Source of the DNA: Bolinopsis microptera
Taxonomy: Eukaryota > Ctenophora > Tentaculata > Lobata > Bolinopsidae
DNA: 61,455 bases
Assembly: GCF_026151205.1 (NCBI RefSeq)
Contig: NW_026971784.1
Coordinates: forward strand, 1 to 61,455
Direction: 5' to 3'
Position 1 is the first letter of the stretch. Each line of letters begins with the position of its first letter. The position numbers were made by a program, and so were the translations under genes. This document shows positions 1 to 61,455 of this stretch, in pieces. The notes beneath the pieces are model-generated. The model was given only the letters and a program-made list of their open reading frames with translations, searched no databases and was not told the origin of the DNA.

Positions 1-131
<131 letters not shown>

Positions 132-304
132 CTCATACCACAAATGCGCCACAAATGGCAGATTATAGCAGGATTACTTCTTTTAACGTAACACGCATAG
201 CGAAGATTAAATGATTCTTCGCGCGAAAAAACGCGCGCGCGCGTCTGTGACGGTTTCAGTGTAAAGTCGGTTTTAAAGTAATGCAATATGTATGTACTAC
301 GGCT

Positions 305-3300
305 TTACAAAGGAGCAATAGTTTGCGGAGGCATTCTAGAACGGTATATATTTTAGCTTTCAGTTTCTGTTTCATTATCTTAAAATTTATTCCGCTTTTA
401 TTTTTATTCCCACTCTCGATTCCTTGCTAGCAGTCCGGTTAATTTAGTACCTTTAGTGGGTCTCATTTAATCATTAGCTCTAATTAAAGAACCTCTCACC
501 GCTCCGTTCATTTTTATAGCTTTATTATTTTTATCTTTTTACTACACTTACTAACACGTGCATTACAAAGGAGCAATAGTTTGCGGAGGCATTCTAGAAC
601 GGTATATATTTTAGCTTTCAGTTTCTGTTTCATTATCTTAAAATTTATTCCGCTTTTATTTTTATTCCCACTCTCGATTCCTTGCTAGCAGTCCGGTTAA
701 TTTAGTACCTTTAGTGGGTCTCATTTAATCATTAGCTCTAATTAAAGAACCTCTCACCGCTCCGTTCATTTTTATAGCTTTATTATTTTTATCTTTTTAC
801 TACACTTACTAACACGTGCATTACAAAGGAGCAATAGTTTGCGGAGGCATTCTAGAACGGTATATATTTTAGCTTTCAGTTTCTGTTTCATTATCTTAAA
901 ATTTATTCCGCTTTTATTTTTATTCCCACTCTCGATTCCTTGCTAGCAGTCCGGTTAATTTAGTACCTTTAGTGGGTCTCATTTAATCATTAGCTCTAAT
1001 TAAAGAACCTCTCACCGCTCCGTTCATTTTTATAGCTTTATTATTTTTATCTTTTTACTACACTTACTAACACGTGCATTACAAAGGAGCAATAGTTTGC
1101 GGAGGCATTCTAGAACGGTATATATTTTAGCTTTCAGTTTCTGTTTCATTATCTTAAAATTTATTCCGCTTTTATTTTTATTCCCACTCTCGATTCCTTG
1201 CTAGCAGTCCGGTTAATTTAGTACCTTTAGTGGGTCTCATTTAATCATTAGCTCTAATTAAAGAACCTCTCACCGCTCCGTTCATTTTTATAGCTTTATT
1301 ATTTTTATCTTTTTACTACACTTACTAACACGTGCATTACAAAGGAGCAATAGTTTGCGGAGGCATTCTAGAACGGTATATATTTTAGCTTTCAGTTTCT
1401 GTTTCATTATCTTAAAATTTATTCCGCTTTTATTTTTATTCCCACTCTCGATTCCTTGCTAGCAGTCCGGTTAATTTAGTACCTTTAGTGGGTCTCATTT
1501 AATCATTAGCTCTAATTAAAGAACCTCTCACCGCTCCGTTCATTTTTATAGCTTTATTATTTTTATCTTTTTACTACACTTACTAACACGTGCATTACAA
1601 AGGAGCAATAGTTTGCGGAGGCATTCTAGAACGGTATATATTTTAGCTTTCAGTTTCTGTTTCATTATCTTAAAATTTATTCCGCTTTTATTTTTATTCC
1701 CACTCTCGATTCCTTGCTAGCAGTCCGGTTAATTTAGTACCTTTAGTGGGTCTCATTTAATCATTAGCTCTAATTAAAGAACCTCTCACCGCTCCGTTCA
1801 TTTTTATAGCTTTATTATTTTTATCTTTTTACTACACTTACTAACACGTGCATTACAAAGGAGCAATAGTTTGCGGAGGCATTCTAGAACGGTATATATT
1901 TTAGCTTTCAGTTTCTGTTTCATTATCTTAAAATTTATTCCGCTTTTATTTTTATTCCCACTCTCGATTCCTTGCTAGCAGTCCGGTTAATTTAGTACCT
2001 TTAGTGGGTCTCATTTAATCATTAGCTCTAATTAAAGAACCTCTCACCGCTCCGTTCATTTTTATAGCTTTATTATTTTTATCTTTTTACTACACTTACT
2101 AACACGTGCATTACAAAGGAGCAATAGTTTGCGGAGGCATTCTAGAACGGTATATATTTTAGCTTTCAGTTTCTGTTTCATTATCTTAAAATTTATTCCG
2201 CTTTTATTTTTATTCCCACTCTCGATTCCTTGCTAGCAGTCCGGTTAATTTAGTACCTTTAGTGGGTCTCATTTAATCATTAGCTCTAATTAAAGAACCT
2301 CTCACCGCTCCGTTCATTTTTATAGCTTTATTATTTTTATCTTTTTACTACACTTACTAACACGTGCATTACAAAGGAGCAATAGTTTGCGGAGGCATTC
2401 TAGAACGGTATATATTTTAGCTTTCAGTTTCTGTTTCATTATCTTAAAATTTATTCCGCTTTTATTTTTATTCCCACTCTCGATTCCTTGCTAGCAGTCC
2501 GGTTAATTTAGTACCTTTAGTGGGTCTCATTTAATCATTAGCTCTAATTAAAGAACCTCTCACCGCTCCGTTCATTTTTATAGCTTTATTATTTTTATCT
2601 TTTTACTACACTTACTAACACGTGCATTACAAAGGAGCAATAGTTTGCGGAGGCATTCTAGAACGGTATATATTTTAGCTTTCAGTTTCTGTTTCATTAT
2701 CTTAAAATTTATTCCGCTTTTATTTTTATTCCCACTCTCGATTCCTTGCTAGCAGTCCGGTTAATTTAGTACCTTTAGTGGGTCTCATTTAATCATTAGC
2801 TCTAATTAAAGAACCTCTCACCGCTCCGTTCATTTTTATAGCTTTATTATTTTTATCTTTTTACTACACTTACTAACACGTGCATTACAAAGGAGCAATA
2901 GTTTGCGGAGGCATTCTAGAACGGTATATATTTTAGCTTTCAGTTTCTGTTTCATTATCTTAAAATTTATTCCGCTTTTATTTTTATTCCCACTCTCGAT
3001 TCCTTGCTAGCAGTCCGGTTAATTTAGTACCTTTAGTGGGTCTCATTTAATCATTAGCTCTAATTAAAGAACCTCTCACCGCTCCGTTCATTTTTATAGC
3101 TTTATTATTTTTATCTTTTTACTACACTTACTAACACGTGCATTACAAAGGAGCAATAGTTTGCGGAGGCATTCTAGAACGGTATATATTTTAGCTTTCA
3201 GTTTCTGTTTCATTATCTTAAAATTTATTCCGCTTTTATTTTTATTCCCACTCTCGATTCCTTGCTAGCAGTCCGGTTAATTTAGTACCTTTAGTGGGTC

Positions 3301-3345
3301 TCATTTAATCATTAGCTCTAATTAAAGAACCTCTCACCCTCCGTT
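305..3345. repeat. 258-bp tandem satellite, about 11.8 copies
   Basis: The unit beginning ACAAAGGAGCAATAGTTTGC starts at 307, 565, 823, 1081, 1339, 1597, 1855, 2113, 2371, 2629, 2887 and 3145, a constant period of 258 bp. Eleven full units and a partial twelfth are present; the last breaks off in CTCTCACC near 3341. By eye the copies show no differences, which implies recent amplification, homogenisation or an assembly effect. The unit is AT-rich, has stops in all frames and shows no RNA-gene box that I recognise. Confidence 0.95.
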
Positions 3346-3973
3346 TGGAGATATTCCTTATTACGCTCTAAGCTATTAATTTTCCTTGTGTTTGAATCCT
3401 GTCACTTTTTAGCTGTTTTTAGTCTTTGTTATTTTCGGCCGATTTCTGCACTTTTACACTGGGTCATCATTCATAATTTCTGGGATTGAGACGACTTATA
3501 GCATTTAAGGAAGAGTTTGCTTGTCTGACTTACTTCATTAGACACTTCTGGTCAAGAACTGAACAAGAACCACATTCGAAAACTGGAACATCTGAATGAC
3601 TCCGCAACCCAGGAATCAACTACTCAGTTATTATCGCTCAATAATCGGTTTGGTATCGACGTTACATACTTTATTATTTTTTTTAAAAAGCTGATTTTAG
3701 AAACCAGGGAATTAAAGTTACCCTCCTAAGGCTAACATTAAATCGCTGATTTTATTTATATATATCACTTTTTTTGTTCTTTCTTTTCCTTCAAAACATT
3801 CCAGTACATTGTGCAGAAAGTTGGAGATGAAGCCGTAGTACGTACATGTAGCATTGCACTGGATCGAACTTGCAGAGTGTGGTTTCCTCCAGTCTGCGCC
3901 GCGCGCTGATATAAACATACGCGGCGCAGATCGACTGGAGGAGATTGCACTGTGTAGGCTCCGGTGTAATGTG
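3346..3973. other. Non-coding stretch with a GC-rich hairpin
   Basis: No convincing gene. A strong inverted repeat lies at 3884-3942: TCCTCCAGTC-TGCGCCGCG pairs with CGCGGCGCA-GATC-GACTGGAGGA around a 16-bp loop. Short reading frames here are low-complexity and unconvincing. Confidence 0.6.
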
Positions 3974-3995
3974 ATATGTATGTACTACGGCTTTA

Positions 3996-4720
3996 TAAAT
4001 TTTGGAAGTATGTAGGGATATATATCTGATACCAATCGTATATACTAAAAATACTCTAGCACAATTGTAACTGCAGTTTTACAGAACTCTAAATGCTTAA
4101 TGAACACTCTTGCAGGTACCACCCGTATTCACACTCAGACCTGAGTTTAGTCATTTTCCAATACGAGATTGGGGACGGGTTCTATAAACAAACAAACAAA
4201 CAAATATCCGAATATTTAATTTTTACTACAGAATCCTCAAACCAGTAGTTTTGCCCCTCCTGTATAATGCCTTCAAGGAGGCCGGGGGTCTTCATGAAAT
4301 TTCTTTCGAAATTGATTTTATAGTTGTTTCTGGAACTAATAAAATTACAAAATCGTCGACATGTAACAATATTTATAGGTTTTTGACATACGTTGCATGC
4401 CACTTTTCGCGATATTTGTGATACGTAACATGTATCAAATAGGTTTGTATACTTTTTCCTGTACATAACAGGGGCAGGGGCCACCATTCATTGCTCTAAC
4501 CAGAGCCCTCTCGCTTGCAGTAGCGCGCGACCGCCGTAGGCGGCAAAAGAAACAAGCGCGTCACGCAGTACGCGTAGACACATGGCTATGTGAACACCAT
4601 TCACACTAGCACACTTTTGCTATAACAATACTTCACCGAGCACACTACTCAGCTCCACATGATCCACAAACTAACCATATTTGCCACCCACGTTTCTCAC
4701 TCCTAATTCATCATTTGTAT
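3996..4720. other. No recognisable gene
   Basis: AT-rich sequence with an AAAC simple repeat near 4190. A 101-codon minus-strand frame at 4182-4487 matches no family I know and has no coding-like composition. Confidence 0.5.
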
Positions 4721-4724
4721 TTGG

Positions 4725-5100
4725 TCAATGCTTGACCATTGTTAATGATCTGGCCCGGCGCGCGCTACTTCGTACACAGAGGGGCCTGAAACCAGGTTTT
4801 CGATCAAACGCTACCATTTGTAGTCAAACGTCGCCAACAGTTGCTCTCGTCCAATGAAATCGCTGCATTCTGCAAGTCATTATGCTTAATTGAATTACAT
4901 ATATTCGTATGCGAAGCTTGGCTTACATAATGCAGCGATTTCATTGGACGAGAGCAACTGTTGGCGACGTTTGACTGCAAATGGCAGCGTTTGATCGAAA
5001 ACCTGGTTTCAGCTCCCCCTGTGCGTAGCTCTTGCCATCGGGCAGAAGTAAGCGGCGCGCACTACTTCGAAGAAACTTAGACGAGTAACATCCGTCAAGT
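4725..5100. repeat. Dispersed GC-rich repeat split by a fold-back element
   Basis: The flanks of the fold-back element, including GGCCCGGCGCGCGCTACTTC at 4753 and the segment to about 5100 (GAAGAAACTTAGACGAGTAAC), match an uninterrupted copy at 46881-47005. Inverted or partial copies lie at 45826-46015 and 46590-46720. The family is rich in CGCGCG and non-coding. Confidence 0.75.
4775..5023. mobile_element. 249-bp fold-back MITE, probable 4-bp target duplication CGTA
   Basis: Two arms of about 95 bp (4787-4880 and 4927-5015) are near-perfect inverse complements. The termini are CACAGAGGGG and CCCCCTGTG. CGTA flanks both ends (4771-4774, 5024-5027), and the copy at 46881-47005 represents the empty site with a single CGTA, which supports insertion. 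No coding capacity. The superfamily is undetermined; four-base duplications occur in Chapaev-like and Academ-like groups among others. Confidence 0.75.
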
Positions 5101-6110
5101 CAATGCTATTCCCACTATTTTGCTTCACACTTAAAACACGCTTACATGTTTTGTACACAGTAAACATGAACACTTTGTAGGTTTACAACCTACCAGGACG
5201 CGCGCCGAGTTGGACTCGTCGCGTCGACGGTCCAATATATGGAACAGATATTTTACGAGTGGCGCCTTCGGCGGCGCGCGCTTCGCGCGCGAAAAGTGGC
5301 ATGCAACGTATGTCAATACAAATTTTCGACGCGCACTACGCGCAAAAGCATTTAGTTGTTATCAATTGGCACCCGCGCATTCATCATAAATTTCAAACAG
5401 CTATAACTCAGCGAGATTATGTCTGTTCTAGCTCATATTTTCACACCAAATATAAAATGATGTGATCTTATTGCTGACAACATATGAATATAATTTCTCT
5501 ATTTGCCTTAGAGTAATAGACTGTCAAAGTTTAAAACGCGCATTGGTATAGCACGTGACTAATAAGGCCAAATCTATACTTCTTAACATGTTATCGATCC
5601 TTAGACATCATACTATTGTGTCCAATTAGCGGTTAGGTCTCTAAACTTGTAGCAGAAAACACGCCTTTTTGCCCGTAAGAGCCTCTACTAAAATGCAAAT
5701 AATTGACATCGTATCGTGAATCAATCAAATATTTACACAATTTAAAATTAATTTTCAAAACACGTTTAGTTCAGGGATGAAGTTAAAAACAACTACAATA
5801 AACTAAGGGGTTTTGCCCCCCTTTTGTTATCTTCTTGCCTATATAACCACGTAGGGCAATAAAAGTCGTTCCCAACCTTGCGAATCTTTTTTAGCAAAAC
5901 AATATTTTTATTAAAACAAAATTTATATTTAGCTATAAGCGCGCGCCGCGCCCATATAAAACGGTAAACTTTAAATATTGTCAAGTGTCAAGATAAACAA
6001 GTTTTGCGAAATAATTTAGCATGCTGTCTTTGTAAGATATTACAATTGTACCCGTGCCAGTTCCAGGTGTGATGTGATGTATTCTCTTCCTCGTATGCCT
6101 TACATGTATT
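5101..6110. other. No recognisable gene
   Basis: Repeat-like, partly GC-rich sequence (CGCGCG clusters near 5220-5290). The piece around 5650-5695, with GCCCGTAAGAGCCTCTACTA, recurs inverted at 50403-50440, so it belongs to a dispersed repeat. Confidence 0.5.
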
Positions 6111-6112
6111 AT

Positions 6113-6680
6113 TAAGTCGCAGGAAACATTGAGAGAAAAGTGACTCAGATCTGGTATGCTGATGACTCTGCTGCTGGGGGAAAACTGGAAGAAATGAGGA
6201 AATGGTGGGATAACCTCTGCTTACCTGAGGACCCCAGGCTATTATGTTCATTAACATAAAGATGAATAAAGAATAAAGATTTGGCGGAATGACAGGCTGA
6301 GCGCGGCCCAGTAAAACCTTTGCATTAAAGGACCACTTTTTGGTTACAACCCTAAATCTTCCAAGACATGGGTGATAGTCAAGCCTGAGCACGAAGAGAA
6401 GGCAAGAAACTTGTTCCCAGATGTCAATGTGACAAGTATTGGTCGACGATATCAAAAAAATAAAAAAAAGGAAGCAACTCACGGTATCACTCTCATAAGA
6501 GACATGTTTCATCATTTACCGGAGTTGCAACCAAATATACACAATACGGTTTGGTACTTTATCTGTACCTCCCCTTGGTCGACGATATCTGGGCAGCTTT
6601 ATCGGAACTGATGAAGGAAAAGGGGCTTTCATCGAGGAAAAAGTTCAAGAATGGTGTCGTGATCTTAAACAATTAAGTGA
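6113..6680 (+). pseudogene. R2-type LINE remnant, RT catalytic and post-RT part
   Basis: In-frame pieces of a LINE polymerase: the RT catalytic box WYADDSAAGGKLEEMRKWW (6149-6205), then GPLFGYNPKSSKTWVIVKP (6331-6390), a stretch to 6453, and after a 121-bp insert GRRYLGSFIGTDEGKGAF and EWCRDLKQLSD (6577-6680). A second insert of about 100 bp (about 6222-6318) separates the first two blocks. The same polypeptide resumes at 8608, 10026 and about 19325. The R2-like assignment comes from the C-terminal domain, a CCHC knuckle followed by RHN and D..D motifs. Its RT N-terminal part is not visible upstream. Confidence 0.75.
6454..6574. mobile_element. 121-bp retro-insert with 15-bp target duplication
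   Basis: TTGGTCGACGATATC occurs at 6439-6453 and 6575-6589, bracketing 121 bp that begins with an A-rich run. Removing the insert with one copy of the 15-mer restores the LINE reading frame. A long duplication plus an A-rich edge suggests target-primed reverse transcription. No internal promoter recognised. Confidence 0.75.
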
Positions 6681-6683
6681 TAT

Positions 6684-8603
6684 GGACACGTTCATTTGAG
6701 TTTGAGGATATTGGTAAATATAAGTGACCCTATTAAAAGGCACAGTGTAGTTGACTTTGTCACACTATGAAATTACACAAACCCTTGATGGTTAGGATAA
6801 TCGTCTCATCCTCTAGGCTAACTTTGTCACATAACGATATCTTAATCAGGTGATAAGATATCGCTTAAATACGGCCGGCACGGAAATGGTTACATTGTCA
6901 CACTATAAACATGTGACAGAGTAAATATGGACCCCTTGCTGCCGTTTTCGACCAAAATTTTGAGTGTCCAGTTGATTGGATGTGTACATATGACCATTAC
7001 CTACATATTTGACGACTTTTTTCGTTAGATGGTGCACTCAGGTTTACTCTGTCACACATTTAAGAAAATATGTGAACAATGTTTAGGGAACCCTGATAAG
7101 CAATGCTGAGTAGTGTAGGTTTAGTTAATGGCCTGGAAGTGCTAGGAATTGTTATTATATCATATAGTCGCAAGGAATTAAAACACAGAAGGCACAGACA
7201 AGTTTACTTTGTCACATAATCTTGATGATATCTGAACATGTGTGAAATTGAACAAATAATGATATACCAGCTTAAACCCTTTGTATTACGTAATATGGAT
7301 CAAACAACACTGCTAGTACCATGCACCAGTCACATAAATCATTAACGTGTGGTAATATGTTAACAGTGTCACAATTAAACTACCACAACATGGTCAAAAA
7401 TAGGGTAATTTCGTCACAAAAAAATTATTATAACTCTGTCAGCTCCTTGCTGGCAAAATAACTAGTTAGTTTATCGACATTTTTTTGATGATAAAATTAC
7501 ATAGTATTCTAATAGAGGTATAGATCTTCAAAATAGGGGCAAGACATGTTTACTTTGTCACATCAGTTATTATTACAGTTAGGTAATCGTCATCACATTA
7601 ACATATATTTTTTTGTAGTTTGGATTGATTTATTTAGGTTATAAGCAGGTGATAAGGCAGCCTATGCTAATTTTTACACACTATCTTGAAATTGTTGGGG
7701 CAGGAAAAGTTAATTTTGTCACATTTTTAGTGACTTTGACAAATTTAACCTAAAATTGTTAAACTTGAGCTCTGATGTTCTGGACAATATTCTACCAATT
7801 TTTTCTGAAAGAATGTTAAATTCTAATAGAGTTATAGAATATATAGATCTTCAAAATAGGGGCAAGACATGTTTACTTTGTCACATCAGTTATTATAAGA
7901 GTTATTACTTATTATAAGAGACTATTTCATTATATAATCATTGTTACGATTTCGTATAATTTTTTGTGACAATGTAAACATCAACTGATCTTAACTTGCA
8001 TCAACTACATTGTCATCATGTAAAGTTTTCCCGCCTTTCAAACCAAAATCAGATATAAATAATTCGCCCAAAATTTTAAATTCCATATATTGTGACAGAA
8101 TTAACCTCATTGTGCCTGTATTAGCTTACTATTCAAAGCAACATATTTTAGGGCTATGATTGGTACTCCGTACTTGGTAGATCAACCATCAAATAATGAG
8201 TAAAAAGGGTTTTGAGGACACCTCACAGTAGAATAGAGGTATGGTATTCTGAGTGTGACAAAGTTACCTAAATATTGCCTTGTAACCGTTCGATCCGTGC
8301 CCTTTAACCAATGTTGTATCATAATTGTTAGATTGACCTAATCTACTATGTTTCAGACCAAGGAATGATAATTAGACAACTGCAGTTAAATAAGTCACAC
8401 AAAATGTGACATTTGAACCATTATAGTGCCTAACAACAATAGATTTTCTTTCTGAGCAGTGCATATGGGAGTATGGGTTACGCGGCTAATGTTCAGAACT
8501 GAACTGAACGTGCTAGGTTAATAGATGTCAAAATTAAGCCACTATCGTCAAAAACGCTATTATTTTTGTTTACCAATATCCTCAAACTCAAATGAACGTG
8601 TCC
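6684..8603. mobile_element. 1920-bp non-autonomous TIR element rich in TTTGTCACA motifs
   Basis: Ends are 35-bp perfect inverted repeats starting GGACACGTTCATTTGAGTTT. ATAT flanks both sides (6680-6683, 8604-8607); equally, the element may start with TGGACACG and have a TA duplication. Removal leaves the host LINE frame uninterrupted (SDIASREP). No ORF. The interior holds about 15 copies of TTTGTCACA or its complement, for example near 6757, 6831, 6892, 7216, 7556, 7716, 7878, 7965 and 8255. A segment of about 70 bp near 7510-7570 is repeated near 7825-7896. Confidence 0.85.
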
Positions 8604-8607
8604 ATAT

Positions 8608-8770
8608 AGCATCAAGAGAACCTCAAATAGCATACAGTGCATACATGTATGGGCTTAGTAAAAGATGGAACTATGTGTGCAGAACTACCCCAGGAGTTGC
8701 AGATAGGCTCACTCCTCTGGAACAAGTAACACGCGATGAGTTTATCCCAGCTATCATCAACAGGCTGTTT
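8608..8770 (+). pseudogene. R2-type LINE remnant, thumb-like middle part
   Basis: Continues directly from 6680 once the 1920-bp element is removed: ASREPQIAYSAYMYGLSKRW, then RTTPGVADRL..PLEQVTRDEFIPAI..RLF. This conserved block follows the RT domain in the LINE family also present in fragments at 19780-20720 and 32978. It is cut at 8770 by the next LINE, and the frame resumes at 10026. Confidence 0.75.
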
Positions 8771-10019
8771 TTTGATTGAAATAAATTTTCGTGCACATAC
8801 AGAATGAATGGTTAATAATTTAATATATATGTAGACCAAGGTCTGTGCACGGGATGCTTCCTGGAAGAATCCAGTTCTTTTAGCGGGGCACCCTACCTAA
8901 AGCCAAATTGAGATATAATAATCATATTCCTAAGAAATAATCAGAAATCGAATACCAATCAAATAATATGATATATATGAGTAGTAACCATATTTACTAT
9001 GCAAAATGCCCCAACCACATAGTGTAAATTTATATAGAATTCAAATTCCATATCATCATTAAACCTCAATACCTAGTCAATATAATAGCCCAAGCAAAAT
9101 TAAATAACTTCTTATATACCTTACTGTCATACTACAAATTAATTAAACATTTGAAATCTGTTGACCAGAGAATAAATTTCTAAGCCTAATGCAAGTGAAA
9201 TAATTTAGATGCAATAATGAATGCCTAATGTGAGTATCATTTGTCAATGTCCTTGTAAAAAAGTCTGTACAAGAGATATGAGTAACTAATATAGAAGAAA
9301 AAACAGGAAGTTGTCGTCTGTTGTAGAATAAATAAAATATCTAGAATATAAATTAGAATATAAAATAACATTCAGTCAATGTGTCGTCAATAAACTGTAC
9401 AATTATCAAATGTTAAAACTGGGTGATACAGTCACCAAAAAAAAATACTAAGTATGATAAGTTAATAAATTAAATGTGGTCTATAAAACTACCACTAAGT
9501 ATAATAGGTCAATAAATTAAAAGTGGTTTATAAAACTACCACTGTGGGAACTGGGAACCCCTTCTCCAGTTAAAACATGTCAGTCATGTGCAAAATCAAT
9601 CAGAATGGTAAGGTGGTAAAAAAGGGAATATCTTTTCGATACATCAATTATATATGCCTCAGATTTAAAAGAATTAGAAGTTACTTAGTTATCGTCGACT
9701 ATGATTGCAGTGTAAAATTTGTCATATGAATTGTCGACGGTATAATTAGGGTCTGTTGTTATAGATGATAGTAGCTGTTTCTTATACGAATCACTAAAGC
9801 TTTTAACATCGGGCAGATTTCGTAGATCTGTTGGAACATTATTCCAACATTTTGCCCCCAAGTATTGAAAGTTTTTATGTGATGTTGATCTATTGACATA
9901 AAGGTTGCAGCTTTCGCCGCTCCTACTACCTCCTGATATGTAACTAAATTTGTTCATAAAGTTTGTAGGACAATTGTCATGGATGATTCTAAACATATAA
10001 TTTGACAGGTGGAGTTTAG
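8771..10019 (-). mobile_element. 5'-truncated APE-type LINE, minus strand
   Basis: CTGTTT at 8765-8770 and 10020-10025 flanks 1249 bp. The minus strand from about 10017 to 9685 encodes a LINE ORF2 C-terminus (NKFSYISGGSRSGESCNLY, later NSYDKF) closely related to the end of the AlkB-bearing LINE at 30470-32377. The rest is 3' UTR, with a roughly 60-70 bp tandem doublet at about 9440-9545. Excision with one CTGTTT restores the host frame (RLFSCTDELRN). 5' truncation is typical of LINE insertion. Confidence 0.85.
9685..10017 (-). pseudogene. C-terminal fragment of LINE ORF2
   Basis: About 110 residues ending in a natural stop at 9685. It matches the last 110 residues of the LINE ORF2 that ends at 32377, sharing FSYISGGSR, CNLY, SHK, YLG.K.WN..P and NSYDKF. 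No catalytic residues remain because the 5' part was never copied. The divergence shows it is an older or sister family member, not a copy of the nearby element. Confidence 0.85.
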
Positions 10020-10025
10020 CTGTTT

Positions 10026-10821
10026 AGCTGCACTGATGAACTAAGGAACATAATGGCTCTACCACCAAGATATGGAGGATTGGGTATACCAGTTATGATG
10101 GACATGGCAGACCGAGAGTACAAATTCTCATGTAGAGCCACAAAACCCCTTAAAGAAGCTATTCTCAAGCAGGTAGACAACTACACAGAGGACTGGAGAG
10201 TAAGCAAAGGAGTGAAAACTGAGATAACAACTGAACGAAATCTCTTCTATCGACAAAAACAAGCGGAAATACGCCAGGAGCTGGAGTCAACACCACTGGC
10301 AAAGTTGATGTTCCAACTAGCTGCTGAGAAAGGGGCAAGTGCTTGGTTAACAGCACTACCTTTAAAAGAGTATGGATATCTGATGAACAAACAACAGTTC
10401 TCAGACGCAATAGCACTCAGATATAACCTAAACTTAAAGGACAGCCCTAAGACATGTACGTGTGGCCAAAAGTACTCAGCAAACCATGCGCTCATCTGCA
10501 AACTCGGTGGATATGTGTCACTGCGGCACAACTCGCTGAGAGACACCTTTGCTGAACTAATGAGAACTGTGAAATGCAAGGATGTGCAGACTGAGCCAGT
10601 TCTTCTTCCAGTTGATGGTCTGAAGTTGCCTAAGGGAACAGTACTTGGAGACCAAGCTAGGCTGGACATTTCTGCAAGATCGATTTGGAATGCTTCAGAG
10701 AGGGCATATTTTGATGTAAGGGTATTTCATGCCCCAGCCCCCTCCAATGCAAGCAAATCGATCCCAGCAATGTACCAGTCCCATGAGAATGAGAAAAAGC
10801 GATGTTACAACGCATAATCCT
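10026..10821 (+). pseudogene. R2-type LINE remnant with restriction-like endonuclease domain
   Basis: Begins FSCTDELRNI then ALPPRYGGLGIP, the block that follows RT in this family. The C-terminal part shows a CCHC knuckle (CTCGQKYSANHALIC: C-x-C-x8-H-x3-C), then RHNSLRD, ARLDISAR and YFDVRVF, the order RHN / D / (F)DV expected of the PD-(D/E)XK-like nuclease of R2-clade LINEs. An ATG-initiated frame covers 10053-10817. The frame is cut by the DNA transposon at 10822; the C-terminal tail reappears at about 19325. Function if intact: nicking a target and priming reverse transcription. This copy is dead. Confidence 0.75.
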
Positions 10822-11218
10822 GTATCTGGTCTAAAACTGGCACAACTTAGCGAGTTTAGAAGGTTTGAGATGTTATTTGTGCTCCTCAGGGTCTCTACTT
10901 CAAAAAAAATTTGGGTGGATAATTTTTTATGTTTGTTTAAACCCGTGACCACGCCCTTTTTAAAGCGTGGGAAAAATTTGACCAAAATTATCAAAATTTG
11001 CCTATATTATTTAATGAAGGTTTCTAAATGGCTTTTTATGATACTGTCAGTATAACTTGAACATAAAAAAGGTAAAATATAATTAATTGAACTTAAGTGG
11101 CGCCTTAACCACGCCCATTTACGCCATTTTTGGCGCAAAATAATGAAATTTCAAGTTTTGTTGTAGCATCATGTGGGGTATCAAACCTTAGGTATTTTGA
11201 CACGAGAAAATGATTGGT
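10822..11218 (+). repeat. Left terminal inverted repeat of the nuclease-bearing transposon
   Basis: Pairs with 18405-18800 over about 397 bp. Includes ACCACGCCC blocks near 10950 and 11110. Both arms extend from GTATCTGGTC to CGAGAAAATGATTG. Small differences (for example AAAACTGG against AAACCTGG) indicate moderate age. Confidence 0.9.
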
Positions 11219-11512
11219 GATGGTATTTTTTCGAATAGAGTGTTCCCTGATCAGTTATTGTTCTGGTTAATATCACCTACTCGTGATAAATTCCTTTAAT
11301 GTAGCCGATAAAACTAAAGACCTCCTGCAATTTGAAACCAAGTGAGCAAGCAAAAAACTGATAAGTGATGTCCCATGACATTGATTAGAAATGCTGTCAG
11401 CGGCTAAAACCCCTAAAATCGATACAATGATTATTTTATTTCTTTGCGTCAAATTTGTGAAGTTTTTGTGCTAACTTCGTTAAACAGTTGCCTTTGCAAA
11501 CAACCCAATTTT

Positions 11513-11701
11513 ATGAGCTGCATTGGGGGTAGCGGTCATGATTCAGGGGCTGGAGGGTCACAGCCTACCGGATCAATATCTCTTAAACTAACTAAAGAAT
11601 CGGCATACGATCCAGAAAAACACTGTATCTTTTGCTTAGACGCCAGCACAACACTCTTCAAACTTAGTAGCAGTGACAATGGCAGGACAAAAGTATTGCA
11701 G
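11513..11701 (+). CDS. Transposon protein, exon 1 (Cys-rich N-terminus)
   Basis: ATG at 11513 opens 63 codons ending at a GTAATC donor. It contains HCIFCLDAS, a CxxC pair, before the splice. The exon joins in phase 0 to 11843. The C-x2-C here and the H..C in the next exon could form one zinc-binding site at the N-terminus of the transposase. The start is the only ATG in the open stretch that leaves the CxxC intact. The splice model is predicted by eye. Confidence 0.5.
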
Positions 11702-11842
11702 GTAATCTTAACAAGTCATTACAACTTTTACAACTATTGCAAATTCGATTGTGTGGTTTTGACAATTTTTAATTCTTTCCTTACAATACCTCCTGAGGTG
11801 TCGCAGCATAAAATTTGCAATAGATTTAGCCTATTTTTCTAG

Positions 11843-12013
11843 GCTGCCGAAACACGAGCAGATAGAAAGGTATTAGAACGTATTGCATTGCTACCAAATG
11901 GATTCAAGTATCACGCGAAATTGAATCGGTGCTACAAGGATTATGTACACAAGAAAACTTTAGATGCTATTAAAGAAAGAAAACGTGCACGGGAGGAAGA
12001 TGAAAGCAAAGAC
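11843..12013 (+). CDS. Transposon protein, exon 2
   Basis: Follows a pyrimidine-rich acceptor (TTTTTCTAG) and ends at a GTGAGT donor; 57 codons, phase 0 on both sides. Encodes FKYHAKLNRCYKDYVHKK, supplying H and C that could complete a zinc site with the CxxC of exon 1, and a lysine/arginine-rich C-terminal stretch. A third exon probably begins at 12135 after TTTAAG, but its donor is unclear. Confidence 0.5.
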
Positions 12014-12494
12014 GTGAGTTAAACTTTCAATCCTTTGCCAAGAACATCTTCCTATATTTTAATACAGGCAATACGACATTAAATGCTCAAATTATGTCAT
12101 ATATTCTGTCTGCTGACTTTATGCACAATTTAAGAGTAAACAGTCTACTGATAAGAGTTCGAACGTAACAGAACGGAATACACGAAGCAAAACCCCTTCC
12201 AATAGAAACACTCCAAGTAATGAACGTCCAATCTGTCATAAAAATTATCGCTTTGTTGGAAATCTTACCTGATTAAGATTATCAATCAACTAATAATCGA
12301 TTTATACTTGATTGTTTTTAAATCGATCCTTAAAATATGTGTGTCACTTTTGATGGAAATTTGGTTTTATACTGTTCTTCAAAATTTTATGATTGCTGTA
12401 CGGTGTACAAAATATATTTGGAACACTCAACCTTTTACTAATAGTTAAGAAAAAACAACAGACCATTTAAGTTATTTATAGATGTCTTTTTCAG

Positions 12495-12853
12495 GTTCTG
12501 AGATACAGACGAAAGGGCATGTTTTGAATTCTACCAAATGTTTTATGTGTGACTCGGTGCAGACTACAATAAATGGTAAAAACATCAGAGAAAAGTACAG
12601 AATTTGTGAAGTTGAAAGGGCAAAACAGGTGCTTGTGGCTATAAAACATCTCAAAGATGAAAGTGCAGCGGTGCGGTTAGCTGATATAGACTCAGTCGAA
12701 CGTCTGATCGCACAGGATCTCTACTATCACAACAACTGTTTGGCGTTACTTTTATCCCGTTATCAAAGATTGGTTACGAAATGCCTTTTATGCGAGGAAC
12801 CTGTTGATAAATCACGTAATCTTTTGACCGTTGGACAGATTAAAGCACTAATC
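12495..12853 (+). pseudogene. Transposon protein, large exon, part before the LINE
   Basis: Open from an acceptor at 12494 (TTTTTCAG). Contains [10 protein letters not shown] and KCLLCEE, two further CxxC pairs, and YYHNNCL. The frame stops being transposon-derived at 12853, where TAATC marks the LINE insertion; it continues in the same phase at 13989. A misleading ORF of 445 codons starting at 12482 runs through the junction into LINE sequence. Confidence 0.7.
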
Positions 12854-13819
12854 CCGCAAGGTTCAATTCTAGGTCCAATTCTGTTTATACTTTACACAAA
12901 GGAGCTCAATCAGATCGCAAAGAGACATGGATTTAACATCCACATGTACGCAGATGACACTCAACTGTACATTGAGTTTAACCCACTATTTCGAGATCTC
13001 TCAACAATCGAAGAGAGAATAACAAATTGTTTTGAAGATATTAAGACCTGGATGACCCAAAATAAACTCAAACTGAACCAAAACAAAACAGAAGCTCTTG
13101 TAGTACAGACCAAGAACAGTTACTCTTCATGTCCAGTCGATTCAATACAACTTGACAATGCAGCTGACCCTGTGGATGCATCCCGCACAGTGAAAAGTTT
13201 AGGTGTCCTATTTGATCAATTCCTAACATTTGAAGACCAAATAAATTCAATTATCAGTTGCTGCAACATCCATCTGAGAAACCTTCGAGTTATAGGCTCA
13301 AAGCTTAACTATGATCTAAAAAGACAGCTCATTCACTGCTTGATCTTTTCAAAACTAGACTACTGCAATGGACTCTTATACGGTTTACCTGATCTTCTAA
13401 TAAAGAAACTCCAGAAGGTACAAAATTCCTGTGTTCGATTCTTGTTTGGTTGGAAAGCTATCAAAAAATGGGACAGTGTCACTCCATTCCTGAAAAAAGC
13501 CCATTTTCTTCCGATACGACAACGAATAGAGTATAAGATTGCTCTAACCGTGTTCAAATGCGTTAACAACATAGCGCCGGAGTATATCATCAAATGTATT
13601 GACATCAAAAGTCAACCTGTACGTGTACTAAGAACTGAAGAAGACTATTTCCTCCTAAATGTTCCTCCTATTTCAAACTATAGTAAAACCGAGAGAAGTT
13701 TCAGCTACTGCGGACCCTCTGTTTGGAATAAGCTTCCTTATCAATTGAGAACACTAACCGATATCGTCTTATTTAAAAAGAAACTAAAAACTCATCTCTT
13801 TGAAAACGTATTTGTATAA
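12854..13819 (+). pseudogene. LINE reverse transcriptase C-terminal half
   Basis: About 321 codons without an internal stop, starting in RT block 4/5. The YADD catalytic pair is present but fingers and endonuclease are missing, so the product could not retrotranspose alone. It is fused in frame to the upstream transposon exon, giving a chimeric ORF by accident. The lack of decay suggests the insertion is not ancient. Confidence 0.85.
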
Positions 13820-13983
13820 GTATCATGTATTACCTTTCTCATAAAATCCATACTTCATAAAAATAAGTTCTTATGTACATGTTACTCATGAGTCGCTTTA
13901 GATGGTTTGAACTGAATCTTTGGGTTTTGAGTTCTTTATGGCTATAAAGCGATGTATAAATTCCTACTTATTATTATTATTAT
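12854..13983 (+). mobile_element. 5'-truncated CR1/Jockey-type LINE inside the transposon gene
   Basis: TAATC at 12849-12853 and 13984-13988 flanks 1130 bp ending in a (TTA)n tail (13968-13983). The insert begins at the RT motif [11 protein letters not shown] and contains the catalytic box [10 protein letters not shown], then the LINE C-terminus ([11 protein letters not shown]...[10 protein letters not shown]) with a stop at 13819, then a short 3' UTR. Removing it with one TAATC leaves ALIAKSVDNY in frame. It belongs to a different family from the AlkB-bearing LINE. Confidence 0.9.
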
Positions 13984-13988
13984 TAATC

Positions 13989-16307
13989 GCTAAGAGTGTT
14001 GATAACTACGACGATGAACTAAGTAACAAGATTCGAGAGAAATTTGACGAAGAGCGAGAGTGTGTGAAATCATATTGCTATGCTCACAAGAACTGTGAAA
14101 TCACTTACATTTCCTCTGATTCTCCATCAACATCGAAAATATACGAAAATCAAGTAACTCCAATAATCGAAGAATTAATTGATAGAGAATATGGACTGCC
14201 AGTTTCAAGTATTCGGGATTTTCTGTCTGCAGAACACCCAGACGGCAAGTTTTACAATCACAAGATTAAAAAATTTGTTGTTGATAAATTTTCCGATCAA
14301 GTGTCATTCTGTAAACCATACAGGAAAAGCGACTCGGAAGTCGTGTATTCCTCCTCAACAGATGCTGCCTCGATGATCCAAAAGCTGCAAGTCCTGAACG
14401 AAGTGAAATCTGCAGGAAGAATTTTACGAACAAAGCTGAGAGGAATGACTTTTGGGCTTGAAGACAGATTTTGTGATGCTGTAGATTTGCAGACTGCTCT
14501 GAGGGATACAAGAATGCCGGAGTCCGTAATGGATTTTTTGGGGGGTTTGCTTAATATCAGCAAGGCAACATTCCTCAAGTATCAGAAGAGTGTGGCAACA
14601 GATACAATATCAGAAACTGACGATGAAATCGAAGATGAAACTGAATCAGTTTTAACAAACAGTCCGAAAAAGATTCTCAAAGCAAACTCCCTCTTTCAGG
14701 TTATGCATTATATGGCAAATAATGGAGAAATAAGAACACCTTTCCATATCATGCAAGCTCATGCAATTTACCATAAAAGTCACAGTAGGGAACTTATCAC
14801 AGCATCCAACCACCTGGGATTCTGCATTAGCTATCCAGAACTTTTGAGGCTGAGAGCGCTGTTAGGGCTATTTATCATGACCAAATACTTACAAATGAAA
14901 GTCTCGCTGCCGAGTAATTTTGATGAGAATCAGGAGACAAGTGTGGGGATAGATAATTTTGACCATAATGACCAATCATCGATAACTGGAAAGAACGAAA
15001 CCCACGACAGTGTCTTGGTCATGTATCAAACTGTACCGTTCAGTCAAAGAAACTACCGCCCTCCTACCAAAGGCAGAGTTTCCCACCATACGGATTTTGT
15101 AGTATCAGGCAGGAAGTACATATCAAAGTTGCCGTTCCAGAAATTGCTGCCATTTTACCTCAAAAGCAAGGAGCAACCTTTACCATCAAGCTTCAAATCA
15201 GAACGATTTCAATACGAAACTGATGAGAGAAAAGAAAAGGTACTTAATCTTACAAGGAACATATCAACTCCACTCCCAGAAACTCAGCAACTCACACATA
15301 TACCAACTTGGGCCGGTTGTGAAGTTCTCACATCAACTAGCAACGATGTACCGTTGAAAACGGTTGGATATCTCCCCATCTTTCCACACCCCATTACCAA
15401 AATAGAGACAGTTTACAGCCTTTTGCAGAACTGCGCTAGCATTGCAGCACTTTTGAAACAGAAGACACTGCCTGTTATATGCGATGAAGGAGTCTATCAC
15501 CTAGTGACGAAGATTTATCTCCAACAACCTGACGTCTTTGAGCGGATAATTCCTTTCCTCGGCGGTTTTCATTTGACAAAGTCTGCGTTACGTTGTGCTG
15601 GTAAGTTCGTTCGGGGCTCTGGGGTAGAAGACGCTTACATTGAGTGTAACATATTTGGACCGAAAACTGTCGAAGCTGTAATGAGTGGCTCTCATTATTA
15701 TCGGTCATTTGATGGTTTGATGATGCTAGGTGATGCACTTACTAAGCTCAAAATGGAAGCTTTCTGGAAAGAGAACTCTATGAACGACTACTCCATAGCA
15801 ATACAGAAACTTGATCAGCTGCAGTGTGCTCTTGTACAGAACCTCAAAACTGAGTCGACGACTTTAATTTCTGAACTGCAAACATGTAAAGAAGTGAAAC
15901 GACTAATGGATGATATCGAAGCGTTCTCAATCAAATGTAGTGAAAACTCATCACAATGTAGATTTTGGCTCAACTTTGTGAAAATCATCGACACAATTAA
16001 AGATTTTGTGCGTTCTGAGAGAGATGGGGACTTCTTCCTTAACATGAAAACTTTGGAACGCCTCCTACCAATATTTTTGGGCTGTGATGCGTTGAATTAT
16101 TTACGCTACGGATCTTTTCATCTTGAGCTATTAAAAAGGGCCAAAACAACCCACCCTGAACTCTATGATGCATTTATTCGAGGAAATTTCGTAGTAAAGA
16201 GAACACCTGGGTCGTTCAATGCTGTATCCCCAGACCTAGCTCTTGAGCAGACTATCAATAAGAGTGCCAAGAGTTCTCATGGGATAATTGGCAACAGTCA
16301 ACACTAA
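13989..16307 (+). pseudogene. Transposase-like region of the nuclease-bearing transposon
   Basis: 772 codons in phase with 12495-12853. N-terminal residues include ECVKSYCYAHKNC. The middle has a sequence signature I recall from repeated invertebrate proteins: LPVICDEGVYHLV (15466-15500), PFLGGFHLTKSAL (15553-15590), RGSGVEDAYIE (15610-15645) and HYYRSFDGLMMLGDAL. Conserved acidic residues in CDEG and SGVED are candidates for a catalytic core, but I cannot confirm a DDE triad. The ORF ends at 16307 after SSHGIIG, whereas related proteins, as I remember them, continue into the next part; a frameshift lies around 16270-16300. Confidence 0.6.
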
Positions 16308-18267
16308 ATCAGCTGATTATGTTGCGGAGTGGTGCCTGATATACCACGAAGAGCTCGCAATAACAAACGCATACAGAGAGATAACGAACTCCAATCAGTT
16401 AGGTAACTCTGAAATGCAAGTTCATCATCATCTTCGTCCATCAAAAACTAAAGAGATCAATAGTCATACTCGAAACCTCGCAGAGTACATAGGCTTACAG
16501 GGTAACCCTTTCCTCAAAGAACATCATGGTCAAGTTAAAAACATTGTGACGCAAGTTTATGCGGATGTATATATCGCTGATCAACATTGCCAATTCTTCA
16601 AACAAGCGGAAGAAAAATATAATGAATTTCACAGGCTTGTTTATGTTGATAAGACCAGGCTCTTGTCAGATAAGATCACAAAGCACAATCTCTTACCCAT
16701 TGATCACGTACCATCAGTTAAATTTGACGACAGTTCAAAAGCAGTCAAAAAGAATGAAAAGTCTTCAAGGTTGGCAATTAAAACTTTGAACATAGCCAAA
16801 GAAAAGAAAGGTGATCTGCGTGAAGTGTTAAAGTATGATCTTACTAGATATAATCCTCTATTTGATGGCCTGCTTATGGAGAAGCCCAGAAAACATGAAA
16901 TGTCTGGAGAAGTAGAAAACCGTGCAAAGCTGACAGTAGACGATTACAACTACCTTCCAGGTGAAAACAATGCTGTTGTTATTGACTTTATGTCTTTCAT
17001 CAGAGGCCAGAATCTTGACAAGGCTGTTCAAGAAGCTTCCGCGCCACTCTGTTTTAATCTAACCTGGAAGCATGTCTCTTGGACATTCGGTTCCATGATT
17101 GCTGAAGCGTTTGCAAGAATTTTGAAGAACAACCCAACTGCCGAGGTGTTTCATATCATATTTGATAGCTATCTTGACTCATCCTTAAAGAGTGGTGAAC
17201 GACGAATAAGGCTTGCCGAGACTAAGGGTGTGATCAGGCTTGCTATGATTAACGAAAACACAAAGGTACCGGAACAAATGGGGAAGTTTTGGCCTCTAAG
17301 TGATAATAAGGTGAAATTCCAACGATTCGCCAAGTCATATTTGCTTCATTTGGCCAAGCGAGTAAATAGACAATTGATAGTTAGCGGCACTGTAGATGGA
17401 GAAGATTCGATTCCAGCTCAACATCTGAACAGCGCTATGGATATTGCTGAAATAAGTGAACTTCAACTGCCATTTGAAGAGGCGGATATGAGGCTAATAC
17501 CTCACATTCAATGGGATGTCATTAACTGTTTACGGTCTTCAGTCACTGTTATTTCTGATGATACTGATGTCTTGATACTTTTGTTGTTCTACTTCAAACA
17601 TTTCAGTCAACAAGGACTACAAAAACTGTACCTTCAGAAGGGCCGAGGGAGTAACAAAAAGATGTTTCCTATACATACAATGTATTTGAACCTGGGGGAA
17701 CAATTCTGCAAGAATCTTTTGAAAGCTCATTTGGGTACAGGCGCTGACTACCTAAGTAAGATAGGGACTAAGAAGAGCAGCCTTAATGCTAACCCGGAAG
17801 TTGCATTAAAAAAGTTCGGAGAGAAGTTTACCCTGGATGACGAGCAAATTCAAGAAGCTGAGCAGTACTTAGTGAAGGTTGCTGCAAGCTGCAGGAGCAC
17901 GTGTCTAGCCAAAACCTTTGATGAGCTCAGGGTACTAACTTGGAAGAGAACCAGTTCAGTTCTTGAATTAGAACCTACTTCTCACTCTATCATAGAAGGA
18001 CACATCAAACGATGGTGGTTTTTGTACAAGGTATGCAGTGATCTTTTAGCGATGGATTATACCCACCTGGAACCAACAGATTTTAGTTGGGTAGATAACG
18101 AAGGTGAACTGTTCCCTTGCAAGAACTTGAATTTACTACCTGACGACCTGTTTAAAACTTGCAAGTGCAAAACAGGTTGTCAAAAGAAAGTATGTTCATG
18201 CTTTAGAGCAGAAGGACAATTAAAGTGTACTGACTATTGTCTTTGTGTCAACTGTAAGAATAGATAA
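16288..18267 (+). pseudogene. FEN/XPG-like nuclease with CXC tail (transposon-encoded)
   Basis: 659 codons open from a TTG at 16288 in the +1 frame relative to the upstream ORF, with no ATG near the overlap, so it is best read as the downstream half of one frameshifted gene. Motifs in order suit a PIN/FEN fold: VVIDFMSFIR (about 230-239), IIFDSYLDSSLKSGERRIR (about 290-308), LPFEEADMRL (394-403), VISDDTDVLIL (421-431) and LGTGADYLSKIGTK (482-495), matching the acidic clusters and the G-rich helix-two-turn-helix of FEN1/XPG. The last 35 residues are a CXC (Tesmin/TSO1-like) cluster of about nine cysteines, a probable DNA-binding zinc module. Confidence 0.6.
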
Positions 18268-18404
18268 ATTTTAATTGCAGGTTACCAATACTTTGTTTCT
18301 TGATTTTGACTTCTTTTCTAAATTTGATAACTTGCTTTATAATGTCGAGTTTTATTTGAACAGCTTGCTCACCTTAGATAGCCCCTGAGAAGCATAATTT
18401 CACG

Positions 18405-18800
18405 ATCAATCATTTTCTCGTGTCAAAATACCTAAGGTTTGATATCCCACATGATGCTAAACAAAATTTGAAATTTCATCATTTTGCGCCAAAAATGGCG
18501 TAAATGGGCGTGGTTAAGGCGCCACTTAAGTTCAATTAATTATATTTTACCTTGTTTATGTTCAAATTATACTGACAGTATCATAAAAATCCATTTAGAA
18601 ACCTTCATCAAATAATATAGGCAAATTTGGATAATTTTGGTCAAATTTTTCCCACACTTTAAAAAGGGCGTGGTCACGGGTTTAAACAAACATAAAAAAT
18701 TATCCACCCAAATTTTTTTTGAAGTAGAGACCCTGGGGAGCACAAATAACATCTCAAACCTTCTAAACTCGCTAAGTTGTGCCAGGTTTTGACCAGATAC
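18405..18800 (-). repeat. Right terminal inverted repeat of the nuclease-bearing transposon
   Basis: Inverse complement of 10822-11218. Carries the GGGCGTGG blocks seen in the left arm, inverted. It starts about 140 bp after the stop of the nuclease ORF. The outer end reads GACCAGATAC. Confidence 0.9.
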
Positions 18801-19324
18801 TCTATTAGCAGGGGTTCTTGAAGTTTTTTTTTTTTTTTTTTTTAAACAAATTTAAATTTTGGTATTTATTAATAATTAAATAAAGCCGCGCGTTGGTTGA
18901 CTGCCTCAGTATGGTGAATAATTTAAGCTTGAAGGTGCCCTGCGCATTTACAGAACATTATGCGGCGATCACATGATCACGAGGACCTGTGAGCGCCAAA
19001 TTTAATTTAAACTTTCTAGAAATCGTACATCACTACGAGTTACTCATGCTTTTGAATTATAGGAGTGCGGATTGTCAGGTATTTCATTCATTCATACTTA
19101 ATCGGTTTAAAGCTGTATATTTAGAGCTCACTATTGTCTGAACTATGAAAGCAGAACGTAAATAATGGACAATATACCGACGACAATACCAAGGACCCGA
19201 GTGCCGCATTGACTTTTCCGGATCCGTTTTTACCGAAGGCTTATCCACCAGTTACTCATGCTGCATGTATAGTATAGTCTGATAATATTTTGTTTTATCT
19301 CTAGCAAGCATTCTGTAAGTTGGA
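18801..19324. other. Inserted non-coding sequence with poly-T
   Basis: Separates the transposon end from the last exon-like piece of the R2-type LINE. A T19 run at about 18824-18842 suggests the A-tail of a minus-strand retroposon, but I found no flanking duplication. No ORF. Confidence 0.45.
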
Positions 19325-19608
19325 GTGTCGTATTTATTATAGAGAAAGGAAGCTTCACACCTTTAGTGTTCTCGACTTCTGGTGGAATGGGTAGTGAGGC
19401 TGAAAGACTGGTAAAAAAGCTGGCCAGAAAGATGGAGTACCACACTGGCCAGAGGTACTCGGATGCTTTAGGTTACATCAGAAAGCGCCTTCGCTTTGAA
19501 ATCCTAAGAACAACAGTGATTTCTCTCCGTGGAGACAGAGGTGCGAGAAAAAACATTGTTAATATAAACAGTCTAGATCTTAACTTGGAGCCACAAGGCC
19601 AAGGGTAA
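19325..19608 (+). pseudogene. R2-type LINE remnant, C-terminal tail
   Basis: Reads IEKGSFTPLVFSTSGGMGSE, then a basic segment (KKLARKMEYHTGQRYSDALG...RLRFEILRTTVISLRG) to a stop at 19608. This is the family's terminal segment and continues the polypeptide broken at 10821; minus-strand relatives at 19780-20720 contain the equivalent KATFTPTVFLTSGG. The join at the 5' side is damaged. Confidence 0.7.
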
Positions 19609-19779
19609 TTTTTGAGTGTTTAGGGAATTTTTTATATTCTTAAAGGTTTGTTTTTATATAGGGTCATTGCTATATTATGTGTATATTGTTTGAATAATTT
19701 TATATATTATTAAGTCGCTTTTATGTATTCCTACGTCGATCATTCTTCTTTCTAGCTATGAGGTACTCTATCTGTTGAC

Positions 19780-20110
19780 AAACCTATTGTGAATGTGAGA
19801 AATACAGCCAGGGTGAAGGTAGCCCTCCACGTTCAAAACTCTCCACGTATTTATCATTGTTCTCGTTCTCTTCGTAGACTTCTTGGAGAGTCTTCGTATT
19901 GCTTGATCAGCAATTAGGATATGAAATCCTCATGTGAAGGAATGTCATATCAAGGTTACCTTTGTCTACCTTCTGTAGCTGAGGTTCAAATTTCATATCA
20001 TAACATACCTCTCGCAGGAGATGAACCATTGTGCACTGGAAGAAAACTGAGAAAATTCAAACGATGGGAAAATTCAAACGATAAGCCATTGTGTCGCTGA
20101 TGTTATTGTG
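19780..20110 (-). pseudogene. R2-type LINE fragment, minus strand
   Basis: The complement of 19961-20060 reads HLLREVCYDMKFEPQLQKVD, matching HNIRDTMANLLSEVCHDVKV at 32978-33184 and the FAELMRTVKCKDVQTEPVL segment of the plus-strand copy. The part 19790-19950 repeats the tail region also found at 20469-20640. Frames are broken. Confidence 0.65.
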
Positions 20111-20439
20111 GGTTATCACAACGTAGCCCCCTAGCTAACATGTAAAGAGGTGGTCACTTGTTTTTCCACATCCCAGTCTTTCCTTTCGTTAATAATCAGG
20201 TTACTAGCTTGTTGTTTCTTTGTTGCTGCTTTCTTTTTCCATGTGCTATAATCAGTAGTGTCGTCTAAAACTGGTATCTCGCGATGACTCATAGTAGACA
20301 TCATGGGGTAGGGATGAGGTTGTATGAGTCTTTTGATAAGAGGGTTCTCATATTTTTTGTCCATTTTCTTGCCTCTAGATCTGTAGCCTCATAGAGGCTA
20401 GATATAGAAGTAGAGCAATGAGCCTTGGCTCACAGGTCG

Positions 20440-20720
20440 GCTAATCTTTGGATTTGGACATGCCTCCAGATGTGAGAAATACAGTCGGGGTGAAGGTGGC
20501 CTTCTCCACATTCAACACTCTCTCCAAGTAGCCATCCTTCTTCTCCTCGTTCTCTTCATATACGTCTTGAAGAGTTTTTATGCTGTTTGATTTAAGCAAT
20601 TTGGGTGTGGAACCCTTATGTCAAGAAAGTTCTTATCAAATGGACTCCATACTCTTGTGAACACATCCTGTAACTCAATCAAATCAAGGCTAAACCGATC
20701 TCTTCTAGATGCCCAAAGCA
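20440..20720 (-). pseudogene. Second R2-type LINE tail fragment, minus strand
   Basis: The complement contains (F)D.RV.HPNC, YEENEEKKDGYLERVLNVEK and ATFTPTVFLTSGG across slight frame shifts, the terminal segment of the same LINE family. Sequence at 20469-20640 is similar to 19791-19960 in the same orientation, so the fragment is duplicated locally. Confidence 0.6.
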
Positions 20721-21926
20721 GGTTCGATAATGAGTGGCATAATGACAACTTTAACAGTTTTGGACCATGCTAGATTATTGATAAAAACGTGGAATTTATG
20801 TAAACAAATACTTAATTACTTAAATATTGCCGTTTCCGTACGGCGCTATACGTAATGTATGTTAAAAGCGCGCCGCAGCTACTCCCTACCTCAACATTTG
20901 CGCGGGTTTCTTAAGCGCGCACGTACGTTTATTCTTGGCCGTTAATCAGACCCATGACATAACGCTATAGGTGGCAGTGACTGTAATTTTCTTCAACAAT
21001 TACTGAATTATCCATCCATAAAGTGATTTACAAAATGACACCTAAACCTCGTGTTTCGGTGTTCACTTAAACGGTACTTGGCGGCTGAACTGTGGTGTCT
21101 GACGTTTGCAGCTAGATCGGACTCTGCATGATATTGTATTAGCAAATTTGTATAGTGTATAATTGTTTAGTGTTTATAATACTCTGCAACCTGGTAGCAC
21201 GGCTGACACAAAAACAAAATGTTGGCCTGGCTTGTGCATAACCAAGTAAATAACACGCACTCCAATAAAAGCCGTCTGGAGAAACTCCGCAAAATGTTCA
21301 TTGTAGTCAACGGGCACAAAGAAGCACTACTAGCAATTGTGTCCTTTACCCTCCTACATAATTTGAACATTTTTGTGGCTAACTCATTGAACAACATCTG
21401 AATTAAAATGTGTCTAGTATTAAAAGATTCAGTAAGTAATTTTTTCATGTACGCTGTACACTGTAGTTAGTAAATCAAATCAAACTTTTTCGATCAGCCG
21501 CGCGCTGAACCAGTGTTGCACTAGGTAAAAATTGTGTATATTTTGTTCATTTTTGAGTGTAAATTAATTTATTAATTTATCACAAATTATTTTATTATAA
21601 TATAACCACTTATGTGAAATGGTTATTTTGACTTTAAATATTTGAACTAAATATGAATTGATTGTGGGTATAAAATAAAATTTGTTTTACTAATTTGTTT
21701 TAAACTAATTACAACACTACAAATCTATTACATTTATTGAGGTATGAGATATGATAGACGAGCGTAAGTGTTGACGTGCAAAGGACTGCTGTGAGTGTAC
21801 TTGAAGATTACTCATCCTCCTCCTTCTCATCAAAACTATTCTCATCAAAACTACTATCTGGACTGAAGGTATTGCGTTTACAGTGTTTATTGTGCTTCTG
21901 AACATTGAACTCTTGATAATATAACT
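20721..21926 (+). other. Probable 5' UTR/flank of the AlkB-bearing LINE; no gene recognised
   Basis: Contains no convincing reading frame. The 5' end of the LINE cannot be placed; GC-rich sequence near 21490 (CAGCCGCGCGCTG) is followed by AT-rich sequence up to the ORF1 start. Confidence 0.4.
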
Positions 21927-23801
21927 ATGTCAAATAATCAGAGCTCAGACATTAGTCTCCACTTTTGTGAGCGCCCTTTAGAACATTTGAACTTTTCATT
22001 CCAGTCTGAAAAATCAGAGAACTGTAACAATTGTCTGTCAAAAGACATCAAGATTGACTTTTTAGAAAAAAAGTTGTCTTTATTGAATGAAATTATCAGA
22101 ACTAGTGATCTCATTGCTCAGTACAATGATAGTCTCATATCAGATCAAACTCAAATACAAGAACAGAGTTTTAAGTGTGAAAATTTGCTGCCGAACTTAT
22201 CAGAGGAGATTGAATGTGAGATCATAACCATTACCCCTCAGTCACACGTTGTTATCAATCAAGTAGAAGCGTTTGATGTAGATGACATTGTTGTGGAAGA
22301 TGTTGTATCGGACAGTTTGTTTGTTGACAACGATGACGTGGACAAGGTTGTTCCACAGGAGGTTGTTGGAAACGAGATTGTTATCAGTGAGATTGTTGTT
22401 AACGAGGTTATGGCAGACGAGGATGATGTGTCTGATCTCCCTGTATCTACTGCTACTGGTGAATCACGGATCAACACCCCTAAGCCCAGAGACAAATATC
22501 CAAACTTGGTCCCTGCCCCTGTCTACGATCCTATAACACCGGGGCCAATGAATATATCTGTAACTTGTTCCCCATCACCAGTGAAACCAGTTACCCTACT
22601 AGATGATGGTCCATTCTCTAAATTTTCACTTGATCTATTAATGGAAGAACTTGAGTTCAGTCACGGTTTTAAAAACAGGAAATCGGTTTATTTTGGTGAC
22701 TTTCCCTATGAGTATTCAGGTGCAACACATGACCCAAAAAGTGTACACAATGATTCCTACCTTGCTAAACTCAGCTCCTACATTAATGTGATATTACCCA
22801 ATTTCAGACACAATAGTATTCTCGTCAATCTATATGAAACTGGAGCAGAGTTCATGCCAGCTCATAGCGATTCTGAATCATGTATTGTAGAACACTCTGA
22901 TATTGTAACCATTTCACTTGGTGCGACGAGAACACTGCAAATTAGATCAAACGGCAGCAATGAAGTTGTTGGCTCTGTGCAGCTTCAGCATGGAGATGTC
23001 TTCATCATGTCCAAATTGTCTCAGGCTGACTTTCAACATGAGATACTGCCAGACGAAATGTGTGATGAACCCCGGATCAGCATCACCTTAAGACTGATGA
23101 AGCCCCCTAGGATCACTCAGTCAACTGAGTTTGGTCTGCGTTCACCGCCCCCACCCATCCCTCATTCAGGACACAAACTGACAGACTCTTCTTCACCTGC
23201 ACTCTCAGTTTGCAAACAGCCAGCCAAAGCTTCACAAAAGTCTGTCCTATTCATAAGCAGCTCTATGTTCAGGTTTCTTGATGCGGACAAGTTATCATCG
23301 TCCACTGTTAGTGCTAGTAAACTGTTTTATCCTGGGGCTGATGCCAAAGTAATGTTAAATAAACTAAAAACTGACCTACACTCCGTTCCATCCCCATCTA
23401 TTATTTATATTATGACAGGAACTAATAATGTGAACACAGTCTATTTTGGCTCAAAGTCACTGAAGGATGCAGCGGGTGACATTAGTAATCTCTTAAATTA
23501 TCTCAAGTCAGTGTATCCGAATGCAACAATTAATGTTCTCAATATTCTTCCCAGGAGTACAAAAGGCCGCAATGATGTTGTGGCAGAGCTGAATAAGATT
23601 ATTAAGGATATGTGTAGCAAAGATTCTTGTTTTAATTACATTAGCACCCATAATTTATTTAACTATAATAGAAGTGGATTCAGGAAAGAATTTTATTTTG
23701 CCAGACCATCTGCAAAAATATCTGATAACTGTCACCTCAATACAAGCGGTGTTATTCGACTTGCTAAATTTCTGAAGTATTGGGCCCATAAGCAAGTTTG
23801 A
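21927..23801 (+). CDS. LINE ORF1: AlkB-like dioxygenase fused to SGNH esterase
   Basis: 624 residues from ATG at 21927. Residues 1-110 carry a CNNC pair and a short predicted coiled coil (FLEKKLSLLNEII); 110-215 are acidic, valine-rich linker. Residues about 215-395 form an AlkB-type 2-oxoglutarate/Fe(II) dioxygenase: ILVNLYETGAEFMPAHSDSE supplies the HxD pair (H313, D315), FQHEI the distal histidine (H371) and EPRISITLR the RxxxxxR pair (R383, R389) that binds 2-oxoglutarate. Residues about 437-624 resemble an SGNH hydrolase: VLFISSSMF (block I serine), MTGTNN (block III G-x-N) and DNCHLN (D600, H603). An ORF1 esterase is known from CR1-type LINEs; an added AlkB domain is unusual. Inferred role: RNA binding, chaperoning or demethylation in the retrotransposition particle. 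Confidence 0.85.
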   Translation: MSNNQSSDISLHFCERPLEHLNFSFQSEKSENCNNCLSKDIKIDFLEKKLSLLNEIIRTSDLIAQYNDSLISDQTQIQEQSFKCENLLPNLSEEIECEIITITPQSHVVINQVEAFDVDDIVVEDVVSDSLFVDNDDVDKVVPQEVVGNEIVISEIVVNEVMADEDDVSDLPVSTATGESRINTPKPRDKYPNLVPAPVYDPITPGPMNISVTCSPSPVKPVTLLDDGPFSKFSLDLLMEELEFSHGFKNRKSVYFGDFPYEYSGATHDPKSVHNDSYLAKLSSYINVILPNFRHNSILVNLYETGAEFMPAHSDSESCIVEHSDIVTISLGATRTLQIRSNGSNEVVGSVQLQHGDVFIMSKLSQADFQHEILPDEMCDEPRISITLRLMKPPRITQSTEFGLRSPPPPIPHSGHKLTDSSSPALSVCKQPAKASQKSVLFISSSMFRFLDADKLSSSTVSASKLFYPGADAKVMLNKLKTDLHSVPSPSIIYIMTGTNNVNTVYFGSKSLKDAAGDISNLLNYLKSVYPNATINVLNILPRSTKGRNDVVAELNKIIKDMCSKDSCFNYISTHNLFNYNRSGFRKEFYFARPSAKISDNCHLNTSGVIRLAKFLKYWAHKQV

Positions 23802-23967
23802 ATTTTCAGAAAGATTGTTAACATTTATTTCATCTAGATTCTAGATAAGGGATAATTACACATTGTTCCTCATGTTTATTGAAGTTTTAGAAAGTTTTGT
23901 TATTATCTCATACAAATTTGCCAGTTCTGCAATTTATCTTATTCTGACAAGTTTATAGCAGCATAAA

Positions 23968-24997
23968 TTGGAAAAATTTTCATGCTCTCACAGCAGTTCT
24001 TGCATTAACCCGTGCATTAGTAAAATCACAGTTTCATACCATGCCAAAAAGCTTGCAGTGGGACATTGCAACATGCAGGGAGGACTAACAGGTATGCCAA
24101 AATGTCTTGAAATCCAAGATCTAATCTGGAAAGAGAAATTAGATGTTTTATGCCTGAATGAAACAAATCTTAAGTCGGATATTGACTCAGCCAGTCTAAA
24201 CCTACCCAAGAATTTTACTTTTATCCGCAAAGACCGTCCTAACGACAATGGTCATGGGGGATGTGGCATTCTCATCAGTGAGCACATAAAGTTTAAAATG
24301 ATTCAACTAAACTTAGTTTTGCAATATGACCAAATCGAGGCTATTTGGATCCATCTTACAGATTGCAATATTTTCATCTGCTGTTTCTACAGATCTGAGT
24401 TGTTTAGTCCTCTTGACAAATTTTTAGATTATATGACAGACTGCATGATGAGTATAGGAAGTAAGAATGTTATTTGGCTGGGTGATGTAAATGTAGACCA
24501 AAACAACATCAGCAGTATGAACTATAAGAAATTAGACATTACAATGAAAATGTTTGGAATGGTACAGGTAGTTCAGGATATTACCCGCATTGCTAAACTA
24601 GGAAACAGAATCACAAAGACCACAATCGATGTTGTCATAACAAACACTTACTCCAAGTTTCTTGACTGCAAAGTCCTTGATGATTGTATAGGAGATCATC
24701 AGGTCGTAAAGTTCATTGTCGATTTCAATGTGCATAAGGCCTCAAAATTCAAGAAGTTACTAATAAGAGATCACAGCAAAATGAATGTTACTGCTCTTAA
24801 AGAATTTTTGGAAACCTGTGATTATAGACCGATAATAGATTCAACTAGTCTGAATGATGCAGTTGATGGTTTAAACGAACATATTGATCACTACTATGAT
24901 CACTTCTGTCCAATTAAACAAATTAAGTGCCATAGTGATTACATCCATAAGCCATCTCCAGAATTTTTAGATAGTAAGAAATTGAAAGGGAAACTTT
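23968..24997 (+). pseudogene. LINE ORF2, endonuclease part, cut by copia
   Basis: APE-family endonuclease motifs in order: GHCNMQGGL (metal-binding N), LCLNETNLK (catalytic E), CCFYRSELFSPL (Y/R), WLGDVNVDQN (GDxN), TTIDVVITN and GDHQVVKF (terminal DH). It would nick target DNA to prime reverse transcription. The open frame starts at a TTG after a stop; the first in-frame ATG (24073) lies inside the first motif, so ORF2 may be made by reinitiation or another non-standard start. The frame is interrupted at 24997 by the copia LTR and resumes in the same phase at 30387. Confidence 0.85.
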
Positions 24998-25130
24998 TTT
25001 TAATTCAATAAAGTGAGACAGTAACACTAGTGGATGATAGAAACATAAACTTCAAACGAGGAATACAAATCAAGTCAGACAAAGCCTCCTGGAGTTTCTG
25101 CCATCCTGTAAATGGTATATAAGATTAACA
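24998..25130 (-). repeat. copia 3' LTR
   Basis: 133 bp, read on the minus strand from TGTTAATCTTATATACC to TTGAATTAAAA. No difference from the copy at 30249-30381. The left end sits directly on ACTTT. TATATA near its start and AATAAA on the opposite strand are the only signal-like sites seen. Confidence 0.95.
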
Positions 25131-25680
25131 TCAGTCCTCTTTTAGTTTTTCTTTCTGTTTCTTCACGGTATCCGGCTTTATTAGGCGATCTTCACGGATA
25201 CCAGAACATGTAGCAGGAGAACTTATTCGTTAGGCGTTGGCAGCTGTTTAGAAATGCTTCTTCTGTAGATCTTTATAAATCTTCTTTCTTCTGTGTATAA
25301 ATGGCCATATGTGAATGATGATTAAATGAGATGGGTGTGATATGAGGATAGATTATGCAATCCTCTCAACTAACTTAAAAGCCAGTGGTAATGAACCAAA
25401 ACAAACAAATCAATACCAGCTCCACAAAGAGTTATGCAGGCTAAAAGGCTGCCTCATAAAGGAGGACTTCAGAGGGAGGTTAAACAGGTGTCTCAACTGA
25501 CTAATATATATCCCCTTTTCATTTTTTTTTTTTTTTTCATTTTTTTTTTTTTTCAGTTATACTAAACACAGTTCAGGTTACTGACCGGGACTTCGGATTT
25601 TTATATTATCATTTTACAACAACCCAGGGGAACCAGGCTATTGGCCGGGACTTCGGTCTTTAAATTATTATTATTATTAT

Positions 25681-25719
<39 letters not shown>

Positions 25720-25942
25720 TAAACATTTTTATAAACATAGCAAAACTAGTCAAATAACTTAGTTTGCACTTTAAAAATCCCATGAAACTCACACGCACTG
25801 ATTTTAAAAACTAATCTGCAAAAGTAAAAAATAAAGATTCTGACTCAAAACAAAAATGACATTAAAATGTATGAAAAAGCTAAAAATATAAATGATAAAT
25901 CCATAAATAAAAAATAAATTCGATGTTCACTCTTTAAAAATA
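25131..25942 (-). other. copia 3' non-coding region
   Basis: About 800 bp between the gag-pol stop and the 3' LTR. A purine-rich tract (AAAACTAAAAGAGGACTGA on the minus strand) abuts the LTR and may prime plus-strand DNA. Contains T-runs at 25520-25555 and 25680-25716, and a repeated GGGACTTCGG core at about 25589 and 25647. No ORF. The length is large for a copia element; part may be an insertion. Confidence 0.6.
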
Positions 25943-28900
25943 CTAGTCCCTCTCAAAACACATACGCAGACTTTGAGAACTAGGCCCTCTCTTAGTCAAA
26001 ACATCAGCAGGCATCGTCCTTGAGGGCATAAAGTTAACAGTTATTTCACCCTTCTCAACCATTTCCCTTAGTGATGCCATGGTAACTATCAGTCTTTTTT
26101 CAATGGGGTCCTTTGTCTTCTGTACAAGCTCTAGAAGTCCTTTATTGTCAATAAAACAGTCTATGGTCACATTTAAAGAATCTCCCAGTATTTGTTGTAG
26201 TGTTTGCTGAATAAAAATGGTGTGATCAGCCGCTTTCAGGAGTGCAAGGCTTTCAGCGGCTAAAGTACTGTAACAGACTCTGTCCAACTTTACAGATTTC
26301 CAACAGACAGGGTTTTTGACTCTACCATCTTTATCCGAAATAAGTATCAGATACCCACACTGACTACCATTGTTACTAAGATTTCCAAACGATGCATCAC
26401 AGTATGTAAGTAGTCTTACTCCATTCTTTATGTTAGGCAGTTCTCTGAAGGTCAGTGGGGCATCTTCATCAGTTTTAAGCTTTTTGACTATCTTGTTGTG
26501 AAGCATTATGTCTGAGACGTTGGGATCTTTCAGATTATTGCTCAACTGACAAGCATCAAACGAAATATCTGGTCTGGTTTGGACAGATAACCAGATAAGT
26601 TGTCCAACACCTGATCTGTACTGTACATACTCTTCGTGAGTCAGAGCATGTGTTTTCTGGCTTCTTCTGTTACTTGATAGTCCTATGGTCTTTAAAGCAC
26701 TGATATAATCTGACTGTCCAACAGTGATTTCATATGAGATTGGATCTTGTTCCACCTCAAGTCCAAGATATGTGAATCGCGATGCTTCCTGTGACTTAAT
26801 CTCAAATCCATGCAGCACATCTTTGTGAATATTAGACTCAAAACCTTTGGTCCCTGCATAGATGAAGTCATCTACATGTACAGTCATTATTCCTGCAAGA
26901 TCTTCTTTGTCAACTCTTGAAAAGAACAGAGCATCATCATATAAACATTTCCTTAAACCAGCTTGTTCACTGTGGTCTTTTACATTTCTGTACCACATCT
27001 TTGCAGCATCTGACAGTCCATAAACACATTTGTTCAGCTTCCACAGTATTCCTGGTTTATAGCATTCCTTTGGAGGGGTAAGATAAACTAGTCGCTCAAT
27101 TGGTTTACCTTGTAGAAATGCTGAGGTTATATCAAGAGAATGAATAGGCCACTTCATTGATGCTGCTACTGTGAATAGAAGTCTTAGAGATTCTTTTCGA
27201 CAAGTAGGACTGACTCTTTCGGTACTATCAAGAGGAATTTCCTCAAAACCTCGAGCTACCAAACGGGCCTTTTTCTTATGACCATTGTCATTTGTGACCC
27301 ACCTTGTCGAAATGGGGACAAACTGATCATCTACTTCGTGAGCCTCAACCTCTTCATACACATTGTTTTGCTTCCATTTTTCGATTTCGTCAGTCTTCTG
27401 TGACTTATAGGGGTCAGTGTTTAACACTTCGATACTGACCTTCTTCTTCTCATACTTTGACTTAGCTTTGCAGAACTTCTGCTCCTTTGTAGACATTGAT
27501 TCCTCTACATTAGTTTCGTTGCTTTGTGGTATATTATCTGTGCTTGCAGTATTATTATCATCCTCTTCAGCAGGAGCAATATCGAAAGCGTTCAACAGAA
27601 CATCATTTTTCAGCATTTGAGTTGCATTGTAAAATTCTTCAACAGTGGGATTAGGCTCATCTGGTGGATCGGTCCCACTTACTTCGGAAACATCTTTTGA
27701 GTACAGTTCATTTACATTGACAACATGAATCCGGTGGCATCGAACAATATACCCACCATGTCTTACAACTACAACTTTCTTGTCCACACCTATAACTGTT
27801 CCTGGTCCTCGCCATCGCTTATCATCATTTCTTTTGTAGTATACCATATCACCCGACTGTATCTCATCAGTGTACACTTCTCTAGTTTTTGATCTAATGG
27901 CTCGTCTGATCATCTCACTAGCTTCGCTTTCCATCATTCTTTTTCGAGCACTGTAGATGGCAGAGATGTTCTTGGCAACAGTTTCACTTGGACTCTCATC
28001 TTCAACAATCGTTGGACTAGCATAGGGATCATCAATAGAAGTGAGAGATGGATTTTTGCCAAAGATTAACTGATATGGCGAGAAACCATTTACATTTGCC
28101 AAAGTGTTCTTGGCATGACAGGCCCATGCTAAAGCAACTTCAACTGAGCATTTAGTATCTTCCATGATCTTTATCATACTGTTAGACAAAAGGGCATGGT
28201 GCCGTTCTACAAGGGCATTGCTCCAAGGTGCTTCAGCTCCAGTAGTGATGATATGAACGTCGAATTTCTCACAGAGGTCAACAAAACTTTTGTTAACATA
28301 TTCCCCTCCATTGTCACTCATGAACTTCTTCGGTGGTCCAAAAGTGTTGATCCAGTGTGTAAAGACACTTTCCACAATGGTTTCCTTGTCTTTTGACCTG
28401 ATAACTTTTGCAGCAGAGAATCTGGTTTTATGGTCAATCATGTGCTGGATGTAAATGTTTTTATTCTTGTCGTACACCTTAATATCCATGGCAACGGTAT
28501 CATTGAAGTCTTTGGCTAAAGGCATACAGACTACTGGACGATTATTCGGTCGCTTGTATCTCTTGCACACATCACAGTTAGACGATACTGTGTCAATCTC
28601 TCGAGCAATTTCCTTGGTAAGCTGTCCTGCTGTTCTTAAGAGTGACTTTAACTTTTCAGGTGGGGGATGGGCGAATTGCTTATGTAGCTTAATCGCTATC
28701 TTTCTTTTGTCAGTACTTTCCATGGTCAGGTTTACAATTTCCTCTCCTGATTTACATAAGCAGACTTGTTGATGGATAGTATTCTTGCTCAGAGGGATGC
28801 TACAGTGTCCTGATTCATTGAAGATGATTTTCTGCTTTACACCAAAAGCCTTCACTGTGTCATCTCCAAAGTCCAATACCATTCTAGCATCTTTCATTGA

Positions 28901-30235
28901 CTGTTTGCTAATCAGTAATGGAATCTGATCATCAACAACTTGTGCCACAATGTTCACCTGTTTGTCACATACAACGGCTGGGAATGTGCAGCATGTCCTT
29001 GACTTTGATGGTGCATTATCTCCAAATTTAAACGATACATGTTTCTCTTCATAGCACACCTTAATGAAATCTTCTGGAGACAGCGACTGAAGATAGACTT
29101 TCAACCATTCCTTTCCACAAACCGTTTTGTTGCATCCACTGTCAAGAACTGCTAACCCAAAGTTGTCACTGGTAAATTGGTCCATAACATTTGAGTTCTC
29201 TTCTTGGGCAGGAGCATTCATAAAGAGATTTACATTCTCACTCGTTACCTGATTTCCACTTTTGTTTATTCTGCGGCGTTCTGGACAATCTCTAGAAAAG
29301 TGGTAAATCGACTTGCAAACATTACAAGTAAAATGCCGCCCATATTTGTCTGTTGGGTTCATTTTTCTGTCACTTCTGACACCCGCAGCTACCTGATGTT
29401 GACTTTCCTGCTGTTGATTCTGTTGTCGGTATCCTCTGGCTCCTCTACCATTTCCTCTTCTAAAGCCATATCCCCGGTATCCTCTTCCCGAATAGCCACT
29501 TCTTCCTTGGCTGTAATATGCATGCTGCTCCATTTCCTGAGCATTCAGTACTTCATTTTCATTTTCGTATTCATCATACATATTAAACTGATTTTCAATA
29601 CAGGAGTTACCAGTATAAAATGTAGAGTCTTCTTTAACTACACCAATCATTCTCTGGTGTGAACTTTCTGGATCTTTCATAGTTGTGATCTTCTTTATCG
29701 TTTCTTTCATGTTAGTGTATGTTAAGTCGCCACACATAGTAATGGCAACAGAATACTTGTAATCACTAACATTACAACTTCTAAGTAATTCATACGCTAG
29801 AACAGGTTGTGGAAGCTTAATATCATGCTCTTCCATTCGTTTTACAACTTTTTCGAATGACGAAATAAACTCCTTGACATCTTGGCTTCCTTCCCGACTT
29901 AACTTTCTGAACATGTCATAAGTCTTGAACTTTTCCTTAGCCAAATCTTCAAGATAAATTCCATCAAGGACCTCCAGGAGGCAGTCTAATCCCGATGTCT
30001 TTACTTCAGCACCTTCTACTGTGTCTGTTCTGCCATTTTGTAATACTTCAAGTGGAACTTCCACTGCCTCAGACTTAGCCTTCTGAGGTAACATAAAAAC
30101 AATACATCCTGCTTGACGCTTTTCTTCGATCAATGTGGTTGCCGACCACAATTTCACTTCTTTCTTGAACAAAAGATAAGAATCTCCTAACTTAGGGATA
30201 GGTGGTCCACTACTGTTCACTTGATTTTCCGACAT
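25943..30235 (-). CDS. copia Gag-Pol polyprotein
   Basis: 1430 residues, uninterrupted. Gag N-terminus with an RG-rich stretch (about 255-285) and CCHC knuckle CNVCKSIYHFSRDC (about 310). Aspartic protease LAVLDSGCNKTVCG (about 365). Integrase: HHCC zinc site (H..H..CDVCKRY) and catalytic D in AMDIKVYD, D in FMSDNGGEYV (about 640), E in NALVERHHALL. Reverse transcriptase: ARLVARGFEE, SLDITSAFLQG and catalytic VHVDDFIYAG (about 1120). RNase H: TYCDASFGN (about 1280), STLAAESLAL, DNKGLLELV. The order PR-IN-RT-RH is diagnostic of Ty1/copia. The ATG overlaps the primer-binding region. All catalytic residues look intact. Confidence 0.95.
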   Translation of the reverse strand: MSENQVNSSGPPIPKLGDSYLLFKKEVKLWSATTLIEEKRQAGCIVFMLPQKAKSEAVEVPLEVLQNGRTDTVEGAEVKTSGLDCLLEVLDGIYLEDLAKEKFKTYDMFRKLSREGSQDVKEFISSFEKVVKRMEEHDIKLPQPVLAYELLRSCNVSDYKYSVAITMCGDLTYTNMKETIKKITTMKDPESSHQRMIGVVKEDSTFYTGNSCIENQFNMYDEYENENEVLNAQEMEQHAYYSQGRSGYSGRGYRGYGFRRGNGRGARGYRQQNQQQESQHQVAAGVRSDRKMNPTDKYGRHFTCNVCKSIYHFSRDCPERRRINKSGNQVTSENVNLFMNAPAQEENSNVMDQFTSDNFGLAVLDSGCNKTVCGKEWLKVYLQSLSPEDFIKVCYEEKHVSFKFGDNAPSKSRTCCTFPAVVCDKQVNIVAQVVDDQIPLLISKQSMKDARMVLDFGDDTVKAFGVKQKIIFNESGHCSIPLSKNTIHQQVCLCKSGEEIVNLTMESTDKRKIAIKLHKQFAHPPPEKLKSLLRTAGQLTKEIAREIDTVSSNCDVCKRYKRPNNRPVVCMPLAKDFNDTVAMDIKVYDKNKNIYIQHMIDHKTRFSAAKVIRSKDKETIVESVFTHWINTFGPPKKFMSDNGGEYVNKSFVDLCEKFDVHIITTGAEAPWSNALVERHHALLSNSMIKIMEDTKCSVEVALAWACHAKNTLANVNGFSPYQLIFGKNPSLTSIDDPYASPTIVEDESPSETVAKNISAIYSARKRMMESEASEMIRRAIRSKTREVYTDEIQSGDMVYYKRNDDKRWRGPGTVIGVDKKVVVVRHGGYIVRCHRIHVVNVNELYSKDVSEVSGTDPPDEPNPTVEEFYNATQMLKNDVLLNAFDIAPAEEDDNNTASTDNIPQSNETNVEESMSTKEQKFCKAKSKYEKKKVSIEVLNTDPYKSQKTDEIEKWKQNNVYEEVEAHEVDDQFVPISTRWVTNDNGHKKKARLVARGFEEIPLDSTERVSPTCRKESLRLLFTVAASMKWPIHSLDITSAFLQGKPIERLVYLTPPKECYKPGILWKLNKCVYGLSDAAKMWYRNVKDHSEQAGLRKCLYDDALFFSRVDKEDLAGIMTVHVDDFIYAGTKGFESNIHKDVLHGFEIKSQEASRFTYLGLEVEQDPISYEITVGQSDYISALKTIGLSSNRRSQKTHALTHEEYVQYRSGVGQLIWLSVQTRPDISFDACQLSNNLKDPNVSDIMLHNKIVKKLKTDEDAPLTFRELPNIKNGVRLLTYCDASFGNLSNNGSQCGYLILISDKDGRVKNPVCWKSVKLDRVCYSTLAAESLALLKAADHTIFIQQTLQQILGDSLNVTIDCFIDNKGLLELVQKTKDPIEKRLIVTMASLREMVEKGEITVNFMPSRTMPADVLTKRGPSSQSLRMCFERD

Positions 30236-30248
30236 TTCCTGCTATCAC
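30233..30248 (-). promoter_or_regulatory. copia primer binding site
   Basis: Minus strand next to the 5' LTR reads GTGATAGCAGGAAATG, close to TGGTAGCAGAGGATG, the complement of the metazoan initiator Met tRNA 3' end. The final ATG is the gag-pol start, so priming site and start codon overlap. Confidence 0.65.
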
Positions 30249-30381
30249 TTTTAATTCAATAAAGTGAGACAGTAACACTAGTGGATGATAGAAACATAAA
30301 CTTCAAACGAGGAATACAAATCAAGTCAGACAAAGCCTCCTGGAGTTTCTGCCATCCTGTAAATGGTATATAAGATTAACA
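30249..30381 (-). repeat. copia 5' LTR
   Basis: 133 bp, identical to 24998-25130; followed on the plus strand by the ACTTT target duplication at 30382-30386. Confidence 0.95.
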
Positions 30382-30386
30382 ACTTT

Positions 30387-32377
30387 ACCGTAAATTTTTA
30401 ACACACAACAAGAACAGACGTATACATCCAAATGGTCTTATACACTGTAATAAATGTGACTCATTATGGATGGCATATAAACGGCAGAGAAACTATTCAA
30501 CCTATTTGTCTAGAATTAATAGGAAGACTAACTTAGCAACAGAACTGAAAGCCAAGTGTGCCATGAATGATCTAAAGGGTGTATGGAAAACGATAAAGAC
30601 AGCATCAAATCTGCCTGTTAAAGCTAACAATATCAATAACAATCTTGATGCTGAAACCACCAATAAATATTTTGCTGAAATAGGTCCAAAGATCCAAGCA
30701 GAAGTGCAGCTGGAAAATGAAAATGAATTTCTATCTTATCTACAAAATGAGCAGATTGACAACGAGACCAGCTTGAATAGCTTTACTGAAATAACTGAGT
30801 CCAATATCTTAGACTATGTGGCAAGTATCCCTTGTAGCAAATCCACTAATGATCATATACCATTGAGAGTGTTTAGACAAATTTTACCTGCATTTATTGC
30901 TCCATTAACACATCTTGTAAATTTGAGTTTATCCAGTGGCATCATGCCAAACAGCTGCAAGGTTGCAAAAGTCACCCCAATCCATAAGGATGGTGATACT
31001 GAGAATCCTAGTAATTATCGACCAATCTCAATTTTACCGATTCTTGGAAAGTGCATCGAATTTTGTGTGAACTCCCAACTGACTCAATATCTTGATGAAA
31101 AGGGAATACTTTCAGAGCATCAATATGGTTTCCGTAAAGATCACTCTACAACTTATCTCATGTTAGATCTGTTTGATCGTATATTTACTGCTAAGAACAG
31201 TGCCAAGCATCCTGCAATTATCTTCCTGGACATCAGAAAGGCATTTGATACTGTTAACCATGATATTCTCATTCAAAAGCTGAAGCATTATGGAATAAAA
31301 GATACTGCATTGAGCTGGTTTAGGAGCTTCCTCACAGATAGATTACAGCAAACTAGAGTTGGGAGTAGGATAAGCAGTTTACATTCATTGAACTCTGGAG
31401 TGCCTCAAGGAAGTATATTAGGACCAATTCTATTCAGCATTTTTATCAATGACCTGCCTAATGCATGCCTATTTTCTAAACCTTATCTATTTGCTGATGA
31501 CGGTGCATTATATTTTGACAATATATCTAGAGGAAACTATGGTAACATCAAACAAGAGTTGAAATTAGTTATCAGATGGCTTCAGGCTAATAAACTATCC
31601 CTGAATAATGAAAAAACAAAACTAATGATCCTTGACTCTAAGCCTAACCTTGATGCCATCCTTGTTGAAATTTGTGATGACCTTACTTTGGTAATCTGTG
31701 AAACTAAATCCCATAAGTACCTTGGACTTATAGTTGACAGCAGATTGACATTTAATGAACATATTGATAACATTAAGAAAAAGATATCCAAAAGAATTGG
31801 TGCTATGTATAGATCAAAAAAACTTCTCCCTCTTAAGTTCAGGAAGATGTTTGCTAATGCACTTATGTTGCCACATTTTGACTACTTAGACACCATCTGG
31901 TCAAGAACATATAAAAAACGACTAGGAGAGTTAGATATCATGTACAAAAAGGTTGCTAAAATAGCCCTAGATGTAAACATCAGAGAGAGGTCGGTTAATG
32001 TATACAAAAATATGGGATGGCTTCCTCTCCATTTGAGACGACAGGTTCATCTTAGCTCATATATGTACCGTATAATCAATGAAACATGTCCAAAGCATTT
32101 TATCGGGAAATTCTCGTATATTTCTGGTGGATCACGTGAGGCAGAAAACTGCAATCTTTATACTCCTAAATCAAGATCTCACAAGGAGTTTAACTATCTA
32201 GGAACTAAGGCCTGGAACATATTACCAAAGTCCCTTAGAGAGTGTGACGACGTTAAGAAATTTTCTAAGTTATACAAAGAAACTCTTATGAATATGTTGC
32301 TAACTGATGAGAATTACCAAGGGGATAACTCTTACGATAAATTCATGATCCCACCCAACACTAGCCAATGTATCTAG
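30387..32377 (+). pseudogene. LINE ORF2, reverse transcriptase part after the copia insertion
   Basis: Continues the frame of 23968-24997 (first codon split across the target duplication). An ATG-initiated open frame runs from 30470. RT motifs: [59 protein letters not shown] and catalytic PYLFADDGALYF. The C-terminal region contains ISGGSREAENCNLY and ends at 32377. Joined length would be about 1006 residues, usual for CR1/Jockey ORF2. Its C-terminus is closely matched by the minus-strand fragment at 9685-10017. Confidence 0.9.
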
Positions 32378-32977
32378 GCAGTTATGTTATTTCGGTTAAG
32401 TTATCTCAGTACATAAGTGAATCCAATCTATCCCCTGCAATCAAAGTATTTCCATGCCTATTAAGCTATTACAGGAAATTAGGAACATCAGTGGAAAGGT
32501 GCACTGTCAATCATTATTGCTCCATACCTCCAGTCCTCCTGTTATGTGCAATTCTCACTGTATGCTCCTCATTTGTATCAATTATATTGATGCTACATTG
32601 TTATTGAATATGAAATAATTTTCAACCGTATTAATTTATTAACTTATTGTAAATAGCAAGTTTGACAAAGGGATTACGTTTATTTTACCCGGAGTTCGTT
32701 TAAGTTTAGTATTGTAAATAGTTAATTTGACGAAGGGAATACGTCTATTTTACCCTGAGTTATGTTTTAGTTCAATCTTGACACAATTTTAAAATTATAA
32801 TTTAATTATTTTATATATATGTATTGTCCATAACTAGGGTGGCCTGCTAACAGAACCATGATCTGCCTTGATTCATCCTTCAGCACAGAGAAAAGCTCCT
32901 TTTTTTATACATTATGATTACAGAGGATCTGATATTTAGATATATATTGCTGTGCTGTAAAAATTGACTTTATTTAT
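32378..32977 (+). other. LINE 3' UTR and flank
   Basis: AT-rich. A tandem doublet (TTGTAAATAG...TTTGACRAAGG) sits at about 32644-32779 with a period near 68 bp. The 3' end of the LINE is probably between 32780 and 32850; no clear tail. TTTA repeats occur near 32970. Confidence 0.5.
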
Positions 32978-33184
32978 TTATTTATTTAAAATTTGTTTTA
33001 CTCTAGCAGATACATCAAGCTGAGCTTGGTCACAATGTGACCATGTTATAGTCTTAGGGTTGAGAAAGTCACCCTCATTTACCTTCTGTAGCTGGAGTTC
33101 AACTTTCACATCATGACATACCTCACTCAGGAGATTCGCCATTGTGTCTCTGATGTTGTGGGTCATGGGGACTAAGTCAAACAA
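32978..33184 (-). pseudogene. R2-type LINE endonuclease fragment, minus strand
   Basis: Reads HNIRDTMANLLSEVCHDVKV and later AQLDVSAR, the RHN and RLD motifs of the restriction-like endonuclease seen at 10026-10821. Matches 19961-20110 more closely than the plus-strand copy. Too short to act. Confidence 0.65.
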
Positions 33185-33217
33185 AATTTTAAGTAAAACA
33201 AAATTTCCATACAGCCG

Positions 33218-33822
33218 CCCAGGTCAATATCATTACATATTTCGCATATTAATATACGACATATTTCGAAGGAAAACCACGACATAACAAAATTATTGTT
33301 AAATTTTGTTACAAATTAATTTAATTTCAGAAATAGTTGATTACAGAATTCCTTTAAAAAAAATGTTTCGAAAAAATTTCTTGAAAAATTTTTGGGAATA
33401 TTTTGATATTTTCATGACATCCGAAATCATGACATCCGAAATCTTGACATCATGTCATGATTTACAAATATCTGAGAAAGTTCGCGCATATTTTTACCTG
33501 TATTTTACAGGCAAAACTTGACATGAAAAACGTCCCCGCATATTTGATAAGATGAGCGCATATTTGACATGGATCTAAATATCTGACGGGGGATATCATA
33601 TAAAAAATATCCTTGTGTTTGAAAAATTATATCAAAAAAGTTAAGAATTTTTTAATAAATTTTTCTAGGACTCGCCTGTAGCAGGCTTTGTCCCCCTGGA
33701 TCGGGTTCTGCCAATTTGGATCATTGTGGGGCCCAAAAATGCCCCATCGGGTGATAAAAACCATGACATATTTCACCCAGATATAATAATATACGACATA
33801 TTTTTAATGATATTGACCTGGG
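33218..33822. mobile_element. 605-bp hAT-like MITE, 8-bp target duplication
   Basis: Ends CCCAGGTCAATATCATTA are inverted repeats; TACAGCCG flanks both sides (33210-33217 and 33823-33830). An 8-bp duplication is typical of hAT and a few other superfamilies. The interior is AT-rich with repeated GACATATTT and ATGACATCCGAAATC motifs and no ORF. It interrupts or abuts a LINE fragment. Confidence 0.8.
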
Positions 33823-33830
33823 TACAGCCG

Positions 33831-34137
33831 TAGACTGGATATCCTCAATTTGACAACGCTGGCAGAGCGGCGAATACGTGGGGACCTTATTGAAGCTTTT
33901 AAAGTAACTAGTGGTTTGACTGAATATGGATCGGGTTTGTTCAGAATGAGCAGATCTGGTCTTAATCTAGTTTCAACCAATAGGTGTAGTAAGAGTGTAA
34001 CTAAAGTTGAGAATCTTCAGTCTTCTTTTCTTCCGGAGCAAGTCATTCCTTACTGGAACAAACTCCCTTCAGATGTCAAGAACTGCTTGACAGTTTTAAG
34101 CTTTAAAGTTAGGTTGGAAGGATTTAAGAAAAAATGA
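33831..34137 (+). pseudogene. LINE ORF2 C-terminal fragment
   Basis: LDILNLTTLAERRIRGDLIE continuing FKVTSGL..., then YWNKLPSDVKNCLTVLSFKV and a stop at 34137. The RR.RGDLI...WN.LP motif set marks the end of Jockey/CR1-type ORF2 proteins. No RT motifs are left. Confidence 0.75.
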
Positions 34138-34765
34138 TTTCTAAAAACAGTGTAAATGATTTTTATTTTTGGAATGTTTCGAACGAAGTTTTAGGGAAAA
34201 TTGAAGGACACAGTTATTTAAGCAATAAGGAGACACATAATGAATATCTTCGGTTTCATCCTTTTGTGGCAAAGAAAAGTTTTATAAATCTTTATTCCAC
34301 TGGGAAATTTTAATTAATTATTTATATATAATGCATTCGATTTTATTAATTAATAAAATTGAATTTAATAAATTATTAATGTTGATGGAAGAATATATCT
34401 ATTTGAATTATTTTTCTATTTAGTGCAATGATATTTTTTTAGACACTTGTGATGATGTAATGTCATAATCTTTACTTACTTACTTACTTACTAAATTTTA
34501 TTGCCATTACAATGAATAATGATATCATAATAAATATAAGTAGACATCCGATAATAAACTTGTTACATCCAGTACAACCCAAGATGTCAGCCGACTGGGG
34601 GTCAGTAGCCCCCTAGCTAACAGATGAGAAGGTGGTCAAGATCACTTGTTTTCCCATACCCGCAGGCGATGGGAGTGTTTGGTATCCACCATCTGTAGCG
34701 TAGGCAGACACTGTCAAGAAACTCCCAACTCGAGATTCCACAAGGAGATCGATTACATAATACTA
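34138..34765. other. No gene; repeat scraps
   Basis: AT-rich with a TTAC simple repeat near 34477. The stretch 34592-34660 (AGCCCCCTAGCTAACA...) recurs at 20123-20175 beside the minus-strand R2-type fragments, so it probably belongs to that element. Confidence 0.45.
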
Positions 34766-35529
34766 CAGGGTGGGCCAAAAGTCAGTACCCATATGTTGGC
34801 CTTAATAGCTCAGTCACTGAGTGCCCAATTGAAATAATTCTTTCTGGTATGACTTACTACCACCACTGGTTCAAGGAATTTGTCAAATCGAAAAATATTC
34901 GTGTTCATTAAAAAAAATTAAGGTTCATTTCCCATTTATTTGATAGTTTGGACAGTCGGATCGAGCCAACTTTTATTGAGTTGTGTTTGGCCATTCGAAT
35001 TACGTTTGTCCTGAAAAATTTAGAGTTGTAGCTTCTCAGATGACCGAGATACGAAGCATAACGAGTTTATTCATTACATGTGATCAGGTGATTGGCTTAC
35101 CTAATCACGTGATAAGGTGACCCCGTTAACTGCCCCGTTAAACATTATGGGAATCGCTGAGGCTGCCCAATTAAGGTGTCGTGTCACGGTGTCACATAAT
35201 CACCCAGTCAATTTTGTTAACGAGATAAACAAAATGCTTGATAACTTCGTCATTTCAAATCCGTTTCACATAATTTTTTCAAATCAGATGCAACATTTAA
35301 TAATCTACTGTCTCTAAAAAAATTAGCATCCAGCATGTTCAGAGAGAACAATATAGGTGTTTCAATATTGAATGGGCGTGGTTTAAAATATTCGAATTTT
35401 CAAATTTTGGCGACGAAATCCTCGAACAGGTAGGTACAGTATGCCATCTGCAAAGCAACAACTCCCAAATGTAAAACACAGCGGAGGTATAAGACCCAAC
35501 GTATGGGTACTGACTTTTGGCCCACCCTG
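34766..35529. mobile_element. Mariner-type MITE, copy 1 (764 bp)
   Basis: Termini CAGGGTGGGCCAAAAGTCAG as inverted repeats of about 35 bp, flanked by TA at 34764-34765 and 35530-35531. No transposase frame. Collinear with copy 2 at 40387-41153 over its length; a terminally truncated third copy lies at 53463-53702. Confidence 0.85.
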
Positions 35530-35734
35530 TATTTTTAGACATGATTTGATGCGTATTCAAATTGTCAGTTACACATACTCAATCGAGAGGAGTACTTAAA
35601 CAATCATTCAATTATGACTAATTATAGCATAGATTCCTATGATATTTTAGCTGAGCACAGGGCGTGTATTATTGTGAAATTTGTTCGTTGCTACCAAAAA
35701 ATAAACGAAATCCTTAAATTAATGGTTAAAATTT

Positions 35735-36935
35735 ATTAGTTTATTGAACAGATCTATGTAAGTTGTTAATAAAAACTGCTATTTTTAGAATGATCACATA
35801 GATACTTAAGTTCCATCCGAAGGGCCAAGCCAAGAGATTGCTTCCGATAAATTAAGGACAAGTTGTACATATCACAGTTTTACTCTACACCTTAAAAGAA
35901 CAAGAGGTGAGACAGTCGTAATACTGCAGTAATTTTTGGTGCAGCTAATTATTGAGGAACTATTCGTTTGGCAATATGTTGTTTGTTGCTGCTAATTCAA
36001 GTGTCTACTTTTGCTTAAGTGATTTTCAGCTGTAACCTTTGGTGGTAACTGTCACTGCAACTCGTAAACAATGTGACATAGCTGGGATTCCTAAATTTAA
36101 AACCATATTTACCTCCTGTAGCTGAGCTGTGTACACCTAAAGTTACCTCCCATTCTATTTCCCCAAATTAAATTTGGTCCAGCTGTATTGTTGTTTATAA
36201 AGTTATAAGTTTCATTATTACATTGTACCTCTTCAATAATCTTTTGACCATATTGTCTCATTACGATACAACTTAAAGAGTTATAAATCGAATTGTCTCA
36301 TGAAATTGTGTAAATTTCTAGAAGGTTAACTTAGTGTTGCTTCAGGAAAGAAAATGGCAAGAACGAAGAAAATACCTGACAGAGGAAAAGAAAAGAAAAG
36401 CAAAAGTAAGAACGTTATTGAAAATACCACCAAAAAAAGGATAAAAGATCGTGTCTTCAGAGAAATAGTGAAGTACCAAAAATCTGTAGATCATCTCATT
36501 CCTCGTGCTCCATTTTCTAGACTTGTCAGGACTGTCCTCCAGCGAATAGTTGAAGATGGTGGATCAGCATTCGAGAACAGGGATTTCAGGGTAACAAAGG
36601 AATGCCTGATATGCCTCCATGAGGCTAGTGAAATTTACATGACGGTTTACTTTGAAGATTTGAATCTCTTAGCACAACATGCCAAAAGAGTGACTATCAT
36701 GACAAAGGACATTGAAATTCTGAAGAATTTAAAAAGATCAAATCCTCATGGCCTCCTATCATGATCTGATTTCGATGATCATTTTATATTGATCAAAATT
36801 CCTGCCCAGCTCCCAATTAACAACAGATACCTGTAAACAGATGAATTATTTACACATTCCACTTCAAGAAGTCTATTTATGCTCAAGTGAACACATATTC
36901 GGTTTAAAGAGTATCGAAATTATTCGTTTTCAATT
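35735..36935 (+). repeat. Tandem duplication unit 1, with H3-like gene
   Basis: Matches 37025-39865 in the same orientation at roughly 90-95% identity, from GTAAGTTGTTAA..AACTGCTATTTTTA through the H3-like gene and 3' flank to ACACATATTCGGTTT. Unit 2 differs by a 1510-bp insertion and partial internal reshuffling. Confidence 0.85.
36354..36764 (+). CDS. Centromere-type histone H3 variant, copy 1
   Basis: 136 residues, intronless. The N-terminal tail starts ARTKK but lacks the ARKS and GGK motifs of canonical H3. The fold region reads REIVKYQKSVDHLIPRAPFS (alpha-N to alpha-1) and later FEDLNLLAQHAKRVTIMTKDI (alpha-2/alpha-3). LIPRAPF and the divergent alpha-2 are typical of CenH3/CENP-A. Between alpha-1 and alpha-2 I count about 9 more residues than in H3 (around DGGSAFENRDF), an enlarged loop 1, the main centromere-targeting feature of CenH3. 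CTTCAG 7 bp before the ATG, conserved in both copies, may be a 5' UTR splice acceptor. A fast-evolving non-centromeric H3 variant remains possible. Confidence 0.75.
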   Translation: MARTKKIPDRGKEKKSKSKNVIENTTKKRIKDRVFREIVKYQKSVDHLIPRAPFSRLVRTVLQRIVEDGGSAFENRDFRVTKECLICLHEASEIYMTVYFEDLNLLAQHAKRVTIMTKDIEILKNLKRSNPHGLLS

Positions 36936-37673
36936 TGAGCGGAAGCTCTAACCTCTAGTCACTAGTGAGTCTAGGCCGCCAAGTTGAGATATCAAGCAAA
37001 AATGTGCACTCAATTAACCCATACAGTAGAAGTTAATTGTGTAAGTTGTTAACAGAACTGCTATTTTTATAATGATCAGACAGATACTTTAGTTCCATCC
37101 GAAGGGCCAAGCCAAGAGATTGCTTCCGATAAATTAAGGACAAGTTGTACATATCACAGTTTTACTCTACACCTTAAAAGAACAAGAGGTGAGACAGTCG
37201 TAATAGTGCAGTAATTTTTGGTGCAGCTAATTATTGAGGAACTATTCTTTTGGTAATATGTTGTTTGTTGATGCTAATTCAAGTGTTTACCTTTGCTTGT
37301 TGTTTATAAGTTTCGTTATTATATTGTACCTCTTCAATGATCTTTTGAGTTTTGACCATATTATCTCATTACGATACAACTTAAGATTTATAAATCGAAT
37401 TGTCTCATGACAGTGTTTACCTTTGCTTAAGTGATTGTCAGCTGTAACCTTTGGTGGTAACTGACACTGTACCTCGTAAACAATGTGATATAGCTGGGAT
37501 TCAAATATTGAAAACCATTATATTTACCTCCAGTGTACACCTAAATTAACCTCCCATTTTATTTCCCCCAAAGTAAATTTGGTCCAGCTGTATTGTTTTT
37601 TATAAGTTTGATTATTATATTGTACCTCTTCAATAATCTTTTGACCATATTATCTCATTACGATGCAACTTAA

Positions 37674-39183
37674 GGCCAGAGGGGGGGGTAAATGGCACTT
37701 TTCTAGTTTTCACATATTTGATAATAGCTGCTGGAGACAAACAAGAAGAAAAAAACCAGATCAAAATCTGACCTTGCGTTCCTGAGATATCGCGCGCTAA
37801 ATTTTGAGGTTTACCTGTAATTACATGTTGAACTGGATCTTTAAACGGCTGTAACTTTTTTGACCTTTCGATTCCTTAGTTGAGAAAACCGGCCACTCCC
37901 TGATCTTGAGGTTTGGTACAGTGGTTCCTTAGACAATTATCCTCATTTATTATGTGAGCGATTTTTGTTATTTGACTCGGTTCTTGAATTATGAGGTTAA
38001 CTATGTCAAAAATTCGGAAAATTTAGCTGGTTAACCTCATAATTCGAGAACCGAGTCAAATAAAAAAAATCGGTCACATAATAAATGAGGATAATTGTCC
38101 AAGGAACCACTGTACCAAATCTCAATATCAGGGGGTGGCTGGTTTTCTCAACTAAGGAATCGAAAGGTCAAAAAATGTGTTTTGAGATAGATGCAATTTA
38201 GTGTTTTCAAAATTTTGAATATTCACTGGAATGTATCACAGTTCGTTAGTTAGGACTTTTTATAAACTTAATAACGTTTGCTTGATCAGACCTGGCCGTC
38301 CCCTAAATGATTTTAGCTACTTTCAGTAGTTAATTTCCTTGTATTGTAAAAAATGAGGTTAACCAAGACTTCCTGTAAACACTAACTACTTAAAATTTGG
38401 TTGTTAACCTCGCTTTAGACCATATAACACTGGGATTGGTTTATCAATATGTTATTATATATGTAGTAAAACATTTGCACAGTATAACGATTAAGTTTTT
38501 GAGGTTAAAATATAATTGATTAGTCAGGTATTCAAAAAATGAGAGGTTAACCTCATTTTTTAGCCATTTACGGGTAAAATCTTCTACTAAAATATGGTCA
38601 GTTCGAATCACCTTTGTCACGTGATTATAGTTGTAGGCATTGTGATACCAATAGATACCTCACTTCGATATTGTGGTACATTACATAAATAAGAATCGTA
38701 TGTATATTCCCTACGGTACCAAAATGTGTTGGTTAACCTCATTTTTTTCATTTTCCCAAGATAAAAGAAAGTCAATCAACACGTCATCTATTTAGAAATG
38801 TGTATACCGTAAACTTACGATGAAAATAATAACTCTATCATTTGATCTATTCTCGCTATATCTAAAAGACGAGGTTAACCTCATTTAATCACGTTTGGAT
38901 ATTACTTTTTCTGACAATTATGAACCTAAAATTTAGAGTTTACATTTGCTGACCGAAATAACAAAAAATTATGGCGTGTAATAAAATATTAACCTCAATT
39001 TTATTAACCTCAATGTTGTATAGTCAATTTTGTGAAAATCGGTTAACCTCAATTATAAAATAAAGTTAATCAGCTACAAATATGTGAATAGCGGCAATGT
39101 TTTTGTCATTAAAAATTAAATCGATTTAGAAAATAATATTTTGGTAGAATTTTTTGACCCCTTACCCCCCCCCCCCTCTGGCC
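37674..39183. mobile_element. 1510-bp TTAA-flanked non-autonomous element with recurrent GGTTAACCTC motif
   Basis: TTAA at 37670-37673 and 39184-39187. Terminal inverted repeats start GGCCAGAGGGGGGG. The paralogous unit 1 shows the empty site with a single TTAA. TTAA targeting is shared by piggyBac and Kolobok types; the termini do not decide. No ORF. An internal palindrome with arms of about 140 bp spans about 37855-38176, and at least ten copies of GGTTAACCTC or a half of it are scattered from 37998 to 39050. Confidence 0.85.
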
Positions 39184-39264
39184 TTAAAGAGTTATAAATC
39201 GAATTGTCTCATGAAATTGGGTACATTTATAGAAGGGTAACTTAGTGTTGCTTCAGGAAAGAAA

Positions 39265-39675
39265 ATGGCAAGAACGAAGAAAATACCTGACAGAGGAAAA
39301 GAAAAGAAAAGCAAAAGTAAGAACTTTATTGAAAATACCACCAAAAAAAGGATGAAAGATCGTGTCTTCAGAGAAATAGTGAAGTACCAACAATCTGTAC
39401 ATCATCTCATTCCTCGTGCTCCCTTTTCCAGATTTGTCAGGACTGTACTACAGCGAATAGTTAAAGATGGTGGATCAGCATTCAGGAACAGGGATTTCAG
39501 GGTAACAAAGGAATGCCTGATATGCCTCCATGAGGCTAGTGAAATTTACATGACGATTTACTTTGAAGATTTGAATCTCTTGGCATCTCATGCCAAAAGA
39601 GTAACTGTCATGACAAAGGACATTGAAAGTCTGAAGCATTTAAAAAGATCAAATCCTCATGGCCTCCTATCATGA
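39265..39675 (+). CDS. Centromere-type histone H3 variant, copy 2
   Basis: 136 residues, same length and architecture as copy 1 with 12 substitutions by my count: V21F, I30M, K43Q, D46H, L57F, E67K, E74R, V98I, Q107S, I115V, I122S and N125H. Several fall in the alpha-N/alpha-1 region and in the enlarged loop 1, where E67K and E74R swap charge. No stop or frameshift, so both copies appear coding. Its upstream region carries the TTAA element about 80 bp before the ATG, which may alter its expression. Confidence 0.75.
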   Translation: MARTKKIPDRGKEKKSKSKNFIENTTKKRMKDRVFREIVKYQQSVHHLIPRAPFSRFVRTVLQRIVKDGGSAFRNRDFRVTKECLICLHEASEIYMTIYFEDLNLLASHAKRVTVMTKDIESLKHLKRSNPHGLLS

Positions 39676-39865
39676 TCTGATTTGGATGATCATTTTATAT
39701 TAATCAAAATTCCTGCCCAACTGCAGCTCCCAATTAACAACAGATACCTGTAAACAGATGAATTATTTACACATAACATTCCACTTCAAGAAGTCTATTT
39801 ATGCTCAAGTGAACACATATTCGGTTTGAAGAGTATCAGAACTTATTAATTTTCAAATTTGCAAG

Positions 39866-40386
39866 TGATCTCTGAAAGTTGAAACTTGACAATTCAGCTT
39901 AGTCTCTCCCTCAACAGATTTGACAGTACAAAGAAAAAATGAAAATTGAAAAAAGGAAATTGTATACAAGTTATTATTACATTAATGTGAAATTTTCAAA
40001 AATGTAAATAATGTGTAACGATTTTAATTTAAGCCATGTTCCGGGAAAATAAATTTGTAGGCAGAGCATGATATGAACACTATTCAGAATCCGCATAGTG
40101 TTCATATCATGCATTGCAGATGGGTATTTTGAGGTTAAAACTATTTGCAACTTCAATACACCACTTTTTTGTTAATTTTGAGTCGACTCTTTACTGAGAA
40201 TATTTAAATCTGTATTTATTTTTAACCATATTTGAATAAAGTATTTTGTAATATAGCAATTCGTGACATTTTCAAGTTAACAAATAAACAAGTTGCAAGT
40301 GTTGTTTCTACATATCTCATCATTTAATGACATAATATCTTTGATTTCACTCAGAAAATTGGATGACACCAAAATGAATACAACTA
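39866..40386. other. No recognisable gene
   Basis: AT-rich flank. A small inverted repeat (ATGATATGAACACTAT...ATAGTGTTCATATCAT) lies at about 40069-40111. Confidence 0.5.
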
Positions 40387-41153
40387 CAGGGTGGGCCAAA
40401 AGTCAGTGTGCAAACGTTGGCCTTAATAGCTCAGTCACTGAGTGCCCAATTGAAATACTTCCTTCTGGTATGACTTAGTACCACCACTGGTTCGAGGAAT
40501 TTGTCAACTCGAAAAATATTCGCGTTCATTTTTTTCAAATGGAGGTTCATTTTCACATTTATTTGATAGTTTGGATAGTCGGATCAAGCTAAATATTATT
40601 GAATTGTGTTTGGCCATTCGAATTACGTTTGTCCTGAAAGAATTAGAACTGTAGCTTCTCAGATGACCGAGATATGAAGCATAACGAGTTTATTCATTAC
40701 GTGTGATCAGGTGATTGGTTTACCTAATCACGTGATAAGGTGACCCCGTTAACTACCCCGTTAAACATTATGGGAATTGTTAAGGGTGCCCAATTAAGGT
40801 GTCGTGTCACGGTGTCACATAATCACCCAGTCAATTTTGTTAACGAGATACACAAAATGCTTGATAACTTCGTCATTTCTAATCCGTTTTGCCTCATGTT
40901 TTCAGATCATATGCAACATTTAATAATCTACCGTCTCTGAAAAAATTAGGCGTTCAGCATGTTCAGAGAAAACAATATAGGTGTTTTAATATTGAATGGG
41001 CGTGGTCTAAAATATTCGAATTTTCAAATTTTGACGACGGAATCCTCGAACCAGTAAGTACAGTATGCCATCTGCAAAGCAACAGCTCTCAAATATAAAA
41101 CACGGCGGAGGTATAAGACCCAACGTTTGCACACTGACTTTTGGCCCACCCTG
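40387..41153. mobile_element. Mariner-type MITE, copy 2 (767 bp), just upstream of Ran
   Basis: Same termini as copy 1 (CAGGGTGGGCCAAAAGTCAG), TA at 40385-40386 and 41154-41155. Past the shared 20 bases both ends read TGTGCAAACGTTGG, whereas both ends of copy 1 read TACCCATAYGTTGG. It ends 80 bp before the Ran start codon, so it lies in the promoter, 5' UTR or a 5' UTR intron. Confidence 0.85.
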
Positions 41154-41233
41154 TATTAAATTACTGAAATGTAAATCAGGTTTTTGTCAATATTGTTTCA
41201 TATGTCTGATGATATAAATATTTAAGGGAGATC

Positions 41234-43768
41234 ATGTCGGAAACCAAACAAGAACCCGTCGCACAATTCAAGGTATGTACAGATTGATCCGAAATTCTGG
41301 CTAATGGCTATCATTGTTTTTTTAAAGAAGTTTCTTGACGTTGAAAATGTTGATGGTGGATTTTGAGTTGTGGAGGTCGCCATCATCACCATGACAACCA
41401 CAGCTCAGTTTAAACTTTAGGTTATCAACAGTTCAATTAACTACCGTTCAAAATATTCGGGGAATTGTGTACTTGACTAATTAATTAAGCACTTAATAGG
41501 GATTATAAAACCTTGAGGCAGTTTCTAATGTCAAAGAATGACCATTAAAATAATTTCAGCTGGTGTTGGTGGGTGATGGTGGTACTGGAAAGACAACATT
41601 TGTCAAACGTCATTTAACGGGAGAGTTTGAGAAGAAATACGTTGGTAAGTTGTATATTTCCATTCACTTGTCACTGTATGCTGAGTACTGACATTACCTG
41701 TTAGACGGCTTTTCAGTGTGATAAAAAGCCAGTTTAAACAGTTTCTACTTGAAATCGTACTGTTGCAATGAAGTAGAGCAGAAGATGCCAGCAATTTCAA
41801 TTCAGTTTGTGTATATATTATGGATTCAGTTGAAAAGGGGAGGAAATTTATCGTGATTTCAAAAACTGGCTTTTCCAAAACTGTATACTTAAGATCTGCC
41901 ACTACTTTTCATAGCCATGTATAACAAATTTCCCTTGGTGTGTTCCTGAGGTCACTTATGAATAGCAAATAGCTAATGGGATACATTTTTTGAAATTCAG
42001 TTGGGATCTTGTAATTGAGAACGTGAAAAAAGTGCGCTTTTACAAATTTTCCGTTTTCATAGCCACGTTAAAGTTTTAACGTTTGTGTTTTGATACATTT
42101 TGCAATACTTAGTACACAAAATGTACATCGTTCTAAAATCGGGTCGAAGTTCGCAGGTGACGATCTTCTGACTCCAGTACAAAAGCGCGCCAAAATGTGG
42201 CGCGCTTCGTTTTACCCCCGAAAATTGGGTCCTTTTTCGGCACTCTCGATTCGTGATGACGCGCGCTAAAAATGTTAATCCTATACGCTTTGTGCGTGCG
42301 AACGACCGGTTCAATCCACTCCAAGCCAGTGGATCCTCCGTATCTCAAATTCATAAAAGTTTCGTGTCAAACAACCCTGTTTTGAAATTGTTCCGACGTT
42401 TACTCTACGCCCATTATTATTACATACGGAGGTCAAACATTGACCTTTATTGCCATTTTATTAGCCGCTCTCGCATTCATGTAATAAAGGCGGGAAATAC
42501 TTAGTGTAATAAAATGTATAGACCGTATGTGTGGCTGTAATATTGTAACACGTATATTTTCAGCAACCCTCGGTGTTGAAGTACATCCACTGGTGTTCTA
42601 TACTAACTTCGGGCCCATCAGGTCTGCAATTCGTTAGAAATTTCCAATACCATCTGTTCTCATTTATTTGAGTATTCAGTTAATTGACTGTTATATAATG
42701 CTTTTCCACTCGAATGTTATGAAACATCACTTTCGGGAATAAGACAATAATTTATTTTGCGACTAATGATTGATTGGTTTCGAATTTCAATACACAAAAT
42801 CAATTTAGATAACGTAAATACGAGACTTATTTATTGAACGAATGTGTCGTCAGATTCAACGTGTGGGACACAGCCGGCCAAGAAAAATTTGGAGGTCTCC
42901 GTGACGGTTACTATATCGGAGGACAGTGTGCTATCATCTTCTTCGATGTCACGTCTCGTGTCACGTACAAAAATGTGCCTAGTTGGCACAGGGACTTGGT
43001 CAGAGTACTGGAGAACGTGCCCATTGTCCTTTGTGGAAACAAAGTCGATATCAAGGACAGGAAAGTGAAGGCTAAACAGATTACATTCCACCGAAAGAAG
43101 AATCTTCAGGTATGGTGTTTAGCTGCGTAATATCATACTAGAAATACTTTTAATTTCCTTTACCTCTTAAATGTTTAGTTCTCTAAACCCTACTCGAGTA
43201 TAAGATATAATTTTGTAACCTGAGGTTGCAGGAGTTACCTGGGGACAGGCTGAGCGCCGCCCAGTAATGCATGAGTTGCAAGATAACGTAATTCTATTTC
43301 AGTACTATGACATCAGTGCCAAATCTAACTACAATTTCGAGAAACCATTCCTTTGGTTAGCCCGAAAGATTACGGGCGAGGCAGGATTACAGTTTGTTGA
43401 AGCACCCGCTCTGGCTCCCCCAGAGGTCAAAGTCGATCCTCATCTCATGGCTCAGGTATGTATTTCAGATGTCCACCTAATTTGTTAATTTTAATTCTAC
43501 GAACGCGAAGATTGAAGCGATCTGCACTGATTTATTTGATCCCACTCAAGTCCATACGGACTTGTTGTATTGTATGTTGAATAAGGACCCATCCTTTGTC
43601 CTAAAATGAATTACTTGTTGCTAATACTTAGGTGATTATATAAATAAAGTGGCGGTAATCTAAGAAAAAACCTTAAATTATTCATTACTTCATTCACAGT
43701 ACGAACAAGATTTGGATAACGCGGCGAACATGGCCCTTCCCGACGATGACGACGATGACGACTTGTAG
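41234..43768 (+). CDS. ran: GTPase Ran (six coding exons)
   Basis: Exons 41234-41272, 41560-41644, 42564-42621, 42854-43109, 43303-43455 and 43700-43768, all with GT..AG junctions and compatible phases; 219 residues. Ran drives nucleocytoplasmic transport by switching between nuclear GTP and cytoplasmic GDP forms, and supports spindle assembly. Motifs: P-loop GDGGTGKT, switch I around [29 protein letters not shown] (G3), [15 protein letters not shown] (G4, Ran-specific), [18 protein letters not shown] (G5) and the acidic tail [11 protein letters not shown], the Ran counterpart of DEDDDL. It is three residues longer than the human protein. Introns are 150-920 bp; intron 4 has a short repeat (ACAGGCTGAGCGC) also seen at 6290. 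The only complete multi-exon host gene here. Confidence 0.97.
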
Positions 43769-44555
43769 AGAGAGTATGAGGAAGGCTTTAGACTTGATTA
43801 GTCAGTCTTAAATGACATTCAATTAGTCTGGATATTCCATTTGCAGTTTAGAATTGCCGAACTGGATGTGATCTTGCTCTTTAGTAGTGTTTTTAAAATG
43901 TGTTTCCTTTTGGGCTAATCTAATTCGATCTTGGGAAAGGGAGATCGAAGTTAGAAATTCTTTTTTGAATTTTCGAATCTGTCAAAACATTTGAATAAGC
44001 CTCAGAACCCGGCTAGAATTTCAAAATAAGAGGGTAAACACCCGTATTTGATTTTTAGTTCAGTATCGCCCAAAATATTTATAAAATTAAAACTATGAGC
44101 CGGACTGTTTTATTTTATTTATATTTTTAATTTGCCATTAGATTGAGGGTATTTTTCGTTTATCAGTAGGGGGATGAAAAATTGCTAAGTCGTGAGGTAA
44201 ATCAATCCGGACATCGTACTTTACCAAAATTCGACAGAATACCACGTCCGTCCTAAGGTTGAAGTTTATATACAAAATATGAATTGACGTAAACTGTAAA
44301 CACCGCACCGAATCGACCACAAATCACATGCACAATTTAATCTGTGTTCAGTGGCGTTTTATTCTGAATGTAGGATAATGATTATATTATTAATCAATAT
44401 ACACTACACTCTTATCACGTTACTTACTTTACTAACTACTATGACTTTACGTACATTACTTACTAACACTTTCTGTGTGACTTTTTAGAACCTTAACGGT
44501 CATGTCACGTGATCGAAACAATTTTTCGTCAGGGGTGGTTAACATTTTGTCATGT
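43769..44555. other. Ran 3' UTR and intergenic flank
   Basis: AT-rich, no further ORF. The polyadenylation site is not obvious. A short minus-strand frame at 44138-44320 looks random. Confidence 0.5.
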
Positions 44556-45103
44556 GGGGTGATTCGGAATGAGCGTTCGAAAATTTAAATGCATCGATTG
44601 AAGTTTGAGCCCTTTTTAGAGAAATTAGGGGTCGTTCACATATTACGTAATCAATATTTTGGCAATTTTTACCCCCCCCCCCCCTCCGTGATCAACCGTA
44701 GGCGTAATCAAGACCGAACCCCCCCCCCCCCCCCCCCCAAAGCACTTACTGAACGAAAATTGGTTTAAAAAACGAAAATTTTGATTACACTATTAACGAA
44801 AATTGTCCAATTGGTATTTCGAAAATCGGTAAAAAATTTAAATCAACGACCAACCCCCCCCCCCCCCCCCCCCCCGCAATCAACCGTAAGCATTAAAAAA
44901 CCCCTCTGCTGAAAACGTAACATGTGAACGACCCCTTAGAGTGTAGATCAGAGTGATTTAGCGCGCTTGCAATACCCAGGCAAGATAGGCTCTCCCAAAT
45001 TTTAAGAAAATTCTTGTGAAAAGGCCCTGAGAGTGAGGGTCGGTATGAGACTGAGAGTGATCTGATCCGGTATATTTTGGACGCTGATTCCGAATCACCC
45101 CAT
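44556..45103. mobile_element. Inverted-repeat element around 548 bp
   Basis: GGGGTGATTCGGAAT at 44556 and its complement ending at 45103 form terminal inverted repeats of about 20 bp. It contains a second element (44628-44935). A target duplication is not clear (ATGT left, ATGA right). No ORF. Confidence 0.55.
44628..44935. mobile_element. 308-bp PIF/Harbinger-like MITE with long poly-C tracts
   Basis: Termini GGGGTCGTTCACA and TGTGAACGACCCC are inverted repeats; TTA flanks both ends (44625-44627, 44936-44938), the 3-bp duplication usual for PIF/Harbinger. It holds three cytosine runs of about 13, 18 and 20 bases near 44672, 44719 and 44854, likely expanded in place. Confidence 0.7.
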
Positions 45104-46310
45104 GAGATGAGGACGTAAAATTGCTTCCCTGGAGAGTTTTCTAGGCAAAAAACTGTGGCACTTGACAGGCTGATAAAACATTGTCATACGTTGTATGACC
45201 CGCCGCGCACGAAGTGCGCGGCTCCCCCTGTATCGTCAGGAATATCGTCAGGACTATAGTGAAACGACCGTGGGGTCGCAACGTGATACAAATAAAACAC
45301 GAATTCGATTTAGGGCTCGGGTTAGGGTTTAGTTATGGATAGCTTCAAGGTTATGATTAGGGTTTATGTAAAACCGTTTTCAGTTTTGTTCAGCTGCATA
45401 ACCATAAAAAACCAAAGTCAACTGATAATTTTTTGTCACACGTTGTTATGTAGACCTACCGCGCACGAGTGCGCGGCTGTATCCAGTATCGTCACCCAGG
45501 AAACCTTACCGTTAGGGGCCTAACTTCGGAAGTAAAAGAGATAGAAAGTTCAGGTTTTCAGCAAAATGTCCGTCTCGTAAAACTAAAGTTGGCTCCCCAG
45601 AAGCCAAATCTGGGACAACTTATATTTTGAATTATCGCGAAAAGTTTGATTTTGGGCTAAATAAAAGATCACAGCTTTTAAACTTTGCGAAGAAATGTCG
45701 TTCTCATGACTCCAGATTGTAATTCACGCGAGCGATCATGCAGTGAACGTGACGTCACGCGCGCCGACACACGTGCTATCGAAAAACAACCACCTCTAGT
45801 AACACGGCCAGCCGGTAACCTTTTCTTTGACGGATGTTACTCGTCTAAATTTCTTCGAAGTAGCGCGCGCCGCTTTCTTCTCGACGGCACGAGCTACGAA
45901 GTAGCGCGCGCCGGGCCAGATCATTAACAATGGTCAACCTTTTCTGGGCACGAAGTTGACCATTGTCAATTGTTAATGGTCTGGCCCGGCGCCGCGCGCG
46001 CTACTTCGTGGTAGACGTTAAAAACTAGTGGAGCCGCGGCAAAGTAGCAAAATGCGCGGGCAGTTCTAAAATTTATAATGTCGCCGCGCCTCACGTCTTG
46101 TATCTTTGTATTATTAGACAACAACATCAAATTCACTGTCCATATTTTGTAACAAAATCTAAAATTTCATAATACATGGTGTTGTATATGTTTTAATATC
46201 ACTATAACTAAAGCGGACAAGCTTTTTATTTTACAACAATATCATTCGGTCTCCTTGTCACTGTAACACTTTGAAAGAAACACGAAGATTGAACAGCGAG
46301 ACAGAGAATG
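45104..46310. repeat. Dispersed GC-rich repeats, partly palindromic
   Basis: 45493-45835 resembles 47905-48215 (shared AAAATGTCCGTCTCGTAAA, GGCTCCCCAG, AGCTTTTAAACTTTGC). 45826-46015 holds two inverted copies of the CGCGCGCTACTTCG repeat around a 17-bp spacer; GGGCCAGATCATTAACAATG pairs with its complement at 45970-45990. Short ORFs are unconvincing. Confidence 0.65.
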
Positions 46311-46490
46311 GATAAAATGTGACCTCCAGATCAGTAAAATTAGGGGCGCTGGGAGAGCTGCATAGAGTCCACTAGTATTTAATGTTAGCCTGTACTGGCT
46401 CAATAAAATGTGACCTCCAGATCAGTAAAATTAGGGGCTCTGGGAGAGCTGCATAGAGTCCACTAGTATTTAATATTAGCCCTACTTCGT
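46311..46490. repeat. Tandem doublet, about 89-bp unit
   Basis: ATAAAATGTGACCTCCAGAT starts at about 46313 and 46402; the two copies differ at a few positions (GGGGCGCT/GGGGCTCT, AATGTT/AATATT). Non-coding. Confidence 0.85.
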
Positions 46491-46589
46491 TGTCAGTTGT
46501 AGCGCGATGCGTTACTGTGCCGCGCCGCGCACTCAATGCAATGAGGCTTCTCTCGCTAGATCGACGAGATGCACTACCGAGTACCGTGC

Positions 46590-47100
46590 CGCGCCGAGCT
46601 ACGATGAATTGACATCGTCAATTAAGCTACTTCGTAGCACTTGTCATCGGGCCATACCATTTCAAGAAGAAAGCGGCACGCGCTACCTTGAAGAAATTTA
46701 GAGGAGTAACATCCGTCAATTACGAAGTCAATCACGAAGTTAATCCCAATTGCCAATGTCGGGAATTCCTGATCTTTTTTGAACCGAAATTCCCGACCGG
46801 GAAATTTTTTTATTTCCCGAATTTCGGGAAATGTTATGCAATGTAATTTTAAAAAATTTAGCGCCTAGATTAGCTTGCTAATGCTTGACCATTGTTAATG
46901 GTTTGGCCCGGCGCGCGCTACTTCGTAGCACTTGCCATCGGGAAGAAAGCGGCGCGCGCTACTTCGAAGAAATTTAGACGAGTAACATCCGTCAAGCTAA
47001 TGCTCGAATCTTCGATGCTCACGCTGGGTAATAAATAATCATAATATAACATTCATCGCCACACGTGCTTTTATTTTATGTTACGTTTGCAGGTTGTAGC
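46590..47100. repeat. Copies of the CGCGCGCTACTTCG dispersed repeat
   Basis: 46881-47005 is an uninterrupted copy of the repeat broken at 4775. A decayed copy lies at 46590-46720. A TTTCCCGA palindrome occurs near 46785-46830. No gene. Confidence 0.7.
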
Positions 47101-47289
47101 GCGATGCACTACTGGGTCGCGCCGCGCATCAACAATCAATGATCAAACAATTCTTCTCGCAACCACGTATGCAGATCGGCGAGATGCGAAGGATTGACAT
47201 CGTGAATCAAGTTCGCAGGGAGACTAAACACTAAAGTGCAAAAAAACTGTTATCAGAAATTACAAATTAGCAGACAACCTTATAACGTA

Positions 47290-47440
47290 AATGTGGCACT
47301 GTGGCACTTGTGGCACTAACATGTGGCACTCGCGACACTCACATGTGGCACTTGTGGCACTATCATATGTAGCATGTGGCACTTGCGACACTCACATGTG
47401 GCACTTGTGGCACTATCATATGTAGCATGTGGCACTTGCG
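47290..47440. repeat. GTGGCACTT minisatellite
   Basis: A unit of about 53 bp, including CTTGCGACACTCACATGTGG and ATCATATGTAGCATGTGG, is repeated a little over two times, itself built from GTGGCACTT/GTGGCACT submotifs. Confidence 0.85.
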
Positions 47441-47454
47441 ACGGCAACTTGGTC

Positions 47455-48612
47455 GTTTAGCTCCGGACAGTCTATGCAACGTCTATGCAACGTCCATGCA
47501 ACAACAAAAGAACCGTCTATGCAACGTCTATGCAACGTCCCTGCACAATGAACACTCTATGCACACTCCCTGCACGGTCAGTCTATGCAACGTCTATGCA
47601 ACGTCTATGCAACGTCCCTGCACAGTACCATATGAACACCGGCTACTAGCCGGCTACTAGCCGGCTAGTAGCCACTTTTGTAATAACAGCTCCTCAACTT
47701 CACATTACCAACCGGCTACTAACCGGCACTTGAAAAGTAGTCACTAGCCGGCTACTAACCGGCTACTAGCCAGCTAGTGACCACAAAGTGGCTACTAACC
47801 GGCTACTAAGCGGTCACTAGCCGGCTATTAGCCGAGCTCTAAAGCAGACCTATTAGTAAACCGGTTCTAAACCGGCTACTAGTAGGTCTGCTTTAGAGCT
47901 CCCCAGGAAACCCTACCGGCTGGGGTATATCTCCAAAAGTAAAATAGATAGAACCTTCCGGTTTTCAACAAAATGTCCGTCTCGTAAATTTAAAGGAGGC
48001 TCCCCAGGAGCACAATTGGGAACAATTTAGATTCTGAATTAAACCAAAAAGTTTGATTTTTGGCTAAATTAAAGATTGCAGCTTTTAAACTTTGCAAAGT
48101 CATGTCGTTGTCATGACTACTAAACTAAATGCAGCGTGTGAAAGGTAAACTCGATGTGACGCGCGACGCCCAACGTGCTGTTGAAAATCTATAACCTCTA
48201 GCAAGCCCAGCAGGCGGTAAGGTTTTCTGGGTCGGCTAATAGCCGGCTAGTGACCGCTTAGTAGCCGGTTAGTAGCCACTTTGTGGTCACTAGCCGGCTA
48301 GTAGCCGGTTAGTAGCCGGCTAGTGACCACTTTTCAAGTGCCGGTAAGTAGCCGGTTGGTAATGTGAAGTTGAGGAGCTGTTATTACAAAAGTGGCTACT
48401 AGCCGGCTAGTAGCCGGCTAGTAGCCGGTGTTCATATGGTACTGTGCAGGGACGTTGCATAGAGGTTGCATAGACGTTGCATAGACTGACCGTGCAGGGA
48501 GTGTGCATAGAGTGTTCATTGTGCAGGGACGTTGCATAGACGTTGCATAGACGGTTCTTTTGTTGTTGCACGGACGTTGCATAGACGTTGCATAGACTGT
48601 CCGGAGCTAAAC
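47455..48612. mobile_element. 1158-bp palindromic element with two nested minisatellites
   Basis: Arms of roughly 390 bp (47455-47845 and 48220-48612) are inverse complements, starting GTTTAGCTCCGGACAG. Each arm contains a run of TATGCAACGTC (11-mer) units followed by a run of self-complementary TAGCCGGCTACTAG units. A smaller hairpin (GAGCTCTAAAGCAGACC and its complement) lies at 47833-47900. The central part resembles 45493-45835. No ORF of note and no target duplication found. Confidence 0.75.
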
Positions 48613-50514
48613 TTCCCTGTTAGTACTAAAAGTTTCGTCTCGATGAGCTGATTACGATACCATATCTATGTGATAATAATTGAAAATGTGCAAGTAATAG
48701 GCCAAAAACTAAAAATTTGCGCGAAAAAAGCACGCGCGGCGAACAAGCGCCGTGTAGCATTTTTTCCGAAAATTGCTACACGGTGGATTTGTTTTATTCA
48801 CATTTTTAGACAACTTTTGGTACCAAATTTATCGAAATCGGAGAAAAAAGTTCTGTGCTCGCGTTTGGCGCTTATTACACTGACTATATCGGCAAGAACA
48901 TAACCTATCGCCTGAACTATCTGTTTAAAAAAATTACAAATAAATATAGTTATGGTTCATTATTAGTCTAAAAAAGGCCAAAAATTGCATTAAATATGTC
49001 CTGCGGAGAACCGTCCAGCTGGACGACTAGGTATATGTTACTTTAAAGTGATCTGATTGGTAAGTTAACACCACGTGGACAGCGAATCACATGTCATGTC
49101 ACAAAGCGCTTAAGAAATTGTTTAGCTACAATATTTCTGAAATAACAATTTCTTCTCAAGATGAAGATTTATTTGTTTGTAGTTTTTTGACCTAGTGAAT
49201 AATTTGAATAATCATGCATTTTCGCAAGGACTGGTGATCGTGTCCTTGGTGACATGGAAAGATTAGATCCACAATTGTTTCTGTTACTCTGTTATGACTA
49301 TACCGTGCAAGACTTGCTGATTACTTATGGTATAGTAGGTTATAGAACTCTTAACCCAACGAGTGCCGAAGGCACAAGTTACGTCAGGAGTTTTGCAATT
49401 GCTTATGGCACATGACAATAGTGTTGGAAACATTTCCCGTCCAAAATGTCGGTGCATTTAAACCGTGTTGAATCGGCGAATAACTGTAACTACTTCCGAG
49501 ATGAGCATCCGGCCATGCTGCTATCATCGTGCGATACTCACAAAACCCGAAAGTCTCTACGAAGTTCAGAAGCTTAGATAATTATATACGAACATAATAA
49601 AAATGGGCGCGGCCAAAAAATGTTAGAAACTCTACTATGAATTACAGTTCAATGTGCATGATTGACCAGACTGAATATAGCATATATGCTTAATGCGTTT
49701 GAGTTAATAAATTATGATGAATATATCAATTTTGCTTGATAGAGTGCTTATCTAAAATGTTTTACAGGCTCTACAAATGTAGTTTATTTACGAAGGATTC
49801 AAGCCTAACCTTGTGTGTCTCCCTTAGTGACGTTCGTGTCGAAATGCAATATATATACTTTATAAATTAATCATCAGTATTCAGTTGTTGATTCCAAAAA
49901 GAAAGAAGCAACTCCGTTGCAGAATATTGCGTTCTACATCCTAGATGAGTAGATGTAACAGTTTTCATGGCAAACGTAACGTTCATCCTCCTGGTTTTCT
50001 CTCTTCCACTTCCAGTCAGACTAAAACACAAGTCTCTGAGAACAGCAGTACTCTTCACTCTTCAGCACTCTTATTCCCATATTCGCTCTGGGATCCACCA
50101 CAGAAACGACCGCGCCCGCTACCCCTGCTATGCGGGTGAAAGGGGAAGGCGGTATTTTTTCGAATTTCAGGTATTTCTCAAAAGCAAAAACGCCCAATTT
50201 GTGTATTATCCCATCCAATTTAATTTAAAGTTCGGTCGACGTGAATAAAATATTTGGGGTCCTTTTGCTCCAAAGGGGACGGCAAAAAGCTGTTTGAGGC
50301 GGCAAAAAGGAAGCCCGACCTTTTTTACAACCAAAAAGATTTTGGTGGCGCGGAAACAAATTTGTGGGGGGGGGGGGGGGTGGCGGGGCAAACAGTTACG
50401 TTTCGCCTGTAGTAGAGGCTCTTACGGGCAAAAATACGTGTTTTTGCTATGAGTTTGGATAATAGATATTAATACGTTATGTATTTATATATCGTTCAAT
50501 CTAGGGGGAATCCC
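48613..50514. other. No confident gene
   Basis: Mixed AT-rich and repeat sequence with a poly-G run at 50366-50380. A 93-codon plus frame at 49967-50248 starts with a hydrophobic stretch (MANVTFILLVFSLPLPV) about 110 bp after a TATATA box, but its composition downstream is not gene-like and it runs into low-complexity sequence. Confidence 0.4.
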
Positions 50515-50766
50515 TGTTAAGCAGGTCAGTAACTATTTTTATCTGGGTACCAACATTAGTTGGGATGGTACATCGATCCAAATGTAGACATCAGGATCCG
50601 GCGTGCCAATTGTGCATTCCACCAGTTCTGGAAGACATGGAACAACAAAACTATAAAAACAACAACCAAGACCCGCATCTACAAGGCTGCTGTTATCACT
50701 ATCCTCAATCCTGTTGTACCGGAATCTGAAGTCTGGAATCTGGATCACTACTATAAACGCAGATAA
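50515..50766 (+). pseudogene. LINE reverse-transcriptase fragment
   Basis: YFYLGTNISWDG, a frame shift, then RIRRANCAFHQFW and TKTRIYKAAVITILNPV. The spacing YLG.......D....RI..A...F..L...W........K.RIY.A.V...L matches the post-RT region of RTE/Jockey-like LINEs. Non-functional remnant. Confidence 0.65.
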
Positions 50767-51362
50767 AGCGTTTTGCAGTTTTCCATCTGAGTTCCCCAAG
50801 TCCTGAGAAGAACGTTGAAGAACAAGGGGTTTTACCTACCTTTATCTTTCTATCTTTTATAATTATGCTAATTTGTAACCAGTGAAATCGTTTTAATGCT
50901 TTGTTCTAACATTGCTTCATTGTACAATATTGCTGTACACTGTACAATTTAACGGTTTTAAAGAATAATTCTTGGCGAAGCGAAAGAGCACTGTTTACAC
51001 TTACAGTTGAGATGATTTGGGTGTTTACAGTTAGGAATAATGTTTGTGGAAATCATGGGATTATCTGTGAGTGAATAAATTCGTATCAGGCGTTTTTCTA
51101 CAGAAATGAGTTTCAATTTCCATAGTCCCAAAAATCACCTCAAAAATTGATCAGACTGGATCCATGGTGAAAAATATTTTGAGCAATTATTCTGCCATGA
51201 ATTAGAACCAAGTTTCAATAATCATTATTTCATTCCAAAAATATGTCTTCATTTTCATTTTTCCTTCATTTATTTGAGTGTGCTGATAATGAAAACGAGT
51301 AGATTCGGAGTCTCTAAAATCAAGTCTTGTGATGCAATAGTAATCATGCTAAATAATAATTT

Positions 51363-51545
51363 ATCCTGGATTTAAAATCCAATGAAATATAATGTGTGTA
51401 ATATCTTTTTAAGATTGATTATCGGATAAAATAGACACATCTACCACGAAAAGTTCTCCGAACTTATTTAATCATGTTACAAAGAAATTTACCCAATGTT
51501 AAAAATTCACCAAGCCCGAAAATATAATTCTTGCGCATGTCGGAG
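51363..51545 (-). pseudogene. Duplicated last-exon fragment of the transporter gene
   Basis: Similar to 51581-51770 in the same orientation, offset by about 217 bp. On the minus strand it encodes a decayed version of the transporter C-terminus (LTLGKFLCNMIK then stop, against LTLGLFLCNLVK). A local tandem duplication of the gene's 3' end. Confidence 0.65.
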
Positions 51546-51709
51546 TTATGTGTGTTGTAATCATGCTAAATAATAATTTATCCTGGAATCCAATGAAATA
51601 TATAAAACTAGTGTGTATTATATCTTTTAAGATTGATTATCGGATGAAATAAAGTCAAATTCTTTAAAACAGTGTCTAAGAAACGTTTACCCCGACAAGT
51701 TCTCCAAAT

Positions 51710-53028
51710 TTATTTAACCAGGTTACAAAGAAACAGTCCCAATGTTAAAAATACACAAAGCCCGGAAATTGCAGTTATAGTTAGGATTTCAGTCCCTTCA
51801 TTCAACGACAGGGCTGATGCGATAGTCCCCATAGCAGAAGAAAGGCTTAGAACGATGTTGAAGATCTTAGCAGATTGTTCTCCGAGGTTACTGTTGCCCA
51901 AACTCCACTTTTTGTAAAGGTAGAACTTGGTGGGGGTATACAGGTTAAGATAACACGCATGCCCTCCACCCATAAGAATCAATCCTATCACCAATTGGTT
52001 GGTGAAGTCAAAGAATTTGAAATCACTTGTAGTGGCTCCAAATGCGACTACTGATCCACAGTGATAGAATATATTTCCTATCGCCATTGTGGTGATGACA
52101 TTAAGCGTTTTGATTCTACCAGCTAAAAGGCTCAATGTTAACGCAGAAATCAATGAGGCAATTCCCATGATGCGCACTAATTGTACGGCTGAAGAAAGGG
52201 ACATGGTGGTGGAATACAAGATCCTTGCAGGCAGCAAATAACGTATAAGATCACTTAACGCATTATTCAGGAACAAGACTACATCGGGAAAGTAGAATGC
52301 AATTTTTTGTGACCAAAGCGGAATATACTGAGGGCCGATGCTGTTACTTCGATCGGTCAATTCTGGGGACTCCTTATTGGTGGAATCAACTTTTTGTTTA
52401 TTACTTTCTTTCACCTCTATGTTTTTTAGGAATGGAAATACTAAAAGAGGGAGGATGTTGAAGGAGGCTATACCAAGACCAACTAATACCCACCCACCAG
52501 CTACAAATAGCTCAGTGCCCAATATTGCTGAGAGGATTGCCCCAACTTGCATGAAACTGCTTATCAAGATCATCGTCTTCTTATCTTCCTTAAGATACAA
52601 ATCTATTACCTCGCCCTGAAATTATTTTTAATAACTGTCCCTGCAATATAGAAAAATTGATAAATCTATATTTGCAATTTTTGGAAGCTGCAAATCATAT
52701 GTTTGACATAGTTTAAAATAAAAATTAGAAAAAAACATATGGCTGCAGATGGAATAATTCCTCACCTGGACAAACACATGCATTATGCCCATTGCAAACC
52801 CTTGAATACCCCTCAGTAATGCTATTGTCACGAAAATAACAGGAGCATCACAGTTCATATCAATGAATACTTGAATCAAAGCCATCATGGAGGAACAGGT
52901 TAGGTTCAAAAGGCTCCCACAAAAATATCTTTTGAAAAGGGACGCGTTTCTGATGGTTTTTGGCAGATAGTTGTAGATGTATGGGCCGGCAGGCGAAGTT
53001 ATCAGAGCTGCAGAAATGGAAACCGTGC
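51710..53028 (-). CDS. Major-facilitator-type transporter, C-terminal exons (partial)
   Basis: Two minus-strand exons: 53028-52766 (87 codons plus two bases) and 52615-51710 (301 codons and stop), joined by GTGAGG...TTTCAG with matching phase. About 388 residues rich in hydrophobic helices: VIFVTIALLRGIQGFAMGIM, ISSFMQVGAILSAILG, VLVGLGIASFNILPLLVFPF, a charged loop (KESNKQKVDSTNKESPELTD), then helices ending LFLCNLVK. The helix pattern and RGIQGFAMG suggest an MFS permease; substrate unknown. The N-terminal exons are not identified to the right, where transposon sequence begins near 53460; they may lie farther away or be lost. Confidence 0.6.
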
Positions 53029-53462
53029 CTGAAAAAAACAGTGATTGTTTTCTTATTTTAGTTTTATATAATTGTTCAAACTCTTGAAATACCGATATAC
53101 TATAGGTTTTCTAGTTTTAGTTTTATATAATTTAACTTGAGTTTAAACTCTCTAATGTCTCAATGCATCTTCTTTGGAATTACAGCTTTAACACGTGATG
53201 CGAACATTTTTATGTTTGGAAAATGGATATACTGAATATGTATTATTTAATTTGACCAAAACCCATAATTGGGTAGAGTGGACCGCTACCAGTGTCTCTT
53301 TCCCGAACAAAAGTAAATGATATTAATTTAAATGACTGTCGGCAAATACAAAATGATACAGATAATGAAATCGGTTGGTCGCTTTTTCCATTCATTCACG
53401 GCTTACGAATTTTAATTGCGTGCTCATCCAATATTGAATCACCGCGACCGTAAATTTTTTAA
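53029..53462. other. Probable transporter intron or flank
   Basis: AT-rich, non-coding; a TTTTCTTATTTTAGTTTTATATAATT-like stretch is repeated near 53050 and 53110. No upstream exon recognised. Confidence 0.4.
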
Positions 53463-53702
53463 AGTCACTAAGTTCCCAATTGAAATAATCATTTCTTGTA
53501 TGACTTATATTACTACCACTGGTTCGAGGAATTTGTCAAATCTACAAATACTTGTGTTCATATTTTTCAAATAACGGTTTATTTTCGCATTTATTTGATA
53601 GTTTGGATAGTTCGAGATACGAAACAAAATGAGTTTATTGATTACGTGTGATCAGGGGATTGGCTTTACCTAATCACGTGATAAGGTCACCGGCCCATTA
53701 AC
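53463..53702. mobile_element. Mariner-type MITE, truncated third copy
   Basis: Collinear with internal parts of 34766-35529 and 40387-41153 (CCCAATTGAAATAAT, ACCACTGGTTCGAGGAATTT, CCTAATCACGTGATAAGG), without the CAGGGTGGG termini. Older and decayed. Confidence 0.75.
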
Positions 53703-54385
53703 TTGTAGAGCATATAATTTCATTTCTTAATTTTAATTCTAATATTTCATGTTTTATTCCCGGACGGCTTTAAATAAACTCATACTAATTTCACAAAGCA
53801 TTGCCTACAAGTTTCAACACTTCAAGTTCACACCTATTAGTAATACCTCCCTCACGAATTCATTCTCAGAAACCTTAAGACTAAGTAACTACCTTCACCT
53901 CTTACCGTCCTAACACTATCTTAACATCAGCCAATCACAATTGAGAAACACGACTCACATGACATTACTTTCACCTCCATAGCCGTCCGTGGCTACGATT
54001 GTAAAATAAGTCTGTCTCTGACCCGTTTTATGAGATACGAATGAACTTGTGTTTAGTTCCCATATTCTAAAAAGCCTTTGTTGACTTTACCTTTCAAGAA
54101 GTCAAACTAATATAACGAGTATCACTTTGTATTAGACGCCTAAAAAAGTACTTGAACTAGTCCTCAAGATCCCGGTATAACACCAACCTCTACATTGGTG
54201 GAGAACCCGGGCACCGATTGGTTTTTGCTTGGAACAACTATAGTTTGTTCACGTCACCTAACTAATAGAGCTCAGCTTAACGTCAGTGTAGTGAGGTCAG
54301 AACTTCTAATCATCCGCCCCTGCAACAAAGTCACATCCTTCGAATCTTGTTTCTAATTCCCGGTAACCAAAATCTCTAACCGAAC

Positions 54386-55459
54386 ATGGCAACCGTGGAA
54401 GCTCTCGGTATCACCAAAGATCAGAAAGCCCAAGTAAGAAACCTCATTGAGACTGCTACAAGAAATGCAGGAGCCGCAGCGGTAGAACAAGCTAGGGTGG
54501 ATTTCAGAGCAGGCGTCGCTGGAACTCGAAGACCAGAGATATTTGACCCTGCTAAAACCTCCATCACTGCGTACTTCGAATGTTTCGAACCCTTTAGGCG
54601 AGTCGTTGGACTAAAGGACGCAAACGCCGTACAATAATTTCAGACTTATCTGGACCCTAAGTCTTTAGCTATAGTTCAAGCTATGGACTCCGCTACCGAG
54701 GATGATTGGAACACTTTCAAAGACCAAGTAATCAGGGCTCTAAGCTCTCCTCGCGAAGCAGTACAAGCAAGGTTCGAATTGAAGAAAGCAATCCAACGAG
54801 CTGACGAAACCGTGGCCCAGTTTGGTGAGAGGCTACGAGACCTGGGAAGACTCGGTTACCGTTCTGACAACCAAGCAGCCAGGGAATCAGCTCTGATTGA
54901 CGCACTCTCGGGTGGAGTTCTCCGAGATGAAATCTCTATTGTCCTAATAGGGAACACAGACGACACGTTTGCCAGAAATCTCGAGGTAGCAGTGAAATTG
55001 GACTGCGCTTATCGAGCCAGATCCACTCTTAAAGAAGGCGATGATATTACAGTGTCGGTACTAAAGAACGAGAGAACCACTGCAGCAGATACCGCTAGGA
55101 CCAACTCATTCCTTCCCCAGCACCCCATTCGAAGACCTGAATTATACGCAAACGATGAACACTCTGACCACCCCTATCAACACCCTACTGCACATCAACC
55201 CGGTTCCTACTACGGCCCGAATCCCATACGAAGTAACCAGCCTCAGAGCTCTTACAACGACAATCTAAGAGATAACAGACATTCTGGGAGACCCACAGTT
55301 ATCTGTTATGGATGTCAGAGACCGGGGCATTATATGTCCACTAAAAGATCCTCGCTCCAGTCCACCCAACCGGAACCATCGAAATTTCTCTTGTCACTAT
55401 TGCGGAATGGCTGGGCACATTATCCGAAATTGCCGAAACCGAATCAGCGACCTAAATAG
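54386..55459 (+). pseudogene. gypsy gag with premature stop and frameshift
   Basis: ATG at 54386; capsid-like sequence FDPAKTSITAYFECFEPF, then a TAA at 54635-54637 and continuation in frame (FQTYLDPKSLAIVQAM, VAQFGERLRDLGRLGY). Ends near the first zinc knuckle (CYGCQRPGHY), after which the true frame shifts: the second knuckle CHYCGMAGHIIRNC is in the frame of 55308-55814. Two lesions make it non-coding for a full Gag. Confidence 0.8.
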
Positions 55460-55814
55460 GTCCCAGTCGCAGAGAGGATACCACGGTGAAACAGAATTTA
55501 GAGGGTATCCGGGACAAGGCAACCACACCAGACCAGAACTATCTGAAACGAACGTTAGAAATTACGCCTCAAACCATGATGCTCGAGTACATTTCGATGA
55601 AGCTCAGTTACCTGGACAGCTCCCACCAGACTCACCCACCAACCACTGTACTAATCCACACCTCCCGTACAACGGAATAAATGAATTATATTCTGATTAT
55701 GGACCGGTATCCTACAACCAAATTCCAGTGCAAGAATGGAACTGTAATACTCAAGGAGCTACTAGCAACGGCAGATCCTACTCCAAAACTACCTCAACAG
55801 TCCCAAAAAACTAG
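55308..55814 (+). pseudogene. gypsy gag C-terminus, shifted frame
   Basis: Holds the last cysteine of the first knuckle (ICPLKD) and the complete second CCHC knuckle, then a hydrophilic, Asn/Pro/Gln-rich tail with a stop at 55814. The frame offset from 54386-55459 points to a small indel near 55330. Confidence 0.75.
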
Positions 55815-55865
55815 TTTACCCCTCCCCTGGAGGGAGGGAGGAGCTATCGCCACATACGCTGAAAC

Positions 55866-56905
55866 ATGACACATCTGTGAATTCGTGCAATGGATATGTA
55901 TATCTAGATGCTTCCATATTTGACATCCGTACAACCTTTCTCCTAGATACTGGAGCCTCTATGAACCTAGTAAGTGAAGACTTCGTCAAAAAACATAATC
56001 TCTTATACCTGGTTAAAAACGCCACTTTCAAACTAGTAGGGATAACGGGTATGCCATTACAAGTTCTAGGAGTCATTCGAGGTGCTCATGTCATTATTAA
56101 GGGAACTGTTTTCGAAATAGATCTTGTGGTTACATCTAAAATGAAAGAAGAGTGTATTCTAGGACAAATCTTCTTCGAAAAGTACGGGATGATCCTAGAC
56201 TTTAATAATAAGACGGTGAGCAACTATTCCTTCATTGGTAATCTTTGCGAAAGACCACCCAACTCCAAAGAACCACCACTCTCTCCTGTCAAAGAACCAC
56301 CCTTTACTGTCAAAGAACCACCCTCTCCTGTCAAAGAACCACCTTCTGTTGTCAAAGAATTACTCTCTCCTGTCAAAGAATCACCTATTCCTGTCGGAAA
56401 ATCACCTCCTCCAGGAGTCCAAAGAGACTCGAGCCTTGAAACTAAGCCGCAATACAGCGTCAAAGATTTAATATTAATGTTTGACCTTAAATCTCAAAAA
56501 GAGCATGATACTGCAGACACGCACACAAAGAAACAGAATAACTTCAAGAAAGAACCTCTCCCTCAACATGCTGTAGAAAATAACCCGGCTTTGAGAGAGA
56601 AAAGCCTATCAAAGTCACCTTTGGTGAACCATACTGCCTTCGAAAGTCTCCCTACACAAACTTACTTTATATGCGTTGCGAACAAAGTGAAGACTAACAA
56701 CGAAGATAAAATGGATACCGAATCAGAGGAATCCACTAAACAGGACTACACTCCAATCAGGAACCCTGATACCCCTATTGATCCTCATGCATCCCTAAAA
56801 ACCGATAGCACAGTATATTATAAATCCGGTGCTCACTGCTCATCTCGCTCCAGTCACGTACCACGATATGAAAGACTTGTACAATGTCGTAAGAAACAAC
56901 ATTAG
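55866..56905 (+). pseudogene. gypsy protease plus proline-rich linker
   Basis: Retropepsin core RTTFLLDTGASMNLVSEDFV with the catalytic DTG, and ECILGQIFFEKYGMILDF (the ILG motif). The retained protease could be a single domain, but the expected RT does not follow. Downstream is a linker of seven or eight KEPPSPV-like repeats (56265-56405, 21-24 bp units). The open stretch has no ATG near its start. Codons from about 56840 onward belong to the deletion junction. Confidence 0.8.
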
Positions 56906-57149
56906 TGTAAGTCAAATACGCCACAAGACTTTTCACGATAAAACGAGAAGGTTCCGCAGAACAGACAAAAGAGGTGACAAGGTATTGGTCCTGAAACCTT
57001 TATCTCCTTCCATCAAACATTACCCTAAATTCAGAAAGTACTATAGGGATCCGTGGTGCATCTCAATGGACTTATTCATACACCAGATGACTGTGATAAA
57101 TGTCGGTATCGGCCATCGGGAAATCAGTGACCTGGCTAAAGAAGTCTGA
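56829..57149 (+). pseudogene. gypsy post-integrase tail
   Basis: SQIRHKTFHDKTRRFRRTDK, then GDKVLVLKP and KYYRDPWCIS: the C-terminal GPY/F-like module following integrase in gypsy Pol. Its adjacency to the protease linker shows that a few kilobases of pol have been deleted. Confidence 0.7.
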
Positions 57150-57413
57150 TCTCGAGTAATGCGGAGTCACCATGTGTAGAGGTTTGCTGTCACAAGGAGC
57201 TGGCGCCCTGAGTGGTCAGTAAACCCGCGCCAGACGCACATGGCTCTGTAACTTTACCACCGATTTCCCGTACCCACAGTACCTCTAAAATTACATCCTA
57301 ATCAACCTTGAATTCCAACTCTCAAAATACTCATTGCAACTACTAATCAGCCTACTTCCTAAAACGCAATGAGTATTAATAGTTAGGGAGGATATGTCAG
57401 GAATATCAATGGC

Positions 57414-60400
57414 GTGGGATTAGTTTAGTAAAAGCAATTTGACTTCAAGAATCACTAGTTGGAAGCCTAAACTATAGGATTTTTATAGGTGGCAATTTTT
57501 ATTTTGGCGGGAACACCCATATACGGGCCACGCCCTTTTTCAGGGTTTCGCGGTCACTCGAATTTTTGTATTTCAGCCCAGGAAGGTCTTAAAGACTATT
57601 CCGATACACCAAAATGTGCCTAATAGCCACATTTGTATACAACTTATGAAGCAACATATACCTTAAAATGCTTCGTTTCGGAAATATGGCCGAAAAACGG
57701 TTTTTGGCTTGACGCAGTTCGTAATTTCCGTGATTTTTGGCATTTCCGCCTAGGAAGGTCGTAGAGACTATTCTGATACACTAAAATGTACATAATGGCC
57801 AAATTTATATACAACTTATAAAGCAACATATACCCTAAAAGACTTATTTTCGGAAATGTGGCTGAGAAACGGATTTTTGCCGAGCGAACAATGACAATAT
57901 TCACAAATGGGCTATTGGACTGTTAACTAGAAAGGTCTTAAAGACTCATGAGCAACACAGCATTTGTCACAAGATGTAAGATGACTCACTTTGTGTCCAG
58001 AAACACCTACAAAAATTGGAGAATGATCTACTTTATTGGGCATCTCTCTTAATGGGCCAGGCCAGCAGCATATTTGTGTCTTACGAAAGGGCAATTTTTC
58101 AAAATTACGGTTTCTTTAGTAAAGTTCAATGGGTCAGTTGCTAACAGCAAATTGTTCGCAATTGCCGACTCATGCACATCATATACTCAAAAACGCTCAC
58201 TTTAGGAGTCGTTGATAAATAACTACTACATGATTTGTGAAAACTCCAACAATTTTTCCTTGGCACCAATTTAAATAAAATGTGTGACGTGCCAGACCAA
58301 AATTCAACTTCAAATTTTTATTTATTCATGCCATGAAACCATGATATATGTGCCAAGAATACCGGACCTAAAATAAATCGGCACTAGATCCGGGCCAGAT
58401 TGTTGCTTGACCGCTGACCAGTACCCCACTTTATAATTATGATTGATTTCGCTGCCTTGACCAATATTGGTCTGTAATTCCTGGATTGAGATCTGTTGGC
58501 CGCAGTTTAATTTAGCTAATTTCCTATAATACCGCAGTGGTTTGGTTCCCACTTCAGAATGACCCCATATTCTTTTTTTTAGTCGCATAGATTTTCCCAT
58601 CGTATGATAATGTGTGTCATTCCCTCGTTTTTTAATCAAGTGGTGACTGGCTATTTCTTCTGTTATTTCAGCTGTGAGCTGCCTCGAGATCTTATCTGGG
58701 GCATGGGCACAAATACTAGAACATTGGAACTGTAATTCTAGAACCTCAGATTAAGGTTACTTGGCAGAATAGCATTAGCAGGGTTCGAGATTTGACTGAG
58801 GACATTCAGGTAACATACCAGGTTCATATTACCAGTTGAGGTGAATCTTAATTTCGGCATGCAATGCCTTATAAGTTATAAGCTTATAGTAGGATCACGG
58901 AGTTTATATAATAGAAGGTCTCAAGATGCTGATTTAGCTATTTAGGTTTCACATGTGAAATTTTTCCAGCTTTGGGTAAAGTGGATTTTAGAGCGGGTAG
59001 GGGTCTAAATGACCAAAATCTGAACGATCTCTTACTGACGGGACACTACGGGACGAGGGACGGATCTCGGGCCTAATAGCTGTTTTTTAATGAGAGGCTG
59101 GAGTCTGGACCTAGATGGTCAACGTGAGGATAGCATGAGGATTTAGGATGCTCTGCCTGCCTTTCGTGGGGTCTTGTAACCCCGAAAGCTGGTATATCTT
59201 ATCTAAATTAACCTTGGTTACATCCCGTTTCGAATATATAATTAGATTTATAGGTCCAATATCAAGCAAAAGTCTGATCTACGGTACTGATGTTACACTT
59301 ACATGATCTATGACGCGAGGATCTCCGAAGTCCGATCTTAAAGTTGGATCTCAGAGCCAAAAAGAGGAACCTAAGCCGTGGTTCTTCTCTTTGAGAGTCA
59401 AACAAGAAATTCGGTGTTATCAACTCAAACTCGGATTTGTAGCACAATTGAAAAACCAAAGAACAAAAATCTTAATGAATTTCCCGACATCCTAAAATTA
59501 ATATCAGGTCGTATTCGATTCAGTGGCCCAAACTCCAGTAGGTTACAAGACTTAAGTACAAGTCGAGGAACACTTTGATTAAGAATGATCCTTGTCTAGT
59601 TGGAGTTTTCGCATATCATGCAGTGGTTATCTACTAATCACTCCTAAACTGAGCGTTTTAGAGTCGAATATCGAACCCTGCCATTCGGCCAAGTAATCTT
59701 AATCTGAAGTTCTAGAATTACAGTTCTAATGTTCTAGTACTAATGTATTGTGCCCTAGATAAGATCTCGAGGCAGCTGTAATAACAAAAGAGCTAGCCAG
59801 TAACCACTTGATTAAAAAACGAAGGAATGACACACATTAAGACATTATCATACAATGGGAAAATCTATGCAAACCAAACCACTGCGGTATTACTATTATG
59901 GTAAAAGAGCTAAATTAAACTGCAGCCAACAGATCTCAATCCAGGGATAACAGACCAATATTGGTCGAGGCAGTGAAGTCAATTATAATTATAAAGTGGG
60001 GTACTGGTCAGTGGTCAAGCGACAATCTGGCCCGGATCCAGTGCCGAGTTATTTTAGGTCCCGTATTCTTAGTACATATAATGGTTTCATGGAATGAATA
60101 AATCAAAAGTTGAATTTTGGTCATTACATTTTGGCTAAATTGGTGCCAAGTAAAAATTGTTGGAGTTTTCACAAATCATGTAGTAGTTATTTATTAATGA
60201 CTCCTAAAGTGAGCGTTTTTGAGTATAGTATGATGTGCAGGAGTCGGTAATTGGGAACAATTTGCTGTTAGCAACTGACCCATTCACCTTTACTAAAGAA
60301 ACCGTAATTTTGAAAAATTGCCCTTTCGTAAGACACAAATATGCTGCTGGCCTGGCCCATTAAGAGAGATGCCCAATAAAGTAGATCATTCTCCAATTTT

Positions 60401-61005
60401 TGTAGGTGTTTCTGGACACAAAGTGAGTCATCTTACATCTTGTGACAAATGCTGTGTTGCTCATGAGTCTTTAAGACCTTTCTAGTTAACAGTCCAATAG
60501 CCCATTTGTGAATATTGTCATTGTTCGCTCGGCAAAAATCCGTTTCTCAGCCACATTTCCGAAAATAAGTCTTTTAGGGTATATGTTGCTTTATAAGTTG
60601 TATATAAATTTGGCCATTATGTACATTTTAGTGTATCAGAATAGTCTCTACGACCTTCCTAGGCGGAAATGCCAAAAATCACGGAAATTACGAACTGCGT
60701 CAAGCCAAAAACCGTTTTTTCGGCCATATTTCCGAAACGAAGCATTTTAAGGTATATGTTGCTTCATAAGTTGTATACAAATGTGGCTATTAGGCACATT
60801 TTGGTGTATCGGAATAGTCTTTAAGACCTTCCTGGGCTGAAATACAAAAATTCGAGTGACCGCGAAACCCTGAAAAAGGGCGTGGCCCGTATATGGGTGT
60901 TCCCGCCAAAATAAAAATTGCCACCTATAAAAATCCTATAGTTTAGGCTTCCAACTAGTGATTCTTGAAGTCAAATTGCTTTTACTAAACTAATCCCACG
61001 CCATT
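57414..61005. mobile_element. 3.6-kb palindrome with arms of about 1.35 kb
   Basis: 57414-58775 and about 59680-61005 are inverse complements, starting AATGGCGTGGGATTAGTTTA. The outer half is highly similar; the inner half has many indels. Sequence just outside is also alike when inverted (AGTTAGGGAGGATATGT left, AGTTAGGGAGGGTATGT right), resembling a polypurine tract next to an LTR. Twin small frames (57644-57904 minus, 60508-60750 plus) are copies of each other and not gene-like. The central 900 bp has no recognisable ORF. Confidence 0.8.
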
Positions 61006-61455
61006 ACATACCCTCCCTAACTATAACTAACAATCACCCTTCACCTACAAGATGAATGTGTTAGACTCGGATTCTGAAACGGATACCGATTTGGACTAAA
61101 ATTAATTTTTCTATTTAAACTTTTTAATCTGAAAGGGCGCCTAATGCACCCTGGATGATCAGTGAGTCGAATCACATGATTATTTAACGTAACGAATTTT
61201 GTTTGTAACGAGAACGAATTTGGAACGAAAAACGAATAGAAGTATACGTGTAGAAGTTAACTTACGAAATGAAACGAATCGATATCGAAGGTTAAGTTAA
61301 CAGTGTAAAACACTAACATTTTCGTATGTTTTACTCGTTTAAATTTTTTTTAAATGTTTATTATTTGATGTTTTGCAAAAACATCAACTGTAATACCTGT
61401 TATTTTATAATTCTAATACATTTTACTAAATTATTGGAGGGTCTTAAATTTTACT
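61006..61455. other. Right edge, no recognisable gene
   Basis: Contains the inverted purine-tract-like ACATACCCTCCCTAACT and then AT-rich sequence with ACGAAT-rich repeats (61195-61300). Nothing else supported. Confidence 0.5.

Follow-up and report, generated by a model that had tools for sequence, protein, structure and literature searches.

An AlkB-type dioxygenase domain next to an SGNH esterase-like domain in the ORF1 of a ctenophore LINE

Organization of the element

The window (the whole stretch of 61,455 nucleotides of Bolinopsis microptera DNA that was analysed) carries an uninterrupted ORF of 624 codons (21927..23801), which extends from ATG 21927 to TGA 23801 exactly as described in the initial annotation and lies on the forward strand, as do all features below unless otherwise stated. 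The protein predicted from this ORF1, labelled P0001, contains an N-terminal helix, an AlkB-type Fe(II)/2OG dioxygenase domain and an SGNH-fold esterase-like domain, and the motifs PAHSDSE, FQHEI, EPRISITLR, SSSMF, TGTNN and DNCHLN succeed one another in the order claimed. The presence of this AlkB-SGNH fusion upstream of an APE-type endonuclease and a reverse transcriptase (RT) is confirmed, and its reading as the ORF1 of a LINE that recruited a putative demethylase domain is supported. The helix (residues 34-80, 22026..22166), predicted by AlphaFold2 with a pLDDT of 54-80 in 10-residue blocks, is a possible coiled coil in which the heptad count gives at best 6 of 13 or 6 of 14 positions; neither an RRM nor a zinc knuckle is found in P0001 by Pfam at E up to 0.1.

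The element is bordered by a 16-nt target-site duplication, TAAAATTTGTTTTACT, located at 21676..21691 and exactly repeated at 32987..33002; among 2000 simulated pairs only 5 have a shared word that long. The 5' UTR of 235 nt (21692..21926) begins at about the point where the match with other copies starts. An upstream match is present in 27 of the loci L002-L030: in 26 of these it begins at 21677-21709 and in the remaining one, L021, at 21737; L025 and L028 have none. At the other end, the 3' UTR (32378..32986) terminates in a (TTTA)n tail, with five TTTA units at 32969-32988, and the copy L002/L034 is 99.9% identical to the element up to position 32988 of the window. A 3' simple repeat and a target-site duplication, the insertion signature of LINEs, are thus both present.

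The first part of ORF2 (23968..24997), open after a stop at 23956, matches the endonuclease profile PF03372 at 2.5e-5, with 24.6 bits vs a cut-off of 24.5, and the second part (30387..32377), which runs to the stop codon, matches RVT_1 (PF00078) at 3e-37 and shares 66% identity over 620 aa with the RT of P0067, a gene model of the ctenophore Mnemiopsis leidyi. The two frames form a single ORF2, interrupted by a Ty1/copia LTR retrotransposon on the reverse strand (24998..30381), whose gag-pol (25943-30235) has RVT_2 (8.7e-31) and rve (9.6e-11) domains. The copia LTRs (24998-25130 and 30249-30381) are identical, measure 133 nt each and are accompanied by a 5-bp duplication, ACTTT, so that the insertion is recent; other copies of the element (e.g. 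L002 to L005) cross the copia site uninterrupted. The order initially assigned to ORF2, APE and then RT, therefore holds as two successive frames, not as one open frame, since this copy has the copia inside. When the copia and one of the two ACTTT repeats are left out, the element measures 5906 bp. Between 19000 and 33500, no LTR-like repeat pair was found other than that of the nested copia. The element is a recently active LINE, and its ORF1 type and domain order suggest a CR1/L2-like affinity (Jockey superfamily).

The AlkB and SGNH domains

The AlkB domain (residues 217-393, 22575..23105) is matched by PF13532 over residues 261-389 at 3.6e-18, with 66.9 bits vs a cut-off of 31.2, as the initial proposal had anticipated. 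This profile, the match of human ALKBH3 to P0001 by sequence (8.9e-15) and the AlkB fold of the predicted structure rule out a chance motif. Among the matches listed, the profile ranks ALKBH3 first (6e-24), followed by ALKBH2 (4e-22), E. coli AlkB (1.3e-6) and ALKBH5 (2.7e-3), while by fold the top matches are the structures of ALKBH2 bound to double-stranded DNA and of ALKBH3 bound to single-stranded DNA. By sequence, the domain thus appears nearest to ALKBH3/ALKBH2 among these matches and not to the m6A-type ALKBH5, a resemblance that does not fix the substrate. ALKBH2 and ALKBH3 are cellular repair enzymes that remove 1-methyladenine (m1A) and 3-methylcytosine (m3C), lesions that prevent base pairing and halt polymerases. 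They are the closest solved relatives by both sequence and fold and their metal- and 2OG-binding residues align with those of the ORF1 domain; in contrast to it, they are not fused to an esterase, and the identity in structural alignments is 21-30%.

The metal ligands H313 and D315 of the HxD motif (22863..22871) and H371 (23037..23039), together with the 2OG-binding R383 and R389 (23073..23093), are kept in 19/19 genomic copies. In a 114-row alignment, whose counts omit two AlkB-less rows and the fragments without the site, H313, D315, R383 and R389 are kept in all 111 ORF1s spanning them and H371 in 110 of 111, the exception being P0067 with N. R251, G257, Y261 and Y263 align with the same residues of ALKBH3 and are conserved in at least 99% of the 109-110 ORF1s spanning them. 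The spacing of 6 from R383 to R389 is the same as between R277 and R283 of ALKBH5, as given in the available passages of PMC9289625.

The SGNH fold of the C-terminal domain (residues 437-624, 23235..23798) is present in the predicted structure of ORF1; at the level of profiles the assignment is less firm, the two GDSL/SGNH Pfam matches of P0001 (1.1e-4 and 5.6e-4) both lying below the curated cut-off. In particular, Lipase_GDSL_2 (PF13472) gives 23.2 bits vs a gathering cut-off of 32.9, which is passed by the relatives P0093 (36.9) and P0082 (34.8). S446, G470, N500, D600 and H603 occur in block order and are kept in 19/19 copies; in the 114-row alignment, S446 is found in 114/114 rows, N500 in 111/111, and D600 and H603 in 108/109. 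Block I reads SSS and not GDS, with G in 13/114 and D in 16/114 rows at the corresponding places.

By sequence, the similarity to PDB 4c1b, which we take to be the esterase of the zebrafish element ZfL2-1, is weak (0.084 with P0001, 1.3e-5 with the profile). The esterase (type IV) ORF1 of ZfL2-1 shares with the window's ORF1 an N-terminal helix, which is a coiled coil in ZfL2-1, and the SGNH fold, and in CR1/L2 esterase LINEs as in the window ORF1 is followed by an ORF2 with APE and RT. The order of the catalytic residues is also the same (S143, G165, N195, D279 and H282 in ZfL2-1, according to the accessible parts of PMC3905857 and PMC4120745); the differences are the AlkB domain, which in the window lies between the N-terminus and the esterase, and the replacement of GDS by SSS. 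Membrane or lipid binding has been proposed for the ZfL2-1 esterase, and esterase ORF1s are reported across many animal phyla, in the passages available of PMC3905857.

Copies, subfamilies and relatives

A search of the genome (264.65 Mb, 232 contigs) with P0001 gave at least 81 matches, a lower bound because 71 of the 977 first-look candidates were scored. The window's own family (A) accounts for 39 of the 81 rows, 30 of which were taken as L001-L030; subfamily B accounts for 14 rows (41-44% identity), subfamily D for 5 (36-37%) and subfamily C for 23, divided into 13 AlkB rows at 50-53% and 10 SGNH rows at 38-40%. Twenty full-length stop-free copies, covering residues 1-622 or 1-624 at 98-100% identity, are distributed on 12 contigs. 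These copies all carry the fusion and, with the selection data below, rule out a separate AlkB insertion limited to the window copy, an outcome that the initial annotation had recognized as contrary to its reading.

Selection was evaluated on 19 of the 20 full-length copies, excluding 10 partial loci, 51 further rows and L018, the last because its match ends at 622; compared with the window, each of the other 18 full copies has 5-19 differences over 1872 nt. Over the whole ORF1, 28 synonymous and 31 nonsynonymous distinct changes correspond to a pN/pS of 0.31 (p 1.2e-5). The ratio is 0.14 in AlkB (8 synonymous, 4 nonsynonymous; p 0.0011, with 12 changes only) and 0.24 in SGNH (9 and 8; p 0.0045), and reaches 0.44 in the N-terminus (9 and 15; p 0.046) and 0.75 in the linker (2 and 4; p 0.52). 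Selection thus maintains the two enzyme domains, and the dN/dS comparison initially suggested reveals purifying selection with H313, D315, H371 and R383 unchanged.

One locus was read for each of the other subfamilies. In L031 (B), an ORF1 with AlkB and GDSL precedes a frame that matches RT and, weakly, an endonuclease; L032 (C) has the same domains in ORF1, followed by an ORF2 in two frames with RT and endonuclease; L033 (D), whose ORF1 has AlkB and matches GDSL at only 0.016, continues with an endonuclease frame (PF03372, 1.1e-8). The fusion is thus upstream of an endonuclease in all three loci, with RT frames in two of them. After the endonuclease part, L033 also contains on the reverse strand (3225-5855) a GIY-YIG frame and an RT frame, which are Penelope-like. 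Identity among the ORF1s of the four groups ranges over 32-55%, and the eight AlkB and five SGNH residues that were checked are present in every one. The ORF1s of L031 and L032 are 55% identical as proteins and 69% as DNA over 1216 nt, whereas in ORF2 and the region beyond the identity reaches 97.0% (1170 nt) and 95.6% (1673 nt); this combination of near-identical ORF2 and divergent ORF1 points to an apparent exchange of ORF1 from one element to another. The ORF2 shared by these two loci rules out B and C as independent LINE lineages, and L031 begins with 58 nt that have 96.6% identity with the 5' end of the window element. The mosaic fits the reticulate evolution of ORF1 described in the available text of PMC4120745.

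Protein searches gave 113 matches at first and then 65, 21 of them new, and scans of viral and prokaryote contigs revealed no relatives. With an E limit of 0.01, 131 of 135 proteins (P0001 included) match PF13532 and 76 match PF13472; three proteins of this set (P0131, P0132 and P0135) look like cellular AlkBs. Mnemiopsis leidyi is the only organism named among the relatives of both searches, and its gene model P0067 combines AlkB, a partial SGNH and RT; together with the loci of the same genome, it bears out the ORF1-ORF2 order predicted for relatives. The longest contig measures 5.5-7 kb in 19 of the 113 relatives and 2-3 kb in 46, lengths that hint at whole elements. The distances of AlkB and SGNH correlate, with a Mantel r of 0.76 over 119 of the 135 rows compared with 0.19 in the best of 2000 permutations.

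Two relatives, P0093 and P0098, have kept the N-terminus, linker and SGNH without AlkB. Their position inside the AlkB-bearing tree, beside the AlkB-bearing P0027 (support 85/70), indicates that AlkB was probably lost at least once, so that it seems dispensable for some elements; such a loss, which had been named at the outset as evidence against the proposal, was indeed seen, and only in this sublineage.

In three distant proteins (P0114, P0133 and P0134) AlkB is ahead of SGNH, with a PHD finger in front in P0134. Judged from domain matches, PHD-AlkB-SGNH is a second putative architecture with AlkB in the same place. Five cellular AlkBs are separated from 30 LINE AlkBs (26 of the first and 4 of the second type) by one branch with 100/100 support, as a single origin of LINE AlkB would predict. 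In mean pairwise identity of AlkB, however, the two types (33-37%) are scarcely nearer each other than the second type is to four cellular AlkBs (25-36%), and the SGNH domains of the two types are only 24-26% alike; on AlkB, P0129 separates from the three remaining second-type rows, not significantly (AU p 0.357).

Possible roles of AlkB in a LINE

The reading that we favour, with a probability of about 0.55, is that ORF1p is bifunctional and that its AlkB most likely repairs the RNA template in the particle of a CR1/L2-like LINE. The N-terminal helix would perhaps mediate self-assembly; in the LINE ribonucleoprotein, AlkB would strip methyl groups of the Watson-Crick face (1-methyladenine, 3-methylcytosine) from the template before or during reverse transcription, perhaps also clearing the single-stranded DNA made in target-primed synthesis, and the C-terminal SGNH-type esterase would act separately. 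Since such lesions stop a reverse transcriptase, the element would benefit from carrying its own template repair, and the clearing of the template by AlkB is what we infer from this block to polymerases and from the packaging of the element's RNA that is presumed for ORF1 proteins (PMC3905857). A young LINE family of this kind suggests an element that cleans or unmarks its own genetic material while it is copied.

Unmarking would be the main purpose if AlkB erased host methyl marks on the transposon RNA (m6A, m1A) or DNA (6mA) in order to evade recognition or silencing. We consider this unlikely, although the purifying selection on AlkB speaks for it. No host mark on the AlkB-SGNH LINE is known to us. 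A precedent is the orchid Ty3/gypsy element Gypsy_Pa_2799, a retrotransposon that likewise encodes an AlkB-type dioxygenase, with m6A demethylase activity on RNA and RNA binding in vitro and a proposed role against marking, as reported in passages of PMC9289625; similarly, mouse ES cells without host ALKBH1 have more 6mA on young L1s, with silencing (from the available part of the review PMC4982230). However, the orchid domain groups with ALKBH5 (same passages of PMC9289625), whereas the ORF1 profile is nearest ALKBH3/ALKBH2 and much weaker for ALKBH5, and the removal of m6A by ALKBH5 is reported to inhibit human LINE-1 jumping in the accessible text of the review PMC12211846.

An action on DNA, in which AlkB repairs the single-stranded target or the first-strand cDNA during target-primed reverse transcription, would agree with the DNA-bound ALKBH2 and ALKBH3 structures that are the best fold matches; it is rather improbable, as a predicted fold match cannot separate RNA from DNA and RNA is the presumed cargo of ORF1 proteins (PMC3905857, as above). 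Far less credible is an AlkB fold that has no catalytic role and is kept only to bind nucleic acid or as a structural part: RNA-binding regions are required in ORF1 proteins and P0001 has neither of the two sought with Pfam, but the metal and 2OG residues conserved in 19/19 copies and in at least 110 of 111 ORF1s exceed what binding alone should require. That ORF1 is only mimicked, by a host AlkB gene, a chimeric assembly or an insertion in one copy, is refuted by the 20 full-length stop-free copies on 12 contigs, by a homology that begins and stops at the element's own borders, by the further ORF1 subfamilies of the same genome and by the relatives in other datasets.

The AlkB domain of the LINE has parallels in other selfish agents. 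Plant RNA viruses of the Alphaflexiviridae, Betaflexiviridae and Closteroviridae also copy RNA and carry AlkB, with structural matches to the ORF1 domain; unlike in the LINE, their AlkB is part of a polyprotein and no reverse transcription is involved. To our knowledge, no esterase is fused to the AlkB of plant viruses. RNA repair has been proposed for it, as stated in the available text of PMC9289625. The orchid Gypsy_Pa_2799 differs from the window element in being an LTR element with a separate extra ORF that is ALKBH5-like, in contrast to an ALKBH2/3-like domain inside the ORF1 of a LINE. The parallel with viruses and orchid suggests that RNA-copying parasites have repeatedly recruited the same chemistry.

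AlkB in a retrotransposon is already known from the orchid, and esterase and PHD ORF1s from PMC4120745 and PMC3905857 (in the passages available). The esterase-like ORF1 of the window, because of AlkB, falls outside types I-IV (RRM/CCHC, Tnp22, PHD or esterase) of PMC4120745, type V being unclassified in the accessible text, where 'alkb', 'dioxygenase' and 'oxygenase' occur 0 times; likewise, 'AlkB' and 'oxygenase' are absent from the available text of PMC3905857. No AlkB inside a LINE is described in the literature passages on AlkB that were covered, subscription papers and Repbase reports aside. For the LINE esterase only lipid or membrane roles have been proposed (PMC3905857, in part), and a second catalytic domain with known chemistry offers a direct test of whether RNA methylation or alkylation limits retrotransposition. 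More tentatively, and with some doubt, there may be a class of animal LINEs with at least two ORF1 types (helix-AlkB-SGNH and PHD-AlkB-SGNH) in which a demethylase acts as proofreader of the RNA template; if so, the removal of RT-blocking methyl groups would belong to the normal course of non-LTR retrotransposition in such lineages.

Other putative mobile sequences lie elsewhere in the window. Two long frames of 795 and 659 aa, adjacent at 13920-18267 and weakly matched by DUF6589 and the CXC domain, are perhaps a mobile-element gene pair, and at 12482-13819 an N-terminal piece without Pfam match is joined to the partial RT (RVT_1, 3.1e-13) of another element. At 54683-56905, frames that encode CCHC-like motifs and an aspartyl protease of the gag type (PF13975, 3.5e-8) are a remnant or part of an LTR element.
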